From: a virus
Virus record (IMG/VR): IMGVR_UViG_3300019124_000001
Span: 1 to 64,000 of that record
Reading direction: 5' to 3' (one strand)
DNA length: 64,000 nt
Part shown: positions 1 through 64,000 of the stretch, one piece after another
Numbering within the stretch: the first letter of the stretch is position 1
How the letters are laid out: every line of letters starts with the position of its first letter
Translations under genes and position numbers: made by a program
Notes under the pieces: generated by a model
Seen by the model: only the letters and a program-made list of their open reading frames with translations
Database searches by the model: none
What the model was told of the DNA's origin: nothing

Positions 1-1070
1 CCATCTCCACGTGGTTTGATTTTGATTACACATAAAGCACAACTTGCCGCTTGTGCGCCTTCAGCACGAGCAACGTCATATGATAAGATGTAATCGACAT
101 CTTTTTCTCCACTATGCTTGTTTTCAGTGGTTCTCAGTACACGGCACTTGGTAAGATCATCGAGGTTTACTAAAGAGTTGTCGCTTGAACCAGTCCAAAC
201 GGATTCGTACTCACGTGCAAAACCAAGTGGATTAGTGGTTGGGGCTTCCTTTCTCTCCATAATTTCTTCGATACTTAAATGTCCATGCATACATGGCAAT
301 TCGTATCCAGCACCCATAAAATATGCCGATTTACCTTCTGCCATCAGACCAACTACTTCCATTAGCTTTTCAAAAGCATACGACTGACGAGTGCCAGCGG
401 TAGTTACTATTTGAACGAACTTATGATTTTCGTATGGATCACGAGAGCTTCCCGTTTCGGGGTCACGATACATCGACAAACGATCATCTGCCATTCGAGG
501 TAAAATTACATCGTTGATGACTTCACGTTTCATCTTGTCGTCAACAATTTCCTCAATTGCCCCGCCATTGTTTCGACCACCACGAGCTTGTTCGCTTGCT
601 ACGATAACTTCGATCTTCGAACCATTGCGAAATCTTAAAGTCACGTAATCCTTACCGAACGAACAATTTTCTGCCGCATGAGGGGAGTCTAGTACCAATT
701 CATTTTTCAAAATAGGAAAGTGAGTCCAAATTTTCTCTACATTTTGCTTTGTAATGCTTGCCGCCTGTTCTTTTCCGGGTGCCACCAAGAAAAGAACAGT
801 ACGAGGATACATAATGGCTTTAAGGTACATGGCCAAAATTTGCGTATACGATTTTGCTGTACCGCGTGTAAAGGTCAGGTAGGTGTTCTTATATCTGAAC
901 AACACACGAAGCATGATTCTTTGATAGAAGAAAAGATTAATTGGGCAATCTTCTGTACGAATGAAATCTATAAATCTATCAGGATATGACTTCCAATATT
1001 CGCAATATTTTCGCCAATCATCCAACACCTCTTCAAATGGTCGAATAGTCAAGGTTTGCTCGTCCATCAT
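1..1070 (-). CDS. Terminase large subunit (partial, 3' end outside window)
   Basis: ATP-driven DNA packaging motor of the phage; this is the N-terminal 356 residues and the gene continues beyond the left edge. The frame is open throughout. A Walker A variant TRGTAKS lies at about residues 68-74, a Walker B-like AIEEIVDD at about 171-178, and ILSYDVARAEG near the cut end fits the first acidic residue of the RNase H-like nuclease domain. The ATG overlaps the stop of the upstream zinc protein gene (ATGA), so translation is probably coupled. Assignment as terminase is from motif order and packaging-gene context. Confidence 0.85.
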   Translation of the reverse strand, partial: MMDEQTLTIRPFEEVLDDWRKYCEYWKSYPDRFIDFIRTEDCPINLFFYQRIMLRVLFRYKNTYLTFTRGTAKSYTQILAMYLKAIMYPRTVLFLVAPGKEQAASITKQNVEKIWTHFPILKNELVLDSPHAAENCSFGKDYVTLRFRNGSKIEVIVASEQARGGRNNGGAIEEIVDDKMKREVINDVILPRMADDRLSMYRDPETGSSRDPYENHKFVQIVTTAGTRQSYAFEKLMEVVGLMAEGKSAYFMGAGYELPCMHGHLSIEEIMERKEAPTTNPLGFAREYESVWTGSSDNSLVNLDDLTKCRVLRTTENKHSGEKDVDYILSYDVARAEGAQAASCALCVIKIKPRGD

Positions 1071-1939
1071 TCAACATCACTCACCTTTGGCGTATCATGC
1101 GGTGGTTCGTCTAAAATCTGACGATCAAACAAACGTAGATTGTAATTTAGCATATACTGAATTGTTCTATCTACAATATCTTGATTCTCTTCAATGGGTG
1201 CTGGCTTGATATATCCACGTTTTTCTACTTCTGCGAATATTTGAGAAAACGAACGCACACCTGATAGTTGCGCCCCATCCCGCTTGTCTTTTCCTGCGAA
1301 ACCAGCCATGCCAACCAAGTCTTTTTGCACCGCATTCAAGTCTTTGTAGTCTTTCATTCGATTTTCTCGACGCGCCCTGTCCATTAGGACAATGTTCTGA
1401 CAATATTGAATCAACTGTCGAACGTGCTGTGGTGTTTCAATGGGGTTTGATGTTTTCATGGCATCGTATTCTTGCTCCATTTGCAAGTATTCGAAATCCG
1501 TGAACCCTTCCCCAAATTTTAACTTAATCTCTAAAGGAACGTCTGGAAGTTGTTTTTTGCTTTCGCGCTTTTCCGCACTAAAGTTATCTTGCATAGTTGC
1601 TGTAGCTTCTGGAACTTCATTCATTCCATCGCTATCATCATAAGTCTTATCTTTATATTGTGGCAATGTACTTACTTCTCTCAAATACCATCCAAGAGTT
1701 TCTTTTCCAGCTTGAACACATTCAAACCACTTCTCTTTAATGAATGGTCTGTCGATCTGCCGCAAAACTCTTCTGACGGAAGCTATATCATTTTCATCTA
1801 GCTCCGTTTTTAAACATGCTTTACAAGTATTTACTCGTCCATCTGGAAAGATGGAACTGTTGCTAACAAAGAAGTCGCGAGTTACCGATTTGCTCCTTTG
1901 GCAACGAACACATATTTTCTTTTGCGTTTCTTTTACCAT
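1067..1939 (-). CDS. Zinc-binding protein, putative terminase small subunit
   Basis: 290 residues. An N-terminal zinc-knuckle pattern (CVRC near residue 11 and CKAC near 39) is followed by a mostly helical, charged body. It lies directly upstream of the large terminase with a 4-nt ATGA overlap, the usual position of the DNA-recognition small subunit. That role is inferred from position only; I see no clear small-terminase signature. The start is preceded by AGGAGGGCG. An alternative is a recombination or transcription zinc protein that happens to be cotranscribed. Confidence 0.65.
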   Translation of the reverse strand: MVKETQKKICVRCQRSKSVTRDFFVSNSSIFPDGRVNTCKACLKTELDENDIASVRRVLRQIDRPFIKEKWFECVQAGKETLGWYLREVSTLPQYKDKTYDDSDGMNEVPEATATMQDNFSAEKRESKKQLPDVPLEIKLKFGEGFTDFEYLQMEQEYDAMKTSNPIETPQHVRQLIQYCQNIVLMDRARRENRMKDYKDLNAVQKDLVGMAGFAGKDKRDGAQLSGVRSFSQIFAEVEKRGYIKPAPIEENQDIVDRTIQYMLNYNLRLFDRQILDEPPHDTPKVSDVE

Positions 1940-1979
1940 AAAACGCCCTCCTTCTTAAATAAGAAGAAGTCCAAGTCAA

Positions 1980-2000
1980 CGTCTATCTAGAAGATAGACG
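1980..2000 (-). other. Stem-loop between genes
   Basis: A 9-bp inverted repeat (CGTCTATCT ... AGATAGACG) sits just upstream of the zinc protein gene. On the minus strand no T-run follows, so it is not a normal intrinsic terminator; it may be an RNA processing or stability element. Confidence 0.5.
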
Positions 2001-2016
2001 CTCAAAAGACTTCCTC

Positions 2017-2310
2017 TTATTTGTCATCGAATAGCATGGTTTGAGCTTCATTCAGTTCTTCGAGCTTCTTTTGAATTTCTTCTGTTAAATAAACCTGAAT
2101 GCCGTTCAAGTATCCATCCAAAAAAACTTTCTTTAGACCAACACGAAGCTGATCTTCCGTTGTTACATGTTCTGCGAACATAGCAACCATATCTTCGATG
2201 TATGATTCCGAATCAAATTCTCTTATATCTACACCGACAAGATCATTGTCTTTATCGTGCGCCGTTCCACAAGCAGGACAAGCATTGGATTCGCGATTAA
2301 ATTCAAACAT
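2017..2310 (-). CDS. Small zinc-ribbon-like protein
   Basis: 97 residues beginning MFEFNRES. A single CPACG motif near the start suggests half of a zinc site; the remainder is acidic and helical and ends MLFDDK. I chose the internal ATG at 2310 because GAGGTG lies 10 nt upstream, inside the overlapping end of the 54-residue gene before it (2303-2467). Function not recognised. It is part of a tight leftward operon with the metallophosphoesterase and the terminase genes. Confidence 0.7.
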   Translation of the reverse strand: MFEFNRESNACPACGTAHDKDNDLVGVDIREFDSESYIEDMVAMFAEHVTTEDQLRVGLKKVFLDGYLNGIQVYLTEEIQKKLEELNEAQTMLFDDK

Positions 2311-2467
2311 TTTCACTTTGCACCTCGCTCGAAACCGACTCAAAGATCGGTTGCCCGTCCTTGTCGATCCCCTGAAAAATGTACTTCTTACCGTTTTGAA
2401 TGATCAAGTCGCCATACTTTAGCAACGAAAAGTCTATCGTATTCTGTGCGAATCTGTTTATGAACAT
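2303..2467 (-). CDS. Hypothetical small protein
   Basis: 54 residues (MFINRFAQN...), predicted beta-rich, with no recognised family. It begins 3 nt after the stop of the metallophosphoesterase, with GGTGG just upstream, and overlaps the next gene start by 8 nt. The overlap-and-gap spacing is what supports it as a gene. Confidence 0.65.
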   Translation of the reverse strand: MFINRFAQNTIDFSLLKYGDLIIQNGKKYIFQGIDKDGQPIFESVSSEVQSENV

Positions 2468-2470
2468 TGC

Positions 2471-3730
2471 TTACACCACCTGCAATCCAATCCTCAGTGG
2501 GATGATTTCACCGTCACCAGTTACCACAATCATTACTTGCGAAGCGTCTGTAGCACATGATATTTTTTTCGAATAGCTGTTTCGACCAATAAAACTACCT
2601 ACGCCAACTACCATTCGACCATGATCTGACTCTTCTACCTGATAGCTGTGCAAGTGTCCATACACTAAGCAATCTACAAAATCGTTCGCCATTGAAATGT
2701 AAGCCTTTAAGCGATCACGCTTGTTGCCCTCGTCAAGATGACCATGAACAAACTTCAATTTCTTTCCATTCAATTCAATATTGATTTCCGTACCTGATCT
2801 ATTTTCGAGATACTGGATTCGCTCAACACCGCTTGTATCAATAACTGTCTTAATCATATGATTGATAACGTAGTTAGCATTGTCTGAATCGGCAGAAATG
2901 TCTTTATTGCCATGCATTCTGTCGTGATTTCCGTCAATTGCTTCATAAGTTACGTTTACATGCCCCGACAGGCTCGTCAAGAAGTATAGAATCAATTCGC
3001 CAGCTTTTACAATCTGCTGACTCATGTTAAATTCTACATCATCACGTTGTTTGTCTCTCATGTAAACATGTTCAATCATATCTCCCAAGCCCACCACATG
3101 CACGTCATTGATTTCGAACGCTATACAATGATCAATAATTCGATCTAGGTAGGCATCAATTCTTTTCCGCGCAATTTCATAGTTGTAACTGTTACCAAAC
3201 ACGTTATCAACCAATGCTCCCACATGAAGGTCTGTCAGCGTTACAACAGCCCTGTTCTTCGAATTTTGAATTCGAGTGCCATATGCGTATTCGGGGATTT
3301 TAATTTGAATTTCATCAAGAAGTGCATCGCGTACCGCTTCTGCCGTTACAGCCACATGAGTAAGTTCGCGCTTCGCTCGATTAATTCCATTTAGAATCAA
3401 TTGATTTTCACGGCGTTCGCGATATAAATCTCCCGTCAGTTTTCGAATAGAGTCCAACTTTGAAACTGCCACTTTTTCTGCATGACGTTTTGCCGTATCA
3501 AGTTTTCCAATTTCAGCTTGATATGCTTTCACCATGCAACGATAACTTTCATTTGTGTCAGAATCCCAAAATCCTTCGCTCTCCATACACGCCTGATGCT
3601 CTTTCCAATTGCACTTACGAGATGGAGATGCGTTTTGCAGTTCTAGCTTGATCTCGACAGCCATGTCAAGATGAGCTTTCCCTACTGTGACCTTATCCCC
3701 CATAGAATCAGTATAAGTGCGTACTGTCAT
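2471..3730 (-). CDS. Calcineurin-like metallophosphoesterase
   Basis: 419 residues. The N-terminal 140 residues are helical and Cys-containing. The phosphoesterase core follows with the standard metal motifs in order: TDLHVG (Dx[HL]), GLGDMIEH (GD), GNHD, FVHGH and GHLHS (GHxH). Such phage enzymes are usually Mre11/SbcD-like nucleases or phosphodiesterases in DNA metabolism; the exact substrate cannot be read here. AAGGTG lies 6 nt before the ATG. It heads a run of closely spaced genes leading to the terminase. Confidence 0.88.
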   Translation of the reverse strand: MTVRTYTDSMGDKVTVGKAHLDMAVEIKLELQNASPSRKCNWKEHQACMESEGFWDSDTNESYRCMVKAYQAEIGKLDTAKRHAEKVAVSKLDSIRKLTGDLYRERRENQLILNGINRAKRELTHVAVTAEAVRDALLDEIQIKIPEYAYGTRIQNSKNRAVVTLTDLHVGALVDNVFGNSYNYEIARKRIDAYLDRIIDHCIAFEINDVHVVGLGDMIEHVYMRDKQRDDVEFNMSQQIVKAGELILYFLTSLSGHVNVTYEAIDGNHDRMHGNKDISADSDNANYVINHMIKTVIDTSGVERIQYLENRSGTEINIELNGKKLKFVHGHLDEGNKRDRLKAYISMANDFVDCLVYGHLHSYQVEESDHGRMVVGVGSFIGRNSYSKKISCATDASQVMIVVTGDGEIIPLRIGLQVV

Positions 3731-3740
3731 AAGCTACACC

Positions 3741-3950
3741 TTACTCGTCTTCCGAAGGACGTTCAGAACTTGATTCAACCGCATTTTCGACTTTGATAGA
3801 AATTGAAATCGTCTTACCGACGAACTCTTCTTTTAGAATCGCCAATAGATCATATAGTTCAGATGTTTCATTCTTCGTGTCGATCTCTTCGATCATCATA
3901 TCTTCATGCAGATAGCCTTTTGCGCTAAATGCTTTCGTGAATTTTGCCAT
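3741..3950 (-). CDS. YonK-like small protein
   Basis: 69 residues. The layout KGYLHEDMM ... LLAILKEEF-GKTISISIKVEN resembles, from memory, the SPbeta YonK family: a KGF/Y motif, an acidic segment, an ILxEF-GK motif and a closing beta strand. Function unknown in the family. AGGGAG precedes the start, and it stops 10 nt before the metallophosphoesterase gene. It is one of the few markers linking this genome to SPbeta-type phages. Confidence 0.65.
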   Translation of the reverse strand: MAKFTKAFSAKGYLHEDMMIEEIDTKNETSELYDLLAILKEEFVGKTISISIKVENAVESSSERPSEDE

Positions 3951-3979
3951 TGTCGTTACTCCCTTTTTTTCTCCGAATA

Positions 3980-4339
3980 TTATTTATCGGTAAATCCAGT
4001 TACGACAGTAAATCCAGAATCTTTTACCTGTTGCGAATTTACCCCTTCGTCGATTACACATAGCAAACTGCTACTAGATCCACGTACACTTCTTGCTTGG
4101 GTATCTGAAAAAATATGTTGGTAATTAAATTTATTACGCAACAAAGAAGCTACTTCTCTTCCTTTAACGAAAACCGTTAGACCATGTAGTTTTGCAAAAT
4201 TGATTAACGCAGTTGTTTTTCCAATGCCGCGTGTAAAGCTGGAATCTACCAACACACGCTTGACCGCTCCTTGCGACAACTTTTCATGCAGAACATCTTT
4301 AATGGAATTCAAGTACTTCTCATCTAAAAGTTGAATCAT
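3980..4339 (-). CDS. Small P-loop protein
   Basis: 119 residues starting MIQLLDEKY, with AGGAAGAG upstream. RGIGKTTALINFAK is a Walker A motif and SLLCVIDEGVN a Walker B-like acidic segment, so it is probably a minimal nucleotide-binding protein. It is much shorter than a typical AAA or RecA ATPase, so it may be a packaging or nucleotide-kinase-like fragment or a dedicated regulator. Its start overlaps the preceding gene by 20 nt. Confidence 0.72.
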   Translation of the reverse strand: MIQLLDEKYLNSIKDVLHEKLSQGAVKRVLVDSSFTRGIGKTTALINFAKLHGLTVFVKGREVASLLRNKFNYQHIFSDTQARSVRGSSSSLLCVIDEGVNSQQVKDSGFTVVTGFTDK

Positions 4340-4493
4340 TTTTGAACTCTTCCTTTTTTGAGTTACTTGGTTGAACATCGAAGAACGTCAATGATTCCGT
4401 AATTTTCAAATATGATATAGCGTGTAATATTTGACCAGTTCGTAAATCAATGAACATTACATCTGCTACTTCTCTTTCTCCATATTTAGGCAT
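4320..4493 (-). CDS. Hypothetical small protein
   Basis: 57 residues (MPKYGEREVADVMFIDLRTG...), beta-rich start and charged tail. AGGAG lies 8 nt before the ATG at 4493, which decides the start over a longer reading that would overlap the neighbour. No family recognised. Operonic with the genes on both sides. Confidence 0.65.
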   Translation of the reverse strand: MPKYGEREVADVMFIDLRTGQILHAISYLKITESLTFFDVQPSNSKKEEFKNDSTFR

Positions 4494-4512
4494 TATGTTG
4501 ATCTCCTGTTCT

Positions 4513-4794
4513 CTACTTGCAAACACGTGGTAGAAATACTTCCGCAAAGGTACGACTGTTTGTATCTCCAAAGTAGAACAAATTATGGCATCTTCCACCA
4601 CAACTATGTCCTACATCTTCAAGCACAACATCAATACGTCCACCATCAACAAGCCAAACCTTGCAATAGTCTTTTCCAATAACATATCTTTGAATATTAT
4701 TATTCAACAAGTATGTAATCATATTGGAAATCGTCTGCAATTGATCTTTGCTTGTTGCAACCACCAATGAAATCTTAGGTGATGATTCTGCCAT
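4513..4794 (-). CDS. Hypothetical protein with CGGRC motif
   Basis: 93 residues from MAESSPKISLVV. The alternating hydrophobic start and the GKDYCKVWLVDGG strand suggest an alpha/beta fold, and GHSCGGRCHN may bind metal. The start overlaps the end of the 76-residue gene by 20 nt with only a weak RBS, so translational coupling is likely. Function unknown. Confidence 0.65.
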   Translation of the reverse strand: MAESSPKISLVVATSKDQLQTISNMITYLLNNNIQRYVIGKDYCKVWLVDGGRIDVVLEDVGHSCGGRCHNLFYFGDTNSRTFAEVFLPRVCK

Positions 4795-5005
4795 CTTTAT
4801 CTCGTTCCCATGTGGGCTTGTACAGTCGTGAACCTTTGGTGCGGTCATTTCCTACTACATGAACGCTCTTGACTGTAGCACCAACCATTTTGGCTTCATC
4901 ATGCGCCATTCGTTCTGCAACATGGCGGTGAGTCGCTTCTATTGCAATCGTAAAGTCAAAAGAACGTTTGTCGTCCTGTTTAGTAGCAATCGCATAAAAT
5001 CGCAT
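4775..5005 (-). CDS. Hypothetical protein
   Basis: 76 residues, beta-alpha-beta in appearance (MRFYAIATK... then a helix rich in His and Glu). AAGGAG stands 11 nt before the ATG. It is the first protein gene downstream of the tRNA island and may share its transcript. No family recognised. Confidence 0.7.
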   Translation of the reverse strand: MRFYAIATKQDDKRSFDFTIAIEATHRHVAERMAHDEAKMVGATVKSVHVVGNDRTKGSRLYKPTWERDKDGRIIT

Positions 5006-5071
5006 TGTCCTTGTTTCTCCTTTTTCTCGGTATTGAGACTGAAAATCATTCTCAATGAATAGTCAAAAAAA

Positions 5072-5145
5072 TGGCAGGGGCTACAGGACTCGAACCCGTA
5101 CCAACAGTTTTGGAGACTGTCATGCTACCATTACACCAAGCCCCT
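5072..5145 (-). tRNA. tRNA-Trp (CCA)
   Basis: Complete cloverleaf with a 7-bp acceptor stem AGGGGCT/AGCCCCT, anticodon CCA, discriminator G and encoded CCA. Last tRNA of the leftward island. Confidence 0.95.
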
Positions 5146-5148
5146 AGA

Positions 5149-5227
5149 TGGAGGTATGGAGGGGATTTGAACCCCCGAATGCTGGTTTTGCAGACCAGAG
5201 CGTTAAACCGAACTTCGCCACCACACC
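5149..5227 (-). tRNA. tRNA-Cys (GCA), copy 1
   Basis: Acceptor GGTGTGG/CCATACC, anticodon GCA, discriminator U as expected for Cys, encoded CCA. It is 79 nt because of an enlarged D-arm region. A second Cys tRNA lies at 5696-5771. Confidence 0.9.
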
Positions 5228-5256
5228 TATAGCAAATACATGCAAACAAAATATTT

Positions 5257-5332
5257 TGGTGCGCCCACAGGGATTCGAACCCCGACGAACTGATTAAAAG
5301 TCAGCTATGCTAAACCGTTACATCATGAGCGC
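5257..5332 (-). tRNA. tRNA-Lys (TTT)
   Basis: 76-nt cloverleaf, anticodon loop CTTTTAA, discriminator A, encoded CCA. Confidence 0.95.
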
Positions 5333-5336
5333 AAAG

Positions 5337-5414
5337 TGGTACTGGTGGTTGGATTTGAACCAAACGACCTCACGATTATAAGTCATGCGCTCTAACCTTC
5401 TGAGCTACACCAGC
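5337..5414 (-). tRNA. tRNA-Ile (TAT)
   Basis: 78 nt, anticodon loop CTTATAA gives TAT, which reads AUA directly. Most bacteria read AUA with a lysidine-modified CAT tRNA, so the phage supplies a tRNA that avoids this modification. Encoded CCA, discriminator A. Confidence 0.9.
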
Positions 5415-5424
5415 ACAATACGTG

Positions 5425-5511
5425 TGGTGCGAGTGGAGAGACTCGAACTCTCAATCCATTAAAGGCGACAGATTTTAAGTCTGTTGTGTATGCCAATTCC
5501 ACCACACTCGC
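5425..5511 (-). tRNA. tRNA-Leu (TAA)
   Basis: 87-nt class II tRNA with a long variable arm; acceptor GCGAGTG/CACTCGC, anticodon TAA, encoded CCA. Useful comparison for the abnormal tRNA-Leu (TAG) at 7430. Confidence 0.95.
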
Positions 5512-5517
5512 ATAATA

Positions 5518-5593
5518 TGGAGTGCCGTAGAGGATTCGAACCCCTCTGTATCTGCTTAGAAGGCAGATGCCCTATCCACTAGACCAACGGCAC
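5518..5593 (-). tRNA. tRNA-Arg (TCT)
   Basis: Anticodon loop CTTCTAA, stem TCTGC/GCAGA, acceptor GTGCCGT/ACGGCAC, encoded CCA. The discriminator is U, unusual for Arg. Confidence 0.92.
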
Positions 5594-5695
5594 ATAAAAG
5601 AAGCGACAATAGTTAATATCGTTTCAGGATTAGTTTATCGTCTCCCCTGCGGAGAATGTCGATTGTCGCACACGACATTGCCATTTTAGCACTTT

Positions 5696-5771
5696 TGGAG
5701 CGGGGTACTGGATTCGAACCAATGATCTCTCACGTTGCAGGTGAGCGCGTTAGCCACTTCGCCAACCCCGC
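5696..5771 (-). tRNA. tRNA-Cys (GCA), copy 2
   Basis: Anticodon loop CTGCAAC, acceptor GCGGGGT/ACCCCGC, discriminator U, encoded CCA. Sequence differs from copy 1, so it is not a recent duplication. The 100-nt spacer to tRNA-Arg carries a GCGACAAT/ATTGTCGC inverted repeat. Confidence 0.9.
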
Positions 5772-5855
5772 ATAAAACACATCATCGACACAGAAAAAGA
5801 AGAACATATTTCAGCTTCAGGAGGATGGAATAAATGGTTGTGCCGACGATGCTTT

Positions 5856-5930
5856 TGGCGATGGTAAGGGGAATCGAACCCCTGTCTTTCGGGAGACAGC
5901 CGAATATAATAACCATTATACGATACCACC
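5856..5930 (-). tRNA. tRNA-Asp (GTC)
   Basis: Anticodon stem TTCGG/CCGAA with loop CTGTCTC, discriminator G, encoded CCA. Confidence 0.93.
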
Positions 5931-5935
5931 ATTAA

Positions 5936-6011
5936 TGGTGCCGAAGACAGGATTCGAACCTGCAACCTTTCGCTTACAAGGCGATTGCACTAGCCATTGT
6001 GCTACTTCGGC
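5936..6011 (-). tRNA. tRNA-Thr (TGT)
   Basis: 76-nt cloverleaf with anticodon TGT, acceptor GCCGAAG/CTTCGGC, discriminator A, encoded CCA. Confidence 0.94.
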
Positions 6012-6433
6012 AATAAAACAAGTTGCTAACCAAACAGCCACGTGGCAATCAACAAGGTCAATTCGCTACAACCTGCAAGCCAATCACAGCTTCGCGAAAG
6101 CTGTTTACCGTGGATTTTGTCAAGTTTTCAGACTTGAATCATGATTCTTAATTCAAAAGAATGTAAGAGTCGTGAGCTTCTAACCTTATTAACTTTGAAC
6201 TTTTATCTTTACATCCATATTTGTCTACATTCAACATACTATGAATGTGCTTTTAAATAATTTCCGTAGTATCACGATAAAAGTCATATAACAAGGTTGC
6301 CCATTTAACCCAATGGGCTAGGAAGCGAAGTTCGCTGATTTTCGTCTGATTAGCAACAACACTGTTTATTGGTACAGTGAAACCACTTTACCACTCGCTC
6401 TTGAATTCGTGGCGAAACACCATACGAAAACTA
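6012..6433. other. Spacer inside the tRNA island
   Basis: No complete gene. It contains hairpins (CAGCTTCGCGAAAGCTG near 6087; GCCCATTTAACCCAATGGGC near 6299; CACTGT/ACAGTG near 6360). A minus-strand coding-like frame at about 6430-6245 is interrupted by TAA; see findings. Confidence 0.6.
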
Positions 6434-7105
6434 TTACCCATCAATCTCGATAGTAGTTTGCGTATTTGCAACAACAAGAGCGTAATCAACTTCTGCCTTG
6501 AAGTCTTCGATTTCAGTGCGCAATTTATCAATCATGTCGCGAATACCGAGAGGATCGAGCAAAATCGGTTGGCGTTGTGCAGTATATGCATCAACAGACG
6601 CTTGCTGTTCGGCTGAACGGTGCTTAGTGGCTTCTGTTCCAAAAGAGACACGAACAAAATCCTCAACGTTACGATCTAGCTCTTTTTGCAGAGTTTGCAC
6701 TTTCGAAAGAGCTAATGCATAATCAGACTCCAATTTTGCAAGGAGTGCTTCGTCGTAAGCGATAGAAGAATTCTTGCGCTCCAACGCTTCTGCGATTGTC
6801 ATTTCCTTACCGCCGATTGTGATCTTGCGAAGTTCATATCCGTCACCAGCTTTCACGCCAGCATTCGAGATTACAACAGCAGACTTAATCCGCTTGCGAC
6901 GTTCAATCAAATCAAGTACAGATTGAAGTTTCGACCCTGCGCGTTTAGTGAAATCTTCAACAGAAGTTCCAAAGCGCGGTTCAATCTTTTGAGCAGTACC
7001 AGTGTAGTATGCTACATATGTACCGTCATTGATTGCACGATGAATACGAGCATCAAGAGTTTTCAATTCCACAAGAGCTTGCGTGATAGTCATGGTTTGA
7101 GCCAT
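6434..7105 (-). CDS. Coiled-coil protein, possibly DIP1984/DUF6847-like
   Basis: 223 residues. It opens MTITQALVELKTLDARIHRA, continues with heptad-rich helices (residues 95-160 and 190-215) and lacks Cys. The opening pattern recalls small DIP1984-type proteins, but this is from memory and uncertain. It lies between two tRNA groups. Some phages place structural or virion-associated coiled coils in such positions, but no function can be read from sequence. Confidence 0.75.
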   Translation of the reverse strand: MAQTMTITQALVELKTLDARIHRAINDGTYVAYYTGTAQKIEPRFGTSVEDFTKRAGSKLQSVLDLIERRKRIKSAVVISNAGVKAGDGYELRKITIGGKEMTIAEALERKNSSIAYDEALLAKLESDYALALSKVQTLQKELDRNVEDFVRVSFGTEATKHRSAEQQASVDAYTAQRQPILLDPLGIRDMIDKLRTEIEDFKAEVDYALVVANTQTTIEIDG

Positions 7106-7161
7106 TCTGTTGTAGTCTCCTTTTGTCTCTTCAATTTTTATGATTCAATTTGTACGAATTT

Positions 7162-7238
7162 TGGTCAGGGAGACAGGATTCGAACCTGCGACCGCTCGCT
7201 TCCAAAGCGACTACGCTACCAGACTGCGCCACTCCCTG
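7162..7238 (-). tRNA. tRNA-Pro (TGG)
   Basis: Anticodon loop TTTGGAA, acceptor CAGGGAG/CTCCCTG, discriminator A, encoded CCA. Confidence 0.94.
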
Positions 7239-7272
7239 TTATGAGTCACCATTCTCTTGGTGACAACACATT

Positions 7273-7348
7273 TGGCATCCCCTGATGGAATCGAACCACC
7301 ACTTCGAGATTCGTAGTCTCGCGTCTTCGTCCATTCGACTAAGAGGAT
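7273..7348 (-). tRNA. tRNA-Arg (ACG)
   Basis: Anticodon stem CGAGA/TCTCG, loop CTACGAA, so anticodon ACG (probably deaminated to ICG if the host enzyme acts). Discriminator G, encoded CCA. Confidence 0.93.
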
Positions 7349-7350
7349 AT

Positions 7351-7425
7351 TGGTTACGGAGACGGGATTCGAACCCGTGTCTACAGGGTATGAGCCTGTC
7401 AAGGAAACCACTCCTCCACTCCGTA
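7351..7425 (-). tRNA. tRNA-Met (CAT)
   Basis: Anticodon stem ACAGG/CCTGT lacks the three G-C pairs of an initiator, so elongator Met is preferred. A CAT tRNA could also be lysidine-Ile, but this genome already has TAT and GAT Ile tRNAs. Encoded CCA. Confidence 0.88.
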
Positions 7426-7429
7426 ATAT

Positions 7430-7506
7430 TGGTAGGGGCTAGGAGACTCGAACTCCTAAAACTCTGCTTCTAAGGCAGATACGTATGCCAATTCCGTCAA
7501 GCCCCC
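7430..7506 (-). tRNA. tRNA-Leu (TAG) with short variable loop
   Basis: Anticodon TAG (stem TCTGC/GCAGA). The D arm (GGAATTGGCATACG) is Leu-like, but the variable region is only 5 nt (GTTTT) instead of the long arm of class II tRNAs; total 77 nt. Acceptor GGGGGCT/AGCCCCT, encoded CCA. See findings. Confidence 0.85.
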
Positions 7507-7843
7507 ATGTAATACGAACAGTTGGCAAGCTATTGATCAGATAGCCAGTTGCATCCAACTGCAAGGGAGCTTGTTTACTAGTTACTCCGAACCGCATGAT
7601 GTCACGACATCATGAAACGCTATTGATTCTTTTGGACAATCAACAGGAACCCCTCTGGTACTTCATTTTCATATAGGAACACCAGAATCCCATCTTTGTT
7701 TCTAGCTCAAAGACTAAGGCTGTTGTCCTTCTCGTAGTCAACACACGCTACGTTTTTCAACTAGTATTGGAACGTAGAAACCCGCGACCCTTTCATCCTG
7801 AAGCCAAACGCAATGCTTGACTTCTAAACTACTCGTGATCTCG
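7507..7843. other. Spacer inside the tRNA island
   Basis: No intact gene. It holds an 8-bp hairpin CATGATGT/ACATCATG near 7596-7614 and minus-strand coding-like frames broken by stops (see findings). Possibly gene remnants or structured RNA. Confidence 0.55.
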
Positions 7844-7919
7844 TGGTGACGCATGTGGGAATCGAACCCGACATTAACGACTTGAAAGGCCGTTTTCCTA
7901 ACCATTAGAAGAATGCGCC
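7844..7919 (-). tRNA. tRNA-Glu (TTC)
   Basis: Anticodon stem ACGGC/GTCGT, loop CTTTCAA, acceptor GGCGCAT/ATGCGTC, discriminator A, encoded CCA. Confidence 0.92.
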
Positions 7920-7925
7920 AAAATT

Positions 7926-8004
7926 TGGGGTGATGGACGAGAATCGAACTCGCGACACCTGCGGTCACAACGCAGTATGCGTAACCAACACGCATTCCCA
8001 TCAC
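7926..8004 (-). tRNA. tRNA-His (GTG)
   Basis: Anticodon stem CTGCG/CGCAG with loop TTGTGAC; acceptor GTGATGG/CCATCAC and discriminator C. The base before G1 is U, so the extra G(-1) normally encoded in bacterial tRNA-His is absent. Encoded CCA. Confidence 0.88.
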
Positions 8005-8075
8005 AATCCAACCTACCATTTGCACCTAATCGAAGATGGTAGGCTCGATTGCAAAGGCTTGCGTTTTATCTAACC

Positions 8076-8128
8076 CTTACACTTAGTAAGTGACGATGTA
8101 CCCCTGTTTGTCAGGTGTTTTTCGGCAC
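8076..8128 (-). repeat. 53-bp element, copy A
   Basis: Identical 21-bp and 22-bp ends flank a 10-bp variable core. Two more copies lie at 12896 and 12986. This copy is upstream (minus strand) of tRNA-His and the distal tRNA group. The 21-bp end contains the perfect dyad CACTTA-G-TAAGTG. Candidate phage promoter, operator or structured RNA. Confidence 0.85.
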
Positions 8129-8170
8129 GAAGTTTCAAAATGTTTCAAGTGCTCTGTCAACTGAAAGATA

Positions 8171-8258
8171 TGGCGGAACAGGCGAGATTCGAACTCGCGG
8201 TGGTTTTACCCACGCCTTCTTAGCAGGAAGGTGGTTTAAGCCGCTCACCCACTGTTCC
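8171..8258 (-). tRNA. tRNA-Ser (GCT)
   Basis: 88-nt class II tRNA; anticodon stem CCTTC/GAAGG, loop CTGCTAA, long variable arm, discriminator G, encoded CCA. Confidence 0.94.
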
Positions 8259-8338
8259 AAAAAGATAGGCAGGACGGCATACCCTGCATCTCTGTTGACT
8301 ATTTCTAGCGCGGCAGGAACCTTTCTGCCCTCTATCCA

Positions 8339-8611
8339 TTACGAAACGAACGCTTCGACAGTGCCGTCTTCATAGGTCACAATTTCAAGAATGCCCTTTA
8401 CCATCAATGCCGCTTTTGTGTGTTCATTTTCTGGCGTTTCTTTCGTAGAAAAGCCAACGCCCTCACTAACAGACATGTGGTTCACGTAGTATGTTCGTCC
8501 CTTCGCCTTTACAATCCAAGGTGGGATACTGCTATCTTCATTGTGCTTCTTGTTGAAATGAAAAACAATTCTTGTTTTTTCAATCTATAGCTTATTTAAA
8601 ACCACTTTCAC
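8339..8611 (-). CDS. Small phage protein with in-frame UAG at codon 9
   Basis: A 90-codon frame starts with GTG 7 nt after AAGGAGG and ends in TAA, but codon 9 (8587-8585) is TAG. The rest reads as a convincing protein: KTRIVFHFNKKH, IPPW, GRTYYVNH, FSTKETPENEHTK. From memory this resembles a small conserved phage family with the same motifs. No other in-frame stop occurs. The gene lies 125 nt downstream of a CTA (amber-reading) tRNA on the same strand, so readthrough is a natural explanation. The alternatives are a pseudogene or a rare downstream start such as the ATT right after the TAG. Confidence 0.6.
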
Positions 8612-8652
8612 TGTAGTTCCTCCTTATTTTCATTACCACTTGTGCCAAACAT

Positions 8653-8731
8653 TTTATATCAAAACTTTGCCCATTCTTCTATCTAACTAATGCGCACTTG
8701 CCGTATTGAATGGGCAAAGTTTTGATATAAA
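8653..8731 (-). other. 24-bp perfect hairpin
   Basis: Arms 8653-8676 and 8708-8731 are perfectly complementary (start TTTATATCAAAACTTTGCC) around a 31-nt loop. It lies between the suppressor tRNA and the UAG-containing gene. No poly-U follows on the minus strand, so an RNase III processing site or regulatory RNA hairpin is more likely than a terminator. Confidence 0.8.
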
Positions 8732-8736
8732 TAAAA

Positions 8737-8812
8737 TGGTGCGTCCAGCGGGACTCGAACCCACACCTTCCGCTTTTAGAGAGCGGCGTTCTTCCAATTG
8801 AATTATGGACGC
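8737..8812 (-). tRNA. Suppressor tRNA (anticodon CTA, reads UAG)
   Basis: Well-formed 76-nt cloverleaf: acceptor GCGTCCA/TGGACGC, anticodon stem CCGCT/AGCGG, loop CTCTAAA giving CTA, T stem GTGGG/CCCGC with TTCGAGT loop, discriminator A and encoded CCA. It has a 5-nt variable loop. The amino acid it carries cannot be decided by eye. It would decode UAG, and the adjacent downstream gene contains an in-frame UAG. TAG also ends many genes in this window, so it cannot be a complete reassignment. Confidence 0.88.
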
Positions 8813-8814
8813 AT

Positions 8815-8889
8815 TGGCAACGGGTAAGGGATTCGAACCCTTGCTATCAGAATCAAAGTCTGAGGTGCTTACCATTACACTAACCCGCA
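8815..8889 (-). tRNA. tRNA-Gln (TTG)
   Basis: Anticodon stem TCAGA/TCTGA with loop CTTTGAT. The 1-72 pair is weak (U-U), typical of Gln tRNAs; discriminator G, encoded CCA. Confidence 0.9.
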
Positions 8890-9001
8890 ATATTGTTCAG
8901 GGGTAGGGAAATTGATCGTCACGAAATTCTTCGTACTCTGCCACAATTTCCGAACAAAGAATATTCTTTGTTCGCTTTGCCTTGCCATCCCCGACAGCTT
9001 T

Positions 9002-9077
9002 TGGCTACGTAGGTGGGACTCGAACCCACGACCCCCGCATTAACAGTGCGGTGCTACACCACTTCAGCTTCTACGCA
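9002..9077 (-). tRNA. tRNA-Asn (GTT), copy 1
   Basis: Anticodon stem CCGCA/TGCGG, loop CTGTTAA, acceptor TGCGTAG/CTACGTA, discriminator G, encoded CCA. The upstream spacer has a 24-nt palindrome (CGAACAAAG ... CTTTGTTCG, 8952-8975). Confidence 0.93.
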
Positions 9078-9082
9078 ATAAT

Positions 9083-9156
9083 TGGTGCTTCCTGATAGAT
9101 TCGAACTATCATACCTCGATTATCATTCGAGAGTCCTACCATTGGACGAAGGAAGC
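9083..9156 (-). tRNA. tRNA-Ile (GAT)
   Basis: Anticodon stem CTCGA/TCGAG with loop ATGATAA; acceptor GCTTCCT/AGGAAGC, discriminator A, encoded CCA. Confidence 0.92.
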
Positions 9157-9208
9157 AAAAAGTGGGCATGTTAAATGCCCCAAGAGAAAACACCAAAGGA
9201 GAGAATTA

Positions 9209-9284
9209 TGGTGGAGAAGACGGGATTCGAACCCGCTACCTTTCGCTTGCAAGGCGAATGCTCTACCTATTGAGCTACATCCCC
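9209..9284 (-). tRNA. tRNA-Ala (TGC)
   Basis: Anticodon stem TTCGC/GCGAA, loop CTTGCAA. The acceptor has the Ala identity pair G3-U70 and one U-U mismatch at 6-67; discriminator A, encoded CCA. Confidence 0.92.
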
Positions 9285-9291
9285 ATTGTAT

Positions 9292-9366
9292 TGGTTGGGT
9301 ATAAGGGAATCGAACCCCTTCCTCCAGCTTGTAAGGCTGGCGTACTCCCGTTATACAGAATACCCA
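9292..9366 (-). tRNA. tRNA-Val (TAC)
   Basis: Anticodon stem CCAGC/GCTGG, loop CTTACAA, acceptor TGGGTAT/ATACCCA, discriminator A, encoded CCA. Confidence 0.93.
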
Positions 9367-9399
9367 ATAGAAGCAGGGAGGGAACCTCCCCGCAAGTGA

Positions 9400-9696
9400 T
9401 TAGTTTTGAATCTTGTCTGTCAAAGCGTCAATATTTTTAAAGATTTGTGCGATTTGTTGAAGAGATGCTTTAACCTGACTTTGTGTGTTGTCGATTTGCT
9501 GTTGCATATTCGTAAATTGCATAGCCGCAGATGGATCTTGTGATTGGATAATAGACGCGAACTGTTGCAACGTTTGTTCCACGAAGTCAAATTGTTTCTG
9601 AACAATTTCTGCGTTTTGCAAAAGAGCAACACCAGCTTTTACTTCTGCGTCGATTTGGTCAGCTACACGTGCAGATTTCATACCAAAATTAAACAT
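9400..9696 (-). CDS. Small coiled-coil protein
   Basis: 98 residues, almost entirely helical with Gln-rich heptads (TLQQFASIIQSQD, MQQQIDNTQSQV). No Cys, no signal peptide. AGGGGA lies 9 nt before the ATG. It sits alone between tRNA groups with short intergenic gaps, so it is probably cotranscribed with them. Function unknown; an oligomerising scaffold or virion protein is possible. Confidence 0.75.
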   Translation of the reverse strand: MFNFGMKSARVADQIDAEVKAGVALLQNAEIVQKQFDFVEQTLQQFASIIQSQDPSAAMQFTNMQQQIDNTQSQVKASLQQIAQIFKNIDALTDKIQN

Positions 9697-9737
9697 TATT
9701 GTTATTCCCCTTTTATTCCTATATGGTTTTGATTATA

Positions 9738-9811
9738 TGGCAGGGTTGCAGGATTCGAACCCACATCTCTTCCTTGAACTAAGAAGCATTTTGCCGTTAA
9801 ACTAAAACCCT
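9738..9811 (-). tRNA. Atypical tRNA with 8-nt anticodon loop
   Basis: tRNA-like molecule with normal D arm, TTCGAAT T loop and encoded CCA. With standard arm spacing the anticodon stem is CTTCT/GGAAG around an 8-nt loop TAGTTCAA, and the acceptor has only 6 bp (AGGGTT/AACCCT) before discriminator G. If U33 is forced before the anticodon, the triplet would be TCA (opal). Isotype undetermined. Confidence 0.7.
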
Positions 9812-9812
9812 G

Positions 9813-9887
9813 TGGTGGCTCCCGTTGGTAACGCTCCAACCTCCTTCGCTTTTCAGGCGAATGCTAATCTGTCTCAGCTAGAGAGCC
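9813..9887 (-). tRNA. tRNA-Phe (GAA) with aberrant T loop
   Basis: Anticodon stem TTCGC/GCGAA, loop CTGAAAA, acceptor GGCTCTC/GGGAGCC, encoded CCA. The T loop is AGCGTTA on a perfect GTTGG/CCAAC stem instead of the near-universal TTCRANY. Confidence 0.85.
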
Positions 9888-9890
9888 AAT

Positions 9891-9974
9891 TGGTAGGGAC
9901 AGAGGGACTTGAACCCTCACGCTTAAAGCACTAGTTTTTGAGACTAGCGTGTCTGCCCATTCCACCATGCCCCC
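9891..9974 (-). tRNA. tRNA-Leu (CAA)
   Basis: 84-nt class II tRNA, anticodon stem CTAGT/ACTAG with loop CTCAAAA, long variable arm, encoded CCA. Confidence 0.93.
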
Positions 9975-10074
9975 ATGAATTGCTACGTTATTACTTTTAT
10001 TTCGAAGTTCTAAAGGTAGCCAAACCACTCTTCGGTTCGTTATTTTAGGGCTTAAACGAATCCAAAATTACCGC

Positions 10075-10149
10075 TGGTGTGAACAGAGGGAATCGAACCC
10101 TCGCCGTATGCTTGGCAAGCACAAGTTCTAGCCGTTAAACTATGTCCAC
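10075..10149 (-). tRNA. tRNA-Gly (GCC)
   Basis: Anticodon stem TGTGC/GCATA with loop TTGCCAA, discriminator A, encoded CCA. Confidence 0.92.
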
Positions 10150-10152
10150 AAA

Positions 10153-10230
10153 TGGCTGTCGGGGTTGGACTCGAACCAACATTGCCCTCCGCACAACAAG
10201 CAGAGCGCATTACCATTATGCTACCCAACA
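10153..10230 (-). tRNA. tRNA-Asn (GTT), copy 2
   Basis: Anticodon stem TCTGC/GCGGA with loop TTGTTGT, giving GTT but with G at position 37 rather than A. Acceptor TGTTGGG/CCCGACA, discriminator G, encoded CCA. Less canonical than copy 1. Confidence 0.8.
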
Positions 10231-10388
10231 ATATTTGGATGTCGCTTCAACACAGAGCAATTGTGTGTCAGGGCGCGACATTAGCCCTAGCATATTGCAG
10301 TTGTCTAGAATGCCAGCTATGCCGTGCTGTCGCTTCAACTCAGGCAGTCCATCAAGTGGGCTGTTCGTCCGTATTGTTGAGCATTTTG

Positions 10389-10464
10389 TGGTGCGGAATA
10401 AGGGAATCGAACCCTTGCTTCATGCTTGGAAGGCACACGTCATAGACCATTAGACTAATTCCGC
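10389..10464 (-). tRNA. tRNA-Gly (TCC)
   Basis: Anticodon stem TGTGC/GCATG with loop CTTCCAA, acceptor GCGGAAT/ATTCCGC, encoded CCA. Confidence 0.93.
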
Positions 10465-10467
10465 AAG

Positions 10468-10557
10468 TGGCGGGTAGTGAGGGATTCGAACCCCCATGCC
10501 TGTTACAGCACATTGGTTTTCAAGACCACGCCGTTATAACCATTTCGGTAACTACCC
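10468..10557 (-). tRNA. tRNA-Ser (TGA)
   Basis: 90-nt class II tRNA, loop CTTGAAA giving TGA, acceptor GGGTAGT/ACTACCC, discriminator G, encoded CCA. Confidence 0.92.
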
Positions 10558-10561
10558 ATAT

Positions 10562-10648
10562 TGGTGAAGAGGGAAGGAATCGAACCTCCAAGGCACAAAG
10601 GCACGTGGGTTACAGCCACGCCCGCTTCCACTTACGGTCTACCTCTCC
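10562..10648 (-). tRNA. tRNA-Tyr (GTA)
   Basis: 87-nt class II tRNA, anticodon stem CGTGG/CCACG, loop CTGTAAC, acceptor GGAGAGG/CCTCTTC, discriminator A, encoded CCA. First tRNA of the leftward island. Confidence 0.94.
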
Positions 10649-11101
10649 AAGTTAAAATCGTAGTTGTCAAACAGTTAGCTACACTATTTGTTTAAACGCC
10701 ACAACTACGAAAGACGTTTGGGAACTGGTTTTTGTGTGCGCTGTTGTACACCAGCTACGCAATTGTCGAGGTTTAGCCCTCATTGTGCTACACACTTACC
10801 GCCGTAAAACCATTAAAAGGCGCAGGGTATATTGGGAAATTCCCTCACCGTTTGTCCCATGACCACGCATCTGAAATTGACCGTTCGATCTAAATCAAAT
10901 CGCTGTAGAGTCCTCCATTTCCACCACTACAGCAACAGCGAAGTTCTGGTTCTTCTCATATCGCTATATTTCCTCGTCACAAAACTCAAAAGCCTCCAAC
11001 CAGTAAGGTACTTTTTGTTGTTTCTGCAACTACTTCAACGCAAAAGCCACTCCCACCAATACGGTTTATGTGGTGTTCCCAAAAACGGAAGGACAATTCG
11101 A
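10649..11101. other. Gene-poor spacer
   Basis: No standard gene. On the minus strand a short frame (about 11010-10870) preceded by GGGAGTGG reads coding-like but contains two TAG codons (see findings). CGTAGTTGT/ACAACTACG at 10658-10710 forms a hairpin upstream of the tRNA island. Confidence 0.5.
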
Positions 11102-12403
11102 TCAATCTTCAAGTAACTTTGCCATTTCAGCAGTTTCACTACGCTCTGTCTTATCAAGTGTGACAAGACCAAAGCGCATATTCCCCTTTAGGCGAATTAG
11201 TGACTTCAAACCACTGTTCATATCGAAAGTATAGTTATCGGTCTGCTTAATGTCTCCGTTCAACCAAAGCTCAGAACCTTGACCAACGCGACCAAGCAAC
11301 AGTTGAACATGGTCTTTCGTGTTGTTTTGAACTTCTGTTACATAAATAATCGCATTCTTAATGTCGCGACCACGCAACGTGCCAAGATGTTGCAATTCGA
11401 TCTTTCTTTTGTCGTAAAGCATTTTAAGCCCTTCGACGCCACCAACATGGTCTGCGAGGGGCATTGCAAATTCAATCAACTTGTCAAACAAATCGCCTTT
11501 ACGAAAACCAAGCTCTTTTGTGTCCTTAACTTCAATATTGTTACGAACCCAAACGATCTTATCGAATTTATTTCGTTCAAGTAGGTTAATTGCATGGGAC
11601 AACATTACATAATCTTTTCCAACACCAAAAGTACCAAAGCAACCTTTTACAGTGATGGTGGGGTCTTGCAACAGATCAAACAAAGCGTCTTGCTTATGAT
11701 TGATTGGCTCGACTTCTCCCATAAATTTACTTTTGATTTTGCTGAACGAAAGTTTGGCAAGCATTTCTCCGTCCCAACGATGCTTCGCACCACGAACCAA
11801 CTCATATGCAATCGGTTCGCCAGTTTCTTGATCAAACTCGGTTGGTTTTGAAGTGTCCCAAACAAACAAGTATTCGTTCCGAACCAGACCTAGTGGATTG
11901 TAACCGCCAATCTTGTATTCATCTTTCACGGCGTAAAGTTCTTTATAGAACTCTCGATCTTCTTTCTTCGACATGTCAATGAAGACATCTCGAACTCCAC
12001 CATAAACATCTTCTGGAACAGCTAACTCCCAACCTTTTAGGTGAGGAATATTGTATGCTTTGGCTTTTCGAATTAACAGAAGGTCGTTGGATATTAGACC
12101 ATAACCGTTCACTACGCAAGCCTGTATGATCATATTATCCACGTAACCAGCATCAAATCTGTCGTTCAGGTCAAATTTATAATCTGCCAAGTCATACTCG
12201 AATAAGCCCTCGTTTGCGTCAAGGAAGCGAATTACCTTACGTGCGCGGTAAGCGAGAGAAGCATTACGACTAATCGTATGCTTCTCCAACTCGCGCAATA
12301 CGTGCGATAGAATTACAGGCTTCCCATATTCAGCTTCAAGGGAATGTACTACCTGAATGTGTTCAAGTAGTACATTGGTATCGACTACCCACCGCAGTTC
12401 CAT
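11102..12403 (-). CDS. PIN-PhoH protein (PhoH2-like)
   Basis: 433 residues. An N-terminal PIN nuclease domain carries the acidic residues in VVDTNVL, RELEKH, YVDNMI and SNDLL. From about residue 250 a PhoH ATPase domain follows with Walker A-like GTFGVGKD and a Walker B-like IIYVTEVQN, where the usual D-E pair reads T-E. PhoH2 proteins are RNA helicase/nuclease fusions, and PhoH is common in large phages with unclear function. It starts 16 nt after HU without a clear RBS, so coupling to HU is likely. Confidence 0.88.
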   Translation of the reverse strand: MELRWVVDTNVLLEHIQVVHSLEAEYGKPVILSHVLRELEKHTISRNASLAYRARKVIRFLDANEGLFEYDLADYKFDLNDRFDAGYVDNMIIQACVVNGYGLISNDLLLIRKAKAYNIPHLKGWELAVPEDVYGGVRDVFIDMSKKEDREFYKELYAVKDEYKIGGYNPLGLVRNEYLFVWDTSKPTEFDQETGEPIAYELVRGAKHRWDGEMLAKLSFSKIKSKFMGEVEPINHKQDALFDLLQDPTITVKGCFGTFGVGKDYVMLSHAINLLERNKFDKIVWVRNNIEVKDTKELGFRKGDLFDKLIEFAMPLADHVGGVEGLKMLYDKRKIELQHLGTLRGRDIKNAIIYVTEVQNNTKDHVQLLLGRVGQGSELWLNGDIKQTDNYTFDMNSGLKSLIRLKGNMRFGLVTLDKTERSETAEMAKLLED

Positions 12404-12419
12404 CGTATGGAACCGCTAA

Positions 12420-12797
12420 TTATGCTTTTGCTTTACGTGCCGCTTTTTCAGCTTCACGTTTAGCAAGAATTGCAGAAGCAACTTCGTGAGACGGCATTTC
12501 TACGTTGTTAGACGGAGAGAAACCGTAGTTGACAGACGGAGCGATTTCAAGTGCTTCGCCAGTCTTCGGGTTGCGTCCAGTACGACCAGCACGAGTACGC
12601 AGTTCATAAGAACCAAAGTTAACAATTTTTACATCGTTGCCAAGCGCCATGTGAGCCTTAACCGCAGAAGTGTAAGCGTCAACCGCAAGTCCAGTTAGTT
12701 TTTGTGTTACACGAATATCTAGACCTGCTTCTTTTGCCAGTTCTGCAAAAATAGGGGTCATGTCTTTTACGAGTGCGTCTTTGTTGATAGATGCCAT
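12420..12797 (-). CDS. HU-family DNA-binding protein
   Basis: 125 residues. The HU/IHF core includes NFGSYELRTRAGRTGRNPKTGE, with a Lys/Ala-rich C-terminal tail (AKREAEKAARKAKA) that makes it longer than the usual 90. It bends or compacts DNA and may act in phage chromatin, replication or packaging. A GGAG RBS precedes the ATG. The upstream region holds a palindrome (GTTGGGAACTTCCCAAC, 12850-12866) and two copies of the 53-bp element, so dedicated regulation is likely. Confidence 0.93.
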   Translation of the reverse strand: MASINKDALVKDMTPIFAELAKEAGLDIRVTQKLTGLAVDAYTSAVKAHMALGNDVKIVNFGSYELRTRAGRTGRNPKTGEALEIAPSVNYGFSPSNNVEMPSHEVASAILAKREAEKAARKAKA

Positions 12798-12849
12798 TGT
12801 TTTCTTTTTCTCCTTTTGTCCCGTTGGACTATAAATTTAATGTATTTTC

Positions 12850-12866
12850 GTTGGGAAGTTCCCAAC
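12850..12866. promoter_or_regulatory. 17-bp palindrome upstream of HU
   Basis: GTTGGGAA-C-TTCCCAAC is a perfect dyad 54-70 bp before the HU start. It may be an operator or a leader hairpin. Confidence 0.6.
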
Positions 12867-12895
12867 CGATTTCTTTAAGTTCAATAAAACTGAAC

Positions 12896-12948
12896 CTTAC
12901 ACTTAGTAAGTGACGATCACCCGTACTTTGTCAGGTGTTTTTCGGCAC
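12896..12948 (-). repeat. 53-bp element, copy B
   Basis: Same ends as copies A and C, with core TCACCCGTAC. Its start is exactly 90 bp from that of copy C and it lies about 100 bp upstream of HU on the minus strand. Confidence 0.85.
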
Positions 12949-12985
12949 TCAATTTTGTACTCTCGCGGTTCATGTTTTATCGAAC

Positions 12986-13038
12986 CTTACACTTAGTAAG
13001 TGACGACAAAGGGTTCTTTGTCAGGTGTTTTTCGGCAC
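12986..13038 (-). repeat. 53-bp element, copy C
   Basis: Core CAAAGGGTTC. Together with the conserved GAC/GTC ends the core can form a 7-bp stem (GACAAAG/CTTTGTC). Flanked on the right by GAAGTT as in copy A. Confidence 0.85.
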
Positions 13039-13067
13039 GAAGTTAAATGTACACAGAAAACAAAAAA

Positions 13068-13092
13068 GAGAGGGGCTTTTTGGCTCCTCTCC
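13068..13092 (-). terminator. Intrinsic terminator (leftward)
   Basis: On the minus strand GAGAGGAGCC and GCCCCTCTC pair around AAAAA and are followed by TTTTTTG, ending the transcript of the sigma-like gene pair. Confidence 0.8.
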
Positions 13093-13100
13093 AATGGTGT

Positions 13101-13490
13101 CTATTGATTTAGTTCGTCTGCATCTTCGGAAATACCGAGGCGAACTTTTTCTTCTGCTGACATTGCTCCAAAGTGAATCTCCTTTTGGCGACCTTTTTTC
13201 ATCCATCTTGTCTTATCTACAGACAAAATCTCTTTATCTTCTTTACCTTTTTGGCTTTCGTCTTTCGTCCAAACTAAATAGTCACTAATTACTTCCAATG
13301 CTACTGCTGTCTTAATATTGTTCCAATAGCGTCGAAAATAATCGCCCCACTCTGTCAAAATCCCATCCACGACCTTCTTCTTGGCTTCGATGTCCAAAGT
13401 CTTATCTAGCCTAACCTCTTTGCCATCGGGCAGAATGAGTTTCATATACGGTTTATCTTTTGCTTTATCTGAATTTTGAGTGTTGTTCAT
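13101..13490 (-). CDS. Hypothetical protein cotranscribed with sigma-like factor
   Basis: 129 residues from MNNTQNSDKAKDK. Mixed alpha/beta with a central aromatic stretch (WGDYFRRYWNNIK). The ATG overlaps the stop of the sigma-like gene (ATGA) and AGGAG lies 8 nt upstream, so the pair is translationally coupled. It could be a partner or antagonist of that factor, but this is inference from linkage alone. Confidence 0.75.
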   Translation of the reverse strand: MNNTQNSDKAKDKPYMKLILPDGKEVRLDKTLDIEAKKKVVDGILTEWGDYFRRYWNNIKTAVALEVISDYLVWTKDESQKGKEDKEILSVDKTRWMKKGRQKEIHFGAMSAEEKVRLGISEDADELNQ

Positions 13491-14056
13491 TGTTGTTCTC
13501 CTGCCTTCTTTTCTAGTCTTTCTTTTGATTCGCATTCGCGACACTTCTTATAGAAGATATCTTTGTTTTTGCGTTTACGAAAATATTTCTCTGCGAGAGG
13601 CAAATTTCGCTTGCAATTACCGTTGCAGACTTGCCATTTTACCTTTTTATTACGTGCTGTAAATGCCGCCATGCTCCAAATGTCCATGTTCGCTCTGACA
13701 ATTCGTGCATACATTTTTTCCAAGGCTTCACTTACCGATTGCTTAGTAATATCCAAAGAAATTGCAATTTCTTCCATCGTCCACCCTCTGCTAATCATGT
13801 CTATCATTCGCAGTTGGTTTTCGCTAAATTCGCAAAACTTGATACAACGATCAATATCAGAATATAGCGCAATAAGTTCTTGATTTAGGTCATTCTCAAC
13901 GCCAGCGACATATGGACTGCGCTCAATCACAAGGTCGAAACAGGGATCGAGTTTGTCCCTGTTTTCGATTAGTTCCTTTACCATTTCGGGTTCCGTTAAA
14001 ACGATTCGTTCATACGGACGCTCTTTTTTGTGAATATCAATTTGCACTGCTCCCAA
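13487..14056 (-). CDS. Sigma-70 region-4-like regulator with zinc site
   Basis: 189 residues. The central segment SENQLRMIDMISRGWTMEEIAISLDITKQSVSEALEKM, described here by its ends at about residues 78-118, is a classic sigma region 4/LuxR-type helix-turn-helix. A C-terminal CNGNC ... CRECE arrangement could bind zinc. The TTG start has AGGAGGGG 6 nt upstream. It probably programmes phage transcription, and the 53-bp element is a candidate target, but there is no direct evidence for that link. Region 2 of a full sigma factor is not evident. Confidence 0.75.
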   Translation of the reverse strand: MGAVQIDIHKKERPYERIVLTEPEMVKELIENRDKLDPCFDLVIERSPYVAGVENDLNQELIALYSDIDRCIKFCEFSENQLRMIDMISRGWTMEEIAISLDITKQSVSEALEKMYARIVRANMDIWSMAAFTARNKKVKWQVCNGNCKRNLPLAEKYFRKRKNKDIFYKKCRECESKERLEKKAGEQQ

Positions 14057-14095
14057 TGATGTCCCCTCCTGTTTCTTCTATTATATCATACATAG

Positions 14096-16408
14096 TTATT
14101 GTTTGTGCAACACAAAATTTTCTAGTAATTCTGGTAAAAAAGTGTTTCGTTTTGCTGATTTGTTTTGATCTACAGCATAGATCAATGCATTCAACTCCAC
14201 AATCAATACACACGTTTTTACAGCACGCGTCAAAGCTGTGTACACCAATTGACGAGAGAGTAATTTGAATGCCGAATAATCCATTGCAAACAGCACGATT
14301 TCGAACTGCGAACCCTGCACTCGGTGCACAGTTAGCGCATAAGCAAGTTCAATTTGCGACATTTGTTCAGCCGTATACTTAACCGTACCAGTCCCAACAA
14401 ATTCAATAAGTACATAGCTTTCTTTCTTGTCGGGGTCAACGTGTACTTTGGTAATTGTCCCAAGAGTACCATTGAATACCATATCATCGTAATTGTTTCC
14501 GTTTTGAATAACTTTGTCTCCTTCGCGGAAATCATATTTATTACGAGTAATGTAAGGCTTACTCATGTCGTTAAACACTTTTTGAAGCTCCAAATTTAAC
14601 TCTCTGGTGCAGTTTTTTCCTCGTTCTTTCAATGGCGTAATTACTTGGAAGTCCATGATTGAAACCTTGTTCTTCACGATGAAGTTCTGATAGAACGAAA
14701 TACTATATTTCATCACCGTTTTAAACACATCTTCCGCTGTTTCGTATGGACGGAAATGCAAGTCCTTCAATTCGCCAATAACGCGATTTCCGTAGTCGTT
14801 TCGAACCGCAAACTGAACCCCTTCGCGCACTAAATTCGCCGTTGATAGAATGCCAGACATTTGAGCCTGACGGTGAACCTGCGTCAAAGTAACTGTCGGA
14901 AACTTCTGACTATCAATCAGGTCTTTAAACAAGTTGCCAGCGCCAATAGGTTCAAGCTGTTCGGTGTCTCCAAGCATAATGAAGATCGCGTTATCTGGCA
15001 ATGCCTGAATCAAACTGTTACCAATCGGTACGTTGATCATAGAAAATTCATCACCGATAACTACATCTTCCTGCAAAGGATTTTCTGCACAATAGAAAAA
15101 ACCGCCTGTGCGCGGTTCATAACCAAGCATCCTGTGAATTGTTGATGCTTCCAAGCCAGTCGATTCATTGATGCGCTGTGCGGCTTTGCCAGATAATGCA
15201 CACGCTTTATACAATAAAGGTCGATCACTAGCCAGATTCAAGACACGAATAATACCTTTGAGAATCGTCGTTTTACCCGTACCAGCTTTACCATGAATAA
15301 TCAGCACTTTGTAGTTGCAAGCATAGACAATCGCCGTTCTCTGTTCGTCTGTGAATTTAAATCCCTGTTCTTCCTCCACCTTTTCAATCAGCTTATCAAT
15401 ATCGTCAGATTGAATTGGATGTTTTCTGGACAACAGATCGAACAATTTCTCTTTGATCCGAAATTCGCTACGGAACAAATAATACAATCCAATTCGACCT
15501 TTGTCTAAAATGTATTTTTGATTCTGCTGTTCAGTTCTCCCATATTCGCCAAGCCAAGCGTCAATCTTTTCAATCCCAATACCCAACAATTCGTTAGCCC
15601 TGTTCAACAACTTGTCAATATACATCCATGTGTGTCCGTCATTAGTAGATTCTTCGAGAATATACTTAATACAAGCGTCGATACGGAACGACGAATCGGG
15701 AGCTACACCCATTTTAAGTGCATATTGGTCACATTTTTTAAACCCAATACCATCAACTTGCGTCAAAATGTAAGGATTTTCTTTAACCTTTTGCATCAAA
15801 ATTCCTGCACTTCCATAGTGTCCAATCAGTTTGGATACCATGTTATAGTTCAGACCATATTGGCTCAATTCAGCCAACGCTTCTGCCATTTCGATGCTTG
15901 CAAGCACCTTTTCGCGCACTCGTTTATACGTTGTTTCTCCGAATCCACGAATACGATTATATTCCAACGTATCGTCACGGAACATTTGCAAAACATCTTG
16001 CCCGTCATACACTTCGTAGATAGCTTGTACTTGCAGTTCGGTTAGAATTGTTGACAAGTATGCCCTCTGCGTATCAACAGATGTCGGCAATTCTGTGTTC
16101 ATGCGAATTAATTCATACCCAATTCCCCATTTAGGATCACGTACTTCTTTTACAAAAACCTTGTAGTAACTTCGCTCCTGCAATGGTGGCATTACTCCTT
16201 TAAGGGAAATGTTTCCATATGCGTTAAGTTTTACTTTTGTGGTATCCGATGGCAGACAGCCGTAGATACCGAAATTTCTATCGTTATCGTAAAAGAGTTG
16301 GCGAACTACTTGTACTTCAAGTTCGATTTCTTCATCCGAAACTTCGGCTTCTCTTTCACTTCCCGACTCGTATACATAGTTATCGTTTGTCAAAATGTCT
16401 TCGAACAC
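14096..16408 (-). CDS. RecD2-like helicase
   Basis: About 770 residues, superfamily 1 helicase. Helix-hairpin-helix repeats in the N-terminal half (LIGHYGSAG, VDGIGFKKCDQ) precede the motor: Walker A GKAGTGKTT, motif Ia ALSGKAAQRI, GDEFSM, GDTEQLEPIG and VHRQAQ. The C-terminal UvrD-like segment has VHRVQGSQFE and YTALTRA. RecD2 acts in DNA repair and replication; the phage copy probably serves replication or recombination. I start at the GTG at 16408 because AGGAG lies 9 nt upstream and the promoter -10 overlaps the earlier ATG at 16453. Confidence 0.9.
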   Translation of the reverse strand: MFEDILTNDNYVYESGSEREAEVSDEEIELEVQVVRQLFYDNDRNFGIYGCLPSDTTKVKLNAYGNISLKGVMPPLQERSYYKVFVKEVRDPKWGIGYELIRMNTELPTSVDTQRAYLSTILTELQVQAIYEVYDGQDVLQMFRDDTLEYNRIRGFGETTYKRVREKVLASIEMAEALAELSQYGLNYNMVSKLIGHYGSAGILMQKVKENPYILTQVDGIGFKKCDQYALKMGVAPDSSFRIDACIKYILEESTNDGHTWMYIDKLLNRANELLGIGIEKIDAWLGEYGRTEQQNQKYILDKGRIGLYYLFRSEFRIKEKLFDLLSRKHPIQSDDIDKLIEKVEEEQGFKFTDEQRTAIVYACNYKVLIIHGKAGTGKTTILKGIIRVLNLASDRPLLYKACALSGKAAQRINESTGLEASTIHRMLGYEPRTGGFFYCAENPLQEDVVIGDEFSMINVPIGNSLIQALPDNAIFIMLGDTEQLEPIGAGNLFKDLIDSQKFPTVTLTQVHRQAQMSGILSTANLVREGVQFAVRNDYGNRVIGELKDLHFRPYETAEDVFKTVMKYSISFYQNFIVKNKVSIMDFQVITPLKERGKNCTRELNLELQKVFNDMSKPYITRNKYDFREGDKVIQNGNNYDDMVFNGTLGTITKVHVDPDKKESYVLIEFVGTGTVKYTAEQMSQIELAYALTVHRVQGSQFEIVLFAMDYSAFKLLSRQLVYTALTRAVKTCVLIVELNALIYAVDQNKSAKRNTFLPELLENFVLHKQ

Positions 16409-16439
16409 TTGTTTCCTCTCCTTCTGCTGTTGTACTCCT

Positions 16440-16469
16440 ATCTTACCAGACATAGTTGTTGTTTGTCAA
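16440..16469 (-). promoter_or_regulatory. Promoter of the helicase gene
   Basis: TTGACA, 18 bp, TAAGAT on the minus strand. The spacer AACAACAACTATGTCTGG matches promoters at 24733 and 63742, suggesting a shared regulator. Confidence 0.75.
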
Positions 16470-16496
16470 CATCTATTTATTTGCAACGTATCATAG

Positions 16497-16619
16497 AAAT
16501 CGAAAAAGGGTAACTATTTGCTACTAACAGAAAAAATGTTTATATTATATAGTTTTATATATAATATATTATAACTATATATATTCTATTATTGGCAAAG
16601 AGTTACCCTTTTTCGATTT
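16497..16619. repeat. Long inverted-repeat element 1
   Basis: Arms 16497-16520 and 16596-16619 match at 23 of 24 positions around an AT-only centre. Each arm carries the dyad AAAGNGTNACNCTTT (one arm with a change). An inverted copy of the whole element lies at 63800-63911. See findings. Confidence 0.85.
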
Positions 16620-16635
16620 GTATGAATTTGAACAC

Positions 16636-16667
16636 AAAAAGAGTCTATCGGATGACAGACTCTTTTT
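16636..16667 (-). terminator. Terminator after TubZ
   Basis: AAAAAGAGTCT ... AGACTCTTTTT hairpin with T/A tails on both sides, immediately downstream of tubZ; could act in both directions. Confidence 0.85.
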
Positions 16668-16675
16668 GTGATACG

Positions 16676-17806
16676 CTATTTACGCTTGTATTTATTAAGC
16701 ACATCGCTTGCCGTTCGTCCGCTGGATTTCTTGTTTGAGCGTATCATATCTTCGATACTATTTGCAGATGATTTATACCTAACATCTTCTTCCTCGTTGA
16801 AGATCAATGCTATTTTGTCATTGCTTTCTTGGATAATCTGGTCAATTTTCCCCATTCGTTCGGAATTCCAAGCTAATCCAGACAATATTGTCAGCAGTTG
16901 ACCATCCGATTCATCGTAACCGCCATCAAAAAGGTCGATAGGCATACCAAGTTCGAATTTGCTGAAAATAAGTTGGGGGTCGATGAACTTTAACATAGAG
17001 GGGTCGCCATCAAAAACAATTCCAGCGTTTACCACTTTTTTGTATTCGACAGGTGTGAACACGGTGTTTTTCCAAGAATTTTGCACAGAATTTGCAACAC
17101 CTTCTCTCGAAAGGTCGATTTTTCCATGATTCATTTTCGCAATTCCGAGTTCAGATATGGTACACACGCCTTTTGTATTGAAAATCGTTCGCAAATCTGT
17201 GCGGTCGAAGTTGCCAACCTTTGATTGTTTCGTCGTGTAGGATAAAATCCTGTCAAGTAATTGCAGTGCCTTTGCATTAGTCTGTTGGTACAGTTCATCT
17301 TTACCGATATTTGGAAACATATTACGCATTGCTTGATTGTCAATCGGCAAAATAGCACACTGCAATTGCGCCAGTTCTTCCGATGTCTTGCTAGAGTTCA
17401 TTTGTGGTACAACCAATTCTTGCAAGTCAGGCAAAATTGGCATTGCGACGAACGTTTTTTCGGGCATTTCATTTGAACACATCTCGATCAACATGGGACT
17501 GATACCTGAGCCAGTACCTCCACCTGTCGAAAAAGCTACAAACACGATTTCAATAGACGGCTGATTCAGGTTTTGCTTGATGAAGTCTACAACTTCTTGG
17601 TATTGATTGGCAAAAATATCCTGAGCTTCATTGCGGTTGTGACCAACGCCTTCTGAACCAATTAAACGAAACTTGGATTTGACATTTTTCAAGCCATTCA
17701 ACTCATTTTGAGACGTATTTACCGCTACAGATGGAATCCCAAACACTCTTGTTGCAAGATCAGCGATATTTCCACCAGCGCCACCGTTGCCTACGACTGC
17801 AAACAT
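16676..17806 (-). CDS. tubZ: TubZ-like tubulin/FtsZ GTPase
   Basis: 376 residues. The tubulin signature FSTGGGTGSG (about residues 90-99) and the N-terminal GNGGAGGN nucleotide-binding loop identify the FtsZ/TubZ superfamily. The C-terminus is basic (SGRTASDVLNKYKRK), as in TubZ tails that contact TubR. Known TubZ proteins segregate plasmids and plasmid-like phages by treadmilling filaments. The gene directly follows a TubR-like gene with no gap, supporting a partition role. A phage-spindle (PhuZ-like) role is the alternative. Confidence 0.88.
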   Translation of the reverse strand: MFAVVGNGGAGGNIADLATRVFGIPSVAVNTSQNELNGLKNVKSKFRLIGSEGVGHNRNEAQDIFANQYQEVVDFIKQNLNQPSIEIVFVAFSTGGGTGSGISPMLIEMCSNEMPEKTFVAMPILPDLQELVVPQMNSSKTSEELAQLQCAILPIDNQAMRNMFPNIGKDELYQQTNAKALQLLDRILSYTTKQSKVGNFDRTDLRTIFNTKGVCTISELGIAKMNHGKIDLSREGVANSVQNSWKNTVFTPVEYKKVVNAGIVFDGDPSMLKFIDPQLIFSKFELGMPIDLFDGGYDESDGQLLTILSGLAWNSERMGKIDQIIQESNDKIALIFNEEEDVRYKSSANSIEDMIRSNKKSSGRTASDVLNKYKRK

Positions 17807-18091
17807 TTATTCCAACTCCTTTTCAAGTGCTTGTTGGACTGCTGTAATACCATAACCTGTAATGAACAGGCTTTTCTTGCTGTTGTCTCTGACGACTTCG
17901 ACAAAATTCAAGGCTTCCAGACGATAAATTTGTTCTCTGAATTTCGCTATAGACAATTCGGTCTTTTCGCGAAGATCATCGTGGTTCATTGCTTTGAATT
18001 TTGCGTCAATTCCTTCATCATTCAATATTACAAGGATAGCAAGGGACTCTAGCGACAATAGAGATACTACTTTGCCGAAGTATTCGTTAAT
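17807..18091 (-). CDS. tubR: TubR-like winged-helix DNA-binding protein
   Basis: Small helix-rich protein (SLESLAILVILNDEG ... LSIAKFREQIYRLEALNFVEVV) with a winged-helix layout and the size of TubR. Its stop abuts the tubZ start. The first conventional start is TTG at 18058 with no RBS, whereas GGAGGGAG lies 9 nt before an in-frame ATT at 18091; that start adds an N-terminal helix (NEYFGKVVSL). An ATT start would be a way to keep expression low. TubR binds centromere repeats, which may be the AT-rich 18110-18205 segment. Confidence 0.75.
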   Translation of the reverse strand: MNEYFGKVVSLLSLESLAILVILNDEGIDAKFKAMNHDDLREKTELSIAKFREQIYRLEALNFVEVVRDNSKKSLFITGYGITAVQQALEKELE

Positions 18092-18109
18092 TTTTGTTCA
18101 CTCCCTCCT

Positions 18110-18205
18110 CTGATTTGCTTTGATACTTATATATATGGCGATATATCTCCGCATATTCCTGAATATGAAAATATTTTTCTGTATATAATTGTATATATAC
18201 ATATA
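18110..18205. promoter_or_regulatory. AT-rich leader of tubRZ, candidate tubC
   Basis: About 95 bp rich in ATAT words (ATATATCTCC, GCATATTCC, GAATATGAAAATA) immediately upstream of tubR. In known systems the centromere lies upstream of tubR; I cannot define exact iterons by eye. Confidence 0.45.
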
Positions 18206-18208
18206 AAA

Positions 18209-18229
18209 AGGAGCCATGCGCGGCTCCTT
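18209..18229 (-). terminator. Intrinsic terminator
   Basis: GGAGCC ... GGCTCC hairpin followed on the minus strand by TTTTTA, just after the 68-residue gene and before the tubRZ leader. Confidence 0.85.
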
Positions 18230-18231
18230 GG

Positions 18232-18438
18232 TTAACGGTTCAAATATATTTGCCGAAGTGTTGGCGGCGATTCATGCAGTGCCCACAAAATTCTGTTAAC
18301 GTGTTGTTCGTGCGTATGACATCCGTAAAATGTCAGTTGCATCCGTTCGTTAATTTTTAAAATTGTTTCGTGATCGCTTTCCATTAATGCTTTATGTGCT
18401 TCATCTCTGCTCATCGACTTCAAAATGCTTAACTCCAT
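18232..18438 (-). CDS. Hypothetical small protein
   Basis: 68 residues, helical, His-rich middle (GCHTHEQHVNRIL). AAGGAG is 8 nt upstream within the end of the previous gene, whose TAA directly abuts this ATG. Function unknown. Confidence 0.75.
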   Translation of the reverse strand: MELSILKSMSRDEAHKALMESDHETILKINERMQLTFYGCHTHEQHVNRILWALHESPPTLRQIYLNR

Positions 18439-18675
18439 TTACCATGTCTCCTTCGGATTATATTCGATAACTTGATCTTTTACGATTTTTCCTTGCAAGG
18501 CTTTATTGACTAGCGATTCGTCTGCAATGTCGATCAGATCGCCAGTTGTCAGGGAAATCACTTGAACTGCGCCATTCGAAACGCTAACGACTTTGTATTC
18601 GCCTGTGTAGGATTTGGCTTGATATGCGGCGAAAGAAATAGAACCAATAACAAGCAGAAGAAGCATTTTTTTCAT
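18439..18675 (-). CDS. Small exported or membrane-anchored protein
   Basis: 78 residues with an N-terminal signal or anchor (MKKMLLLLVIGSISFAAY), then a beta-rich extracytoplasmic part (YKVVSVSNGAVQVISLTTGDLIDIAD). First gene of a two-gene operon. A phage surface or superinfection role is possible but unproven. Confidence 0.78.
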   Translation of the reverse strand: MKKMLLLLVIGSISFAAYQAKSYTGEYKVVSVSNGAVQVISLTTGDLIDIADESLVNKALQGKIVKDQVIEYNPKETW

Positions 18676-18742
18676 TCAAACTCCACACCTTTCGTTTGTT
18701 CTTGCTACATCATATGCATGAATATCCGCGCTTAGAACTAGA

Positions 18743-18879
18743 GATACCGAGATACCGCACTCCCCTCCCCTGCCGCCCCAAGCGGCTATTTCGGTATCTT
18801 GGTATCTTTGCTTTAGTAAGAAAAACGCTAAGAGTGGAGGGTTAACGCCGAGAGGGGAGGATAGAGATACCGAGATACC
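18743..18879. repeat. Tandem GATACC repeats
   Basis: Three pairs of GATACC at 18743/18751, 18793/18801 (inverted) and 18866/18874, each pair with an 8-bp period. They lie between the leftward operon and the rightward RHH gene, as expected of an operator for a ribbon-helix-helix protein. Confidence 0.75.
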
Positions 18880-18960
18880 ACATAATAGTACATTCATTAA
18901 CAAATGTCATATATTTAGAATTATGTGCATATTAATAGAAGTATCAAGGAGGTGTTGGAC

Positions 18961-19269
18961 GTGGCTGGCAGACGAAACTCCGCATTCCCAAAACAAGCAC
19001 AGATCAACAGGCAGGAGGAGCAAGAGGTACATGAAATGATGTTGCGCATGAATTCGAAACTCAACACGTATCTCGAATACTGGAAAATGAGAACAGGAGT
19101 AGACAAAAGCCAAATGATTCGTCTTTTGATTTTTCTTGCGCCGCACAATAAGTTGTTCAATCAAATTATGGAAAGTTTCACTAAACCAGAAAGAAAGGGA
19201 ATCGTTTATATTCACCAATGGAACGACGATGAGGATGACTTGTGGATGAAGCTGAATGCAGGGAGGTAA
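18961..19269 (+). CDS. Ribbon-helix-helix-like DNA-binding protein
   Basis: 102 residues from a GTG with AAGGAGG 7 nt upstream. The segment RMNSKLNTYLEYWKMRTG followed by DKSQMIRLLIFLAP fits a beta strand plus two helices of an Arc/Omega-type RHH fold. The N-terminus is basic and the C-terminus acidic. Tandem GATACC repeats lie directly upstream, so autoregulation is likely. It might also regulate partition genes on the other side. Confidence 0.7.
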   Translation: MAGRRNSAFPKQAQINRQEEQEVHEMMLRMNSKLNTYLEYWKMRTGVDKSQMIRLLIFLAPHNKLFNQIMESFTKPERKGIVYIHQWNDDEDDLWMKLNAGR

Positions 19270-19273
19270 ACAC

Positions 19274-19537
19274 ATGGAAGGTATCTCGTTTACCGATACT
19301 CTATTAAGTGTTGTTGCTTTAGGTGTTATGGTGTTCGTTTTCTTCGCTGACCTATTTGATAGCGCCAAGCCTAGAAATCATCAAATGTACACTGAGATCA
19401 TCGAAGATGACGAAGAATATTCTGACATGGAAAAGATTCGTCAACGTTGGAGAATGGAACAGAAAGTTAAGAAATTAAATCAGCAAGCAAGAATGGCAAG
19501 GAAGGCATTGAAAACAATGGAAAGCGAAGATTTTTAA
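19274..19537 (+). CDS. Small membrane protein with cytoplasmic coiled coil
   Basis: 87 residues. One transmembrane segment (LLSVVALGVMVFVFFADLF) is followed by a charged helix with coiled-coil character (IRQRWRMEQKVKKLNQQARMARKAL). Start chosen at the ATG preceded by GGGAGGT. It overlaps no gene and is followed by a terminator. Function unknown. Confidence 0.78.
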   Translation: MEGISFTDTLLSVVALGVMVFVFFADLFDSAKPRNHQMYTEIIEDDEEYSDMEKIRQRWRMEQKVKKLNQQARMARKALKTMESEDF

Positions 19538-19539
19538 CA

Positions 19540-19563
19540 CCTCATTTAATGGGGTGTTATTTT
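19540..19563 (+). terminator. Intrinsic terminator
   Basis: CACCTCATTTAATGGGGTG hairpin followed by TTATTTTT. Confidence 0.85.
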
Positions 19564-19642
19564 TGTTCCTCGGCTTGACAGCATTGTTATCTTGTGTCAT
19601 AATAAGTTTAGATATTAGGTACAAAACCTAGGGGGTGTGACC

Positions 19643-20680
19643 ATGCAAGTACGAGAGCAAAACAATGTAACACCGATGCGCGATTACAGATTGCAGGATG
19701 ATATTCAATCGTGGTTTAATCGTTTAAGTGAAGAATCTTCCAACACAAGAACCAACTACGAACGTTCAGTACGATTCTTCTTCGAAGTCTTGTTGAACAA
19801 GAGCTTGGAACATCTTACTCTGACAGATATTCAGATCAGACGAGTCGATCTTGATAACTTTGTTACTAAGATGTCAAACATGAAAAAGGCACGTGGAGAA
19901 GGTACATATAGCACTACCACTGTGAATCAGACTGTAGATCGCGTTTCTGCATTCTACAAATACCTTGCGACAAACGAATATCCTGTCAATCCTGCAATCT
20001 TCCATAAGGCTGGAAGAAAAGAAAGAGATGCAGAAAAGCATCCTATTCTTACATGGGAACAAGTAGAGCGGATCATGGACATCGTTAGAGGCTATGATGA
20101 GAACGGCGAAACGTTCGCTCTTTTGATCGAAACGGCTGTCAAGACTTGTTTCAGGAAGGAAGCACTTTTGAGTTTGACGCTTCAAAACTTTAAGAGGTTG
20201 AACGAAAATTTGTGGATTGCAAAAGTCTACGACAAGGGCGAGTGGAACGAGAAGCCTGTCAAGCGAGGACTGTATGAACGGCTCGTTGAGCATCACCACA
20301 AGACGCAAGACCCCACAGGTAGGCTGTTCACCGTGTCGTCAGATCAAGTGCAGACGATGGTCGAAAGAGTGCGTAAGGATGCGGGGTTCCATTTCGTCTT
20401 CCACTCCTTTAAGAAGGCTGGTATGCTAGAAGTTAGCAACATCACAGGTGGAGACATCAAGGCAATTCAAGAGATGGGAAACCACAAAGATGCTACTACC
20501 CCCATCGAATACTATATGGAGTTCAACAAGGACTGGGAGAACCACCCTGCCCTACAGATCGGTGAAGCGTTAGACTTGTCTGTATTTGATTCTTTAGACA
20601 AAGTACAATTGCTCGAACTGATCAAGAAGTCTGAACGAGCCATCCAAATGCGTCTACTGAATACTCTGAAAAATAACTAA
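19643..20680 (+). CDS. Tyrosine-recombinase-fold protein
   Basis: 345 residues. An N-terminal SAM-like core-binding domain (TNYERSVRFFFEVL, about 30-110) is followed by a catalytic-type domain. The family boxes are present but altered: CFRKEALLSL (Arg I), FHSFKKAG where HxxR reads HxxK, MGNHKDATTPIEYYM around the second His and the Tyr. SPbeta YopR, the lysogeny regulator, is a recombinase-fold protein without activity, so this may be either an integrase or such a repressor. Own promoter-like TTGACA at 19575 and own terminator. Confidence 0.82.
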   Translation: MQVREQNNVTPMRDYRLQDDIQSWFNRLSEESSNTRTNYERSVRFFFEVLLNKSLEHLTLTDIQIRRVDLDNFVTKMSNMKKARGEGTYSTTTVNQTVDRVSAFYKYLATNEYPVNPAIFHKAGRKERDAEKHPILTWEQVERIMDIVRGYDENGETFALLIETAVKTCFRKEALLSLTLQNFKRLNENLWIAKVYDKGEWNEKPVKRGLYERLVEHHHKTQDPTGRLFTVSSDQVQTMVERVRKDAGFHFVFHSFKKAGMLEVSNITGGDIKAIQEMGNHKDATTPIEYYMEFNKDWENHPALQIGEALDLSVFDSLDKVQLLELIKKSERAIQMRLLNTLKNN

Positions 20681-20682
20681 CA

Positions 20683-20715
20683 AAGAAACCCCCGCTGATT
20701 AGCGGGGGTTTCTTT
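20683..20715 (+). terminator. Strong intrinsic terminator
   Basis: AAAGAAACCCCCGCTGATTAGCGGGGGTTTC: perfect 12-bp stem with T-rich end, right after the recombinase-like gene. Confidence 0.92.
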
Positions 20716-20729
20716 GTGTTGTCGGAACT

Positions 20730-20822
20730 GTCGAAGAGTGGGTTAGCAGACAGACGCGAATCCCAAATTCATCAGCGATTGGACTTGAGGTTAAAGCATT
20801 CTGATGTCGCTCCTGTCTGCTA
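20730..20822. other. Structured segment closed by TTAGCAGACAG repeat
   Basis: TTAGCAGACAG (about 20743) and its complement CTGTCTGCTAA (about 20812) close a 60-nt loop with further internal pairing (CATCAG, GCATTCTGATG). No credible reading frame. Candidate structured RNA of unknown strand. Confidence 0.5.
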
Positions 20823-20869
20823 AATGTATTATGTCCAAATAGCGGCTTTATATACATGGACAAAAAAAT

Positions 20870-20891
20870 CCCCTCGCTTCTAGCCGAGGGG
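20870..20891 (-). terminator. Intrinsic terminator (leftward)
   Basis: CCCCTCG ... CGAGGGG stem followed on the minus strand by ATTTTTTT. Confidence 0.9.
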
Positions 20892-20998
20892 TATGGCAAT
20901 TTCATGCCAATGATAGAATTGTGGTTAAAATAAGACATACATATTCAGAGCTTACACACTTGGATTTTGTCTTAATAGACAAGGTGTGCTTGACATTA
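20870..20998 (-). ncRNA. Candidate small RNA (leftward)
   Basis: A minus-strand promoter (TTGACA, 17 bp, TAAATT at 21026-20998) is followed by about 120 nt without a gene but with hairpins (TTGTCTATTAAGACAA, TGGCATGAAATTGCCA). It ends at a strong terminator (CCCCTCGGCTAGAAGCGAGGGG then TTTTTTT). It lies between the recombinase-like gene and the initiator-like operon. Confidence 0.6.
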
Positions 20999-21026
20999 AT
21001 TTATCATTGATCGGATGAATTGTCAA
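20998..21026 (-). promoter_or_regulatory. Promoter of the candidate small RNA
   Basis: TTGACA, 17-bp spacer, TAAATT on the minus strand; overlaps the 3' end of the HTH gene. Confidence 0.55.
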
Positions 21027-21817
21027 CTGGCAATACGATAAATATTAGCTTCTCGTTCGTCGGCTGGTGCATCAACTAAATATGGCTTGTGTTCAACACG
21101 TAAATATGATTTACCTGATAAAACACGTTTGCCGTCAACGTAACGCCAGCCTTCAAGAGCGGCTATGTACTTTTGTATTGTCCTTTCGCCAACCCCTGTT
21201 TCCTGCTCCAACACCTTGTATGATGCTTGATATCCATCCTTAAATATGTCAATGCGGTGTTTTATATAGGCATACAAATAGAAGCCCATTGTTCCTAAAG
21301 CGCTATCCTTCATCATTTCATTGAATAGCGAAAAGCGAATTGCGTGGGTGTTTTCAAATTCATAGAACGTGCCATTAAGTATGCTTTCATCCCTAGATTC
21401 ATTGTCCCTGTGAAAGCATCTAAGAGGACGTTTAACTTTGAAATTTCGCATATTTACAGGGATAATGTATTCATCCTTTAGTTCAGACACAGTTGTGAAT
21501 TCAATCAAATTGTCCTCATCAAATCTAGGGAAAACAGGAAAGTCTGTTGTGGTTTCGGTATAGCCCATTTTATCAAGAGTTCCATTCTTTTTGAATAACT
21601 TCTTGATTTTGCTGTTTTCTGGAGAGTAGCCAAGAAAAGATATGATTTTATCCTGAGTCATGATGTTTTCTGGCGTTATGGCGAAAAGGCAGTATCTATA
21701 AAGATAGGACACGTAGTAGTAATACGAGTATGCCAGTGCTACCTGTGTAGATACGGGCAGTTCTTTTTGAAGGTCTTTAAATATTTCGTTGGGCATTAGA
21801 ATCGAATCGGAGGACAC
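21023..21817 (-). CDS. HTH protein, possible replication initiator
   Basis: About 264 residues. An N-terminal Tyr-rich helical part (ALAYSYYYYVSYLYRY) and a late helix-turn-helix (YKVLEQETGVGERTIQKYIAAL, from about residue 202) recall winged-helix replication initiators of plasmids and phages. GTG at 21817 is favoured because GGAGG lies 10 nt upstream; the alternative TTG at 21826 is too close to the RBS and overlaps the previous stop. Proximity to the non-coding AT-rich block at 23-24 kb supports, but does not prove, a replication role. Confidence 0.7.
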   Translation of the reverse strand: MSSDSILMPNEIFKDLQKELPVSTQVALAYSYYYYVSYLYRYCLFAITPENIMTQDKIISFLGYSPENSKIKKLFKKNGTLDKMGYTETTTDFPVFPRFDEDNLIEFTTVSELKDEYIIPVNMRNFKVKRPLRCFHRDNESRDESILNGTFYEFENTHAIRFSLFNEMMKDSALGTMGFYLYAYIKHRIDIFKDGYQASYKVLEQETGVGERTIQKYIAALEGWRYVDGKRVLSGKSYLRVEHKPYLVDAPADEREANIYRIAS

Positions 21818-21822
21818 GCCAA

Positions 21823-22155
21823 TCAATCCTCCACGGCAATTTCGTAGAAGATTTGTGATTTTGTGTCTGCAAACATAAAATCACCTGCCAAATACTGTTG
21901 CATGGTACGACAATAATTCTTCGTGGCTTCGCGCATCTCTTCGATGTTTTCGATTGCGTGGATGTCGTCCAACGTGTTTTCATGTTCGGACAACATAGCT
22001 TCCATTTCGAGGTACATTTTTCTGTTGCTTGATTCTCCACCGTTGGAAGATGAATCTTTTAGAGTCCTAATTCTGTCGTTGTACGCTCGAAGAAGTTCCA
22101 TGCTGATACGTTGTAAAAAGTCTCGTTCATGGTTGATTTTCATTGCTGATGCCAC
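21823..22155 (-). CDS. Hypothetical helical protein cotranscribed with HTH gene
   Basis: 110 residues, helical and charged. GTG start with GAGAGGGG 9 nt upstream. Its TGA overlaps the start region of the HTH gene. Upstream lies one copy of the GGGTAACT operator dyad (22190). Function unknown, perhaps a copy-number or initiator partner. Confidence 0.75.
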   Translation of the reverse strand: MASAMKINHERDFLQRISMELLRAYNDRIRTLKDSSSNGGESSNRKMYLEMEAMLSEHENTLDDIHAIENIEEMREATKNYCRTMQQYLAGDFMFADTKSQIFYEIAVED

Positions 22156-22186
22156 TGGTATATTCCCCTCTCTTTTAGCCGACCCT

Positions 22187-22210
22187 AAAAGGGTAACTAT
22201 TTGCTACTAG
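22187..22210. promoter_or_regulatory. GGGTAACT operator between divergent genes
   Basis: AAAGGGTAACTATTTGCTAC matches the arms of the elements at 16.5 and 63.8 kb. It sits between the leftward HTH operon and a rightward small gene, overlapping the expected leftward promoter (TATACT at 22208-22213). Confidence 0.7.
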
Positions 22211-22262
22211 TATATCACCGAGTGAAGGGATATGCAAGCACATTTTTGAAAGAAGGTGCAAA

Positions 22263-22478
22263 ATGGAACAGGTGACACCAGAAGAAGAACGCAAAGCAAA
22301 AAAACTTTTGCTGATTGAGGTGTTGCAGGAGTTAGGTTACGAGATACCGCATGATGGATATTATGGACATTTGCCATCGTGGGTAAACAAGAAGGCACAC
22401 ATAATAACAAATGCTAGGTATGATTACTTCAGGAGGTGTTACCGCATTAAAACGCTCTTAGGTAAATATCACAATTGA
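22263..22478 (+). CDS. Hypothetical small protein
   Basis: 71 residues, helical and basic at the C-terminus (YDYFRRCYRIKTLLGKYHN). GAAGGTG is 5 nt before the ATG. Divergent from the HTH operon. No family recognised. Confidence 0.7.
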   Translation: MEQVTPEEERKAKKLLLIEVLQELGYEIPHDGYYGHLPSWVNKKAHIITNARYDYFRRCYRIKTLLGKYHN

Positions 22479-22568
22479 AATATCGGTATTGACACAATTG
22501 CTTAAAAATGTTATTATTTTATATAGAACATGAATGGAAACAAAAATAAATTTATGGTGGTGCAGAAG

Positions 22569-22679
22569 ATGTCAGTATATGATTACGTTGTTTCAGTAAT
22601 GGGGTTTTTGACGATTGCTTGGTTATGCTGGTGTCACTGGAATGGGCTTTTTGATGGTGATACCAATACGAACGGATAA
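22569..22679 (+). CDS. Tiny membrane peptide
   Basis: 36 residues with one hydrophobic segment (YVVSVMGFLTIAWLCWC). Preceded by GGTGG and a promoter-like TTGACA (22490) with TATTAT (22514-22519). An in-frame ATG 15 nt upstream is an alternative start. Confidence 0.55.
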   Translation: MSVYDYVVSVMGFLTIAWLCWCHWNGLFDGDTNTNG

Positions 22680-22704
22680 GATTGTTTGAGAGGATGTGTT
22701 TTCG

Positions 22705-22818
22705 ATGCAACTCTGGATGCCGCTCTCTCAGAGCGAAACCATTGTAGTAGCCTATGTTGTTCTTTTCATGTTTTTGGGGACACTAACAGCTATACGCAGA
22801 ATCAGTGATCGTCGTTAA
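22705..22818 (+). CDS. Tiny membrane peptide
   Basis: 37 residues, one membrane helix (IVVAYVVLFMFLGTLTAI) and a basic end (RRISDRR). GAGAGG lies about 10 nt upstream. It is followed by a GGACGT/ACGTCC hairpin with six Ts. Likely cotranscribed with the preceding peptide. Confidence 0.55.
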   Translation: MQLWMPLSQSETIVVAYVVLFMFLGTLTAIRRISDRR

Positions 22819-22837
22819 TAAGTTACAACATTTAATG

Positions 22838-22872
22838 TGGACGTTTAGGTCAACGATCTTACGTCCTTTTTT
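22838..22872 (+). terminator. Intrinsic terminator
   Basis: GGACGTTTAGG ... CTTACGTCC hairpin followed by TTTTTTC. Confidence 0.75.
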
Positions 22873-22987
22873 CATGCACCCTTGTTTAATCTGTCGATTG
22901 AGAAAATGCTTGTTTTTGGTAAAGTGATAAGGGTTTTACGATAGCAAATTCGATAACAAGGATAGTCGATTTTGGAGGTAGAGATTG

Positions 22988-23068
22988 ATGTCGGTCGATT
23001 TGGGTTCGCGGTCGCGGGAAGGGTGTGCTAGGGGGATTTGTCAGAAAATTCTGACATTTAAAGGTTAA
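22988..23068 (+). CDS. Possible 26-residue peptide
   Basis: ATG preceded by TGGAGGTAGAGATTG; basic, Cys-containing product. It overlaps a TGTCAGAA/TTCTGACA dyad. Weak evidence: only the RBS supports it. Confidence 0.3.
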   Translation: MSVDLGSRSREGCARGICQKILTFKG

Positions 23069-23113
23069 AACCACCCCCCTACCCCTGCCCTAATATCCCT
23101 AGTTATTAGGCGG

Positions 23114-23377
23114 CTGTCAACCTAGCACAGATCAATGTGTTTGTCAAGAGGAATGTGTGTTCTATCTGATCATTGATAGTCATTATCAATTGACCTACCA
23201 ACACGACACTAAACACTTGACATATGAGCCATTGTGTGATAGTGATATCGGTACTAGTAACACAGATCGCAGGGCTTGACACCCCACACCAGCCTATCAG
23301 CCCATCACTCTCATCAATCATCACCTACCACAACCGTAGCCACTTGTCAACCTATCTACAAATCAGCTACTTGTCAA
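23114..23377. repeat. Cluster of TTGTCAA/TTGACA words
   Basis: Seven related words in 260 bp on both strands (23115, 23141, 23189, 23216, 23275, 23343, 23370), several as CTTGTCAA or CTTGACA, without matching -10 boxes. Resembles an iteron array next to the G-poor tract. Confidence 0.55.
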
Positions 23378-23400
23378 GCACCATAATCCCTACTGCTATT

Positions 23401-24000
23401 TCCTTATTTAAACATATCGCTCCCAAATGTAAACATCTATTCATCAACATTGTTATCGAACATTCCTTAATATATCTTATATATCTCTACCCTATCTATT
23501 TGTGTCTACTACAATAAGTAATAATATTATATTAATTATCTCCTTATCTATCACCATTCACAATTATTATATCTTACTTTAATAGAACATATACGCATAC
23601 ATTAATACATACTACATAATAGCATACTTACTTATATTACTAATATTCATGCTATCTATCATCATATTATATTTACATATACTAATATATTCACAAATAC
23701 TATTAACTTATATCTATTCATACACACTATCACCTACTATTATATATGTGATTAATAAATATAATTGCATAAGTCCATTTACTTATTATAGTACACCTTA
23801 TAGCATTAAACAGTAATATGCACTTATATTTATTAATATAGCATACCATTCTTTGCTTATTATATAATTAATGATTTGCTACCCATACAATTATCATATA
23901 ATCATCCATTAGTAAATACTTACTAATATTATAATACAACATACAAATAAACACTAACTCACACTTACTAATTAATAATAGTCAGAAAATTACGTGTATT
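23401..24000. other. AT-rich, strongly G-depleted tract
   Basis: No genes. In 23521-23760 I count 6 G in 240 bases on the plus strand while C is frequent. Candidate origin, unwinding element or segregation site; see findings. Confidence 0.8.
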
Positions 24001-24310
24001 CAACAACATGTTGAAAATGAGAGCTATCAGACCTTCTAAAAGCCCTCTATTTGCCCTTATACGCTGTTTTACCCCCTTTCTGGTACAACCTATTTCAGAT
24101 CGAAAGAAACAGCCCTTAGAAACGAATTTTAAACTTTATGCAGAATCCTATGCAACTATTCAACCGATTATTTCCCAAAATAGAGCACTTGACAGAATAT
24201 CAAAGACTTGTTCCGCCTTATATATCAAGGCTTCCCGGAATTGTTTGTGGGAAATAAACAATTCTGCGCATTGCATATTCTGCATACGTATTCATAGCTA
24301 TTAAACTTAA
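24000..24310. repeat. Non-coding module, copy 1
   Basis: Begins TTCAACAACATGTTGAAAA, then CTTCTAAAAGCCCTCTATTTG, GTTTTACCCC, CCCTTAGAA and later TGCGCATTGCATATTCTGCA. Related sequence at 24440-24600 and 38360-38640. No reading frame is shared, so the conservation is non-coding. Confidence 0.65.
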
Positions 24311-24439
24311 ACGTCGAAAATTGCCTATTGACAACTATCATATGAGTATGTTACCATTAAGAGTTAGACTTTGATTGCCAATCATTAATATTGTTAATTT
24401 CTCACTTACGTTACCATACTAAAGAAACAATTCAGACAA

Positions 24440-24600
24440 TTGCGTGTATTCAACAATGTGTTGAAAAATGATCGTTTTGACGAATGCGACACCTTCTATA
24501 AGCCCTCTATTTGGCTCTGTATTGCGTTTTACCCCTTCTCAGCTATAGCCTATTTGGGAATCAAAAACAAAGCCCTTAGAAGGCAAATGTATAAAAATCC
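24440..24600. repeat. Non-coding module, copy 2
   Basis: Starts GCGTGTATTCAACAATGTG and shares CTTCTATAAGCCCTCTATTTG, GTTTTACCCC and CCCTTAGAAGG with copy 1 in the same order. Confidence 0.65.
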
Positions 24601-24732
24601 ATATTTGACAAACTGATAATTGTGTGAAACCCTTGATATTGCTAGGTTTTCTAGTGCTTGACAAATATCAATATTCATGCATCATCTTCATATATGCATC
24701 ATTAATGCATAAAGATGCAATAGAGGGGCATA

Positions 24733-24762
24733 TTGACAAACGACAACTATGTATGATATAAT
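24733..24762 (+). promoter_or_regulatory. Strong promoter with shared spacer motif
   Basis: TTGACA, 18 bp, TATAAT; spacer AACGACAACTATGTATGA is shared with other promoters. It faces a minus-strand promoter 115 bp away. Confidence 0.75.
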
Positions 24763-24876
24763 TGTCTGTTATGCATTAATCAGAGTTAAACAAACCACGC
24801 GAAGCGATTCATATTCGTTTAATTAGCTATTTTCTCCTTTATTAAGGAAAAATTAAACACTTGAATCATGTGCGCG

Positions 24877-24906
24877 ATTATATCATACAATAATATCGCT
24901 TGTCAA
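24877..24906 (-). promoter_or_regulatory. Convergent leftward promoter
   Basis: TTGACA, 18 bp, TATAAT on the minus strand; ends in the same GTATGATATAAT as the rightward promoter at 24733. Confidence 0.7.
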
Positions 24907-24995
24907 GAATTTTCTTGTCAGTACATACGTTCTTGTACTCGTACACAGTGTATTATATGAAGCGAAAAATTTTTCCAGTAATTAATCAAAACCTA

Positions 24996-25024
24996 TTGAC
25001 AGATTGCAAATTTGATTGTTACTA
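24996..25024 (+). promoter_or_regulatory. Promoter
   Basis: TTGACA, 17 bp, TTACTA followed by the conserved start region TCAAGATGCACCA, driving the 110-residue gene. Confidence 0.75.
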
Positions 25025-25073
25025 TCAAGATGCACCACAAAACACGCCGAACGGCAAAAGGAGACAATTACAT

Positions 25074-25406
25074 ATGGAAATCACACTCGATAAGTTCAAA
25101 GAAGTCAGCAACGTTATTGCCAATGTAGAACAATGGTTAGAGCTTGGCGGTGACAATCGTAAATGGGCAATCGAAGCTATCAAGACATTGGAAGCAGTCG
25201 GTTTTGTCCGCAATCGAGACAAAGAACGACTGTTCGAACGAACAGCTATTCTAGACTACAATGCGACACTCGTTCACGAGATCAAGGGCAAGACGTTCTA
25301 TCTTGGTTCAAAACATCAAATCTCGTTTACGGTTCAAATCTCTCAACTGCCAGACATGACATTTACAATGTCTTCCAGTGAGAACAATCCGTTCCCAAGA
25401 GCCTAA
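25074..25406 (+). CDS. Hypothetical protein
   Basis: 110 residues. A helical N-terminal half (LDKFKEVSNVIANVEQWLEL) and a beta-rich C-terminal half. The start is the ATG in AGGAGACAATTACATATG, which shows the shared leader box of this region. First of the long rightward series of small genes. No family recognised. Confidence 0.8.
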   Translation: MEITLDKFKEVSNVIANVEQWLELGGDNRKWAIEAIKTLEAVGFVRNRDKERLFERTAILDYNATLVHEIKGKTFYLGSKHQISFTVQISQLPDMTFTMSSSENNPFPRA

Positions 25407-25408
25407 CA

Positions 25409-25431
25409 GCCGTCCTAATGGGCGGTTTTTC
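25409..25431 (+). terminator. Intrinsic terminator
   Basis: GCCGTCCTAATGGGCGG followed by TTTTTC. Confidence 0.75.
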
Positions 25432-25474
25432 TTTGTGTACAATTATCTGAAAATTGCGTCTGTTCATCGAAGTG

Positions 25475-25504
25475 TTGACAATTCTTAGCTTCATCTTGTA
25501 TTAT
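25475..25504 (+). promoter_or_regulatory. Promoter
   Basis: TTGACA, 18 bp, TATTAT; preceded by TCGAAGTG, a degenerate form of the regional TCAACA dyad. Confidence 0.75.
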
Positions 25505-25554
25505 CAAGATGCAAGACAACGAAAACACGCCGCAAGGCATAGGAGGAATTACAT

Positions 25555-25935
25555 ATGATGAACAACCAAGAACAAAACCAAGTTCGCGCAATGTCTCTGA
25601 TCGGGCGCACGATGAACATTCAACCGAAAGATCAAACGAAAATCATCAAAAATGTTCGCCTGATCGACGTAAAAGCCCCAAATGTCGTGTTTCAATACGA
25701 AAGCGGCGACAAACAAGGCGAAACGTTCGAACTAGAAGCAAATTCGTTCCTGTGGGAAGCACTGAACAGCAAAGAGGAAGGAGAAATCTGGCACCACGAA
25801 TCTACCAAGAATCAACTCTTGGAAGCATACGGTGATGAAGTGCCTGACAGAGTAAGGGATTTTGTTGCTGAACACATCGACAAACCACTGAAAGAACTGT
25901 ACGCAATCGTTGAAGCGCGAAGCAAAGAGCAATAA
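25555..25935 (+). CDS. Hypothetical acidic protein
   Basis: 126 residues, beta strands in the first half (KNVRLIDVKAPNVVFQY) and charged helices after residue 85. RBS AGGAGG with the AATTACAT box between it and the ATG. Followed without a new promoter by a 55-residue gene. Function unknown. Confidence 0.8.
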   Translation: MMNNQEQNQVRAMSLIGRTMNIQPKDQTKIIKNVRLIDVKAPNVVFQYESGDKQGETFELEANSFLWEALNSKEEGEIWHHESTKNQLLEAYGDEVPDRVRDFVAEHIDKPLKELYAIVEARSKEQ

Positions 25936-26058
25936 GCCGTCCTAGCGGCTCAAAACAGCCCTTTAAGCTAGGAGCGTCTACCCCGAAAGGGGTAGGGTAG
26001 GGTATATCCCTAAAACATCACAGAAAGCCCGCTAGGGGCTTTAGGAGGTCAATTACAT

Positions 26059-26226
26059 ATGGAACTAACGATCAAGTTGGAAGGTCAAATTTTGGAAATT
26101 CACCAAGGGGAACAAAAATTGATCACTGCTACGGTGTGGAGTGCTTCAACAGTTGAGGAGTTGAAAACCGATCCTCAAAAGCTCCTGACATATGCTAGTG
26201 CGGTTTTGGAAGAAAACCGAGAATAA
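26059..26226 (+). CDS. Hypothetical small protein
   Basis: 55 residues (MELTIKLEGQILEIHQGEQ...), two strands and a helix. AGGAGG plus AATTACAT precede the ATG. There is no promoter box after the previous gene, only a CCCCGAAAGGGG hairpin, so readthrough or processing is likely. Confidence 0.75.
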   Translation: MELTIKLEGQILEIHQGEQKLITATVWSASTVEELKTDPQKLLTYASAVLEENRE

Positions 26227-26235
26227 ACAGCATCG

Positions 26236-26259
26236 ACCGCCAGTTTTTGGCGGTTTTTA
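26236..26259 (+). terminator. Intrinsic terminator
   Basis: ACCGCCAGTTTTTGGCGGT followed by TTTTA. Confidence 0.85.
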
Positions 26260-26273
26260 TTTTCAACACAGTG

Positions 26274-26303
26274 TTGACAACGCTTCAAAAACTATGATAT
26301 TAT
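26274..26303 (+). promoter_or_regulatory. Promoter with TCAACA dyad
   Basis: TTGACA, 18 bp, TATTAT; TCAACACAGTGTTGA dyad covers the -35 box. Confidence 0.8.
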
Positions 26304-26358
26304 CAAGATGCACCACAAATCAAATAAAAGCCTAGCGGCTTATAGGAGGTAATTACAT

Positions 26359-26781
26359 ATGAAAATCAAATTTAATCATCAGGGCGACCAAATCAATGAC
26401 GTTTGGGTTTGGTTGACGAACGATGAAATGGATAAATTTGGGCGCAAACAAGAACTTTGCGTGGAAAACCTTTTCGGAGTGGATTCGCACATGCCGAAAG
26501 ATGGAGCTTATGAAACCATGATAACCCTTGGTACGTTTGGCGGTAAAAAGCCTTGCATCGTGTATCATGTCACTGTTAAGCGTAGCAAAATTCATCCTGA
26601 AAACTGTTTTGTGGAGTACGAACTTTTGACCAAGCACATGCATGGTAGCGACGAACGTGTAAGCATGAGCCATGTAAAAAAATATGAGTTCTATTGCAAG
26701 TTCACGCAACGCCGCAATACTCTTGAAAAGTTCATTCGTAAGCTGATTAAAGACGGTCATATGAACTTCTTCACCAAGTAA
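26359..26781 (+). CDS. Hypothetical basic protein
   Basis: 140 residues, beta-rich with many Lys/His; ends in a basic helix (RRNTLEKFIRKLIKDGHMNFF). RBS AGGAGG with AATTACAT before the ATG. Flanked by its own promoter and terminator, so it is a monocistronic unit. Unknown function; a nucleic-acid-binding role is plausible from charge only. Confidence 0.8.
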   Translation: MKIKFNHQGDQINDVWVWLTNDEMDKFGRKQELCVENLFGVDSHMPKDGAYETMITLGTFGGKKPCIVYHVTVKRSKIHPENCFVEYELLTKHMHGSDERVSMSHVKKYEFYCKFTQRRNTLEKFIRKLIKDGHMNFFTK

Positions 26782-26803
26782 ACCACCCATATGGGTGGTT
26801 TTT
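26781..26803 (+). terminator. Intrinsic terminator
   Basis: AACCACCCATATGGGTGGTT followed by TTTG; begins within the stop codon. Confidence 0.88.
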
Positions 26804-26827
26804 GTTATGTAAGATACAAAATAATGC

Positions 26828-26856
26828 TTGACATATCATCAAAAAGGGCGTAATAT
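26828..26856 (+). promoter_or_regulatory. Promoter
   Basis: TTGACA, 17 bp, TAATAT, then the common ATCAAG start region. Confidence 0.78.
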
Positions 26857-26913
26857 CAAGAGTAGCAAGACAAACAACGAAAACACGCCGCAAGGCATAG
26901 GAGGAATTACATA

Positions 26914-27324
26914 ATGATCAAGCAATACACTTACAGCGAAAATCAAGTTAAAGCGGGCAAGCTGTTGAACAAGCTCTATCCGCTCAACAATCATCCGATG
27001 CATGAAGTCAGAGCGGAAGTCAAGCGACTGGTAGGAATTGCGGTTGCGAATGGCGGTTCGTTCAAAGTTGTAAATGATACGCTCCAAATTCGCTACTGTG
27101 GGTTCGACTTCGAAGTAAAAAGCGTAAACGGTATTTGCAAAGTTTACTTCGATGAAGAAGACTTTTTCTCCAAAGAAGAAAGTGAAGCGATCTACAGAAG
27201 CGAAATGAAAGCCGAATACGGTTGGTTGCACCGCGCCGAAAGTTCAGGCGAACGCCTTGACCCGCATGGATACGAAATCGAACGTCAAATGTGGGACATC
27301 GACCCACAAATCTCCTGCCACTAG
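26914..27324 (+). CDS. Hypothetical protein
   Basis: 136 residues, alpha/beta with an acidic linker (YFDEEDFFSKEESEAIY). Leader AGGAGGAATTACATA immediately before the ATG. The TAG stop is in the loop of its terminator (CTCCTGCCACTAGGCAGGAG). Function unknown. Confidence 0.8.
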   Translation: MIKQYTYSENQVKAGKLLNKLYPLNNHPMHEVRAEVKRLVGIAVANGGSFKVVNDTLQIRYCGFDFEVKSVNGICKVYFDEEDFFSKEESEAIYRSEMKAEYGWLHRAESSGERLDPHGYEIERQMWDIDPQISCH

Positions 27325-27337
27325 GCAGGAGATTTTT
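27312..27337 (+). terminator. Terminator containing the stop codon
   Basis: CTCCTGCCACTAGGCAGGAG with TTTTTA after it; the UAG of the upstream gene is in the loop. Confidence 0.88.
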
Positions 27338-27351
27338 ATTTCAACAAAGTG

Positions 27352-27380
27352 TTGACTTATGCTTTTGTAGCGAGTAAAAT
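27352..27380 (+). promoter_or_regulatory. Promoter with TCAACA dyad
   Basis: TTGACT, 17 bp, TAAAAT; dyad TCAACAAAGTGTTGA. Confidence 0.78.
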
Positions 27381-27426
27381 AATACTTGTAAGGCAATCAC
27401 ATCAAACAAGTGAAGGGGTAATGAAA

Positions 27427-27732
27427 ATGAAAACAAGCCTCAAACATGGTAATGCTATCGCTCGTCGTCTTTACAATGTTGTAAGAAAAGGAGAGCCACA
27501 ACTTGTGCCCGCTGTACAGGCTATTGTAAAAGAAACTTTCACGAATGGGAAATTGGTGTTAGAAGAAAAGCAAAGCGTACTGTTCGTACAAAGCGATACG
27601 GCTGGTTTGGCAGATGTTGGGTTTCTCCTAACGGGAGAGGTTTTCGAACCTATCGGTTTGTCGATAGACAAAAAGACTATAGGCAAATACTTTGAGATCA
27701 AAGGACAGGGCAAGGTAAAACAGTGGAAGTAA
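27427..27732 (+). CDS. Hypothetical protein
   Basis: 101 residues from MKTSLKHGN. A basic helical start is followed by a beta-rich domain ending KVKQWK. The second of two in-frame ATGs is chosen because AAGGGG is 8 nt upstream. Cotranscribed with the next gene, since the 41-nt gap has only a leader box and RBS. Confidence 0.78.
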   Translation: MKTSLKHGNAIARRLYNVVRKGEPQLVPAVQAIVKETFTNGKLVLEEKQSVLFVQSDTAGLADVGFLLTGEVFEPIGLSIDKKTIGKYFEIKGQGKVKQWK

Positions 27733-27773
27733 GATGGCATTAATTACATAGCGCGTAGCGCAAGGGGGAAATT

Positions 27774-28067
27774 ATGATGGCTGTTAAAATCAACGAACAA
27801 GGTAAGAAAGAAGCAAGCGTCCGTCATTGCGGAACAATAATCACCTTCACTGAAGGTGAAGGTGCAACAGTCGATCATGCTGAAGGATTTGAGAAACCGA
27901 AATTTGTTGGCTTTCTTCTCTACAAGGGAATCAATTGGGAAACTGGTCAGTTTGAAACCGATATGGGCATCTATCAGATGAAGTATCCTAACCTTATGCC
28001 TGAACTGCGTGAGCTTGTTAGAAAGTACGAATATGAGGTATGCGGTCATACGAACACCTCCAAATAA
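27774..28067 (+). CDS. Hypothetical protein
   Basis: 97 residues (MMAVKINEQGKKEASVRHCG), beta-rich with two Cys. AAGGGGGAAATT precedes the ATG pair. The leader has the inverted GCGCGTAGCGC seen in other units. Function unknown. Confidence 0.78.
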   Translation: MMAVKINEQGKKEASVRHCGTIITFTEGEGATVDHAEGFEKPKFVGFLLYKGINWETGQFETDMGIYQMKYPNLMPELRELVRKYEYEVCGHTNTSK

Positions 28068-28089
28068 ACCACCCGAAAGGGTGGTTTTT
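28067..28089 (+). terminator. Intrinsic terminator
   Basis: ACCACCCGAAAGGGTGGT followed by TTTTC. Confidence 0.88.
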
Positions 28090-28093
28090 CTTA

Positions 28094-28121
28094 TTGACAT
28101 GAACGTTTGCGCGTGTTACTA
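28094..28121 (+). promoter_or_regulatory. Promoter
   Basis: TTGACA, 16 bp, TTACTA; starts 5 bp after the terminator T-run of the previous unit. Confidence 0.72.
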
Positions 28122-28169
28122 TCAAGACGTACCAATTACATAGCGCAACGGCGCATGGAGGTTATCAAC

Positions 28170-28712
28170 ATGGGCAAGCAGTTTACAACCTACACCAAAA
28201 AGCAGTTTTACTTCTTCTTGATTCAAACCATGAAAGAGCTTAAAATGTACGGCAAGTGCTTGGAAGTCACTGAACAATTCCCCGATACGTGGGAAGCGGT
28301 GTATAGCATCCCCACTCGAAACAAATCGGTTGACATCGTGGTTTACTCCTCAGTAGACCTTCGCACCCAACGCACACGCGATAAGGGCGCAGACATGGTT
28401 AGAATCGTACTTCGGTGGAAAACGAAAGACGGTTTCATGTACAAGCGCATTGCACACCGTGAAAGACTTGTGACGCTGTTCGCGAACGTCAAAAAGAGCA
28501 TAGCGGACGCAAACGAAAAGGCGTTCGGTCTGAAGTGGAACGAGTTCCAGCCCATGACGGACTACAAGCCGCAAGAAACGCCGCAAGCACCGCAAGAGGA
28601 GCAAGAGGAGCAACAACCCGAAACGCCACTCACACCGTTTGAAAAGCACTTGGAAGACATGGCGTACACATGGGAAGCACAACGCGCATACGAACAAGGT
28701 CACATCTACTAA
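28170..28712 (+). CDS. Hypothetical protein with Pro/Gln/Glu-rich linker
   Basis: 180 residues. A compact alpha/beta domain (1-130) with aromatic helices is followed by a low-complexity linker rich in P, Q and E (about 133-158) and a short C-terminal helix. GGAGG lies 8 nt before the ATG. The linker suggests a protein-interaction tail. No family recognised. Confidence 0.8.
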   Translation: MGKQFTTYTKKQFYFFLIQTMKELKMYGKCLEVTEQFPDTWEAVYSIPTRNKSVDIVVYSSVDLRTQRTRDKGADMVRIVLRWKTKDGFMYKRIAHRERLVTLFANVKKSIADANEKAFGLKWNEFQPMTDYKPQETPQAPQEEQEEQQPETPLTPFEKHLEDMAYTWEAQRAYEQGHIY

Positions 28713-28864
28713 GCCACCCGTTCGGGTGGTTTTCTTTTGCCCACAGAAGCCCCTAGAATCCTCTGTAAGCGTTTCTGTGTGTTGGTAGGTACATTGGGTA
28801 TGCCTAGACGGAAAGACGGCTCTAAGAGCCATACAGGAGCTTGGTAGAGGTTTTCAATTGTCTG

Positions 28865-28893
28865 TTGACAATTGATATTGAATCATGTACTAT
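28865..28893 (+). promoter_or_regulatory. Promoter in CAATTG dyad
   Basis: TTGACA, 17 bp, TACTAT; CAATTGTCTGTTGACAATTG makes an 8-bp hairpin over the -35. Confidence 0.78.
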
Positions 28894-28940
28894 AAAAGAG
28901 CATCAATTACATATCTTGAAAACAATTGGAGGGCTGTCAA

Positions 28941-29240
28941 TTGAAAATCGTTGAGAAGCAATTGAAGATCGTTGGGGTTCACTCTAAAGCAATGCGGGAC
29001 TATTGTTACAAAGAGGGGAGCGTTGTTCCTCATCATCTTGCACAAGCACTTTCTGCTAACATGTCAAACATGCAGAATGCGGTAGAAAACTGCGACAAAG
29101 ATTGGGCTAGAGAGCTACAAAATGAAAGATTTTATCTTTACATCGAAGCGCGAAAGCTATTCGGTTTGAATATGAGCCAAATGAATTGGCTATTGTGGGA
29201 AGAATTTAAGCATGAAATCACTGACTTTAAAGTCCGATAA
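28941..29240 (+). CDS. Hypothetical helical protein
   Basis: 99 residues from a TTG with GGAGGG 6 nt upstream. Mostly helical with repeated VHSK/AMRDY and MSQMNWLLWEEF segments. Followed by a possible 32-codon gene. Function unknown. Confidence 0.75.
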   Translation: MKIVEKQLKIVGVHSKAMRDYCYKEGSVVPHHLAQALSANMSNMQNAVENCDKDWARELQNERFYLYIEARKLFGLNMSQMNWLLWEEFKHEITDFKVR

Positions 29241-29258
29241 TAGGGGGTGCAACAGAGG

Positions 29259-29357
29259 TTGACACGCTCTCAACAAATGGCAATCATAGCACGGATGCAA
29301 CGACAACAGGCGATGAAATGCCTACTAGTTGTAGGTAAAATATCATTGAAGAAGTAA
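29259..29357 (+). CDS. Possible 32-residue peptide
   Basis: TTG start after TAGGGGGTGCAACAGAGG; basic Gln/Arg-rich helix then a hydrophobic end (CLLVVGKISLKK). The stop abuts a terminator. The only support is RBS-like spacing and position. Confidence 0.4.
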   Translation: MTRSQQMAIIARMQRQQAMKCLLVVGKISLKK

Positions 29358-29379
29358 CCGCCCGTTTTGGCGGTTTTTC
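29357..29379 (+). terminator. Intrinsic terminator
   Basis: ACCGCCCGTTTTGGCGGT followed by TTTTC. Confidence 0.85.
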
Positions 29380-29393
29380 TTTTCAATTGCTTG

Positions 29394-29422
29394 TTGACTA
29401 TTATCTAAAAATATGTTATGAT
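29394..29422 (+). promoter_or_regulatory. Promoter of a non-coding transcript
   Basis: TTGACT, 17 bp, TATGAT; downstream 200 nt have no gene but contain the GCGGTGAAGC hairpin motif. Confidence 0.7.
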
Positions 29423-29423
29423 A

Positions 29424-29590
29424 GAAGCACGAGCGGTGGCAAGGCAAGTGTCGAATGGGAGGGATGCTCACTAACTTTAATGCGGTGAAGCATCAAACGA
29501 ACAATTCTGAATAGTCGGTTTTCTCTTGCCAAAGGGGTAGTAGGGGAGAACGTCCAAAACGGCTTAGAAGGGAAGATAGAAGCCTTAGAG
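29424..29590 (+). ncRNA. Candidate non-coding RNA
   Basis: Transcribed from the 29394 promoter; no frame with an RBS. Contains CTTTAATGCGGTGAAGCATC (29475-29494), complementary GGCAAGGCAAG/CTTGCC segments and GGCTTAGAAGGG. Related layouts occur at 33000-33130 and 33690-33780. Confidence 0.5.
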
Positions 29591-29618
29591 TTGACATTAT
29601 CGAATATTCAATTTCCTG

Positions 29619-29647
29619 TTGACACATGGAAAAAATCGCGATACTAT
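29619..29647 (+). promoter_or_regulatory. Promoter
   Basis: TTGACA, 17 bp, TACTAT; preceded by TTCAATTTCCTG. Confidence 0.78.
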
Positions 29648-29692
29648 CAAGATGTACCAAACATCAAACATGCCACTATTTGGGGGATTGTC

Positions 29693-29890
29693 ATGGAAAA
29701 GAAAAATCCTTATCTTGAGAAGAAACTATGGTCATTTCATGATGTTTATGGTTCTGTTATGAAACCAAAAACAGAACTAATTTTAATGGCGAAAGCAATA
29801 GGTTTGAAAGGTTATAGCAAAAAGAGTCAAAACGAATTAACTTGGTTAATTCTGGATGAATTAAAAAAGCAAGGCAAATATACTGGATGA
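29693..29890 (+). CDS. SAP-like small protein
   Basis: 65 residues. The C-terminal part (KPKTELILMAKAIGLKGYSK then KSQNELTWLILDELKK) looks like a SAP or Rho-N-type helix-extended-helix motif, which usually binds nucleic acid. The ATG is chosen for GGGGGATTGTC upstream. Own promoter. Confidence 0.65.
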   Translation: MEKKNPYLEKKLWSFHDVYGSVMKPKTELILMAKAIGLKGYSKKSQNELTWLILDELKKQGKYTG

Positions 29891-29927
29891 CTAGCGTAAA
29901 TTGCTAGTCATTTTTTTCAATTACCTG

Positions 29928-29956
29928 TTGACAGTTCATATTTTGTTTGATACTAT
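29928..29956 (+). promoter_or_regulatory. Promoter
   Basis: TTGACA, 17 bp, TACTAT; upstream TTCAATTACC. Confidence 0.8.
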
Positions 29957-30009
29957 CAAGATGTACCAAACATCAAACATGCCAAACGGCAAACAGGAGG
30001 AATTACATA

Positions 30010-30417
30010 ATGACTTGGCTAGCGTCTACGAAAGTCCAAGCGGGGAATCATATCATGGTGAAAGGTGCAGACGGCACAAAGGAAGCCGAAGTTCTGCATG
30101 TCGAGATCGAAAATCAATTCGTAACCTACTTTACTGAATCAGGTTATGCAGAAGTGTCCGTTGATCAGCTTATCTGCGTTTCTCCCTATGATACGCTAAT
30201 GGGGATCGAAAGGGATATTGTGAAGTATGATGAAAACGCGCCACGATTCGCAAAACGGACGTATCCGCTGAAAGATGCAAAATATGTCTGTCAAGTTGGT
30301 GACATCTACCGAACGCAATTAGATGGCGATTATTGGGAAGTTCTGGAAGTGATTAGTCAACATGAAATCAACGATACCCAAGAAATCGTTCAAACGCTGA
30401 GAGTGAAAAAGTTCTAG
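30010..30417 (+). CDS. Hypothetical beta-rich protein
   Basis: 135 residues with alternating strands (EVLHVEIENQFVTYF, EIVQTLRVKKF); resembles a small barrel, perhaps two SH3-like halves. Leader ACAGGAGGAATTACATA before the ATG; TAG stop then terminator. Function unknown. Confidence 0.8.
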   Translation: MTWLASTKVQAGNHIMVKGADGTKEAEVLHVEIENQFVTYFTESGYAEVSVDQLICVSPYDTLMGIERDIVKYDENAPRFAKRTYPLKDAKYVCQVGDIYRTQLDGDYWEVLEVISQHEINDTQEIVQTLRVKKF

Positions 30418-30423
30418 CAACAA

Positions 30424-30452
30424 AAACCACCCTTTTGGGTGGTTTGTCTTTT
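30424..30452 (+). terminator. Intrinsic terminator
   Basis: AACCACCCTTTTGGGTGGTT followed by TGTCTTTT. Confidence 0.82.
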
Positions 30453-30492
30453 ATTTCAAATAAACAGAATATTGCGTCTATTCAACAAGTTG

Positions 30493-30521
30493 TTGACAGA
30501 TTTTAGAATATGAGGTATTAT
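30493..30521 (+). promoter_or_regulatory. Promoter with TCAACA dyad
   Basis: TTGACA, 17 bp, TATTAT; perfect dyad TCAACAAGTTGTTGA at the -35. Confidence 0.8.
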
Positions 30522-30587
30522 TTTAATCAAGAGGTTGGCACACCTCGAACCAATTACATAGCGCGTCACGCGCAAGGAGGAATTTAA

Positions 30588-30962
30588 ATGTCTAACTCTG
30601 TTCGCTTCTACTTCTATACTGTCGATGGTCAACCGATTGAGACTAATCTCAGCAATCTTCCGATGTCTGGATGCTATGCGTCGATAGTTGTGAAGGTCGA
30701 AGGAGTTTGGAAGAAGAAACTTTGGAAAACCAAAAAAGGAAAAACGCTCTTTGGTCGCACGGAAATCAGAGTGTTTAAATCTCATAGCAGTTATGACTCG
30801 ATTTCTATCACCGCAGATACTTTTGGGCACGATACGGTTATTGTAAAAGAGTGGAGTCCAGTAGAAACCGAATGGTTCGTGTTAACCAGACTGCAAGAAG
30901 GAGAAAGTTATGCTGATCGAGTAATTTTCGAAGGTGAACACGTAGCGGTTCATTTGAACTAG
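30588..30962 (+). CDS. Hypothetical protein
   Basis: 124 residues, beta-rich with a basic loop (WKKKLWKTKKGKTLFG). CAAGGAGG is 8 nt before the ATG; leader contains GCGCGTCACGCGC and AATTACAT. TAG stop in front of a terminator. Function unknown. Confidence 0.8.
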   Translation: MSNSVRFYFYTVDGQPIETNLSNLPMSGCYASIVVKVEGVWKKKLWKTKKGKTLFGRTEIRVFKSHSSYDSISITADTFGHDTVIVKEWSPVETEWFVLTRLQEGESYADRVIFEGEHVAVHLN

Positions 30963-31025
30963 CCCTAGTGGGCTAGTTTTCTTTTTGGAGTAATAAACTG
31001 AATATTTCGTAAATTCAACATAGTG

Positions 31026-31054
31026 TTGACATGTGTTCTGTGTTCCTGTATTCT
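31026..31054 (+). promoter_or_regulatory. Promoter with TCAACA dyad
   Basis: TTGACA, 17 bp, TATTCT; dyad TCAACATAGTGTTGA. Confidence 0.8.
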
Positions 31055-31108
31055 TGTATCAAGAAATACATTACATAGTCGCAAATGGCGACAAGGAGAC
31101 GATACGAC

Positions 31109-31585
31109 ATGAAATACTTTGCTGGAATCACTACGATGGAAGAACTGAAGAAGGCTTACAAGCGTTTGGCAAAGAAATACCATCCTGACTTGAACGATCA
31201 GAATACAACCGCAATCATGGCAGAAATCAACACCGAATACGAGCGGATGGTTGAAATCTTCCAAATGGGTGGAGCGACCAACGCAAATGCTTTTGACGGA
31301 TTCCGTGAATTCATCATGAAACTGCTGAAAGTCTTGGAGGATGTGGAAGACGTGACCGTCGAAATTTGCGGTTCGTGGGTGTGGGTGACTGGAAACACAA
31401 AACCCCATAAGGATAAGCTGAATAAGACAACGGGAGTTGGTATGCAGTACGCAAGCAAGAAACGCGCTTGGTACTGGTATGAAGGCGAATATGTCAAGAA
31501 ATCCCGAAAAAATTACAACATGGAAGAGATTCGCGAAATGCACGGTTCGCACGTGATTAAAGAACAAAAAGCGCTCACCGCATAG
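31109..31585 (+). CDS. J-domain (DnaJ-like) protein
   Basis: 158 residues. Residues 1-55 form a J domain (MEELKKAYKRLAKKYHPDLN) with the HPD tripeptide that stimulates DnaK/Hsp70. The rest is a compact domain with WVWVTGNT and AWYWYEGEYVKKS. Phage J-proteins redirect host Hsp70. Start chosen at the ATG with AAGGAG 10 nt upstream. Own promoter. Confidence 0.85.
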   Translation: MKYFAGITTMEELKKAYKRLAKKYHPDLNDQNTTAIMAEINTEYERMVEIFQMGGATNANAFDGFREFIMKLLKVLEDVEDVTVEICGSWVWVTGNTKPHKDKLNKTTGVGMQYASKKRAWYWYEGEYVKKSRKNYNMEEIREMHGSHVIKEQKALTA

Positions 31586-31726
31586 GTGGGCGTTTTTATT
31601 TGCTTAGACAAGCCCCTAGAAGCCCGCATGAGCGGTTTTCGTAGATCGCAAAGGGTGATGGATATGTTTGTACTAAAAACCGCCTAGAGAGGCGTATAGA
31701 GGCGCAAAATAATTTTCAATTGCCTG

Positions 31727-31755
31727 TTGACATATGGGCGAATGTCCTGTATTAT
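31727..31755 (+). promoter_or_regulatory. Promoter
   Basis: TTGACA, 17 bp, TATTAT; upstream TTCAATTGCC. Confidence 0.8.
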
Positions 31756-31815
31756 ATGTATCAAGAGGTACGAAACACAAAAACTTGTCGCAAGGCGAAA
31801 GGGGTTAATTACATA

Positions 31816-32079
31816 ATGGAAATTCGTCAAAAGCTCATCGAAGGAATTCGTGAAATCGTGGTATACTTTAAATTAAATTTAGGGCTTGACGCGAAGCACA
31901 ACATGAGGGTTTGCGATAACTTCATGGAACAGTTGAATGGAGCGCTTCAACTAATCAAGTCTCTAGGATACGGAAAGGATGATGAAATTGCATTTGAATT
32001 AAATGAAGCAAGATACTTGATCTACAACAAGCGTCTCGAATTTCAGGATGAACTAAAAAATCTTTCTGATTCAAGATAG
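31816..32079 (+). CDS. Hypothetical helical protein
   Basis: 87 residues, all-helical (MEIRQKLIEGIREIVVYFKL...). AAAGGGG and AATTACATA precede the ATG. Followed by a very strong terminator. Function unknown. Confidence 0.78.
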   Translation: MEIRQKLIEGIREIVVYFKLNLGLDAKHNMRVCDNFMEQLNGALQLIKSLGYGKDDEIAFELNEARYLIYNKRLEFQDELKNLSDSR

Positions 32080-32085
32080 AAAACA

Positions 32086-32130
32086 AAACAAGAGCGCTTC
32101 ATGTGCAAATGTGAAGCGCTCTTGTTTTTC
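32086..32130 (+). terminator. Strong intrinsic terminator
   Basis: AACAAGAGCGCTTCA ... TGAAGCGCTCTTGTTTTT; 15-bp stem. Confidence 0.92.
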
Positions 32131-32192
32131 GTAATATCAATTAAAAACGAACTGACAGAATTGCATAAAAATTATGTGTATTCAATATAACG

Positions 32193-32221
32193 TTGACTAT
32201 GTTGCTTCTAATGTATAGAAT
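32193..32221 (+). promoter_or_regulatory. Promoter
   Basis: TTGACT, 17 bp, TAGAAT; upstream TTCAATATAACG. Confidence 0.72.
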
Positions 32222-32268
32222 ATTAATCAAGAGATGGACTTACATTCAACGAGAAAAGAGGAGTGCAA

Positions 32269-32466
32269 ATGAGCTACCTTGCAAAGCGGATGGAAAGACA
32301 TCGGCTGGTTCAAAACAGTCTGTATGATGAAATGCAAGCAAATTTCAAGTCTATCAAGCATCTTTTAAAACCTGAGCAAGTTGAAATGTGGGAGAACTGC
32401 GCTTCCGAAAAAGAAGAGAAGCGCATGTATGCCGAATTTATTGAACCATTATTGCATCAAGATTGA
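32269..32466 (+). CDS. Hypothetical helical protein
   Basis: 65 residues (MSYLAKRMERHRLVQNS...), charged helices. GAGGAG lies 8 nt upstream of the second possible start, which is why the GTG two codons earlier is rejected. Function unknown. Confidence 0.72.
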   Translation: MSYLAKRMERHRLVQNSLYDEMQANFKSIKHLLKPEQVEMWENCASEKEEKRMYAEFIEPLLHQD

Positions 32467-32484
32467 TTGCATAGTTCTTGCCTA

Positions 32485-32513
32485 TTGACAGAGTTGCTTA
32501 TCACTGTTATAAT
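32485..32513 (+). promoter_or_regulatory. Promoter
   Basis: TTGACA, 17 bp, TATAAT; consensus boxes. Confidence 0.82.
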
Positions 32514-32546
32514 GACTAAAGATTCAATTACATAGGAGGTTTTGGC

Positions 32547-32858
32547 ATGATCATTCTGCACTCGTACAATGCAAAAGAAAACGGTGAAATCGTTACAAAG
32601 TGGGTTCTCTTCAAAACTAAGAACGCGAACTACACAAAGTCGATTATCGAGAAAGTCCGTGACTATCTGGCGAAACACGTTCATCCGAAATACAAAGAGA
32701 TGTCCGATGTAGCCATTAAAAATGGCTACACGATCAAGTATGACGACGAATGTCTCAAATTGGATAAATATGGCGGTGAAGAGTGGTACGAACTGCGTGA
32801 CAGAACATCCTTTTGTCTCAAAGAAACAAGGCATGTGACCATCGTAAATATTGACTAA
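32547..32858 (+). CDS. Hypothetical basic protein
   Basis: 103 residues, alpha/beta with Lys-rich helices (FKTKNANYTKSIIEKVRDYLAKH). AGGAGG 7 nt before the ATG. Followed by a 27-codon peptide gene. Function unknown. Confidence 0.8.
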   Translation: MIILHSYNAKENGEIVTKWVLFKTKNANYTKSIIEKVRDYLAKHVHPKYKEMSDVAIKNGYTIKYDDECLKLDKYGGEEWYELRDRTSFCLKETRHVTIVNID

Positions 32859-32890
32859 CAAAACAACCACTCCACAGGAGGAGTCGCACA

Positions 32891-32974
32891 TTGAACGTGA
32901 TAAACAAGCGTAAAACGTGGTTTGATCGAGTTACGCGAAAGATCAGAAATACAGTCAAGAAAGCCATCCATTGA
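32891..32974 (+). CDS. 27-residue basic peptide
   Basis: TTG start after AGGAGGAGTCGCACA; product NVINKRKTWFDRVTRKIRN... is strongly basic and amphipathic. The TGA stop sits in the loop of a GAAAGCCATC/GATGGCTTTC terminator, an arrangement repeated in the region. Confidence 0.6.
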   Translation: MNVINKRKTWFDRVTRKIRNTVKKAIH

Positions 32975-32999
32975 GATGGCTTTCTTTTGATCAAGTCAA

Positions 33000-33180
33000 T
33001 TTATTGCGGTGAAGCACTGAACTACAAATAGGCAGAATTATTTGCATAGTCAGTTTTTTTCACTGCAAGGGGATAGTGTGGGTGTTCGTCCAAATACTCA
33101 TATAAGGGCAAATAGAAGCCTTAGCGGGCAGGTTCGCAACAGGAGATCGAATGGAAATGTACGCAAGCAACTTAGAAATT
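33000..33180 (+). other. Non-coding segment with GCGGTGAAGC motif
   Basis: No gene. Has TTGCGGTGAAGCACTGAAC, GGGGATAGTGTGGGTG and GAAGCCTTAGCGGGC words like the 29.45-kb transcript. Probably a related non-coding RNA. Confidence 0.45.
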
Positions 33181-33264
33181 TTCTGTTGACATATTATTCA
33201 TATTCATTTATTATGATAGCTAAGAGGAGGATTTTCCTCAACAATTACATAGGGAGAGATTAAA

Positions 33265-33627
33265 ATGAAAGATCGCAAGGTTTATCCTGCCGAACACTTC
33301 GCTAATTCGGTAGTAGTGGAATACCAAGATAATGATGTCCTTTTTTCTGTGGTCAAGCGGAACGATGGAACCGCAAGTGTGCTAAACCTGTTTGGTGGAA
33401 GCATCGACAGCAAATGTGCACTTGTACAGCGATTCTTCCAAGAGTTTCCAGAAGTTTGGAAGCTCACAAACCAAGTTCACAATGTTAGTGAACTAAAGGC
33501 ATGTTATAAAGCTGGATTGCGGTATCACTCACAAGAGTCGAATTGTCCGTTTAATCTTTCGGAAACGGTTGCTCTTGTCAAAGCACATGAAGTGCCTAGC
33601 GTAAAAATGATCTGGAAACGCTCCTAA
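33265..33627 (+). CDS. Hypothetical protein
   Basis: 120 residues. Beta hairpin start (NSVVVEYQDNDVLFSVVKRNDG), central helix, three Cys. GGGAGAG 7 nt before the ATG; a TTGACA box at 33186 lies upstream. Function unknown. Confidence 0.8.
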   Translation: MKDRKVYPAEHFANSVVVEYQDNDVLFSVVKRNDGTASVLNLFGGSIDSKCALVQRFFQEFPEVWKLTNQVHNVSELKACYKAGLRYHSQESNCPFNLSETVALVKAHEVPSVKMIWKRS

Positions 33628-33786
33628 ATGGGGCGTTTTTCAATTTTCTGTTGACATATCTTCCGCAACGTGTTATATTCAAGATACGAGAGGTGTCCAA
33701 CGAATTCGGGGGAAGAAAGGCAGGGATGCGCTCTCGCTTTAGCGAAGTAAAGCGTAGAAGTTGCGTCGAGCTTTTTCAATTGCTTG

Positions 33787-33815
33787 TTGACACATGGAGT
33801 TTTTGATGGTATTCT
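33787..33815 (+). promoter_or_regulatory. Promoter
   Basis: TTGACA, 17 bp, TATTCT; upstream TTCAATTGCTTG. Confidence 0.8.
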
Positions 33816-33878
33816 TATATCAAGAGGTGAAACTACCTTACTCAATACGCGTCATAAGCGCATAGGAGGAATTACATA

Positions 33879-34307
33879 ATGAACCGCTTCAACCGCTATC
33901 AACTGAAACCGCTTGGAAAATCTGTTCACCATCGTCAAATCATCGGAAAGGTCAATTATCACGGATTTCACACGTTTGTTGATGTATACAGCACTTTGGC
34001 AGGCGAAGAAATGCATGAAGTTTCTGGCAAAGTGCTTGTAATTAAGTTCAAAGGTTCTGAAGAAACTAGGGAAACCATCGTGCATGGTGGTTACACTTCA
34101 GACGGAAGACGGGTAGCGTTCTGCCATCAAAAAACGGTTGCACCAGAAGACATGGAATATTGGCTGAACCTGACTTGCGAAACAGAAGAAGAAAGAGAGG
34201 GGGAGCGCAAGAGGATAGAGGAGTTCCGCAAAAACCCTGAAACGTATGCGACACTGATTGACGCGAATGGATATGAATATATCCGTATTGAAGATACTAC
34301 CCTTTAG
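33879..34307 (+). CDS. Hypothetical protein
   Basis: 142 residues, beta-rich core and a Glu/Arg-rich helix (ETEEEREGERKRIEEFRK). Leader AGGAGGAATTACATA. The TAG stop lies inside the terminator hairpin (GATACTACCCTTTAGGGTAGTATC). Function unknown. Confidence 0.8.
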   Translation: MNRFNRYQLKPLGKSVHHRQIIGKVNYHGFHTFVDVYSTLAGEEMHEVSGKVLVIKFKGSEETRETIVHGGYTSDGRRVAFCHQKTVAPEDMEYWLNLTCETEEEREGERKRIEEFRKNPETYATLIDANGYEYIRIEDTTL

Positions 34308-34321
34308 GGTAGTATCTTTTT
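34293..34321 (+). terminator. Terminator containing the stop codon
   Basis: GATACTACCC-TTTA-GGGTAGTATC followed by TTTTT; the UAG ends in the loop. Confidence 0.9.
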
Positions 34322-34467
34322 ATATGGCTTAAATCCAACATTCGCGCTATGGCTTCTATCTGGTCATGTGCGGCGTTTTGGTGGCTCTAGGCTATATTCG
34401 TATTGGGTTGACTAGAAAAGCGCCTTACAAGCCAAAATAGAAGGTCAAAAATATTTTCAATTAACTG

Positions 34468-34496
34468 TTGACACTTATGGTTGCACATGGTATATT
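34468..34496 (+). promoter_or_regulatory. Promoter
   Basis: TTGACA, 17 bp, TATATT; upstream TTCAATTAACTG. Confidence 0.8.
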
Positions 34497-34547
34497 GTTT
34501 TCAGGGGCAGATAAGCCCGAAACAATTACATAATCGGAGGGGTTCAA

Positions 34548-34880
34548 ATGGCAACACTTATCGTAAATCCTGACAACACTCGTATGCGCCGTGTGGAGAG
34601 TCATCAGCCGTTTCTGGCTGATTTGGACGAAATGCGCAAGTATGGCGTAAAAGCGTTCGTCCTGTCGTGGCTGATCGCACACTTCGATCATAGTGGCGAA
34701 AATATGAGAGATTTTCATTGGACAAAGTTGGGCGAAGAAACGGAAGTTCTTAACTGTCAGGGCTTCTATGAATGGGACGAACGATTTACTTTGTCTTACG
34801 TGGCTCTGACCATCGACGGATTCTTGATCGCCGTCATGCAAGACGCAAACGACGATGAAGTTAAATACCAAATCAACTAA
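34548..34880 (+). CDS. Hypothetical protein
   Basis: 110 residues with mixed alpha/beta and an acidic end (VMQDANDDEVKYQIN). CGGAGGGG precedes the ATG. Own promoter and a strong terminator. Function unknown. Confidence 0.8.
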   Translation: MATLIVNPDNTRMRRVESHQPFLADLDEMRKYGVKAFVLSWLIAHFDHSGENMRDFHWTKLGEETEVLNCQGFYEWDERFTLSYVALTIDGFLIAVMQDANDDEVKYQIN

Positions 34881-34916
34881 AGTTAAGCGGTGGGGAAACT
34901 CACCGCTTAACTTTTT
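34881..34916 (+). terminator. Strong intrinsic terminator
   Basis: AAAGTTAAGCGGTG ... CACCGCTTAACTTTTT; 14-bp stem. Confidence 0.92.
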
Positions 34917-34947
34917 ATGGATGCTACGAAAAACTTTTAACATAGTG

Positions 34948-34976
34948 TTGACAGTGTGTTCTATTGGTGTTATATT
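34948..34976 (+). promoter_or_regulatory. Promoter with dyad
   Basis: TTGACA, 17 bp, TATATT; TTAACATAGTGTTGA at the -35. Confidence 0.8.
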
Positions 34977-35032
34977 ATAGATAAGACGACAGCACAAAAC
35001 ATGCGCAACGAGCGCAAAGGAGAGAATTACAT

Positions 35033-35296
35033 ATGACGGAACACGAAAAGAAATACAGCGAAATTGTCGAAGCGGTGGGTTTGAATAATCTGATTCCTCT
35101 TATCCCTGCAACGAAAGAAGAAGTGCAAGATGCGCTCTCATGTAACTGTTATTTAAACAACATTCCTCTTCAAAGTTGGGACATGCAACACTTCAATGTT
35201 CTCAGATTGACTAAACGAGCAGGATATCAGGATAATTCGTTATCGTTTACGGTATGCGTTCTGAAACAAGCGGCTAGAATGTGGGCAAAATCATAG
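35033..35296 (+). CDS. Hypothetical protein
   Basis: 87 residues (MTEHEKKYSEIVEAVGLNNLI...), helical, two Cys. AGGAGAGAATTACAT before the ATG. Function unknown. Confidence 0.78.
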   Translation: MTEHEKKYSEIVEAVGLNNLIPLIPATKEEVQDALSCNCYLNNIPLQSWDMQHFNVLRLTKRAGYQDNSLSFTVCVLKQAARMWAKS

Positions 35297-35374
35297 TATT
35301 TTATAACCCTGTATCTCTACAGGGTTCTTTTTAACTGAGCAGTTATCTGAATATTCCGTGTATTCAATTGATTG

Positions 35375-35403
35375 TTGACTTTCTTTTCCGTATCCTGTAG
35401 TAT
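35375..35403 (+). promoter_or_regulatory. Promoter
   Basis: TTGACT, 17 bp, TAGTAT; upstream TTCAATTGATTG. Confidence 0.75.
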
Positions 35404-35454
35404 TATGTTTGTAAGAGAACAACACGCGCATAGCGCAAAAGGAGACAATTACAT

Positions 35455-35883
35455 ATGGCAAACGCTTACTACGAACTGAAACAGAAACATCAGGCAGAAG
35501 TAAACAACTTCCCGATGGTGTTTGCATTTAGCAAACAACAGTTTGCGGAAGCAATGGAGAAACTTGGGTTGACGGAAGCCGACACTGACAAAATCTATTC
35601 TATCGGTGGCGGTGGATTCATTCGCAAATCTGATTCGGATGCATTTGGTGAAATGTTTAAACGCCACGCCAAGGAAATGCAGGAAGCCGTTGACGCTGAC
35701 AGCACAGGAGATGGATTCGTATTTGACATGTTCAACTACGAATTAGCTAATCATGAATATGTCTTGACATATGATGTTCAGCCCGCTCTCGACGCTTTAG
35801 ACCTCACCATAGAACAGGTCAACACAGACCCGAAACTCAAACATGCTCTCGAAAAAGCATGTAAAGCACAATTTGAAGTATAG
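35455..35883 (+). CDS. DUF7659-like protein
   Basis: 142 residues. The pattern YYELKQKHQAEVNNFPMVFA, followed by a helix and DTDKIYSIGGGGFIRKSD, matches from memory a conserved phage/plasmid family of unknown function (DUF7659), including the start and the GGGFIRKxD motif. AGGAGACAATTACAT precedes the ATG. Own promoter. Confidence 0.7.
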   Translation: MANAYYELKQKHQAEVNNFPMVFAFSKQQFAEAMEKLGLTEADTDKIYSIGGGGFIRKSDSDAFGEMFKRHAKEMQEAVDADSTGDGFVFDMFNYELANHEYVLTYDVQPALDALDLTIEQVNTDPKLKHALEKACKAQFEV

Positions 35884-35961
35884 CAAGCACATAAACCCAT
35901 AGCAATATGGGGTTTGTGCTATATATTAATTATCAGAAAATTTTGTATATTCAATTGGGTG

Positions 35962-35990
35962 TTGACATTACCTTACATCTCATGTAATAT
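35962..35990 (+). promoter_or_regulatory. Promoter
   Basis: TTGACA, 17 bp, TAATAT; upstream TTCAATTGGGTG. Confidence 0.8.
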
Positions 35991-36044
35991 AAGACTTGTA
36001 AGGCAAATCAATTACATAGTGCGAAGCACACAGGAGGAGCCAAA

Positions 36045-36335
36045 ATGAACAACACGAAAACCATCTTCAATACCGATGAAACCTTTGTCTATCAGATCGT
36101 TGTTGATGGTAAGGAAACGAAATACTACAAAGGTGTTCATGACCTGTTCGAAAACTGCGGTTTCCGTTTGACGGGTGTAAATCAGTCTCAAAGCACACGC
36201 GAAGAACTGCAACGGCAACCGAAATTCAGCGGGTTAATTGGTCCGATGTGGAACGGCTATCATGAACTTGAAGGTGTTAAGTATCCCTGCATTAGATACG
36301 AATGCCCGAAAGAATATGCTACCTATGCAAACTAA
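36045..36335 (+). CDS. Hypothetical protein
   Basis: 96 residues, beta-rich start (TFVYQIVVDGKETKYYKG) and three Cys. AGGAGG 8 nt before the ATG; leader shares GACTTGTAAGGCAAATCAAT with the next unit, so the two 5' regions are duplicated. Function unknown. Confidence 0.78.
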   Translation: MNNTKTIFNTDETFVYQIVVDGKETKYYKGVHDLFENCGFRLTGVNQSQSTREELQRQPKFSGLIGPMWNGYHELEGVKYPCIRYECPKEYATYAN

Positions 36336-36401
36336 AGCAGGGCTTCCCCTGCTTTTTCTAATTTGTCAATTTACTGAAAATTCCGCGAATCCAATTTACT
36401 G

Positions 36402-36430
36402 TTGATATTATATCTATCTGCCTGTATTAT
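36402..36430 (+). promoter_or_regulatory. Promoter
   Basis: TTGATA, 17 bp, TATTAT; upstream TCCAATTTACTG. Confidence 0.75.
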
Positions 36431-36473
36431 AAGACTTGTAAGGCAAATCAATTACATAGGGAGATGGAAGAAC

Positions 36474-36803
36474 ATGGCACAAAACTTTGAGTACCTTTGC
36501 AGTACGCCTGTAGAAGAGGATTGCGCACAAGTAGGGGAGGAAAATTATGAGCAACGCGCAAAACGCGAATGTCGTGCCCTCATTGGTCAACTTATACGGA
36601 TGTACGGCGAACCGCCTGAAGGTGTGACGCTGGTCACTAAGGGGTTCCCGCACGATTTTGGGACGTATTACGAAGTTATCGTTAATTTCGACGATGCGAA
36701 CAGGAAACAAACTGCATACGCTTGTATGCTGGTTGACGGGCTTCCTGACCTTTGGGACGAGCAAGCAAGGGAAGAGTTAGGGCTGAACGAGAAAACGGCT
36801 TAG
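36474..36803 (+). CDS. Hypothetical protein
   Basis: 109 residues, Cys- and Glu-rich N-terminus, alpha/beta core (EVIVNFDDANRKQTAYACML). GGAGATGGAAGAAC before the ATG. TAG stop; followed by GGCTTAGAAGGG, a word recurring after genes in this region. Confidence 0.78.
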   Translation: MAQNFEYLCSTPVEEDCAQVGEENYEQRAKRECRALIGQLIRMYGEPPEGVTLVTKGFPHDFGTYYEVIVNFDDANRKQTAYACMLVDGLPDLWDEQAREELGLNEKTA

Positions 36804-36853
36804 AAGGGCAAATAGACGGGGTGAAAGCCCCGTTTTTGTTTTTCAATTGCATA

Positions 36854-36882
36854 TTGACACGTTTAGAATAGTGGTGTAATAT
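36854..36882 (+). promoter_or_regulatory. Promoter
   Basis: TTGACA, 17 bp, TAATAT; upstream TTCAATTGCATA. Confidence 0.8.
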
Positions 36883-36922
36883 ATTAGATGTAAGCGACAA
36901 TTACATAAGGAGATGGGGAAAC

Positions 36923-37429
36923 ATGAGAATTGAACCGTTCCAACAAACCGTAAACAACTCGCAAACGTTGAGTGTAGGAAGCAAATTCAACGTTAAGCTG
37001 TACGAGAAGGATACTGTAAACGTCTGGAAGGTAGAAACCATCGAAAGTGTTTCCGTGATGGGAGATAAAACCACTGTGACTGGCAAAGCGTCATTCGTTG
37101 AACAGGTCGAATTGCGTTCTTTGATGGACTTGTTACACGAAACTCAATCTGGCTTGTTCTTCCGAACAGTCGGAAAATGGAGGTTGCGCGAAACAATTAC
37201 GGGCTTTCTTGTAGTCGAACACGAAACGAAGGGCGAATACGGGTTTATGAGTCAAAAAGTAGAATGGAAGGGCAAGACTTTTGACAAGCTACCCAATGCT
37301 GTTCGTGCAGTGATTCAAGAGTGGTGGGAACTGAAAAACCCGCGCTACGAAACCCGCCCTCTTTTGGACGGGAAACAGATGGCAAGTATGCATTCAAACC
37401 TCAATGAATCTGGTCGTTACAAGATATAG
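36923..37429 (+). CDS. Hypothetical protein
   Basis: 168 residues, beta-rich throughout (VGSKFNVKLYEKDTVNVWKV, EYGFMSQKVEWKGKTFDKL). AAGGAGATGGGG precedes the ATG. Followed by a strong terminator. No family recognised. Confidence 0.8.
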   Translation: MRIEPFQQTVNNSQTLSVGSKFNVKLYEKDTVNVWKVETIESVSVMGDKTTVTGKASFVEQVELRSLMDLLHETQSGLFFRTVGKWRLRETITGFLVVEHETKGEYGFMSQKVEWKGKTFDKLPNAVRAVIQEWWELKNPRYETRPLLDGKQMASMHSNLNESGRYKI

Positions 37430-37465
37430 CGAAACATCTGATGGGTGAATATGGATTAATTGAAA

Positions 37466-37510
37466 ACAAACAACAAAAACAGGGTATTGTCTGCCCTGTT
37501 TTTGTTGTTG
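37466..37510 (+). terminator. Strong intrinsic terminator
   Basis: AACAAAAACAGGG ... CCCTGTTTTTGTTGTT; long stem overlapping a following TTGACA. Confidence 0.88.
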
Positions 37511-37519
37511 ACAATTCCA

Positions 37520-37541
37520 CTTTAGTACGGTGAAGCGTCTA
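37520..37541 (+). repeat. CGGTGAAGCG hairpin motif
   Basis: CTTTAGTACGGTGAAGCGTC, one of at least eight copies in non-coding gaps of this region. Confidence 0.65.
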
Positions 37542-37777
37542 ATCATTGAATAGTGCTATAGGACTAGTATTAAAGTCATGTTGTCGTCTACAGGCTCTAG
37601 GAGCCATTTTAAGCGATTTTACCCCTTATCTGGTATAATCCTATTCGGATGATGTGAAACGCCATTCTGGTGGCATTCTAAGGGCTGTGTTTTTGTTGGT
37701 GTTCCTGTTAGAATGGGGTTGCAAACGCAAGACACTAGATTATAATAAGGATATAGACTGATAAGGTGGTGTTTCGT

Positions 37778-37933
37778 ATGGAGATCACAACAAATTGCTT
37801 GGGGCAAGTGTGGGTAAAGTGTGTTCGTGACTATTATGTTGGTAAACTTCGTACAATGAAGAAAGATGAATTTTATTTAATCCATCTTTCAACTGCAAAA
37901 ATGCTACAAGCTCAAGGGTTTGTTGAAATCTAA
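37778..37933 (+). CDS. Hypothetical small protein
   Basis: 51 residues (MEITTNCLGQVWVKCVRDYY...). AAGGTGG is 7 nt before the ATG and a TATAAT-like box lies at 37739-37746. Resembles a small beta-then-helix protein; function unknown. Confidence 0.65.
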   Translation: MEITTNCLGQVWVKCVRDYYVGKLRTMKKDEFYLIHLSTAKMLQAQGFVEI

Positions 37934-38808
37934 ATAATTACATATTAAGCAGACGTAAATAAATGCGTCTGCTTAATTCATGTTAATAATTATCAGATAA
38001 TTGCGAAGAATTAGAATAGTTTCTTTGCTACGGCGAAGCGGCGATACTGCGTACTTTAGAACGGTGAAGCGTTAGTCTTTCGAACAGTGAAGCGGCATAG
38101 CAGGGAAATCACGGAATATGCAGAATAGACTGACATATTTGACAATTCTAACTATAATTGAGATCGCCGCTTGCAAAATATGCATTTAACTTCAGATGAA
38201 ATCACTGTTTTATCCAACGTTGAACAGGTGGGGACATTGACATAAGACATCTTTAATAATAACTTAAATCAACAATAATTGAATAAATGTTAATCATATT
38301 GATAAGGAATCTCTAATCTTAGGATACAAACACTGAATATTCTGAATTTTATGAATAGAAGAACTTTTCAACAGGGTGTTGAAAAATGGCATTTTTCCAC
38401 TAGGAAACTTTTTGTCGAATCGCTTCTAAAGCCCCTAGAATGTCCGTAGAGACGTGCAATACGTTGCCCATATATTCCCCTTGGCACCCTCCAAAAAATC
38501 GTTTGTACGGGAAATTTCCCGAATATGCAATAACGTATTCATTCTGAGCAATTCTGATAATTCGAGAAGGCTTGATACGTCTAGGTTTTATACCCCCGCA
38601 GGGTATATGATGCGCATTGCATATTCTGCATAATATGCAACGTGTGGGAAATATTTGACTATATAGTACAAATGAGAGGGCTTGACATAAATATTTTTTT
38701 GTGCATTATTCAACATAGTGTTGACAAATGAATTTCTGCTGACCAATCATTGACCGAGCATCCCTTTTATGGTATGTTAATCTAGATAAAACAATCGGAG
38801 GGATTAAA
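37934..38808. other. 875-bp non-coding block
   Basis: No gene. Contains three GTGAAGCG motifs (38023, 38054, 38077), a third copy of the non-coding module (38360-38640) and repeated ATATGCA/TGCATAT words. Possibly a replication or regulatory site. Confidence 0.6.
38360..38640. repeat. Non-coding module, copy 3
   Basis: TTCAACAGGGTGTTGAAAAA, CTTCTAAAGCCCCTAGAA and TGCGCATTGCATATTCTGCA occur in the same order as in the 24.0-kb copy. Confidence 0.6.
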
Positions 38809-39243
38809 ATGAAATCTTACTTCACTAAACTTAATAATCGACTGAAAGCGCGTGACAACAATTATCATCTATTGTTAATTATCGAATGTTTTGTAATACT
38901 TACATTTGTAATAAATGTGATTTTAGGTGATATGATGTTTATTTTATTTCAAGGAATCCTGCTGTTAATAATGAGAGAGTTAAGACAGAATTTAACTAGA
39001 TCGTGGCAGGAGTTACAACTTTATAGATTACATATTAATAGGAAAATAATTATTCACTTAGAAGAGTTAATAGAGATAGAAAAATGGACAGTAAGAGGAA
39101 TGCAGACAGTGATTCAAGTCAGAGTTTATAGAGCAATACAAAATGAAATAAGGAAGGAAACTGAAGAAATTAGGGAATCTCTTGAGGCGTATGAAGTGGA
39201 TTTATCTAAAGAAGCAATAGTCGGACAATTTAAAGATGCTTGA
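38809..39243 (+). CDS. Membrane protein with charged C-terminal helix
   Basis: 144 residues. Two adjacent membrane helices (LLLIIECFVILTFVINVIL and MMFILFQGILLLIM) precede a long charged helical domain (LEELIEIEKWTVRGMQTVI). AT-richer than neighbours. CGGAGGG 7 nt before the ATG. A superinfection-exclusion or membrane-anchoring role is possible; not recognised. Confidence 0.78.
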   Translation: MKSYFTKLNNRLKARDNNYHLLLIIECFVILTFVINVILGDMMFILFQGILLLIMRELRQNLTRSWQELQLYRLHINRKIIIHLEELIEIEKWTVRGMQTVIQVRVYRAIQNEIRKETEEIRESLEAYEVDLSKEAIVGQFKDA

Positions 39244-39389
39244 CATCCCTGTCAATATATGATAAGATTTTGTCAGTATCACCCGATTCCTAATTTGAAC
39301 GACACAAAATGTGTCGGGCTGTAGGCTATGCGCTTACAGCTTTCTTTTTGTGTAAAAATTTTAGAAAATTCTGTATATTCAACAGAGTG

Positions 39390-39418
39390 TTGACACTTGT
39401 ATTCAAATGTTGTATACT
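39390..39418 (+). promoter_or_regulatory. Promoter with TCAACA dyad
   Basis: TTGACA, 17 bp, TATACT; dyad TCAACAGAGTGTTGA. Confidence 0.82.
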
Positions 39419-39470
39419 CGTTTTAGTGGCAGATATACCACGACAACAATTACATAATGGAGGGTTCATA

Positions 39471-39791
39471 ATGACTGTGTTTACGAATGACCTGACTGTT
39501 TTGCAAGGCGAAGACCTATTTAAGCAGTGCCTGAAAGAAGCATGGTACACCTCTCATCGTGGACAGGTTGGAGAGTTCGATAATCTCGATAAGCAGGATA
39601 TTGCAAGCGTCCTATTTAAAGCTCTGCACGAGCTTGACTTGATCAAAGAAGGCGAATTGGACAACATGCACCACATGAGCCGTAAAGCGTATAAACGCAA
39701 GCTGGAAGCCTTCTTGGTGCGTTGGGCAAAATACTGCGACAATCCAGACGATGCGGACATGTACAAAGAATTCCTCGAAACCACCGAATAG
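39471..39791 (+). CDS. Hypothetical helical protein
   Basis: 106 residues, helical (VLFKALHELDLIKEGELDNM, KAYKRKLEAFLVRWAKYC). GGAGGG 8 nt before the ATG; TAG stop within the start of a terminator (CCACCGAATAGGTGG). Function unknown. Confidence 0.8.
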   Translation: MTVFTNDLTVLQGEDLFKQCLKEAWYTSHRGQVGEFDNLDKQDIASVLFKALHELDLIKEGELDNMHHMSRKAYKRKLEAFLVRWAKYCDNPDDADMYKEFLETTE

Positions 39792-39876
39792 GTGGTTTTT
39801 CTTTTTAATAAGGTATTGATATAATTTTAAAAATATGCTATAATTAAGAAAAGTCGTAATTACATAGGGGGAAAAG

Positions 39877-40278
39877 ATGAATTATCAGCGTCATATGTGC
39901 ACATGCGGAAAAAGACCTGTACGCTACAAAGGACTATGCAATCCTTGTTATCGCGCACAACAAATTAAGGCGAAGCGACAAAAGCAAAAAGAGGAGGAAA
40001 TTAAAAGTACTTTTGAGATCGCCCAACAGCTTTTAGATCAATGGGAAAAAGAAATGAGAGAGTCAGTTAGAGAGGGAGGAAGATATGTTCACTATCCGTC
40101 TCAAACGAAGTTGGTACAGATGATATGGGACGAGCTAAATGAAGAAGTAAAACGCCTAACGGTAGCGGTTTTGCAAAGCAGGAAGGTACATGTCGATGGG
40201 AGAGATATATTGAATCGCATAAAAGAAAGAATTGAAAATCCATCGAATCGCACAAGCATGGAAGAACAGCTAAAATAG
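39877..40278 (+). CDS. Zinc-finger-like protein
   Basis: 133 residues. N-terminal Cys cluster CTCGKRPVRYKGLCNPCYR looks like a four-Cys zinc site, similar to small phage zinc proteins; the rest is a basic helical tail. GGGGGAAAAG precedes the ATG. A related finger is in the gene at 46868. TAG stop. Confidence 0.75.
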   Translation: MNYQRHMCTCGKRPVRYKGLCNPCYRAQQIKAKRQKQKEEEIKSTFEIAQQLLDQWEKEMRESVREGGRYVHYPSQTKLVQMIWDELNEEVKRLTVAVLQSRKVHVDGRDILNRIKERIENPSNRTSMEEQLK

Positions 40279-40292
40279 CTGTTCTTTTTCTA

Positions 40293-40321
40293 TTGACACA
40301 CAACGCGTGACATGATATATT
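40293..40321 (+). promoter_or_regulatory. Promoter
   Basis: TTGACA at 40293 with TATATT at 40316-40321, 17-bp spacing. Confidence 0.75.
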
Positions 40322-40358
40322 GAATATAGAGATTCAATTACATATCAGGAGGGTTATT

Positions 40359-40721
40359 ATGAGCCGCAATAAGCCAAGAATCAAACATTATGGTGATGGA
40401 ATCACCCGCAATGCCGTTAAATCGTTTGCCCGCATGTTGCCAAAAATGGGCAATATCACGGTTGTACGTGGAGAGTTTGACAACAGTCGCAAATGGTATC
40501 GAGTTCGTTTCATTAACGACATGGGTCATCAGTTCGTTTTTCACGGATTCGCATGGTGGTTTGGAGGAGAAGGCCCGAACGGACTTGTAAAATGCCTGAT
40601 CTCGTTAGGGTTCGAGTACGAACAAGTGAAGTGGTTAATGGGGCGCGAGTGGGCAGGAGATAATCACATGCCAAATTGCTGGAAGCTGGAAGTGCCACAC
40701 GCCCTAGGGGTGAAAGCATGA
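40359..40721 (+). CDS. Hypothetical basic protein
   Basis: 120 residues; basic, aromatic-rich (HQFVFHGFAWWFGGEG, YEQVKWLMGREWAG). AGGAGGG 7 nt before the ATG. Stop TGA overlaps the next ATG (ATGA). Function unknown. Confidence 0.8.
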   Translation: MSRNKPRIKHYGDGITRNAVKSFARMLPKMGNITVVRGEFDNSRKWYRVRFINDMGHQFVFHGFAWWFGGEGPNGLVKCLISLGFEYEQVKWLMGREWAGDNHMPNCWKLEVPHALGVKA

Positions 40722-40912
40722 AAGAAGCAATCTTAGGAAAGTATACATTTACTTTCCGTGGCAAGAATGGTAATGTACAAACCATCGAAATACCCGCATT
40801 CGTTGAACATCAAGCATATATGTATGCACGTGATCTAGCAGAACAATTAATGTTCTACTGGGAATGCGAGGTAAGTTATGAACGAAACTTACTGATACAA
40901 AATCGCTCCTAA
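40718..40912 (+). CDS. Hypothetical small protein
   Basis: 64 residues (MKEAILGKYTFTFRGKNG...), beta hairpin plus helix. Translationally coupled to the previous gene. Ends at a terminator (AATCGCTCCTAATTGGGGCGATT). Confidence 0.75.
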   Translation: MKEAILGKYTFTFRGKNGNVQTIEIPAFVEHQAYMYARDLAEQLMFYWECEVSYERNLLIQNRS

Positions 40913-41005
40913 TTGGGGCGATTTTCTTTTTGTTCTTATCTGTTGACAGTGTTACTTATGACTGCTATAATAATAATAGATTCAATTACATAGGGGGAAA
41001 TACTA

Positions 41006-41320
41006 ATGGAAGATACAGAAATTGTATTGATCAAGACGAATGCAGATATCAAGATACGAGAAAATCAACCGTTTATCTATGAAAATATTAAATACATCTG
41101 TAAACGGATCATCACATTGACCTTCGAAGAGTCAGCGCGTTTTCGTATCCAGTTGGAAGTGTCAGCGATTCGCTTAGAAGGCGAGGTTTGTCCGCACTGC
41201 CCAATGCCTATTTATGGAAGCCAACAGGCATTGAGACACAATGGACAAGTGATGCACCTGAAGTGCGCAATTGAATCAGGAGACTTTGAAAGAATACGAA
41301 AAGAAGCAAGCCCCCAATAA
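41006..41320 (+). CDS. Putative zinc-binding protein
   Basis: 104 residues with CPHC, then His and Cys in QALRHNGQVMHLKC, giving a CCHC-type zinc pattern near the C-terminus. GGGGGAAA precedes the ATG; consensus TTGACA/TATAAT promoter at 40943-40972. Function unknown. Confidence 0.75.
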   Translation: MEDTEIVLIKTNADIKIRENQPFIYENIKYICKRIITLTFEESARFRIQLEVSAIRLEGEVCPHCPMPIYGSQQALRHNGQVMHLKCAIESGDFERIRKEASPQ

Positions 41321-41494
41321 GGGGGCTTTTGTTTGTTGACAATAGATGATTTTTCAATTGCTTGTTGCAAACAAAAAAGCAATGAGCGCTGAAAAAAGTT
41401 GTTGACTGTCACTTTCATCCATGTTATACTAAAAGTGTCGAAAGGGATAAACACTAATCGACAAAAAATTACATATGAAAAGGTGGAATTATTA

Positions 41495-41896
41495 ATGTGC
41501 CAAGTTTGTGTAAATACTGTCCGCGAAAACATGAAGGGCGCTATCGAAGTGATCGGGAATCGAAAGTTGCCACTGCTGGAAGTGCGGCGCAAGCCAGCCG
41601 CCGCTATAACTACTTTCGGTTTGGAAGTCGGCTTCGAAGTTGAGCACTCTGTCAAAGAAGCGGAAGTCGTCAGCTTCTATGTTGCGGGAAACATTTTTCA
41701 TGTCGCTGAAATGGAAGACGGAAACGTTCTGATTCAGGACGAGTTGGAAATTGTAGACCGCAAAAATACGGTTGAATGGTTCTTGAATCGCCCCGAAGAA
41801 TGTTTTTGCTACAAGTGCCTGCTCTGCTCCGTAATCGTCGAAATATACAAGGAAGTCAAGGAATCGGCAGATCAAACACCACAAGTTGTAAATTAA
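41495..41896 (+). CDS. Cys-rich hypothetical protein
   Basis: 133 residues with CQVC at the start and CFCYKCLLC near the end, possibly a split zinc site around a beta-rich core. AAGGTGG 8 nt before the ATG; leader AATTACATA. Promoter TTGACT/TATACT at 41401-41429. Confidence 0.75.
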   Translation: MCQVCVNTVRENMKGAIEVIGNRKLPLLEVRRKPAAAITTFGLEVGFEVEHSVKEAEVVSFYVAGNIFHVAEMEDGNVLIQDELEIVDRKNTVEWFLNRPEECFCYKCLLCSVIVEIYKEVKESADQTPQVVN

Positions 41897-42020
41897 TCCG
41901 TAACGCCCTACTAAAGTAGGGCGTTTTTCATTTCCTCGGACAAACGAAAACTATGTCTTGACAAATTGTTCTGAATGATGTATATTATCAAATATCAAGA
42001 TATAGCTAGGAGGAAAAGCC

Positions 42021-42203
42021 TTGACATCTCAAAATATTGCCGTACTTTATAGAAAAGAGCGCAAAATCAAGCGTGACATTCGTCGTAAAAAACGCCGTGA
42101 AACAATAAGGCAACGATTGGAAGAATGCGGAAGAATGTTGCTGTGGGTAGGTGTATTCTATGTAATGATTGTTCTGTACAAAATGGCAACTGATTTTCAA
42201 TAA
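42021..42203 (+). CDS. Small basic membrane protein
   Basis: 60 residues: extremely basic N-terminus (RKERKIKRDIRRKKRRETIRQ, written here as residues 10-30) then one membrane helix (MLLWVGVFYVMIVLY). TTG start with AGGAGG 8 nt upstream. Could anchor to the membrane and touch nucleic acid; unknown. Confidence 0.72.
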   Translation: MTSQNIAVLYRKERKIKRDIRRKKRRETIRQRLEECGRMLLWVGVFYVMIVLYKMATDFQ

Positions 42204-42287
42204 CCTGTTGACTTTTGTACGCACTAGTAGTATTATATAGACAGAGGAAAACAACATTTTGCATCAATTACATAGGGGGTTTTGCAA

Positions 42288-42356
42288 ATGCAAACCATTA
42301 AGGCTCTATTCGTGGAGCCAGAAAAGTTCTCCAAGGTTGTAGAAATCGACATATGA
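42288..42356 (+). CDS. 22-residue peptide resembling DUF3846 N-terminus
   Basis: MQTIKALFVEPEKFSKVVEI resembles the first strand and loop of DUF3846 proteins (KAL-VEP motif), but stops at TGA after 22 codons. Full leader, promoter and AGGGGG RBS remain. Likely a truncated remnant or a leader peptide. Confidence 0.55.
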   Translation: MQTIKALFVEPEKFSKVVEIDI

Positions 42357-42486
42357 GGACGAAGATAGTCAACGGGGGAAGTGACACATATGTCATCTCC
42401 CCCGTTTGAATTTTTGTTGTTGACACAGAAGAGGAAGTCATGTTATACTATAAACAACGATTAGCAAACGACTAGAGGTGAACACG

Positions 42487-42867
42487 ATGGAAGCAGTAGC
42501 CAGAACACATAACGTTGTACCAATGCCGCGCTACGACTATATGCGCGGGGATATTTATATGGTAGACCTTAACATTGACTCACACGGCAGGGAGCAACGG
42601 GGCTATCGTCCCTGTGTAATCGTCTCCAACAATATAGGAAACAAGTTCTCTCCAATTGTAACCGTTATTCCCATCACGTCCAGCAAAAAGGACTTTAAAT
42701 GTCATGTGCCAGTAGTATCTGAAGCTCTGGATAAAGATAGCGTTGTTACCTGTGAGCAGGTCAAGACCGTCGATAAAACACGACTTAAAAATAGAATTGG
42801 TCGATTGACTTCTAGTGAAATGGAAGCAGTTGACATGACGCTGAAAATGAGCTTAGGATTGAGTTAA
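42487..42867 (+). CDS. MazF/PemK-like toxin
   Basis: 126 residues. The PemK-like barrel is clear: RGDIYMVDL, QRGYRPCVIVSNN, SPIVTVIPITS, VVTCEQVKTVDKTRL and a final helix. Known relatives are endoribonucleases cutting mRNA. No antitoxin gene (MazE-like) is adjacent; the only small gene upstream is the 22-codon DUF3846-like fragment. A solitary MazF may serve host shut-off. ATG at 42487 chosen because AGAGGTG lies upstream. Confidence 0.88.
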   Translation: MEAVARTHNVVPMPRYDYMRGDIYMVDLNIDSHGREQRGYRPCVIVSNNIGNKFSPIVTVIPITSSKKDFKCHVPVVSEALDKDSVVTCEQVKTVDKTRLKNRIGRLTSSEMEAVDMTLKMSLGLS

Positions 42868-43004
42868 TAGAAACGATCTAACCACCCCTTGGGTGGTTTT
42901 TTTGTGCACACTTCATTCAATTGCCTGTTGACAATATGAGTGTTGACGTGATATTCTTATATCAAGAGATGAGTAGTTCGTTACAAAGAGGAGGAATTAC
43001 ATAA

Positions 43005-44252
43005 ATGGAAATGACAGCGGTTGTAACCCGTAAAAATTTGGAATCTCTGGAAGAAAAGATCAACAAATGGAATAAGCGCTCCAAGAAGACGGGTGTATCT
43101 CCAATTGTGCTGAAGGTTCTGGAATCGTGGGTAGAACCTAAAGAGCGCAAGGTGGAAGGCGAAACAGTGACTTATTTAATTCACTGGCGAAAAATCGTAT
43201 TGAATGGCGAACGACCGCAAATCAAAGGGTACCGATTCGTAAGCGCGATTGAACATCTGACCGAAGGTGCAAACATCCTCCGTACTATCGAAGGCGAGGA
43301 GGTTCCAGCGCATTACCGCACGGCACGTGGAAACTGCGATCATTGCAAAATCAATCGTTATCGAAAGCATACGGTAATTATTCAGAAAGCGGAAACAGGC
43401 GAATACATCCAGATCGGAAAGTCTTGTCTGTCAGACTTTCTTCCAAATCAGAATGTCGAAGAGGTAGCCAAATACTTCGAATACCTGTCCACCCTCTCTG
43501 ATGAGCTAAGACGGGTGGATGGCGGCGAACCTGACGAAGACGATGGTTATGAAAGCGGAATGGGTGGAGGTGGAAAACGTGAGTTCTATTTACCAGATTT
43601 CCTAACGGTGTGCGCCGAATTGGTTTTGCGAGGTGGCTACACAAAAGCATCAAAAGAAGGATACGATTTTCGATTGTCAACAGGCGATAGGGCATGGAAC
43701 TTTTTGGTAGATAAGAGCGACTACAACAAGCCTTCTAAAGACCCGTTGGAAATTACAAAGTTTAATCCTCTTAACAAAGAAATGAGTCAAGAGTTCGGTG
43801 AAAGGGTTCTTAAATGGGTGTTAACGCTTGACGGTAATAATGACTTGAGCGAATATGAACACAACATTTTGACAATCGCTAAATACCAAGCTGTAGAATG
43901 GAAGAACCGAAACATAGCGGCTTCCATGTTTGCCGCATATCAACGGGCGCAAGATCGACTGCAAGATATGAAAGAGGAGGATAGAAAGGCGAACACAAGC
44001 GAACACATCGGACAACCGAAAGAACGAATTGCAATCAAAAATGCTAAAGTAGTTAAGATCGTTAAAAACGAAGGAACCTATGGAGTAAGTCACATTCACA
44101 CAATTGAGGACGAGAAGGGTAATGTGTTCGTATGGTTCTGCACAGGGATTCCATTGGAGGAGGGTGCTATATACGATGAACTAAGGGGCACAGTCAAAAA
44201 GCATGTCGAGTTTAGGGGTATAAAACAAACCGTGCTATCAAGAGTCTCTTAG
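43005..44252 (+). CDS. Large zinc-containing phage protein
   Basis: 415 residues, by far the largest gene of its neighbourhood. NCDHCKINRYRKHT and IGKSCLSDFL give a C-x2-C ... C arrangement around residues 107-140, a pattern seen in conserved phage proteins of unknown role. An acidic-glycine linker (DGGEPDEDDGYESGMGGGGK) separates the N- and C-terminal domains. AGGAGGAATTACATA leader. Possibly a host transcription or translation effector; not recognised further. Confidence 0.8.
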   Translation: MEMTAVVTRKNLESLEEKINKWNKRSKKTGVSPIVLKVLESWVEPKERKVEGETVTYLIHWRKIVLNGERPQIKGYRFVSAIEHLTEGANILRTIEGEEVPAHYRTARGNCDHCKINRYRKHTVIIQKAETGEYIQIGKSCLSDFLPNQNVEEVAKYFEYLSTLSDELRRVDGGEPDEDDGYESGMGGGGKREFYLPDFLTVCAELVLRGGYTKASKEGYDFRLSTGDRAWNFLVDKSDYNKPSKDPLEITKFNPLNKEMSQEFGERVLKWVLTLDGNNDLSEYEHNILTIAKYQAVEWKNRNIAASMFAAYQRAQDRLQDMKEEDRKANTSEHIGQPKERIAIKNAKVVKIVKNEGTYGVSHIHTIEDEKGNVFVWFCTGIPLEEGAIYDELRGTVKKHVEFRGIKQTVLSRVS

Positions 44253-44408
44253 AACTACCTTAACAGGTAGTTCTTTTTGTCTTATTTTGTCGATAAGTAT
44301 ATTCGCGAAATTGCTTGAAAACCGTTGACTAATGTTTGCATATGGTATATACTAGCATTGTAAGGAGTTTACGGATAACAAAAGACTAATAAATGGAGGG
44401 TTTACAAA

Positions 44409-44861
44409 ATGAAAAAATTCGTGGCTGGTCTGATCGTTGGTGTGCTGATGATGTGCGGCAACTCTGCATTTGCAAGCTCCATCGTCAAAGAGCTTCAGAT
44501 TGTTGTTGATGGTTCCGATAAGACGATTCATTCGATGGAGTACGATGATCGAAACTTCGTGGCTATTCGCGATATTGTTTCGGCAACTGGCGGCAATGTT
44601 AGAGTAGAAAACGGCAAGATCAATGTACTGACTGGCAAGTTCATCAATGACATGGTAGGGAAACAAGTTAGAGTCAAGGTCAAGCAAGATGTAAACGGCT
44701 TTGATGTGGATACAAGCCAAGTATACACCGTAACCAATATCAACAACTTTAACGCAATTTATGGGAACTTCCCCACAAACTATTGGAAGGGCGCAACAGC
44801 GTTCATCACTGTTGGAAACAAACACTTGCTAAACCCTTTCGATGTTGAAATGGTGAAGTAA
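44409..44861 (+). CDS. Secreted protein with stalk/copper amine oxidase-like domain
   Basis: 150 residues. A signal peptide (MKKFVAGLIVGVLMMCGNSAFA) is followed by a segment typical of copper amine oxidase N-like domains (FVAIRDIVSATGGNVRVENGKINV), which bind cell-wall or surface components in Firmicutes. The remainder is beta-rich (VGKQVRVKVKQDV). GGAGGG RBS. An exported phage effector is unusual among the tiny cytoplasmic neighbours. Confidence 0.8.
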   Translation: MKKFVAGLIVGVLMMCGNSAFASSIVKELQIVVDGSDKTIHSMEYDDRNFVAIRDIVSATGGNVRVENGKINVLTGKFINDMVGKQVRVKVKQDVNGFDVDTSQVYTVTNINNFNAIYGNFPTNYWKGATAFITVGNKHLLNPFDVEMVK

Positions 44862-44868
44862 AATACAT

Positions 44869-44902
44869 CTAAACAAAAACCACCTTCGTCGGGTGGTTTT
44901 TT
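44869..44902 (+). terminator. Intrinsic terminator
   Basis: AAACCACCTTCGTCGGGTGGTTT followed by TTTTG. Confidence 0.85.
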
Positions 44903-45345
44903 TGTTTGGATGTAAGTGATAGGAGTAGCTTGCAGGACATCCTCTGTGGCGCTCTCGTTGATATGTGTGATCGTTTCTACGGCTGTTTGATAGCCTAGCG
45001 CATACTCACGAGTTTTGGGCGATATGCTGAACCTAAAACGCTATAAGATGTTATTGACTGCTGTTTTATTATGTGTTAGCATTGATATGCGGTAAGGGTT
45101 TCATCATATAGCCCCATATGTGGCGCATAATGGGGCAACAATTATTTGGATGGTGTTAATGTTGTTTAACACTAAAACACCAAGAATACGAAGGGCATAA
45201 AATACTTGAACATCTAAATAATACCTTAGAATACATTAATTCTATGTAAATCAACGGTAGCCTTGTCTCATTTTGTAGTTGACAACCATACCGAATTTTG
45301 GTAAGATGAAAGTAGAAACGCATTACATAGTGGAGGGAGAATCAT
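44903..45345. other. 440-bp gap
   Basis: No convincing gene. It contains CCCCATATGTGGCGCATAATGGGG and TGTTAATGTTGTTTAACA hairpins and the promoter (TTGACA 45278, TAAGAT 45301) of the following gene. Confidence 0.55.
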
Positions 45346-45504
45346 TTGCACATGCAAGCCAAAATCATTAACGAAAATCTCTTTCGTCTGCCCATCGGTA
45401 TGGTACTAGAAGTTGAGTCCTATGATTCCGTAGCTGTTTACTGTGAACACGAAGGCAAAACCCTTCTCTTCATCAGAGACGAAGAAGTCGAATTAAAGGG
45501 GTGA
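45346..45504 (+). CDS. Hypothetical small protein
   Basis: 52 residues, beta-rich (RLPIGMVLEVESYDSVAVYC). TTG start with GGAGGG 8 nt upstream, better placed than the ATG two codons later. Closely followed by the 131-residue gene. Confidence 0.7.
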   Translation: MHMQAKIINENLFRLPIGMVLEVESYDSVAVYCEHEGKTLLFIRDEEVELKG

Positions 45505-45509
45505 AGTTA

Positions 45510-45905
45510 ATGAGCATTGAAGAACGCTACTTTAGGTGCTATGACCGAGAGGGCAATCTTGTGGGTATCGTTGGGGGCTTTACAATTTACGATGCTATCC
45601 ATCAACTTCAACCGCAACCTTGGGGAACGTTTGCTTCTGTTGTTGAAATTGATATTTCAAAACTAGAATCTTTAAGCCCCATGACCATCTTCAATTCAAC
45701 ACAAGACCAAATGATAAATGCACTTAACACGACTGGCATGATTGTGCTGAAAGGCGACGACAATCGTGTTATGGTTTATCGTGGTGTAAAAAAGTTTCAA
45801 GTAGTTGGGAGAGACTTTCGAATTACTCACCAAACGACCGAACAAGCAGTAGAATGTGCTGTTGCTAAGATGCAGGGCAATTTGGAGTGGAAAGCCGTCC
45901 AATAG
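45510..45905 (+). CDS. Hypothetical protein
   Basis: 131 residues, alpha/beta (MSIEERYFRCYDREGNLVGI...). AAAGGGGTG precedes the ATG, overlapping the previous stop region. TAG stop then terminator. Function unknown. Confidence 0.78.
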   Translation: MSIEERYFRCYDREGNLVGIVGGFTIYDAIHQLQPQPWGTFASVVEIDISKLESLSPMTIFNSTQDQMINALNTTGMIVLKGDDNRVMVYRGVKKFQVVGRDFRITHQTTEQAVECAVAKMQGNLEWKAVQ

Positions 45906-46027
45906 TGTAACAGTAGCCACCCACAAAAAGGGTGGTTATATTTTTGTATCAGGGTGTTGACATGTGTCGATAATTGTCCTATAATTTTGGGTAGTAGGAC
46001 AAATTACATAAGACAAGGAGAATGAAT

Positions 46028-46558
46028 GTGTTCAAAGGTATCATCAATGCAATTGACGGATTGACCAACCAATTAGCCGAGTTTAACAAACTCGAAAGAG
46101 AAAGGAGAGCCGCCGACCAAAGGAATTTTGAAGTTTTGAAAGAAACTATAGAATCTCAACAGCGCCAAATCGACCTCCTTAACTTCCAGTTGAAAGAGAT
46201 TAAAGCTGGAATTAACAATCCGCAAGTTTTGGAGGTTTTTAGTAACCAAAAAATACAAGATCAACAAGATCAGAAAGAGCATCAAAAAAGCAAGTACGAA
46301 TGGGTTCACGTCCCCACGAATCGCAGAGGGGACATTATGTGGTCTTCTAGCGATATGACGAGAGAACAAGTCGAAAATCAGGTCTTATACGAACTAGAAG
46401 CGATTCATGGAGTAGATATTTCTTTGGGGAGAAACTTGGATACCAGTCTCTATACTCAGATCAAGTCTCACAACAAGGGGATATCTTGGGGCGAGATCGT
46501 TGAACGTGCACGTCAAAATGCTATCAAAGTCGAAACAGTGTCGGTGATTCAAGAATGA
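46028..46558 (+). CDS. Coiled-coil protein
   Basis: 176 residues. A long coiled coil (about residues 12-85, rich in E, R, Q) precedes a C-terminal globular segment (YEWVHVPTNRRGDIMW...). GTG chosen because AAGGAG lies 7 nt upstream. Its TGA overlaps the ATG of the AP2-like gene. Promoter TTGACA/TATAAT at 45957-45985. Confidence 0.78.
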   Translation: MFKGIINAIDGLTNQLAEFNKLERERRAADQRNFEVLKETIESQQRQIDLLNFQLKEIKAGINNPQVLEVFSNQKIQDQQDQKEHQKSKYEWVHVPTNRRGDIMWSSSDMTREQVENQVLYELEAIHGVDISLGRNLDTSLYTQIKSHNKGISWGEIVERARQNAIKVETVSVIQE

Positions 46559-46815
46559 ACAACTTGAAAGGAAAAAAGTTTGGAAGATTAACCGTTCTTT
46601 CGAAAGGAGAAGGGAAGTCATTCTGGAAGTGTGAATGCAAATGTGGCAACATTGTTACCGTGAGAAGCGACAATCTGCGAAGCGGCAGAAGTCAAAGTTG
46701 TGGATGCTTACGTAAACGATCAAGAACTGGCAATGTCTTAATTGTTGAGCGAGATGAAGATGAAATACCCACAGTGTTACAAATGGATGGACGCAAATAT
46801 CGGTTAGTGAATTGA
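46555..46815 (+). CDS. AP2-like zinc DNA-binding domain protein
   Basis: 86 residues. KGKKFGRLTVLSKGEGKSFW, CECKCGN, then RSGRSQSCGCL is the small domain found attached to phage HNH endonucleases and also alone; it binds DNA. No nuclease domain is present, so it may be a stand-alone regulator. Translationally coupled to the coiled-coil gene. A longer relative is at 60923. Confidence 0.8.
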   Translation: MNNLKGKKFGRLTVLSKGEGKSFWKCECKCGNIVTVRSDNLRSGRSQSCGCLRKRSRTGNVLIVERDEDEIPTVLQMDGRKYRLVN

Positions 46816-46867
46816 GCGAAATTACTTAGCATGACTCATGACATCATGTTAATGGAGGGTTCATTCC

Positions 46868-47173
46868 TTGAATGTTGAAGCAGACAACTCTAAAAGCGTA
46901 GCACAGCTTAAAGAGGAATTGCAACAGCTAGTGCTATTGCTTGCTTCAAAAGATGTAACCAGAAAGGAAATTGTTGACCTTGCAAGAGGTGCATACAACA
47001 AAGGGAACTGTTCAGTCGATGGTTGCGAAAGACCTGCCCGAACAGGTGGTTTATGTAGCGCTTGCTATCAATATTTTAGAAGGCACGGAACACTAGTTCG
47101 TATTCGCAGACGAGCTTCGAATCGTTCTGTAGGAACGTGCCCACATAAAACAAATAAGGGGATGAAAATATGA
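46868..47173 (+). CDS. Zinc-finger protein
   Basis: 101 residues. C-terminal CSVDGCERPARTGGLCSACY is a typical phage CxxxxC-x9-CxxC-like finger often near HNH or sigma-like proteins. TTG start after GGAGGG. Overlaps the next membrane peptide gene by ATGA. Confidence 0.78.
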   Translation: MNVEADNSKSVAQLKEELQQLVLLLASKDVTRKEIVDLARGAYNKGNCSVDGCERPARTGGLCSACYQYFRRHGTLVRIRRRASNRSVGTCPHKTNKGMKI

Positions 47174-47274
47174 CCAAGAAGCAGGACTGGATACTTACAG
47201 CTATAACACTGCTGGCACTACTCGTTGTCGTTGGCTTGGAAGTTCGCCATCAAATCATAACCTTTTACAGCTAA
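47170..47274 (+). CDS. Tiny membrane peptide
   Basis: 34 residues with one membrane helix (WILTAITLLALLVVVGLEV). Starts inside the previous stop (ATGA). Stop lies 2 nt before a terminator-promoter fusion. Confidence 0.65.
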   Translation: MTKKQDWILTAITLLALLVVVGLEVRHQIITFYS

Positions 47275-47276
47275 AG

Positions 47277-47324
47277 AAAATCCTCCAATTGCGAATTGAC
47301 AATTGGAGGATTTTCTTGTATACT
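47277..47324 (+). promoter_or_regulatory. Terminator-promoter fusion 1
   Basis: Hairpin AAAATCCTCCAATTG/CAATTGGAGGATTTT; TTGACA (47296) is in the loop and start of the 3' arm, and TATACT (47319) follows 17 bp later, after the T-run. Confidence 0.85.
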
Positions 47325-47357
47325 AAAAATAGATCAATTACATAAAGGTGTGATGAC

Positions 47358-47585
47358 GTGACACGAGAAGAGTTTTTGGAGTCTAGAGGATGGAAACTAA
47401 CCTTCGATGCACCAACAATGAAAAAGTGGGACTTATTTACTGAATTCACGCATTATGAACTCTATGCTCACTTTCCAGACGATGGCGATAAGCCTTATTG
47501 CAACCTGTATTACACGTCTGGCGACGATTGCTTCGTGTTCTCGTGGCGAAATATGAAATCAATGATCGAGAAGTTGACAACATAA
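47358..47585 (+). CDS. Hypothetical protein
   Basis: 75 residues from a GTG after AAGGTGTGATGAC (MTREEFLESRGWKLTFDAPT...). Aromatic alpha/beta protein. Served by fusion promoter 1. Function unknown. Confidence 0.75.
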   Translation: MTREEFLESRGWKLTFDAPTMKKWDLFTEFTHYELYAHFPDDGDKPYCNLYYTSGDDCFVFSWRNMKSMIEKLTT

Positions 47586-47598
47586 GGAGGAAATGCTT

Positions 47599-47805
47599 TT
47601 GCATAAACACACTCGAAAGCATATCATGCGCGTAGCAAAATGGATTTCCATGATTTCGTTTTTCGCATTTCTATTGACTACTGGCATTATAATCTATTTC
47701 GACAACACGACAAATAAATTCTTGGAACTCGTATTCATGTTATCAATAGGAATATGTTGGTGGAGTGCGTCAATTTACGATACAAATGCAATGCAAAAAG
47801 ATTGA
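47599..47805 (+). CDS. Two-helix membrane protein
   Basis: 68 residues: basic start, then two membrane helices (MISFFAFLLTTGIIIYF and LVFMLSIGICWWSASIY). TTG chosen since AGGAGG is 8 nt upstream. Follows the previous gene by 13 nt. Function unknown. Confidence 0.72.
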   Translation: MHKHTRKHIMRVAKWISMISFFAFLLTTGIIIYFDNTTNKFLELVFMLSIGICWWSASIYDTNAMQKD

Positions 47806-47900
47806 TGCAAATGCGGTTATATAGAAGGAAGTGTAGTCAATATGTTGTTGACATATTGTTAGCTCTATGCTAAAATTAATGCAAGGAGGTGAGTTCGACA

Positions 47901-48131
47901 ATGTACATCACTGTAGTTAAAGGAATATTGACAGGTCGAATCGGAAGCGATTCGACGAACAGAGCCACGGATAAGGTTCATGTAGTTGCTAGAAGTGGTA
48001 ATGAGACTGTGTGCGGAATTAAACTCAAAAACAGCAAATCTCTAGGATTTCCAGAGATAGCAGAATCGAAAGAGGTAAATTGCAAGCGCTGTAAATCGTC
48101 TTACTATGGAGACTTGGCAATAGAGATTTAA
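47901..48131 (+). CDS. Hypothetical protein
   Basis: 76 residues, beta-rich with a CKRC motif near the end. AAGGAGG 11 nt upstream; promoter TTGACA/TAAAAT at 47848-47876. Function unknown; possibly a small zinc protein. Confidence 0.72.
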   Translation: MYITVVKGILTGRIGSDSTNRATDKVHVVARSGNETVCGIKLKNSKSLGFPEIAESKEVNCKRCKSSYYGDLAIEI

Positions 48132-48172
48132 TGCTAAGTTATCTACGAATTACATAATCGGGAGGTTATTAT

Positions 48173-48430
48173 ATGGGCAGTATGAAGTTTAATGAGGAAT
48201 GTTGCTGTCAAGAAGAACCGAAGTCAATCGGAAGATACGAGGGCATCAATCGCACATTTTTCATCTATGCAAAATCGAATGAAGGCACATTTGGAGCCAT
48301 TCTCGTAGGCGCAAGTTACGAAGAAGCGGAATGGCTCCAATGGAGCCTGTCTGAAGCTGGTAAGAGCGTATGCGCTGACAATGGTAGAGACGATGAAATG
48401 ATTTACGAAGACGAAATCGTTTGGACTTAA
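48173..48430 (+). CDS. Hypothetical protein
   Basis: 85 residues, CCC near the N-terminus and an acidic end (NGRDDEMIYEDEIVWT). GGGAGG 7 nt before the ATG; leader AATTACATA. Stop TAA overlaps fusion element 2. Confidence 0.75.
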   Translation: MGSMKFNEECCCQEEPKSIGRYEGINRTFFIYAKSNEGTFGAILVGASYEEAEWLQWSLSEAGKSVCADNGRDDEMIYEDEIVWT

Positions 48431-48480
48431 AACAAAATGTGGCATTGTCTATTGACAATTGCCACATTTTGTTTTATAAT
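48429..48480 (+). promoter_or_regulatory. Terminator-promoter fusion 2
   Basis: AAAACAAAATGTGGCA/TGCCACATTTTGTTTT hairpin. TTGACA (48452), 17 bp, TATAAT (48475); the 3' arm is the promoter spacer. Confidence 0.88.
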
Positions 48481-48518
48481 AATGGTAGATCGAATTACAT
48501 AATGAGAGGGCAGATATT

Positions 48519-48719
48519 ATGTCTTGGAAAAATGAGAAGCAAAATTATATTAATCTTGGAGGAGGTAACGGTTGGAAAGAAATTAAACTCTGTCCTTTAA
48601 TTTTCGAAAAAGCTCTCTCTGAAGAGGAAGTTGAATTGTTTTGGTCTTTCGTAAAAAGGGTTCAACAGAAGGAAGCAGAAATCTATGGCGATGATTCAGA
48701 AGGCTATGGATATCTGTAA
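48519..48719 (+). CDS. Hypothetical acidic protein
   Basis: 66 residues (MSWKNEKQNYINLGGG...), helical and acidic C-terminus. GAGAGGG upstream. First of several genes read from fusion promoter 2. Confidence 0.75.
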   Translation: MSWKNEKQNYINLGGGNGWKEIKLCPLIFEKALSEEEVELFWSFVKRVQQKEAEIYGDDSEGYGYL

Positions 48720-48757
48720 ATGAAATGTTGGTTTTATTTAGAAAGGGAGTTGATGTT

Positions 48758-48904
48758 ATGTGGTACTGGAAAGCAAAAACAAAGGATGGTCAAGAGTTGT
48801 GTGGTCATTGTGAAGATTATAACGGCGCTTTAGATACTTGTTTGGCAGAAAATCCACAATACAAAGATGAGGACATTATTCAAATTGAAGTTTTGGAAGA
48901 CTAA
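48758..48904 (+). CDS. Hypothetical small protein
   Basis: 48 residues (MWYWKAKTKDGQELCGHCED...). Beta hairpin, CGHC motif, then a helix and an acidic strand. AAAGGGAG 8 nt before the ATG. Resembles in layout the proteins at 49602 and 50529 (short KxW/KxD hairpin proteins). Confidence 0.68.
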   Translation: MWYWKAKTKDGQELCGHCEDYNGALDTCLAENPQYKDEDIIQIEVLED

Positions 48905-48940
48905 ATGAAACGTTGATTTCATAATAAAGGAGGGATATTG

Positions 48941-49123
48941 ATGTTTACGCTATTCGAGGTGGATGGAGCAAGCAAGTGGTATAGAACTGACGATGATATT
49001 TACAATGTCCTCGAACGACAAGATGGAGTATTCTTAATTTACAAATTGCGAGAAAATGAATACATCTATACAGGAATTAAATATCACTCGTTGCAAGAAT
49101 GCGAAAATGCAATAAAAGGTTAG
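48941..49123 (+). CDS. Hypothetical small protein
   Basis: 60 residues with strands (MFTLFEVDGASKWYRTDDDI, FLIYKLRENEYIY). AAGGAGGG before the ATG. Part of the same operon. Confidence 0.72.
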   Translation: MFTLFEVDGASKWYRTDDDIYNVLERQDGVFLIYKLRENEYIYTGIKYHSLQECENAIKG

Positions 49124-49149
49124 ATTCGCAGAAAGGAGGTGGGTGCAAA

Positions 49150-49332
49150 ATGATCGCATTATCTTTCATTGTGTATTTGGCATCGCTGTACTTTGGTTAC
49201 AAACTAATGAAAACGGATAGCAATAAAATACTTAACCAAAAGGATAAAATACTTATTTCTATATGGTTTACTATATTCATCGTATCTCAGGTTATTTGGA
49301 TCGGAGGAGTCATGAATGCAATTATGTCGTAA
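49150..49332 (+). CDS. Two-helix membrane protein
   Basis: 60 residues; membrane helices MIALSFIVYLASLYFGY and ISIWFTIFIVSQVIWIG with a Lys-rich loop between. AAAGGAGGTG 8 nt upstream decides the start. Function unknown. Confidence 0.75.
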   Translation: MIALSFIVYLASLYFGYKLMKTDSNKILNQKDKILISIWFTIFIVSQVIWIGGVMNAIMS

Positions 49333-49374
49333 ATAAAATTTTACTTCTATAAATACGAAAGGAGTTGAAGTGCA

Positions 49375-49581
49375 ATGTTAAATAGTTTTACTGATAGTAA
49401 AAATCAAAAAGGCACCATTGGATCAAAAGTTTGTCATTGGATGACATTTGGCAAACCCAATGCAGAAGTGAAGGGTGTTATTAGAATTTATAAACGTGGC
49501 AAGGCTGGAACTATGCTTCTGCTGGAAGGAGATCGGACAACGGTTCCAGCAAAGAGTTACACGATTATTAATAAATTTTAG
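49375..49581 (+). CDS. Hypothetical basic protein
   Basis: 68 residues, beta-rich and basic (GVIRIYKRGKAGTMLLLEGD). AAGGAG 9 nt before the ATG. No family recognised. Confidence 0.72.
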   Translation: MLNSFTDSKNQKGTIGSKVCHWMTFGKPNAEVKGVIRIYKRGKAGTMLLLEGDRTTVPAKSYTIINKF

Positions 49582-49601
49582 TTTCGCAAGGAGTTTTTAA
49601 A

Positions 49602-49778
49602 GTGGAGAAAAGAAAACGAACATTATGGTGGAAGGCAATTGACAGCAAAGGGGTTACTATCGACCTCTGTATAGCCGAAAACAAAAAAATTGCTGAATAC
49701 GCATTCAAAAGAGCATCAAAGAAGTTTGTAGACAAATACGTTGACTGGAAGGATACCGTGATTCTTTATGAAGATTAA
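49602..49778 (+). CDS. Hypothetical small basic protein
   Basis: 58 residues from a GTG with CAAGGAG upstream (MEKRKRTLWWKAIDSKGVTI...). The last segment (DTVILYED) parallels the end of the 48758 protein, so the two may be related. Confidence 0.68.
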   Translation: MEKRKRTLWWKAIDSKGVTIDLCIAENKKIAEYAFKRASKKFVDKYVDWKDTVILYED

Positions 49779-49808
49779 TTTAATTCAATAAAAGGGAGTG
49801 TTTGGAAT

Positions 49809-50051
49809 ATGAACAAGTGGACTTTGCGTGATGAACTTATGTGGGCAGGATACAGCTTCGGAGAAGCTACTAGGCTCATCTTGAACGGCAATGTATCAAT
49901 CAACGAAGTGAAATGCAAAAAACCTAAGCAGGAAGTGATCGACGGTAACTTAATTTGGGTAGACAAAAGAAACAAGGTCATTCGACTGACAAATGGAAGA
50001 AAGGTTAAACCCAAGTCCCAACATGAGTCTTGGGTTTCAAGATACATCTAA
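49809..50051 (+). CDS. S4-like small protein
   Basis: 80 residues. FGEATRLILNGNVSINEVKC followed by KKPKQEVIDGNLIWV fits an S4-type RNA-binding fold (helix, R-x2-I-x2-G-x-V-x-N/V motif). AAAGGGAG precedes the ATG. May modulate translation; inference from fold only. Confidence 0.65.
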   Translation: MNKWTLRDELMWAGYSFGEATRLILNGNVSINEVKCKKPKQEVIDGNLIWVDKRNKVIRLTNGRKVKPKSQHESWVSRYI

Positions 50052-50053
50052 GG

Positions 50054-50416
50054 ATGAAACGGAAAATTAATTTATATCTGGACGATCTTCGAGATTGTCC
50101 GCAAGGGTTTGTGGTTGCTAGGAATATCGAAGATGCAATTCGAATATTAAAAGAGTACGAAGTTGACATTCTGACACTTGACCATGACTTAGGAGAGGAC
50201 GAAAACGGAAACCTTCTACCCTCTGGCTATGATCTCGTGAAATACATGTGCGAAAACGGGCTTCGTGCCAACAAAATCTACATGCATACCGATAATAGTG
50301 TAGGTCGTGAAAATATGTATCAAACGTTGCTTGGGGCGCAAAGAAGAGGTTTTATTGATGAAGATATTGAAATTTATTATTATCCCATCACTAAAAACGT
50401 TTACACTGGCTACTGA
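50054..50416 (+). CDS. Cyclic-phosphate-receiver (cREC)-like protein
   Basis: 120 residues. INLYLDDLRDCPQGFVVARN, ILTLDHDLGEDENGN and MHTDNSVGRENM match the cREC family: DD-R motif, LDHDLG motif and H-x-N-x2-GR-NM motif. These receiver-like domains are proposed in the literature to bind cyclic or 2'-phosphate nucleotide products in conflict systems. The ATG lies 2 nt after the S4-like gene stop, so the two are coupled. Confidence 0.78.
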   Translation: MKRKINLYLDDLRDCPQGFVVARNIEDAIRILKEYEVDILTLDHDLGEDENGNLLPSGYDLVKYMCENGLRANKIYMHTDNSVGRENMYQTLLGAQRRGFIDEDIEIYYYPITKNVYTGY

Positions 50417-50446
50417 TTCGGAAGAAATGAAGGTAATAAAGTTTTA

Positions 50447-50496
50447 ACAAATAACGGATATTGTCAATTGACAATATCCGTTATTTGTTATATACT
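50447..50496 (+). promoter_or_regulatory. Terminator-promoter fusion 3
   Basis: ACAAATAACGGATATTGTC hairpin with AATT loop; TTGACA (50468), 17 bp, TATACT (50491). Confidence 0.88.
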
Positions 50497-50528
50497 AGAA
50501 CTATCAACTTAAAAAGGGGGTGAGTTAA

Positions 50529-50705
50529 ATGAAATTTTACAAATCTGATAGAGACGGCAAAATATATGTTAAGTATGATGGCGAATGGTATGTCAGAGGT
50601 GACAACAACATCTGGCATCAAACACTTCTGCCATCTAGCATTGTCGCATTAGAAGATGACGAAGATTTTAAAGCTGATTTTGAAAAATTCATTTATTCTA
50701 ATTAA
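50529..50705 (+). CDS. Hypothetical small protein
   Basis: 58 residues (MKFYKSDRDGKIYVKYDGEW...), beta hairpin then acidic tail. AAGGGGGTG 7 nt before the ATG. Driven by fusion promoter 3. Confidence 0.72.
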   Translation: MKFYKSDRDGKIYVKYDGEWYVRGDNNIWHQTLLPSSIVALEDDEDFKADFEKFIYSN

Positions 50706-50728
50706 TCATGCATTTGGAGGTGAATTAA

Positions 50729-50935
50729 ATGTGGGACAAATTCTTCGATGAAGAAACGAGCGAAAAAATAGAAGGTCTGAAACGCGCAATTGGCGACTGC
50801 TATTTCCGCATAGCTACTCATCCTGACAACGAAGAGTATCGTCAGCAACAACTAGAGATGGCGAATAAGTACGGCAAGCAGTTGCAGGATGTTATCGAAA
50901 GTTTTCTTAGGAACATAAAAACAGCAAACGACTAA
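50729..50935 (+). CDS. Hypothetical helical protein
   Basis: 68 residues, helical (SEKIEGLKRAIGDCYFRIA). GGAGGTG 7 nt before the ATG. Stop 2 nt before fusion element 4. Confidence 0.75.
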   Translation: MWDKFFDEETSEKIEGLKRAIGDCYFRIATHPDNEEYRQQQLEMANKYGKQLQDVIESFLRNIKTAND

Positions 50936-50936
50936 C

Positions 50937-50987
50937 AATAAATCCTCTCAATTGTTTGTTGACAATTGAGAGGATTTATTGTATAAT
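50937..50987 (+). promoter_or_regulatory. Terminator-promoter fusion 4
   Basis: AATAAATCCTCTCAATTG and complementary arm; TTGACA (50959), 17 bp, TATAAT (50982). Confidence 0.88.
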
Positions 50988-51010
50988 TGAATTAGAAAGG
51001 AGGTGCAAAA

Positions 51011-51571
51011 ATGCAGAAAGTTGTATCCGAAATCTCAATTCGCGAAGTATCATTGTTCCTTGGCGATAGAATCAAAGAGATTCGTTCTGAACAGGAAAAG
51101 AGATACGCAAACAACTTTATGGCAAAAGCGATTGGCATGAACAGGGAGACATTGCGCCTAAAGCTGATCGGAGACAGAGAGTTGTATACATACGAATTGG
51201 AAAAGATCGCAAAGTTGTTTAACGTTTCCGTTGATCGAATCTTAGGTACTGACTTACAACAGAAGTACAGATTTCTTTACAACTTCATGAAAAACAACCC
51301 TCTTATTACTGTGTCTCTTGCGCAAGAGTTGGTCAGAGATGCAGTAGGAAGAACAGAACGATTGTTCGCAATGTTTAATTTGACAACATGCTACTACTTA
51401 AATAGCAACTACAATGAAGTGTCTACATGCTTCTTTGATATTCAGAAAATCGTAGGTAATGACGAACATGCTGAATACTTAGGACACTACTACAAGGAGT
51501 TCGTCTCCTCTTTGTTTGCTGGAAACCTGAATTTCTATCAGGTTGCATTAGACATCAGTACACTTAAATAG
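51011..51571 (+). CDS. HTH regulator with helical-repeat C-terminus
   Basis: 186 residues. Residues 10-75 form a Cro/CI-type HTH (NNFMAKAIGMNRETLRLKLI then ELEKIAKLFNVSVDRIL); residues 85-186 are helices resembling TPR-like repeats. The layout recalls shortened AimR/Rap-type peptide-sensing regulators, but at half the AimR length and with no obvious signal-peptide gene after it. AAGGAGGTG RBS. Could control the early dyad operators. Confidence 0.72.
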   Translation: MQKVVSEISIREVSLFLGDRIKEIRSEQEKRYANNFMAKAIGMNRETLRLKLIGDRELYTYELEKIAKLFNVSVDRILGTDLQQKYRFLYNFMKNNPLITVSLAQELVRDAVGRTERLFAMFNLTTCYYLNSNYNEVSTCFFDIQKIVGNDEHAEYLGHYYKEFVSSLFAGNLNFYQVALDISTLK

Positions 51572-51608
51572 TAATTCATGTTCAATTACATAGAAACGGA
51601 GCGAAGAC

Positions 51609-51932
51609 ATGCCAAAAAGAACAACTCCACAATGGCACTACCCAACACCTGAAGGTTGGCACTACAATCCTACGTTCGGGGTGTTTCAAAAGTGCCACGA
51701 TAAACGATTCGTCTACATTACCCGCATGATCGGATTTTACATGCTTCAAATCTACGACAGAGGACGCACCATTGGTCACTGTGGTTTGGAAGCCAGAAGT
51801 CGAAAACGTGATTTTGACGCACTTGTAAAACTAGGAGAAGAGTGGTTGGAGAAGTATGGAGACGGAAAGCCCTATGATGTCAAGGAGGGCGAACTGTTTT
51901 CTCTGTGGAGTGGTAATTGGTATATCGACTAA
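51609..51932 (+). CDS. Hypothetical protein
   Basis: 107 residues, aromatic-rich (PQWHYPTPEGWHYNPTFGVF), alpha/beta. AACGGAG precedes the ATG; AATTACATAG leader box but no clear separate promoter, so it follows the HTH gene. Function unknown. Confidence 0.78.
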   Translation: MPKRTTPQWHYPTPEGWHYNPTFGVFQKCHDKRFVYITRMIGFYMLQIYDRGRTIGHCGLEARSRKRDFDALVKLGEEWLEKYGDGKPYDVKEGELFSLWSGNWYID

Positions 51933-51964
51933 GGGGGCGATATTATGAAAGGAGGTGAATAGCT

Positions 51965-52480
51965 TTGATCTTTTGGACTGTCCAACGCAAGCAAGCATGG
52001 GAACAGTTTCAGCTAAATGGTACGATGAGCGGCAACAGGTCTTTTATGGACGATTGGTGGGCAACTAAGTATCAATGGATGATGGAGCAAATGCGTAAGC
52101 GTATTAAAGGTTATGGTGGGAAATACCCTGTTTGGGTATGGACTGAAAGACCAGACCTAAGACAAAGTGCGCTCTTGTCGCGTGGCACGGAAGGAGTTCT
52201 TTTAAAATTGGAACTTCCTCCCGAAAAAGTTTTATTGTCAGATTTTGACGCATGGCATATCGTTCTCAATGAAGGATATGTGGGCTTGTCTGAACAAGAA
52301 TTAGACTTATACTATAATGACAAAGAAACTCCAATTACAGCACAAGAATCTTGGGAGAGAATCTTTGACCTTCAGGCTGTAAGATGGGATTCCGAATGTG
52401 GTGAATATCAGACACAAGGAGTTGTTGAAGAAATTAAATTGTCTCAAGTATTACATGTGAAACCTTTTATAGCTCGATAA
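51965..52480 (+). CDS. DUF3841 protein
   Basis: 171 residues. IFWTVQRKQAWEQFQLNG, KYQWMMEQMRKRI, KYPVWVWTERPDLRQSALLS and EKVLLSDFDAWHIVLNEGYV match the DUF3841 family in order, full length. Function unknown in the family; it is common in phages and mobile elements. TTG start after AAAGGAGG. Confidence 0.85.
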   Translation: MIFWTVQRKQAWEQFQLNGTMSGNRSFMDDWWATKYQWMMEQMRKRIKGYGGKYPVWVWTERPDLRQSALLSRGTEGVLLKLELPPEKVLLSDFDAWHIVLNEGYVGLSEQELDLYYNDKETPITAQESWERIFDLQAVRWDSECGEYQTQGVVEEIKLSQVLHVKPFIAR

Positions 52481-52532
52481 TAGCAAAAACCGTGCAATTC
52501 TTGTTGACAAGTTGCACGGTTTTTGCTATTAT
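52479..52532 (+). promoter_or_regulatory. Terminator-promoter fusion 5
   Basis: AATAGCAAAAACCGTGCAA with complementary 3' arm; TTGACA (52504), 17 bp, TATTAT (52527). The DUF3841 stop is in the 5' arm. Confidence 0.88.
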
Positions 52533-52568
52533 TTAAATGCAAGATAATTACATATTGGAGGTATGAGA

Positions 52569-52976
52569 ATGCTTCAAATTGGTACAAAAGAAGATCAGAT
52601 GGGTGACATTTTGTTTGGCTTCAGTCACTACAATCGCTCTTGGTTCAGAATGGACAATCACAATTGGAAAGACGAGGTGATGCTTAGGCTCTATAAATCT
52701 GACGGAAGTGTCGTTGGAGAAATGGCTATGCGTTGGTATGTTGTGGAGGGCAAGTTGTCGGCTCGATTGGAAGTCTACCATGATGCATGGCATGTATTAC
52801 CACGAATCGGCAAGCTGATAGAAAAACTTGCAACGCTTCACAAAAAAGGAATTGATCCCGAAGAGTTTTGCGAATTACTGAAAGAATGCGGCTTCGAAGA
52901 TTTAACATTGACCAAAAAGCCTGATTTAAGGAGGATTGAAAATGCTTTATCGAATAACCCTTACAACCAAGGATGA
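52569..52976 (+). CDS. Hypothetical protein
   Basis: 135 residues, beta-rich N-half (ILFGFSHYNRSWFRMDNH) and helical C-half (RIGKLIEKLATLHKKGI). Second ATG chosen since GGAGGT lies 9 nt upstream. Overlaps the next gene by 35 nt. Confidence 0.75.
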   Translation: MLQIGTKEDQMGDILFGFSHYNRSWFRMDNHNWKDEVMLRLYKSDGSVVGEMAMRWYVVEGKLSARLEVYHDAWHVLPRIGKLIEKLATLHKKGIDPEEFCELLKECGFEDLTLTKKPDLRRIENALSNNPYNQG

Positions 52977-53202
52977 TGAACGGTTGGTAGTCATCAAGAA
53001 ACAATTAGGGAGATATGCAACCGATGTAGCTGTATATCACGGATTCTTGGCTACGCCTGTAGCGATTTACGATAACCACAGAGACGATCTCGACATGGGG
53101 AAATACGAAGTAACCAAACAACAGTTCGTCAGGATTTTAAAAAACGCAAGCGAACAAGGGATATTGAACAAGGTTCCAAAGAAACAAGAAACCACCCAAT
53201 AA
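52942..53202 (+). CDS. Hypothetical protein
   Basis: 86 residues (MLYRITLTTKDDERLVVIKK...), alpha/beta. AAGGAGG 7 nt upstream inside the preceding gene. Ends at a CCACCCAATAATTTTGGGTGG terminator. Function unknown. Confidence 0.75.
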   Translation: MLYRITLTTKDDERLVVIKKQLGRYATDVAVYHGFLATPVAIYDNHRDDLDMGKYEVTKQQFVRILKNASEQGILNKVPKKQETTQ

Positions 53203-53293
53203 TTTTGGGTGGTTTTTCAATTACCTGTTGACAAATTAGATGTCAGGTGCTATGATATATACAAGAGGTTAATCGAAAACAGGAGTGATGATG

Positions 53294-53974
53294 ATGGGTA
53301 AAGTTAATTTCAGCAGAATTATCAACAAATACGGATTCGCTGGTATGATCGCAAACATGCGCAAAGGCGTACAAGTCGCTTACAATGAAGCGGTCAAGAC
53401 TGGCGATTACGATGCATTCGCAAGATTTCAAGGCATGACGGAATACACTCTAGAAGAAATGAATGCAACCGTGAACGAGATGCGAAGAAAAGAACGGGAA
53501 GCTGGCGAAGCATATAGCATTTCCGATGAAGAACTGAAGTTGATGGACGATCTTCGGAGGGATATTCAAACGATGGCATCTGAACTGTACAACAAAAATG
53601 AAAAATCCGTACAGATTGTACCACTTCGCAATCCTCCGAAAGAGAAGAAAAAACTGCAAGAAGGTGCTGATCGTTGGGATGTTTCTGACGATAAAGATAG
53701 ACTCAATATCATCATCAAGAAAAATGATATTGAAGTACACAAAATCAGCTACAACTTCACCAGTCAAAAGTTCATTGGTTCTGGCATTGACCCGATGAAT
53801 ATGCCACTACAAGTTCGCACACGTATAGAAGCGTTGGTCAAAGGGCTGATGCCCTACGCAGAGAAGTATCAGGATAAAATGGACGCAATGAACTATGGTC
53901 GTCCGATGGGTGGCATTGGTCACGATTATCCTGATGATGATGACGATTGCCCGATTGGTGGCTTCCATCACTAA
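53294..53974 (+). CDS. Hypothetical protein with acidic C-terminus
   Basis: 226 residues. Helical first half with coiled-coil stretches (EMNATVNEMRRKEREAGEAY), a beta segment (RLNIIIKKNDIEVHKISYN) and an acidic end (DYPDDDDDCPIGGFHH). ATG with AGGAG 8 nt upstream. An acidic tail can mimic DNA; inference only. Confidence 0.78.
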   Translation: MGKVNFSRIINKYGFAGMIANMRKGVQVAYNEAVKTGDYDAFARFQGMTEYTLEEMNATVNEMRRKEREAGEAYSISDEELKLMDDLRRDIQTMASELYNKNEKSVQIVPLRNPPKEKKKLQEGADRWDVSDDKDRLNIIIKKNDIEVHKISYNFTSQKFIGSGIDPMNMPLQVRTRIEALVKGLMPYAEKYQDKMDAMNYGRPMGGIGHDYPDDDDDCPIGGFHH

Positions 53975-54021
53975 CAATGTAGACGATGGGTTTAACCCCA
54001 TCGTTTTTTACTAATATAATG

Positions 54022-54045
54022 CTTTAGTGCGGTGAAGCGTTAGTC
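54022..54045 (+). repeat. CGGTGAAGCG hairpin motif
   Basis: CTTTAGTGCGGTGAAGCGTT, between terminator and next promoter. Confidence 0.65.
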
Positions 54046-54154
54046 CGATAAATTAATTTAGAATGTTTCCGATATTCATTTGCCTGTTGACATATTGGCT
54101 ACTTATTGATATACTTGAAATAGAAGGCAAGTCAATATTACATAGGTGGTGGAT

Positions 54155-54331
54155 AAGTTGGGAAGAGAGGTTGTGTTTTTAGGTGGTATAAGGGGAATTG
54201 TTAACCGCAACATGCGAACCGTTTGTGTTTATTGGGACAAGGGTTTGGGAATCCCATCCTCCGTGTACACGACCGAACGGTTTGAGCAAATGCTGGAAGA
54301 AGGCAAAATCACGAAGGGCGGGATTAAGTAA
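54155..54331 (+). CDS. Hypothetical small protein
   Basis: 58 residues, beta-rich (REVVFLGGIRGIVNRNMRTV), SH3-like appearance. TTG with AGGTGG 8 nt upstream; its TAA overlaps the next ATG (TAATG). Confidence 0.72.
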   Translation, partial: KLGREVVFLGGIRGIVNRNMRTVCVYWDKGLGIPSSVYTTERFEQMLEEGKITKGGIK

Positions 54332-54639
54332 TGGAATGGATTCGTGTAAACGCAAGTAAGCTATTTGTTGAGTACGATGGTTATCCCTCATGGGATCTTT
54401 TGAGTCTTGATACTCAAAAAGGCGAAGCTGTTATTCGACGAATGGACGATGTGCTAACGGTTTCAATTGCTGACACGAAATTTAGTTTAGCAATAAATGC
54501 TGATCATCTGGAAACACCAAAAATGCACGGATGTCCGTTGTGCGGTCAAATCATCACAAAACAATGGCGCGAACACTACCTGATCCCACGTGAAGAAAAA
54601 CGTATGTCAAAGCACCAAGAGGAGTCTAATAAATGTTAG
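54331..54639 (+). CDS. Hypothetical protein with CPLC motif
   Basis: 102 residues, beta-rich with CPLCGQIITKQWREHY late, a possible half zinc site. Coupled start. Ends with TAG that overlaps the next gene. Function unknown. Confidence 0.75.
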   Translation: MEWIRVNASKLFVEYDGYPSWDLLSLDTQKGEAVIRRMDDVLTVSIADTKFSLAINADHLETPKMHGCPLCGQIITKQWREHYLIPREEKRMSKHQEESNKC

Positions 54640-54896
54640 GTAGACTCATTCGTCCTGCTGGATTATCTGAGCTTGAATGGAAGGTGCGTCAGGCAAGACA
54701 AAGGTACGCTGGAAAGACGATAGCCGTAATCACTAAAGCTGATGGTCTTTCACAGTTAAAATTCATTGCCAAGTTGAAGGTAAATGAAATTGAAGCAGAT
54801 CAACACCTTAAAGAAGTATTGGTTCGCGTGTCACCCGTGGTTGGCATTGGTGAACAGGCGATCAAGCTATCTGACTTCGAACGAATGATGCTATAA
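54633..54896 (+). CDS. Hypothetical basic protein
   Basis: 87 residues (LSELEWKVRQARQRYAGKTI, VSPVVGIGEQAIKLSDFE). AAGAGGAG upstream; overlaps the previous stop. Ends directly at a strong bidirectional terminator. Confidence 0.78.
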   Translation: MLGRLIRPAGLSELEWKVRQARQRYAGKTIAVITKADGLSQLKFIAKLKVNEIEADQHLKEVLVRVSPVVGIGEQAIKLSDFERMML

Positions 54897-54937
54897 ACTA
54901 AAGCCCTAGCAAATATTTGCTAGGGCTTTAGTTTATA
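54894..54937. terminator. Bidirectional terminator
   Basis: TAAACTAAAGCCCTAGCAAA and its complement make a 20-bp stem, with T-rich tails for both strands. It can end the rightward operon and the leftward RNA from 55.2 kb. Confidence 0.88.
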
Positions 54938-54956
54938 GTGTGTATTTAAATAAGAC

Positions 54957-55222
54957 AAATAGCAAACATCCCAACTTTAGAGATGTTTGCTATTTGTCAA
55001 ATAATTATGAACTTGACAGAGAGCCTATCTATTTAGTTCGATACCTCTCCACAGAAGCCCCCGCGCTCTGTTCCGTACTGGTCGCTGTCCAAGCGGCTCT
55101 CTGTCAAAGAGTAGGTGAGAAGTGGATAAAGCAAAGGGACACAACCCACCCGCTCAGTATCAGGTCGCACAGGGGAATACTGTCTGCTTTTTTATCGCAA
55201 CAGCATTGTACGTCCCTGACAA
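54957..55222 (-). ncRNA. Candidate structured leftward RNA
   Basis: About 260 nt from a strong minus-strand promoter. Two domains: AGGGAC/GTCCCT closing the 5' part, and TTGACAGAGAGCC/GGCTCTCTGTCAA (13 bp) closing the 3' part (55013-55111). It ends at a CAAATAGCAAACATC/GATGTTTGCTATTTG hairpin. GC content is higher than the surroundings. No credible reading frame with an RBS. The family is not recognised. Confidence 0.7.
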
Positions 55223-55227
55223 CTATT

Positions 55228-55256
55228 ATAATACTATAAAAATTAATGTATGTCAA
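55228..55256 (-). promoter_or_regulatory. Promoter of the leftward RNA
   Basis: TTGACA, 17 bp, TATTAT on the minus strand, the only clear leftward promoter between 25 and 63 kb. Confidence 0.78.
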
Positions 55257-55363
55257 TAGGTTTGCCAATGTTTTAATTTTCTGACTATTCAATTGCATGT
55301 TGCTTATTAGTGTGTATTGAGGTATAATGAAAACAAGGCGAACAAAGGGGAGCGAACAATAAA

Positions 55364-55720
55364 ATGAATAGATGGCATTCAATTAAATTCTCATGTGGTC
55401 ATGAAAGCACATTTATAAATCTCGATGTTGTCAACAAGTGGGAACACAGATTTGTAAATGGACAAACGCTTTGCTATAATTGTCGAATCGAAAACAATAG
55501 AATCCAAGTGTTAGAACAAGACATCTATCTAGTTGTCGAACAATACGCAACACAACGCATTCACTTGAGTTGTAGTTTGAAAGACAATGAAGAAATTAGA
55601 AAGAAAGGGGATTTCGCTTACTATCTCAATCATGATAAAGGTACGAGCATAGTCCCTTATCATTGGTTAGTAAATGAAGCATTAAGATTTAAGAAATTAT
55701 TACATAGGAGGAATGATTAA
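55364..55720 (+). CDS. Putative zinc-binding protein
   Basis: 118 residues. FSCGHESTF and LCYNCRIEN near residues 10-45 give a C-H ... C-x2-C zinc pattern; the remainder is helical. GGGGAGCGAACAATAAA precedes the ATG. A 31-codon gene follows. Confidence 0.75.
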   Translation: MNRWHSIKFSCGHESTFINLDVVNKWEHRFVNGQTLCYNCRIENNRIQVLEQDIYLVVEQYATQRIHLSCSLKDNEEIRKKGDFAYYLNHDKGTSIVPYHWLVNEALRFKKLLHRRND

Positions 55721-55722
55721 AG

Positions 55723-55818
55723 ATGAAATTTGGAGAAGATTTCGTAATGGAAGATGGAAATATTTTGTTGGTGGAAAAAAGAAGTGAATTTTGGGAAAAC
55801 TGGATTCCGAAAAGATAA
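55723..55818 (+). CDS. 31-residue peptide
   Basis: MKFGEDFVMEDGNILLVEKR... follows AGGAGGAATGATTAAAG; acidic then basic. The previous stop lies just upstream. Supported by RBS and operon position. Confidence 0.55.
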   Translation: MKFGEDFVMEDGNILLVEKRSEFWENWIPKR

Positions 55819-55844
55819 AGCAGAAACAATACAAACAAAATCAG

Positions 55845-55880
55845 GATTAAGAAGATAGGTATTATAAGTACCTATCTTTT
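55845..55880 (+). terminator. Intrinsic terminator
   Basis: AAGATAGGTA ... TACCTATCTTTTTTATT hairpin. Confidence 0.88.
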
Positions 55881-56046
55881 TTATTTCATTTCCTATTAAA
55901 TAGATTGTTATTTCGATTTATCCATTTTTATATTAGATGAAATAACAGTTTTATCTATACGAATGTTCAACACAGTGTTGACACTAGTTAGAGTTGGTGT
56001 TATACTGTATATAGAAGGTAAGAATTATGAAAAGGAGGATAAATGG

Positions 56047-56634
56047 ATGTATAGCAACAAACAACTTGAACAGGCGACACATAAGATGGGACAGACTGGA
56101 ATTTCCATCTTGAACAGCATCTTTTGGTCTACGGCGTTGAATGGTGTTGCAACTCGCAGTCCGAATCGAAAGCTGGAACTGATGCTGAAGACTGCAATGT
56201 TCGTCGAAACTGGCGAAAGCTCTATTGAAGTTCAACGTTTTGAAAAATGGTTTTATAATGGGGTAGCTCCGCAACGCGTTTGCGATGCCATGCTGAAAAT
56301 TACCGACTACCTATCCCAAGTGTTTCCGACTCCATGCAAAATACGTGCGCTCGACATCGTGCCGCTTTATATGACGGCAAGCAAAGCGATCTATCACGGC
56401 ATTTCTGCTGATGCTTTTCGTAGCATCGTAACGGAATTTTTGTCGTTCAAACGTAGTGTTTCGGCTAAGGTTTCAAAAATGCCAAACAAAGATATCTTGC
56501 AATCGTACTGGATTAATTACACTGAAGCCAGCAAGCAAGGTACGAACCGACAAGAGAAAGTTGACGCTCGAATCATTGCCATGTGGCAATTCCTCTTCAA
56601 TGTGTATAAACATATGGAAGATTGGCGAAAATAG
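56047..56634 (+). CDS. Hypothetical helical protein
   Basis: 195 residues, mostly helical (GQTGISILNSIFWSTALNGV, GVAPQRVCDAMLKITDYLSQ). Second ATG chosen for GGAGG 8 nt upstream. Dyad promoter TCAACACAGTGTTGACA at 55969-56003. TAG stop. No family recognised. Confidence 0.8.
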   Translation: MYSNKQLEQATHKMGQTGISILNSIFWSTALNGVATRSPNRKLELMLKTAMFVETGESSIEVQRFEKWFYNGVAPQRVCDAMLKITDYLSQVFPTPCKIRALDIVPLYMTASKAIYHGISADAFRSIVTEFLSFKRSVSAKVSKMPNKDILQSYWINYTEASKQGTNRQEKVDARIIAMWQFLFNVYKHMEDWRK

Positions 56635-56722
56635 TTTCAACAGGGTGTTGACGAATGCGTCTCGCCATGATATACTGTAAACAGAAAGCAGGAATTACAT
56701 AAGAAAAGGAGAGTGGACAAAA

Positions 56723-57730
56723 GTGGGTGAAATGTCTCCCCGAAAGCAAGAGTTGCTAATCGTAACCGATAATTCGCGGTTGACACAAGTCGAAAACGAT
56801 GGTAATATGGAATCAACCAATAAATCCCAACAAGGAGGTATTCAAATGGATACTGCAAAAGGAACGGAAATTGTAAACGAAGAAACCGAAACGAAAGAAG
56901 GTGCTGAACCGCTAGTTGATGCAATCAACGAACCTCATATCGAAAACAACGAACCGAATGACGATGATGCACCTGTTATGATGGAGAAGTTCGGAATCGA
57001 GGAGGAGGAGTTGGAACAGGTAAAAGTGAAACTACCGGAAATCCCCGATTGCGGTATCTGTCTTATCCCGAAAGAAGATGCTGTTGTTCGCTCCGCAGTC
57101 GATATTAAACATTTCCCCCATTGGGAAGGAAAGCTGGTTTGCGACGAGTGTCGCCAGAAGGCACATCTCGAACAGGCGCGAGAAGCCAACAAGCAGAAAG
57201 CAGAAGATATGGCGGCATCCGATGCGGAACAGTACGCCAAAGGTATGCGTTGGCGCTACGAATACCGTCTCGTTTCGGAAGACGGCACAGAAGACCAAAC
57301 CGTCATTCAGTACAACAAGGTAAAGCTCCAAAAAAAGCAAGTCAAACAGCACTGCGACCGCTTGGTGAAAATTCACAAAGAATCTGGATTCGTTGCGGCT
57401 GAAATGAAACAGGAAGTTAAACTTTCTGCACCGCCGAAAAAGGATGTCTCCAAACCAACTGACGAAAACAACAAGCTACCCGTTTCTTCATCTCGTCAAG
57501 CGAAACCATACGTGCCGAACAAAGAGGAAGACGAGCGCAAGCGCTCTATGGGTTATCCGCACAAGTATGTCTTCAAAATCGACAACATCTACAAAGATCA
57601 ATATGCGGCAACTGTTCTGAAAGAAACGACTATCCAGACGCTGAAGAAATCCTATGCGCGTATCTATAAAGCGCAAAACGAAATCACTGTGGAATACTTC
57701 GACCTGAATAAAGAGGAAGTTACGGCGTAA
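56723..57730 (+). CDS. Zinc-containing protein with nested start and internal promoter
   Basis: 335 residues from GTG. An acidic N-terminal region (about 45-100) precedes a zinc pattern CGICLIPKED ... LVCDECRQKA and a basic C-terminal domain with a repeated YxYR(L/V)xxxG-type segment. Inside the first 120 nt are a second promoter (TTGACA 56789, TAATAT 56812) and a second RBS (AAGGAGG) before an in-frame ATG at 56846, so two protein forms (335 and 294 residues) are likely. Confidence 0.78.
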   Translation: MGEMSPRKQELLIVTDNSRLTQVENDGNMESTNKSQQGGIQMDTAKGTEIVNEETETKEGAEPLVDAINEPHIENNEPNDDDAPVMMEKFGIEEEELEQVKVKLPEIPDCGICLIPKEDAVVRSAVDIKHFPHWEGKLVCDECRQKAHLEQAREANKQKAEDMAASDAEQYAKGMRWRYEYRLVSEDGTEDQTVIQYNKVKLQKKQVKQHCDRLVKIHKESGFVAAEMKQEVKLSAPPKKDVSKPTDENNKLPVSSSRQAKPYVPNKEEDERKRSMGYPHKYVFKIDNIYKDQYAATVLKETTIQTLKKSYARIYKAQNEITVEYFDLNKEEVTA

Positions 57731-57731
57731 G

Positions 57732-57762
57732 CAGATTGCGGGGATCATCCCCGTTTTTTGCT
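57732..57762 (+). terminator. Intrinsic terminator
   Basis: GCGGGGATCATCCCCG followed by TTTTTTG. Confidence 0.85.
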
Positions 57763-57771
57763 TATGGTTTA

Positions 57772-57793
57772 CTTTAGCGCAGTGAAGCGTCTA
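57772..57793 (+). repeat. CGGTGAAGCG-type motif
   Basis: CTTTAGCGCAGTGAAGCGTC, again between a terminator and the next promoter. Confidence 0.6.
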
Positions 57794-57918
57794 TGTAATA
57801 AATACATTTCTTTGCAAAAACATTCAACTACCTGTTGACATTTTGCCCTCATTTTGGTAAGATGTAGTCATAGGGCAGTTACATAGTCCAAAACAAAAGC
57901 GATAGGTGGTGACAAAGC

Positions 57919-58179
57919 ATGAATATTCCGACAATCGAAGAACCGACTTTCGGAGATGACGTGTTTTTCGGACTTGCAAAAGCATTCACGTTTTTGCACA
58001 ACGAAAAGAAAGTGGTCATCTCTGAAACAGAATACGGTGAACACTGGATGAAAATCGCTAACACCGTATTACATGCCCTCAATAATCAGTTGTTCGAATA
58101 CATGTTCAATGGGTACAGCGTCCAAGTGCGCAACTGCGAATGGGCAACATCTGTACAATTAGAACCAAAATTCGATTAG
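57919..58179 (+). CDS. Hypothetical protein
   Basis: 86 residues, helical (FFGLAKAFTFLHNEKKVVIS). AGGTGGTGACAAAGC before the ATG; promoter TTGACA/TAAGAT at 57835-57863. Function unknown. Confidence 0.78.
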   Translation: MNIPTIEEPTFGDDVFFGLAKAFTFLHNEKKVVISETEYGEHWMKIANTVLHALNNQLFEYMFNGYSVQVRNCEWATSVQLEPKFD

Positions 58180-58353
58180 AGGAGCGTATAGAATCCCCTA
58201 AAATGGTCAACAATGATACTACCAAAGAAAAACACGAATCAATCGTAAAAAGTTATTGACTGTTACATCTGAACATGCTACAATAAAGACAACAGCAAGA
58301 GAGACACAACAAACGGCTACATAGCCAAATAAACCCATAGGAGGTTCCACAAA

Positions 58354-59811
58354 ATGTCTATGAAAAATCGTGTACCGAAAACCTTCACCATCAAACAACT
58401 GTATTCCCTCTATCAGAAGGGGTATCTGATCATCCCTGAAGACTACCAACGTCGCTACGTGTGGGGTGACTTGAAATCCCATAAGGCTGGCAACGAACTG
58501 CAATCCAACCTGATTCACACCACTCTGATGGATGAACTGGTTCCGCAAATCATCCTGAAAGAAGAGGAAGTTCCACACCCGAAAGCAGAAACTGACGAAC
58601 GTTACAAAGGGAAGACCGTCATTATCTTCTACGTCATGGACGGTCAACAACGTTGCAAAACGTGGTTCGACTTCATTGAAAACGGCTACTACCTCCGTCA
58701 GCAAACCGCTCCCGTCGATGCCGACATGTTCCCCGATATCGAGGACGAACGTATCGAATACAGCCTGTGGTTGGCTGAAAACCTCAATATCATCGACGAA
58801 GAAGCTATTGAGGACGCAGAAGGCGATTACGTCATTTCTATCGCTGGCAAATACTTCGAAACTCTGCACAACGAAATGAAGGAAGCAATCATGGCTTATG
58901 ACGTTTCGGCACAAGTACTTCGCAACCTGACAAAGAAAGCCGAACGCCGTATCTTCTCTCGACTGAATACTGGCGTAAAGCTGACCGAAATCGAACGTCT
59001 CCGCTCCAACGGTGGGCACGTTACCGAATTGGCTGGCAGAATCGCTGACCTTCCCTTCTTCGCAATGGACGAAGCTGGTAAGGGAAAGGTTGCGGCTCTC
59101 TCCGCAAAACAAAACAATCGCTTCATCAACTTTGAATTGATCATTCAAATGCTGATGATTCTGCAAGAGGGCGGAAATCCAGATGCAGATGGCGGCGTGA
59201 CGGGTGTAGCAATTGGCGCGAAGGATTACAACTCGTGGGTGGAAATCTACGCTGAACGCGAACTTCCGCAAGCGCTGAAGGAACGTGCGTTCAATGTGGT
59301 TGAATACCTTGGCAAAGCGTTTACAGAACGCGAATCTTACCTCAACAAAACGGCTATCTCATCCATGACGCTTGTGGCAGAACGCGCCATGAATGATGGT
59401 ATGGAGCCAGAACATTTCGCTTATATCATGCATCACTTCTTCCACAATATGCCTGCGGGCTACGTATCGGGCAAGAGCAACAAAACTGCCGACAAAGGTT
59501 CCGTTAAGAAGCGTTTAGACGCTATGAACGCCTTCTATGAGGAACACAAGGGCAACAAAAAGCCGTATGTTGCACCGTCTGAGCGCAAGCGTCTGTCGAA
59601 GATGACAACCGTCCACAACCCGTCCATATCCATGCTTTCCGATCTGCTCATGAAAGAACGCGAAGCAAAGGCAGAAGAGGAGCGCCGCAAGCAGGAAGAG
59701 TATGAAAAGAACCGCTTGCGCTCTAGTGGCGAAGCTGAAGACCAAGTGCAAGACGAAACCGAACAAGCGCAAGGCGAAGTTGAAGATAAAGCCGAAACTG
59801 TCCAATCCTGA
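58354..59811 (+). CDS. DUF262-family protein
   Basis: 485 residues. The N-terminal DUF262 (ParB/GmrS-like) core has IPEDYQRRYVW, YVMDGQQRCKTWFDF and RIFSRLNTGVKLTEIERLR, with the DGQQR nucleotide-binding motif. The C-terminal 100 residues are charged and low-complexity, and the HNH-like half of GmrSD enzymes is not evident. DUF262 proteins act in modification-dependent restriction and its relatives; in a phage it may attack host or competitor DNA or act as a decoy. AGGAGG RBS; own promoter. Confidence 0.85.
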   Translation: MSMKNRVPKTFTIKQLYSLYQKGYLIIPEDYQRRYVWGDLKSHKAGNELQSNLIHTTLMDELVPQIILKEEEVPHPKAETDERYKGKTVIIFYVMDGQQRCKTWFDFIENGYYLRQQTAPVDADMFPDIEDERIEYSLWLAENLNIIDEEAIEDAEGDYVISIAGKYFETLHNEMKEAIMAYDVSAQVLRNLTKKAERRIFSRLNTGVKLTEIERLRSNGGHVTELAGRIADLPFFAMDEAGKGKVAALSAKQNNRFINFELIIQMLMILQEGGNPDADGGVTGVAIGAKDYNSWVEIYAERELPQALKERAFNVVEYLGKAFTERESYLNKTAISSMTLVAERAMNDGMEPEHFAYIMHHFFHNMPAGYVSGKSNKTADKGSVKKRLDAMNAFYEEHKGNKKPYVAPSERKRLSKMTTVHNPSISMLSDLLMKEREAKAEEERRKQEEYEKNRLRSSGEAEDQVQDETEQAQGEVEDKAETVQS

Positions 59812-59812
59812 C

Positions 59813-59850
59813 AAAAAAGAGGAGACAATCGTCTCCTCTTTTTTGTTTGC
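59813..59850 (+). terminator. Intrinsic terminator
   Basis: AAAAAAGAGGAGAC ... GTCTCCTCTTTTTTG; can act in both directions. Confidence 0.9.
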
Positions 59851-59987
59851 CTTTGGTGGTTCGCGACAAACAACAACTTTTTCATTTGCATGTTGACATC
59901 AATGTCGAATATTGGTATGATGATAGTAGATCGAGGGAAACCTAAGATCAAGTAACACATTACCTAAAGATAGGAGAATGCGGCAAT

Positions 59988-60755
59988 ATGAAATGGGCAA
60001 CGGCAACACCGAACACCGAAAGAAAGGGGAATGGATTGAAAACATCAGTCCACCCTGACCAACTGCACAACAAGTCCAAAGCAATGACAGAGAAGTACCG
60101 CAACGGAATGGAGGTACAAGCAAAACCGACAGTTACGGTAGACCTTCTTGGCACTTTCTGGAAGACTGAAGATGGTCTGTCTGGTTTGGTGTACGAAAAT
60201 CTGATCATGCAAAACAAGGAGCTTAGTCTGGCTATTCCTACCATGATTGAAAAAGGACTTTATATCACTTTAAAAATTGTTCGTTATAATAAGTTAGGTG
60301 ATGGTAAAGTTGGGTTTGAAGTGGTCTATAACGAAGCGACCAAGAAGACCATTCATGATGCAAGTGGTGATATGACACCGTATGAATTCAAAGTTCACGC
60401 AGACCCTGTGAACACTGCAATCACCCCCGCAACTCTTTCTAAAACGTCACAGGAGGAGGTTCAAGCAGAAGCGCAGGAAGTAGCCGCAGTCCGCACTTTA
60501 GAAGCCATACAGGAGCCTACAGAGGGAATTCAGGCAAAGCGGCAAGTCGAATATCTCGATATGAAGCAGTTTATCGAGACAAAACTTGGCGAACCGCTTT
60601 CTTCAACTGCACAACAGTTGTTAGCAAAGGTGGTAGATGAATCTAACATGTTCAAACTCTTCCTTGCTACCCAAGAGGGAATTGAGCAAAAGGACGATAA
60701 GGGATTGCAATTGATCGCAATGATCAAGGTTTTATATGACGCTAAACTATCCTAA
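59988..60755 (+). CDS. Hypothetical protein
   Basis: 255 residues. A beta-rich N-terminal domain (VTVDLLGTFWKTEDGLSGLV ... FEVVYNEATKKTIHD), a Glu/Ala/Thr-rich linker (about 150-185) and a helical C-terminal domain. AGGAGAATGCGGCAAT upstream. Promoter TTGACA/TATGAT at 59893-59921. No family recognised. Confidence 0.78.
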   Translation: MKWATATPNTERKGNGLKTSVHPDQLHNKSKAMTEKYRNGMEVQAKPTVTVDLLGTFWKTEDGLSGLVYENLIMQNKELSLAIPTMIEKGLYITLKIVRYNKLGDGKVGFEVVYNEATKKTIHDASGDMTPYEFKVHADPVNTAITPATLSKTSQEEVQAEAQEVAAVRTLEAIQEPTEGIQAKRQVEYLDMKQFIETKLGEPLSSTAQQLLAKVVDESNMFKLFLATQEGIEQKDDKGLQLIAMIKVLYDAKLS

Positions 60756-60922
60756 ATAGAAGGAGAGAGACGGTGATTATTGCTGTCTTTTTCTTTTTAT
60801 TTAGGATAGGAGAAACGCGCACATCCGAATAGGTCACAATTAATTTCTAAAAATATCTTGACCCCGGCCTAGTATTATGTTAGTATAAAAATAGAATCTG
60901 GAACAAGGAGGAAGCGAATGGA

Positions 60923-61537
60923 ATGGAGCAACACGAAATGACAGATAATCCGCAGGATAGACAGAAGCCTAGACGTGGCACACCTCCTCTAGACATTACT
61001 GGACAAAAATTTGGGATGTTGAAGGCTGTCAGGCGAACAAACGAGAGATTACATAATGTCTACCTCTGGATTTGCGTCTGTGATTGCGGAAGAGAGAATG
61101 TTATAGCTAAGGTTAGTGACCTGACCAAAGGAAAGAAGACGCATTGTGGATGCATGGCAATTAGTAAAAACGAACGCCTTCCAGAGATTGGCAATATGGT
61201 TTCCGCAGAACGTCCACTTTTTTCAGGTAAAAACTTCACTAGCATCTTAGAACAAGACCCGAATCGAAATCAAACAGTTGCAGAATTGTTGTGGCACCTA
61301 ATGGGTGTTGATAAGAAGACTGTCGCCAAAGAGATGGGTTGTTCGGTATCCACTCTTGAATCACTGTTGCGAAACGAAATCGAATCTATGAAGAAGGAGG
61401 AAAAGTTACGGTCTGAACTATCGCGCATTATGGGAGGGCTATCCGACACATTCTTAATGTCGAGCATTCGTGGTTCCAGAACAGTAGCTATTCTTGACGC
61501 AATTATGCCTAAAGGGACTAGTTTCAAAATCGAATAA
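60923..61537 (+). CDS. AP2-like DNA-binding protein with C-terminal HTH
   Basis: 204 residues. Residues 15-75 hold the AP2-like/HNH-associated zinc domain (DITGQKFGMLKAVRRTNE, CVCDCGRENVI, KKTHCGCMA). Residues 115-150 look like a helix-turn-helix (VDKKTVAKEMGCSVSTLESL). No nuclease motif, so a transcription regulator is likely. AAGGAGG RBS; a first out-of-frame ATG at 60918 is ignored. Confidence 0.8.
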   Translation: MEQHEMTDNPQDRQKPRRGTPPLDITGQKFGMLKAVRRTNERLHNVYLWICVCDCGRENVIAKVSDLTKGKKTHCGCMAISKNERLPEIGNMVSAERPLFSGKNFTSILEQDPNRNQTVAELLWHLMGVDKKTVAKEMGCSVSTLESLLRNEIESMKKEEKLRSELSRIMGGLSDTFLMSSIRGSRTVAILDAIMPKGTSFKIE

Positions 61538-61552
61538 CGGGGGGTAGAGGGT

Positions 61553-61945
61553 ATGGACTTTATAAAAAAGCGGTTGCCTGATGTAGCCACTTTTGACTTT
61601 ACGACGAATGAAGTTGAACTTCTGGCGAGATCGTATGTTATCGAGAAGGTAGGAGTAGAACTTGTGTTCGATGTCTACAGTCAACTGATCAACGAACAGA
61701 ATCAGGTTTATGCATTCGGGTTGAACATCGTAAACTTCGATTCGCTGACAGAGGAGCAGATTGCCAAGATTTTGTCTATCGGATTGGATAGCACTACCCC
61801 TGTCAAGAATTTTGACGAAATATTCGATGCATTGTATCCGAATCACCTTGGCTTTGATATCATTGAAGACGAGATGGAGTCCAAGGGGTTTAATATCCTG
61901 CTTCGAATGATGTACAGTGATTGGCAGAACCTTATCAAAAGCTAG
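61553..61945 (+). CDS. Hypothetical protein
   Basis: 130 residues, alpha/beta, acidic. GGGGGGTAGAGGGT before the ATG; 15 nt after the AP2-like gene, so cotranscribed. TAG stop lies in the terminator hairpin (GCTAGGGGAAACCCTAGC). Function unknown. Confidence 0.78.
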   Translation: MDFIKKRLPDVATFDFTTNEVELLARSYVIEKVGVELVFDVYSQLINEQNQVYAFGLNIVNFDSLTEEQIAKILSIGLDSTTPVKNFDEIFDALYPNHLGFDIIEDEMESKGFNILLRMMYSDWQNLIKS

Positions 61946-61972
61946 GGGAAACCCTAGCTTTTTTTGTTGACA
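61940..61972 (+). terminator. Terminator containing the stop codon
   Basis: AGCTAGGGGAAACCCTAGCT followed by TTTTTTG; the TAG is in the 5' arm. Confidence 0.9.
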
Positions 61973-62081
61973 ACAGTTCAAAATCGTGTTATTAAGAATA
62001 CTATTCTTATTCAATTGCCTGTTGACTTTTGTGATTGTAGATGATATGATGTTTATAGATCAAACGAAAGGAGAATTGCAT

Positions 62082-62414
62082 ATGAGCGAACGTCAGAAAA
62101 AACGCCGTGTCAAGATCAAACCATATAATCAAGGTACGGCATATCAATCGCAATGCCAATGTTGTGGAGGTGTGCGCAAGTTCTACGGTGGACTTTACAA
62201 GACCAACGATGACAAGCGCCGTTGTTGTGACGAATCAAGCATGGCAGAGGATGATTATTGGGATAGCGTGGCACATGACGCTGATGCAAGCTATCACTAC
62301 TACATGGAGCGGGATGCCGCAAAGTGGGGAATTACCTACAAGAACCCATACAACGAATGCTCTAGGTGCCGTGGAGGTGGTTGTCCACAGTGTGAACCAC
62401 GCCGCTTTTTATAG
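62082..62414 (+). CDS. Cys-rich zinc protein
   Basis: 110 residues with CQCCGG, RRCCDE and CSRCRGGGCPQC clusters, enough Cys for two zinc sites, and a Tyr-rich middle. Basic N-terminus. AAGGAGAATTGCAT before the ATG; promoter TTGACT/TATGAT at 62021-62049. Likely nucleic-acid binding; family not recognised. Confidence 0.78.
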   Translation: MSERQKKRRVKIKPYNQGTAYQSQCQCCGGVRKFYGGLYKTNDDKRRCCDESSMAEDDYWDSVAHDADASYHYYMERDAAKWGITYKNPYNECSRCRGGGCPQCEPRRFL

Positions 62415-62416
62415 GC

Positions 62417-62455
62417 AACTGCAAACTCCGCTAAATACGGGGTTTGCAGTTTTTC
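62417..62455 (+). terminator. Intrinsic terminator
   Basis: AACTGCAAACTCCG ... CGGGGTTTGCAGTTTTTC hairpin. Confidence 0.88.
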
Positions 62456-62566
62456 GATAATTGTCTGAAAATTCTGAACAAGTAATTTATGGTATACTTT
62501 GATTGACTTTTGTCTATAATGATGATATATTAGATGTAGAAACACAATCACAAAAGGAGGTTGCAT

Positions 62567-63670
62567 ATGAACCTGACCGAACAGACAAATATGAATGGCA
62601 ACTTGTTCGAAACCATTATTACTGGCAATATGGTGAAACTCATTCACAATGTCAGTAAGCACATGAATGAACCGTTTCTAAACAGCGCAAAACTCTATAA
62701 TCAAGGCAAAACGCTGTTCGCTGTAATCGCTGACAAAACAAATGCTGTATACTTGAACCTTGGAGATACTATGGTTCATGGAGAAGACTTCGAGTTTCTT
62801 CTTCCTCTGTCATTATTCAAGCGATTGGGAAAGAGGGCTGATGCTACATTCCGCTTCGGCAACAGCGTCAACAAAGGGCATATCGCCATGTTTGCAGAGG
62901 GCAATTGGGAACATCTGCTTACGCATGACGTGACGGATTTCCCTGAAATCAAGGATGTCGTTTCAGAAAAATACGAAGTCGTCACTGCTGGATACACGGA
63001 AGCCCTTGTCAGCGCCGTGAAATTCGCTGGACGCGAACGCATCGTGACGGCAATTAATGGCATCCATCATAATGCTGGCATGATCGAAGCGACTGACGGA
63101 AATCGGATTTATCGCCACACGGATGTGTTCAATGCTGACGTGTTCGAAATGCCGTTTTTGGTTGATGCAAGTACGGCTCTTTTGTTAGACACGTTGACAA
63201 AGGGCGAAGCTGTGGCAACTACAGTTGACTATGAAAATTGCATTCTGAAATACGAAGGGAATCGGCATACGCTGGTGGCAAAATTTCGACAAGTAGCGTA
63301 TCCAGATTTCGACAGCATTATTCCGAAAAACGGGTTTACTGGCAATCTGACGGTGAATCGCCGCAACCTTCTCGATGCACTAAACGGCGTTGAGGGGGCG
63401 GTAGAATTAAGGATGTCGCAAGCGGCGCAAACACTTGAAATCTACTACGACAAAAATGGTGAAGTCAAGAGGGACATTATTGATTGTGTGTACATCTCTC
63501 TTAAATCGTCATTTAACAATCAAGTAGTTGTGGACGCAAATCACATCGTTGACATGTTAAAAACATCTCACTTAAACGACATTGAAATCCAACTGTCTGG
63601 CAATCACGGGGCAATGATCGTTGACGTGGAAACGAGCTTTTTCCTGATTTTCCCTGTCATGAGAGGATAG
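62567..63670 (+). CDS. dnaN: DnaN-like sliding clamp
   Basis: 367 residues, the usual length of a bacterial beta clamp. Three clamp-like domains with recognisable marks: MIEATDGNRIYRHT (equivalent of the ATDSHR loop), VAYPDFDSIIPK (PDY-x3-IP motif) and the C-terminal FLIFPVMRG matching the P-M-R end. It tethers DNA polymerase and is the clearest replication protein in the right part of the window. ATG chosen with AGGAGG 6 nt upstream. Confidence 0.88.
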   Translation: MNLTEQTNMNGNLFETIITGNMVKLIHNVSKHMNEPFLNSAKLYNQGKTLFAVIADKTNAVYLNLGDTMVHGEDFEFLLPLSLFKRLGKRADATFRFGNSVNKGHIAMFAEGNWEHLLTHDVTDFPEIKDVVSEKYEVVTAGYTEALVSAVKFAGRERIVTAINGIHHNAGMIEATDGNRIYRHTDVFNADVFEMPFLVDASTALLLDTLTKGEAVATTVDYENCILKYEGNRHTLVAKFRQVAYPDFDSIIPKNGFTGNLTVNRRNLLDALNGVEGAVELRMSQAAQTLEIYYDKNGEVKRDIIDCVYISLKSSFNNQVVVDANHIVDMLKTSHLNDIEIQLSGNHGAMIVDVETSFFLIFPVMRG

Positions 63671-63706
63671 CAGGTTCTATCCTCTCCCCTAAACAGGGGT
63701 TTTCTC
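63671..63706 (+). terminator. Intrinsic terminator
   Basis: GGATAG/CTATCC then CCCCTAAACAGGGGTTTTC hairpins just after the clamp gene. Confidence 0.75.
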
Positions 63707-63741
63707 TAGTGTAATGGAAAAGAATGCACAAATCAAGACTT

Positions 63742-63772
63742 GACTACAAACGACAACTATGTATATTTGTCA
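63742..63772 (+). promoter_or_regulatory. Promoter-like site with ACAACTATGTA motif
   Basis: TTGACTACAAACGACAACTATGTATATTTG repeats the spacer word seen at 24733 and 16440. The -10 is unclear. Confidence 0.5.
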
Positions 63773-63799
63773 GGTCGAGGAATTAGATCAAATTCATAC

Positions 63800-63911
63800 A
63801 AATCGAAAAAGGGTAACTCTTTGCCAATAATAGAATATATGTTTAAATATATTTATTTAATATATATAACGTATTTTCTATTAGTAGCAAAGAGTTACCC
63901 TTTTTCGATTT
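63800..63911. repeat. Long inverted-repeat element 2
   Basis: Perfect 24-bp arms (63800-63823, 63888-63911) around an AT-rich centre. Its left half plus flank is the reverse complement of the right half of element 1 over about 50 bp, so the two elements are inverted relative to each other. Confidence 0.88.
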
Positions 63912-63931
63912 AGAACTATAGGAGTGATTAA

Positions 63932-64000
63932 GTGAAACACTCACAGAATAAAAGGGGGATTTCTTTAGAAGGTGCTATAGCATTAACAATTATCGCATTT
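63932..64000 (+). CDS. Start of a membrane or pilin-like protein (partial)
   Basis: GTG with AGGAG 8 nt upstream; MKHSQNKRGISLEGAIALTI runs into a hydrophobic helix and the window edge. The R-G-x-S-L-E-x-A pattern resembles TadE-type or pseudopilin N-termini. Only 23 residues are visible. Confidence 0.55.
   Translation, partial: MKHSQNKRGISLEGAIALTIIAF

What the first reader, a model, noticed from the sequence alone, without database searches (positions are those of the whole stretch)
8076..13038. Three-copy 53-bp element with fixed ends and a 10-bp variable core
Copies at 8076, 12896 and 12986 share 21 bp and 22 bp exactly and differ only in a core of exactly 10 bp. Ends held one helical turn apart suggest protein contact at two faces, as in a promoter for a phage sigma factor or polymerase. 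The copies precede tRNA-His and HU on the same strand, and a sigma-like gene lies at 13487. Alternatively the element is a small structured RNA: the core can pair in copy C, and the left end holds CACTTAGTAAGTG.
Basis: partly seen in the sequence, partly recalled or inferred. Interest (0 to 1): 0.78.

Follow-up and report, generated by a model that had tools for sequence, protein, structure and literature searches.

The report
Phage late-operon repeat, variable 10-bp core
A bacterial virus carries three copies of a 54-base DNA signal whose two ends never change while the ten bases between them do; it sits where the virus seems to switch on its late genes, probably as a control site, but no relative of it is known and its job is unproven.

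Summary
Three copies (8075-8128, 12895-12948, 12985-13038) share 22 + 22 bp exactly and differ in a 10-bp core. The 163.8-kb phage record has no fourth copy, and none was found in the phage, plasmid or IMG/VR collections. All copies are intergenic and lie on the strand of the neighbouring genes (minus). Two stand in tandem directly behind a terminator-like hairpin, ahead of HU, PhoH, 29 tRNA genes and, through the circular join, terminase and structural genes. This late strand has 1 sigma-70-type promoter in 5.2 kb of non-coding DNA, against 66 in 30.5 kb on the early/middle strand. The 'sigma-like' gene upstream has a region-4-like HTH; no sigma region 2 was found in the record. Best reading: a late-transcription control site of the RinA/Ltr kind, bound by that HTH protein. 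A full phage-sigma promoter is not supported. On the sense strand only, cores pair with their flanks better than permuted cores (P about 0.001 alone, 0.005-0.02 in context), but in three different registers, so an RNA role is not excluded. Function is inferred, not shown.

The parts
8075..8128 (-). Element copy A (54 bp), between tRNA-Ser(gct) and tRNA-His(gtg); core 8097-8106
12895..12948 (-). Element copy B (54 bp), 97 bp upstream of the HU start codon; core 12917-12926
12985..13038 (-). Element copy C (54 bp), tandem with B (90 bp start to start); core 13007-13016
8051..8080 (-). Hairpin that overlaps the end of copy A, loop with GATAAAAC
   Evidence: fold
12877..12897 (-). Hairpin behind copy B; loop region is the reverse complement (GTTTTAT) of that of A and C
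   Evidence: folds
12967..12986 (-). Hairpin behind copy C, GGTTC-GATAAAACAT-GAACC
   Evidence: fold
13057..13092 (-). Terminator-like hairpin with U tract, ending about 18 bp before copy C
   Evidence: fold z = -2.7; not listed by the pattern scan
13487..14056 (-). HTH regulator with a sigma region-4-like domain and a C-terminal CxxC-type tail; proposed binder of the element
   Evidence: PHROG sigma-factor families; region-4 fold matches, weak E; orthologues at the same place in related phages
14080..14109 (-). Sigma-70-type promoter of the HTH gene, TGCACA-18-TATAAT, whose spacer carries the phage's repeated operator-like motif
13101..13544 (-). Gene of unknown function (phrog_8285), last gene before the terminator
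12420..12797 (-). HU-type DNA-binding protein (PF00216), first gene behind copies C and B
12828..12857 (-). Weak sigma-70-type candidate promoter between copy B and HU (TTCCCA-18-TATAGT, 9 of 12)
11102..12403 (-). PIN-PhoH protein, second gene of the same run
5072..10648 (-). 29 tRNA genes, same strand; copy A lies inside the array

Best explanation
The element is a DNA control site for late transcription. Reading on the minus strand, two tandem copies (C, B) stand at the head of the late transcription unit and a third (A) restarts or boosts it inside the tRNA array. Two fixed 22-bp arms are contacted by protein and the 10-bp core is a spacer of fixed length. The most likely binder is the product of the HTH gene just upstream (13487-14056), itself made under an operator-bearing middle-type promoter, so that early/middle expression leads to late expression, as with the RinA/Ltr late regulators of Gram-positive siphophages. 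Shown: copies, fixed ends, fixed spacing, gene order, terminator-like hairpin before C, near absence of sigma-70 promoters on the late strand, HTH gene position. Inferred: that the element is bound at all, that the HTH protein binds it, and that it activates transcription.
For: 44 of 44 fixed positions with a saturated core means selection on both arms and on their spacing. C starts about 18 bp behind a terminator-like hairpin. Late strand: 1 sigma-70-type site in 5,205 non-coding bases against 66 in 30,461 on the plus strand; the late figure equals the wrong-strand background of 6 in 30,461. The record ends overlap by 127 bp and the terminase reads across the join, so the late run from HU to tail genes is continuous on the map (portal and tape measure). 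The HTH gene has orthologues next to HU/PhoH/tRNAs in related phages. Its fold matches sigma region 4, the -35 reader, and the left arm holds CTGACA, 5 of 6 with a -35 box. Ltr regulators are described as small basic proteins coded just upstream of the late promoter they activate, and they generally bind repeats there (passages of PMC13123087).
Against: No binding or transcript data. No consistent sigma-70 -10 box: A and C have GATAAA just behind the unit, B has it inverted. Only 3 copies. Related phages with the same HTH gene have sigma-70 promoters, not this element, ahead of their tRNAs. The HTH protein has no match to RinA, ArpU or Ltr models at E up to 10. The structure model is poor outside residues 62-135 (mean pLDDT 57.5) and no fold match is below E = 0.1. 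The core-flank pairing on one strand is not expected for a free DNA spacer.
Confidence: 0.42

Rival explanations
1. A structured leader or processing RNA on the late strand: the element acts after transcription, for instance as a cis-acting antiterminator for the long tRNA/structural run, or as a stabilising 5' structure.
For: On the sense strand all three cores give a minimum energy of -13.3 to -13.4 against a random mean of -8.3, each in the best 1.7%. Permuted cores: combined P = 0.0012 on minus, 0.24 on plus; in native context 0.005-0.018 on minus, 0.23-0.48 on plus. A hairpin follows each copy although the arms differ. RNAalifold packs the fixed part into three adjacent hairpins with the core in the loop of the middle one.
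Against: The three copies pair in three registers with different partners. The fixed part alone is not special (P = 0.10) and no pair covaries (0 of 12). There is no sigma-70 promoter close upstream of any copy, and no Rfam match at the element.
Confidence: 0.22
2. An operator that keeps HU and the tRNA group off, bound by a repressor, perhaps through the 13-bp palindrome.
For: CACTTAGTAAGTG is a perfect palindrome, 3 of 3 copies, nowhere else in the record.
Against: The phage already has another operator-like motif, about 30 sites, which is a better candidate for a repressor. A palindrome would not explain the other 30 fixed bases or the 10-bp gap.
Confidence: 0.12
3. Autoregulatory site for the phage's own HU/IHF-like protein: the protein bends DNA between two flanking contacts.
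For: Two of three copies stand directly before the HU gene; fixed flanks around a free middle and an A-tract in one arm suit a bending protein (recalled from IHF/TF1, not tested).
Against: 54 bp is longer than the roughly 35 bp that IHF covers (recalled); copy A is not near HU.
Confidence: 0.09
4. Recent copies of one sequence with no own function, or a recombination or packaging site.
For: A tyrosine recombinase gene is present (19637-20680) and TGAC/GTCA flank the core as a short inverted repeat.
Against: 44 identical beside 10 saturated positions cannot be neutral copying; a recombinase would need equal overlaps, and the cores differ.
Confidence: 0.1

Closest known systems
RinA/Ltr late-operon activation of Gram-positive siphophages (PMC13123087, passages read)
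   Same: Small HTH-type regulator gene directly upstream of a repeat-bearing region that leads into the late genes
   Different: Here the repeat is 54 bp with a free 10-bp core, two in tandem and one remote, not 18-bp direct repeats; the HTH protein matches no RinA/ArpU/Ltr model; no clear -10 box
SPBRE / MrpR operator of phage SPbeta (PMC10516654, passages read)
   Same: Repeated intergenic element in a related siphophage group; relatives such as Sundance carry SPbeta Yon-type genes
   Different: SPBRE is a 15-bp motif at ten peaks; the 54-bp element has 3 copies. The motif ACAAACAACAACTATGTATG of this phage is the better counterpart
SPbeta YonO late promoter (PMC5467207, passages read)
   Same: One start for a whole late operon; promoter sequence not known in that paper
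   Different: No multisubunit-type polymerase domain and no D-x-(D/N)-G-D motif in picked ORFs over 250 aa
HK022 putRNA (PMC9378689, passages read)
   Same: About 70-nt cis RNA in two related copies that lets polymerase pass terminators
   Different: put lies behind a promoter and has two fixed stem-loops; here no promoter is seen close upstream and the three copies fold differently

Membership tests
RinA/Ltr late regulator module | Small regulator gene directly upstream of the late promoter region | tested here: met
   HTH gene 13487-14056, one gene and a terminator-like hairpin before copies C and B; 189 aa, longer than the about 130 aa given in PMC13123087
RinA/Ltr late regulator module | Direct repeats upstream of the late start | tested here: met
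   Two tandem direct copies 90 bp apart before HU; repeat type differs from the 18-bp repeats of PMC13123087
RinA/Ltr late regulator module | Regulator belongs to the RinA, ArpU or Ltr sequence families | tested here: not met
   No such model in NCBIfam at E up to 10
RinA/Ltr late regulator module | Sigma-A -10 box behind the repeats | tested here: inconclusive
   Only TTCCCA-18-TATAGT (9 of 12) before HU; nothing comparable behind copy A
RinA/Ltr late regulator module | Regulator binds the repeats and activates late genes | not testable with these tools
   needs binding and transcript data
Promoter of a phage sigma factor | Phage codes a sigma factor with region 2 | tested here: not met
   PF04542: 0 of 1, control 10 of 14
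Promoter of a phage multisubunit RNA polymerase | Phage codes such a polymerase | tested here: not met
   PF00623: 0 of 1, control 14 of 14
Promoter of a T7-like or N4-like phage RNA polymerase | Phage codes a single-subunit polymerase | tested here: inconclusive
   PF00940: no match, but the control rang in 0 of 14
Sigma-70 promoter of the host | TTGACA and TATAAT-like boxes 16-18 apart inside the element | tested here: not met
   No site overlaps any copy in the scan
Known structured RNA family (Rfam 15) | Covariance model match | tested here: not met
   No match overlaps the copies at E up to 1 or at gathering scores
putRNA | Two conserved stem-loops behind a promoter | tested here: not met
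   Copies fold in different registers; no promoter close upstream
SPBRE | 15-bp motif in many promoter regions | tested here: not met
   3 copies of a 54-bp unit; motif letters of SPBRE were not compared

The most novel reading that the evidence does not exclude
The two fixed arms are an RNA scaffold, and the core is not free: in each copy it has been rewritten so as to pair with another part of the fixed left arm, reaching almost the same energy (-13.3 to -13.4 kcal/mol) by three different folds, on the late strand only. This would be a leader in which what is selected is how tightly the arm is masked and not a given structure.
Probability: 0.12. Interest if true: 0.6.

Novelty: new variant of a known kind. 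Interest (0 to 1): 0.36.

Why it matters
If it is the late control site, it gives a ready reporter for how a large, tRNA-rich siphophage lineage without a recognisable sigma factor or RNA polymerase hands over from early to late genes, and a first target sequence for a widely shared region-4-like HTH protein whose site is unknown. If it is an RNA, it would be an unusual case of selection on masking energy instead of structure.

Tried and rejected
Homologues by sequence: exact patterns of both halves joined, of each half and of the middle in viral contigs and one half in genome contigs; blastn of 12860-13050 in phages, plasmids and E. coli genomes. All negative but one 18-bp match (L108) at the end of a fibre-like gene of another phage, which I take as chance. 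The three phage hits have E = 7.

Counterparts in relatives: self-repeats in 14 stretches of loci and profile R1 over 33 related loci (not all of the 80 + 8 loci were given to it). No counterpart.

Guide-like reading (loop pairs with another transcript): longest outside matches are 10-11 bases, which is what random cores give. Leader peptide: the left arm and core are open in one frame on minus up to TAA, but there is no start codon or Shine-Dalgarno site in frame and third positions are as fixed as the others; rejected from the sequence. Shared GGGT in the three cores if C is inverted: P = 0.0027, noticed after the fact, so given no weight. The first pairing test (400 permutations, P = 0.0003) overstated the case; 4,000 permutations gave 0.0012 and native context 0.005-0.018. 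Second genome-contig scan gave 8 loci, none with the element for the two that were included (L100, L107); the other 6 were not searched.

Structure: only residues 62-135 of the HTH protein are modelled with any confidence; Foldseek matches to sigma region 4 have E about 0.2.
Full report
What is there. On the plus strand the three copies read CCTTACACTTAGTAAGTGACGA, then ten variable bases, then TTTGTCAGGTGTTTTTCGGCAC, at 8075-8128 (A), 12895-12948 (B) and 12985-13038 (C). The genes around them are all on the minus strand, so I read the unit as GTGCCGAAAAACACCTGACAAA-N10-TCGTCACTTACTAAGTGTAAGG. Cores on minus: A CAGGGGTACA, B GTACGGGTGA, C GAACCCTTTG. There is no fourth copy in the 163,787-bp record.

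Setting. The record's first and last 127 bases are identical and the large-terminase-like frame runs across the join, so the map is circular. The plus strand from about 22 to 132 kb carries early and replication genes. The minus strand from 13 kb through the join to 133 kb carries HU, PhoH, 29 tRNA genes, terminase, portal and tail genes. C and B lie between a terminator-like hairpin (13092-13057; z = -2.7) and HU. A lies inside the tRNA array. HU starts 97 bp behind B; tRNA-His starts 70 bp behind A.

Promoters. With at least 10 of 12 matches, the plus strand has 66 sigma-70-type sites in 30,461 bases that lie outside picked plus-strand frames of 80 aa or more. The late strand has 1 in 5,205 non-coding bases, at 139950. 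Wrong-strand controls are 6 in 30,461 and 0 in 5,205. By the plus-strand rate one would expect about 11 on the late strand (my arithmetic). So late genes need another signal, and the 54-bp unit is the only repeated non-coding unit that I saw on that strand; I made no exhaustive motif search of the late gaps beyond reading them.

Regulator. The gene at 13487-14056 matches PHROG sigma-factor families (phrog_5767, E = 4e-12, to the C-terminal part of that profile; phrog_3512). It has no Pfam match at E <= 0.001 and only weak HTH and region-4-like matches. A model from five rows is confident only for the HTH stretch, whose top Foldseek matches are sigma region 4 (3hug, target TM 0.63-0.71, E about 0.2). 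No region 2 was found in the record. Orthologues sit at the same place in Bacillus phages BcoS-136, FADO and 2S-4 and in Alicyclobacillus phage KKP_3916. Its promoter (14109-14080) belongs to the operator-bearing middle class. This is the layout of a late regulator such as RinA or Ltr, which is described as a small protein coded directly upstream of the promoter that it activates through repeats (PMC13123087, passages).

RNA or DNA. A free DNA spacer should not pair with its flank. On the minus strand all three cores do so better than most random cores (each in the best 1.7%). Against permutations of the same letters the combined P is 0.0012, and 0.24 on the plus strand. With 5-40 bases of native context it is 0.007-0.018 on minus, and without context 0.005 in that smaller run. 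Control windows behaved as expected: 12% of 60 at P <= 0.1. Without copy C the figure is 0.018 or 0.03-0.11. The registers differ: A uses GUGCC/GGUAC and CCUG/CAGG, B uses CACCUG/CGGGUG inside GUG-CGA/UCG-CAC, C uses GACAAAG/CUUUGUC. With identical arms no covariation test is possible (0 of 12 pairs informative). I regard this as suggestive, not decisive. One further trace: the loop behind the unit reads GATAAAAC in A and C and is inverted in B (GTTTTAT), between arms that pair in each copy. Hairpin-loop inversion of this kind can arise by template switching (recalled), so it shows a hairpin in the replicating DNA and not by itself a function.

Relatives. The nearest phages by PhoH are at 50% identity or less, too far for an orthologous element. 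In BcoS-136 and FADO the tRNA arrays carry sigma-70 promoters. The element therefore cannot be called conserved; it is known from one genome.

Literature. I searched for SPBRE/YonO, skipping-rope RNA, Tsamsa and late genes, put RNA, late promoter with tRNA cluster, and RinA/ArpU, and read passages of four papers. None of the listings or passages describes this element; that is a statement on those searches only.

Verdict. The best reading is a late-operon control site of a familiar kind with an unfamiliar layout. The strict sigma-factor promoter is not supported, the RNA reading is open, and the element's function is untested.

Noticed in passing
plus strand 25066-56693 (35 sites) and 82845: AATTACATA occurs 36 times on the plus strand and 0 times on minus (about 2 expected per strand), nearly always in the leader just before or behind the Shine-Dalgarno site of early genes. 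A shared early-mRNA leader motif of unknown role.
   Followed up: partly
record 24735-126566 plus strand; 16467, 16391, 14107 minus strand (window) and 65617: 32 matches (up to 4 mismatches) to GACAAACAACAACTATGTATG, as the 18-bp spacer of sigma-70 promoters or just before a ribosome-binding site. Looks like a repressor operator/stoperator set, the counterpart of SPBRE.
   Followed up: partly
window 8261-8339 (-): Skipping-rope RNA (RF02924, 71.4 bits) inside the tRNA array, ending in a terminator-like hairpin next to tRNA-Ser.
   Followed up: no
window 25935-26002 (+): Pistol ribozyme (RF02679, 60 bits, gathering 34.5) directly behind the gene 25555-25935.
   Followed up: no
window 47296, 48452, 50468, 50959, 52504 (+): Five promoters whose -35 box lies in a long perfect or near-perfect hairpin followed by the -10 box, so that one stretch could be both terminator of one gene and promoter of the next.
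   Followed up: no
window 8737-8812 and 9739-9812 (-): tRNAs with anticodons CUA and UCA (called Pyl and SeC by ARAGORN), likely amber and opal suppressors. TAG ends 35 and TGA 33 of the 135 picked frames of 120 aa or more, so no sign of recoding.
   Followed up: partly
window 16676-17806 (-) and 19637-20680 (+): Tubulin/FtsZ-like GTPase (TubZ/PhuZ-type, PF00091) beside a small gene 17807-18058, and a Xer-like tyrosine recombinase: hints of a plasmid-like prophage state.
   Followed up: no
L012 (Bacillus phage vB_BcoS-136) 10419-13340: Eight copies of a leader AGRCACNNACAGCAATTA behind sigma-70 promoters between tRNA genes; role unknown.
   Followed up: no
L011 (Bacillus phage FADO) 11598-11823: Seven copies of a 22-23-bp repeat TAGTATTAAATTTTTTAACACTA ahead of the tRNA array, iteron- or centromere-like.
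   Followed up: no

What the first reader, a model, noticed from the sequence alone, without database searches (positions are those of the whole stretch)
8339..8812. Amber-reading tRNA (CTA) next to a gene with an in-frame UAG
A clean cloverleaf with anticodon CTA lies just upstream, on the same strand, of a 90-codon frame. That frame has a strong RBS, a GTG start, a UAG at codon 9 and no other stop before TAA. TAG also ends at least a dozen other genes here, so this is not wholesale recoding. A local switch is suggested: the UAG gene would be made only when the suppressor tRNA is charged and abundant, for example late in infection. Self-linked suppressor and target are unusual. What is seen: anticodon, stop, RBS and proximity. 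What is inferred: functional readthrough.
Basis: partly seen in the sequence, partly recalled or inferred. Interest (0 to 1): 0.88.

Follow-up and report, generated by a model that had tools for sequence, protein, structure and literature searches.

The report
Phage genes gated by suppressor tRNA
Many unrelated phages carry a tRNA that reads the UAG stop codon close to one or two small genes that have a UAG almost immediately after their start, so these genes can apparently be made only when that tRNA is present; the window holds one such pair, and the pattern offers an answer to what a puzzling class of phage tRNAs is for.

Summary
One CUA-anticodon tRNA (8737-8812, -) sits 125 nt upstream of a 90-codon frame (8339-8611, -) with GTG start, UAG at codon 9 and no other good start. 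The gene belongs to an unnamed family ('HFNK'), absent from Pfam. In 99 of 138 non-redundant relatives an in-frame TAG follows the start by a few codons; TAA or TGA never does. A CTA tRNA lies within 2.5 kb in 66 of 89 fully flanked cases, always on the same strand. Many TAG-less relatives sit behind a peptidyl-tRNA hydrolase 2 (PTH2) gene that carries the early TAG instead; in a separate PTH2 sample 61 of 64 have it. Cultured phages show it too (mycobacteriophages Alice and Myrna, Acinetobacter ME3, RHph_I1_18, XacN1, Phosso). Atu_ph07, whose only suppressor reads UGA, has an early UGA in PTH2. The window genome is not recoded: TAG ends 50 of 194 called genes. Best reading: a dedicated stop/suppressor gate that makes a few probably tRNA-related proteins depend on the phage's own charged tRNA. 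Readthrough, the inserted residue and the purpose of the gate are not shown experimentally.

The parts
8737..8812 (-). tRNA gene, anticodon CTA (reads UAG); 7-bp acceptor, loop CTCTAAA, discriminator A, encoded CCA
   Evidence: ARAGORN
8339..8611 (-). stop-gated HFNK-family gene, 90 codons plus TAA, GTG start
   Evidence: sequence and translation; homologues; predicted all-beta fold, pLDDT 92
8585..8587 (-). in-frame TAG, codon 9, followed by A
   Evidence: TAG-specific conservation in relatives
8619..8624 (-). ribosome-binding site AGGAGG, 7 nt before the GTG
   Evidence: sequence
8653..8731 (-). 24-nt perfect inverted repeat with 31-nt loop between tRNA and ribosome-binding site; role unknown, not seen in relatives
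5072..10648 (-). tRNA gene array that contains the CTA tRNA

Best explanation
The pair is a stop-codon gate. Ribosomes start at GTG 8611 and meet UAG at codon 9. Release factor 1 normally ends translation there with an octapeptide. When the phage's own CUA tRNA is transcribed from the array, processed and charged, some ribosomes insert its amino acid and make the 90-residue all-beta protein. The gene is therefore expressed only if both its mRNA and the functional suppressor tRNA are present: a natural translational AND gate (coherent feed-forward loop). The module recurs across diverse phages on two small genes, the HFNK gene and a PTH2 gene. Shown by sequence comparison: TAG-specific conservation, same-strand linkage, conservation of the protein after the stop, and one case of stop/anticodon matching on UGA. 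Inferred: readthrough itself, the amino acid inserted, timing, and why these proteins are withheld until phage tRNAs exist (most likely because they act on tRNA or translation and are useful or safe only then).
For: 99 of 138 non-redundant HFNK genes have an in-frame TAG shortly after the start, none TAA or TGA. Base after the TAG is a purine in 97 of 98. Same-strand CTA tRNA within 2.5 kb in 66 of 89, opposite strand 0, TCA 1, TTA 0; where a single tRNA lies within 1.5 kb it is CTA in 38 of 43. Unbiased clustering of early-stop frames gives two large sense-strand families for TAG (134 HFNK, 42 PTH2), only small and mostly antisense groups for TAA and TGA. Separate PTH2 scan: 61 of 64 with early TAG, none TAA/TGA, 50 of 61 with same-strand CTA tRNA. 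Atu_ph07: only suppressor UCA, early TGA in PTH2; Phosso: two CUA, early TAG in the same gene. XacN1: blind scan finds one early-TAG candidate, which has a PTH2 domain and is gated alike in RAS14. Mycobacteriophages of two genera: (A/G)TG-TAG-GTG at the PTH2 start plus CTA tRNA downstream. TAG remains a normal terminator.
Against: No expression or proteomic data. Some relatives are ungated although a CTA tRNA is near (L054, L064, L070, L072, L096, L261). Some gated loci have no CTA tRNA found (26 of 99 within 2.5 kb; L139 none on a 75-kb contig, possibly partial). UGA/UCA matching is a single event. Loci are not phylogenetically independent.
Confidence: 0.82

Rival explanations
1. Same gate, different purpose: the UAG is a sensor in a homeostatic loop. 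Readthrough reports the ratio of charged suppressor tRNA to RF1, or the state of peptidyl-tRNA recycling; start-plus-stop mini-ORFs provoke peptidyl-tRNA drop-off, and PTH2 relieves it. The gate then adjusts PTH2/HFNK to need rather than acting as an on-switch.
For: A main gated gene is a peptidyl-tRNA hydrolase and the stop makes a mini-ORF of 1-8 codons. Lambda bar minigenes and RF2 autoregulation are precedents (own knowledge).
Against: The window genome gates only HFNK; its PTH2 is distant and ungated. Some gated PTH2 proteins are divergent, so activity is uncertain.
Confidence: 0.25
2. Selfish linkage: the UAG mainly makes the tRNA indispensable (addiction) or keeps the genes silent in other genomes, without a regulatory benefit.
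For: Tight same-strand linkage across very diverse phages.
Against: The tRNA can lie 8 kb away, and ungated genes persist beside CTA tRNAs.
Confidence: 0.12
3. The stop ends a leader mini-ORF and translation restarts just after it (for example at AUU or GUG); the tRNA is irrelevant.
For: ATT follows the stop in 62 of 98; mycobacteriophage PTH2 has GTG right after the TAG.
Against: The following codon is often not a start codon. It does not explain why only TAG is used, the CTA linkage, or TGA with a UCA tRNA in Atu_ph07.
Confidence: 0.04
4. Artefact, pseudogene, global recoding or pyrrolysine insertion.
For: ARAGORN labels the tRNA Pyl; recoded phages with CUA tRNAs exist (PMC7886860).
Against: TAG is conserved in about a hundred divergent HFNK genes and 61 PTH2 genes without TAA/TGA; 50 of 194 called genes here end in TAG; no PylS above cut-off; the stop position is not fixed.
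Confidence: 0.02

Closest known systems
Stop-codon recoding in crAss-like and other phages with phage suppressor tRNAs
   Same: Phage-encoded suppressor tRNA reads an in-frame stop; proposed control of gene expression (PMC7886860; PMC12386605).
   Different: There many genes, often structural or lysis genes, contain the stop at arbitrary places. Here TAG stays a normal terminator and only one or two small genes carry it, always near the start.
Orphan suppressor tRNAs of non-recoded phages (XacN1, Stenotrophomonas phage Summit, Atu_ph07)
   Same: Same kind of tRNA; the targets were reported as unidentified (PMC5852040; PMC9022506) or not named (PMC6102473).
   Different: A specific target is proposed here for XacN1 and Atu_ph07.
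Engineered suppressor-tRNA feed-forward leak dampener (PMC7969014)
   Same: Same logic: nonsense codon in the regulated gene plus a regulated suppressor tRNA; works with amber and opal.
   Different: Synthetic; this one is natural and conserved.
RF2 autoregulatory frameshift and lambda bar minigenes (own knowledge)
   Same: An early stop codon regulates a translation gene, or a short mini-ORF is linked to peptidyl-tRNA hydrolase.
   Different: No frameshift; the decoder is a dedicated tRNA.

Membership tests
Genome-wide TAG recoding (NCBI code 15-like phage) | TAG not used as a terminator; many in-frame TAGs | tested here: not met
   50 of 194 called genes end in TAG; one early-TAG gene in the genome
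Pyrrolysine decoding | pyrrolysyl-tRNA synthetase in the genome | tested here: not met
   TIGR02367 has no match in the window genome; a host enzyme cannot be excluded
Suppressor-tRNA-dependent expression | tRNA with stop anticodon plus cognate in-frame stop in a conserved gene | tested here: met
Suppressor-tRNA-dependent expression | stop type matches the tRNA anticodon when the anticodon changes | tested here: met
   Atu_ph07 TGA/UCA against Phosso TAG/CUA; one event
Suppressor-tRNA-dependent expression | readthrough product made in vivo | not testable with these tools
   no proteomic or profiling data
PTH2 (PF01981), for the second gated gene in relatives | profile match above gathering score | tested here: met
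   L121 gene 38 bits vs 23; XacN1 ORF364 25.3 vs 23; the more divergent L014 gene is below it
WW domain (PF00397), considered for HFNK | profile above gathering score and matching fold | tested here: not met
   15 vs 26.9 bits; no PDB fold match

The most novel reading that the evidence does not exclude
A widespread, previously undescribed class of natural genetic switch: phages of many hosts keep a dedicated suppressor tRNA whose only target is one or two stop-gated genes of tRNA or peptidyl-tRNA metabolism, forming a translational feed-forward or homeostatic loop; this accounts for many of the 'orphan' suppressor tRNAs of non-recoded phages.
Probability: 0.6. Interest if true: 0.95.

Novelty: new variant of a known kind. 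Interest (0 to 1): 0.92.

Why it matters
Suppressor tRNAs occur in large non-recoded phages, and published reports say no target could be found (PMC5852040, PMC9022506) or ask outright why phages keep them (PMC12386605). The finding supplies specific targets, explains why they were missed (the genes are unannotated or mis-started because of the stop) and makes the question testable in cultured phages such as Alice, Myrna, ME3, RHph_I1_18 and Atu_ph07. It also shows that gene callers systematically lose a conserved protein family, and it is a natural counterpart of an engineered suppressor-tRNA AND gate.

Tried and rejected
Wholesale recoding. Pyrrolysine. Sequencing error or pseudogene. Alternative start after the stop. 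Assigning HFNK by sequence or fold: only weak WW-like and phage-domain matches. A test that translational coupling to a gated PTH2 replaces the HFNK gate: my automatic classification was faulty for some loci and the Fisher test as run was not significant; by eye, overlapping pairs are mostly ungated and non-overlapping ones mostly gated, but this is not a clean result. Other early-TAG or early-TGA genes in the window genome: none convincing; the RNase H frame at 126 kb of the record with an upstream in-frame TAG looks like two ordinary genes. Near DNA relatives of the window in phage records: none. The 24-nt inverted repeat was not found in relatives. An apparent repeat at 6237-6260 is chance.

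Full report
The window is the first 64 kb of a 163,787-bp virus record. It contains a minus-strand array of 29 tRNA genes at 5.1-10.6 kb. One has anticodon CTA (8737-8812). Starting 125 nt downstream, on the same strand, is a frame with AGGAGG, GTG at 8611, TAG at codon 9 (8587-8585) and TAA at 8341-8339. TAG ends 50 of 194 genes in a simple whole-genome gene call. A scan for start-SD plus early stop plus coding-like downstream sequence, with no better start, finds only this locus for TAG and none for TGA.

Homologues settle whether the stop matters. tblastn against phages found an unannotated match in Rhizobium phage RHph_I1_18, directly beside its tRNA-Pyl(cta), plus matches inside larger proteins of the jumbo phages Atu_ph07 and Phosso. 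IMG/VR holds several hundred relatives (one scan alone counted 404). After collapsing at 92% identity, 138 remained. In 99 of them an in-frame TAG lies between an ATG/GTG and the conserved core, most often at codon 3 (62 loci), for example MS#IEYACKDIVFHFNKK ('#' is TAG). The position varies by a few codons. None has TAA or TGA there (one locus, L059, reclassified by hand). The base after the TAG is A or G in 97 of 98, a context that favours amber suppression (established knowledge). The sequence after the stop is strongly conserved.

The CTA tRNA is linked. With a slightly relaxed ARAGORN threshold, 66 of 89 gated loci with full flanks have a CTA tRNA within 2.5 kb, always on the same strand; TCA occurs once (the window) and TTA never. 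Where exactly one tRNA lies within 1.5 kb, it is CTA in 38 of 43. Some apparent absences are a matter of detection or distance: one CTA tRNA lies 33 nt upstream of the gene but was missed at the default threshold, and another lies about 8.4 kb away. The tRNAs are very diverse (97 distinct, median pairwise identity 0.65, discriminator A in 75), so they are not one recently spread copy.

The TAG-less relatives gave the second clue. In many of them the gene immediately upstream carries the early TAG, and it is a peptidyl-tRNA hydrolase 2 (MT#INNQKLRVVTRRDL...; PF01981, E=2e-9). In several phages both genes are gated. Unbiased clustering of all early-stop frames in 186 loci gave two large sense-strand families for TAG (134 HFNK, 42 PTH2); the remaining TAG clusters and all TAA and TGA clusters are small and mostly antisense. 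A separate scan starting from PTH2 gave 64 non-redundant genes, 61 with TAG at codon 2-5 and none with TAA/TGA; 50 of the 61 have a same-strand CTA tRNA within 2.5 kb and none an opposite-strand one.

Three further checks came close to predictions. First, Atu_ph07, whose only suppressor tRNA is UCA (PMC6102473), has an early TGA at codon 7 in its PTH2 gene, while related Phosso, with two CTA tRNAs and no UCA, has an early TAG in the same gene. This is one event, but it is the match that the gate model requires. Second, XacN1 has CUA tRNAs whose targets its authors could not find (PMC5852040). A blind scan of its genome returned a single early-TAG candidate, 243735-244595, which contains a PTH2 domain (E=1.8e-5) and is gated in the same way in Stenotrophomonas phage RAS14; an ATG five codons after the TAG is the annotated start in XacN1, so an alternative start is possible there. 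Third, cultured mycobacteriophages of two genera (Alice, Cane17, Blubba, NoodleTree; Myrna, Phabba, ScoobyDoobyDoo) have (A/G)TG-TAG-GTG at the PTH2 start and a CTA tRNA about 130-250 nt downstream. A TTGACA...TACCGT-like promoter ends 6-7 nt before the ATG/GTG, which suggests a leaderless start at that codon; this is inferred from sequence only, and a start at the GTG after the TAG is not excluded. Acinetobacter ME3 also fits (MT#IHENKK, CTA tRNA upstream). Pectobacterium CBB and Xanthomonas XbC2 carry early TAGs in PTH2 too, plus a conserved internal TAG in a neighbouring gene, but their suppressor tRNAs were not checked.

The stop is unlikely to supply a special residue. Its position shifts among relatives, ungated relatives begin near the same place, UGA replaces UAG in one case, and no PylS was found. 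Its strict type and its linkage argue for regulation through the tRNA. The most economical model is a translational AND gate: protein is made only when the suppressor tRNA is made and charged. That PTH2 is a main target suggests the gated proteins serve tRNA or peptidyl-tRNA metabolism. A homeostatic variant, in which readthrough senses release factor or peptidyl-tRNA state, is the chief rival. The HFNK protein is predicted with high confidence as a small all-beta domain (pLDDT 92) with no PDB match and only weak viral matches; its activity is unknown. In the window genome PTH2 is distant (94275-94916 of the record) and ungated.

Limits. There are no experimental data, and the amino acid inserted is unknown. 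Counts are not phylogenetically independent, and the loci were collected by similarity to gated queries. There are exceptions in both directions: ungated genes beside CTA tRNAs, and gated genes with none found (for example L139). The literature search covered open-access papers only and found no description of this module. The closest statements are reports of untargeted suppressor tRNAs and a synthetic circuit with the same logic. I class it as a new variant of suppressor-tRNA-dependent expression, with high interest because it addresses an explicit open question and is testable in cultured phages.

Noticed in passing
9739-9812 (-): tRNA with predicted anticodon TCA (UGA reader) but an odd anticodon loop, possibly 8 nt; no early-TGA gene was found in the genome, so it may be degenerate or misread.
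   Followed up: partly
about 9815-9889 (-): A tRNA-Phe(GAA)-like sequence with an atypical T arm that ARAGORN did not call.
   Followed up: no
8653-8731: 24-nt perfect inverted repeat forming a strong predicted hairpin between the CTA tRNA and the gene's ribosome-binding site; not found in relatives. It could serve RNA processing or insulation.
   Followed up: partly
L454 and L455 (Pectobacterium phage CBB, Xanthomonas phage XbC2): Gene next to the gated PTH2 has a conserved in-frame TAG in mid-frame (LISELDTG#GD); it is related to the N-terminal part of XacN1 ORF364, which looks HD-hydrolase-like by eye. It may be a third stop-containing family.
   Followed up: no
L014, L016, L019: Another small gene (MKKFETIRQAIKTL... 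in L014) lies between the gated PTH2 and the HFNK gene, apparently in the same operon.
   Followed up: no
L043-type loci (for example L043 5971-6558): Long form of the HFNK protein, about 190 aa, with a conserved C-terminal domain predicted as mixed alpha/beta; function unknown.
   Followed up: partly
G014 89819-89912 (record of L079): A 94-nt tRNA-like sequence with a greatly enlarged anticodon loop lies directly before an ungated HFNK gene.
   Followed up: no
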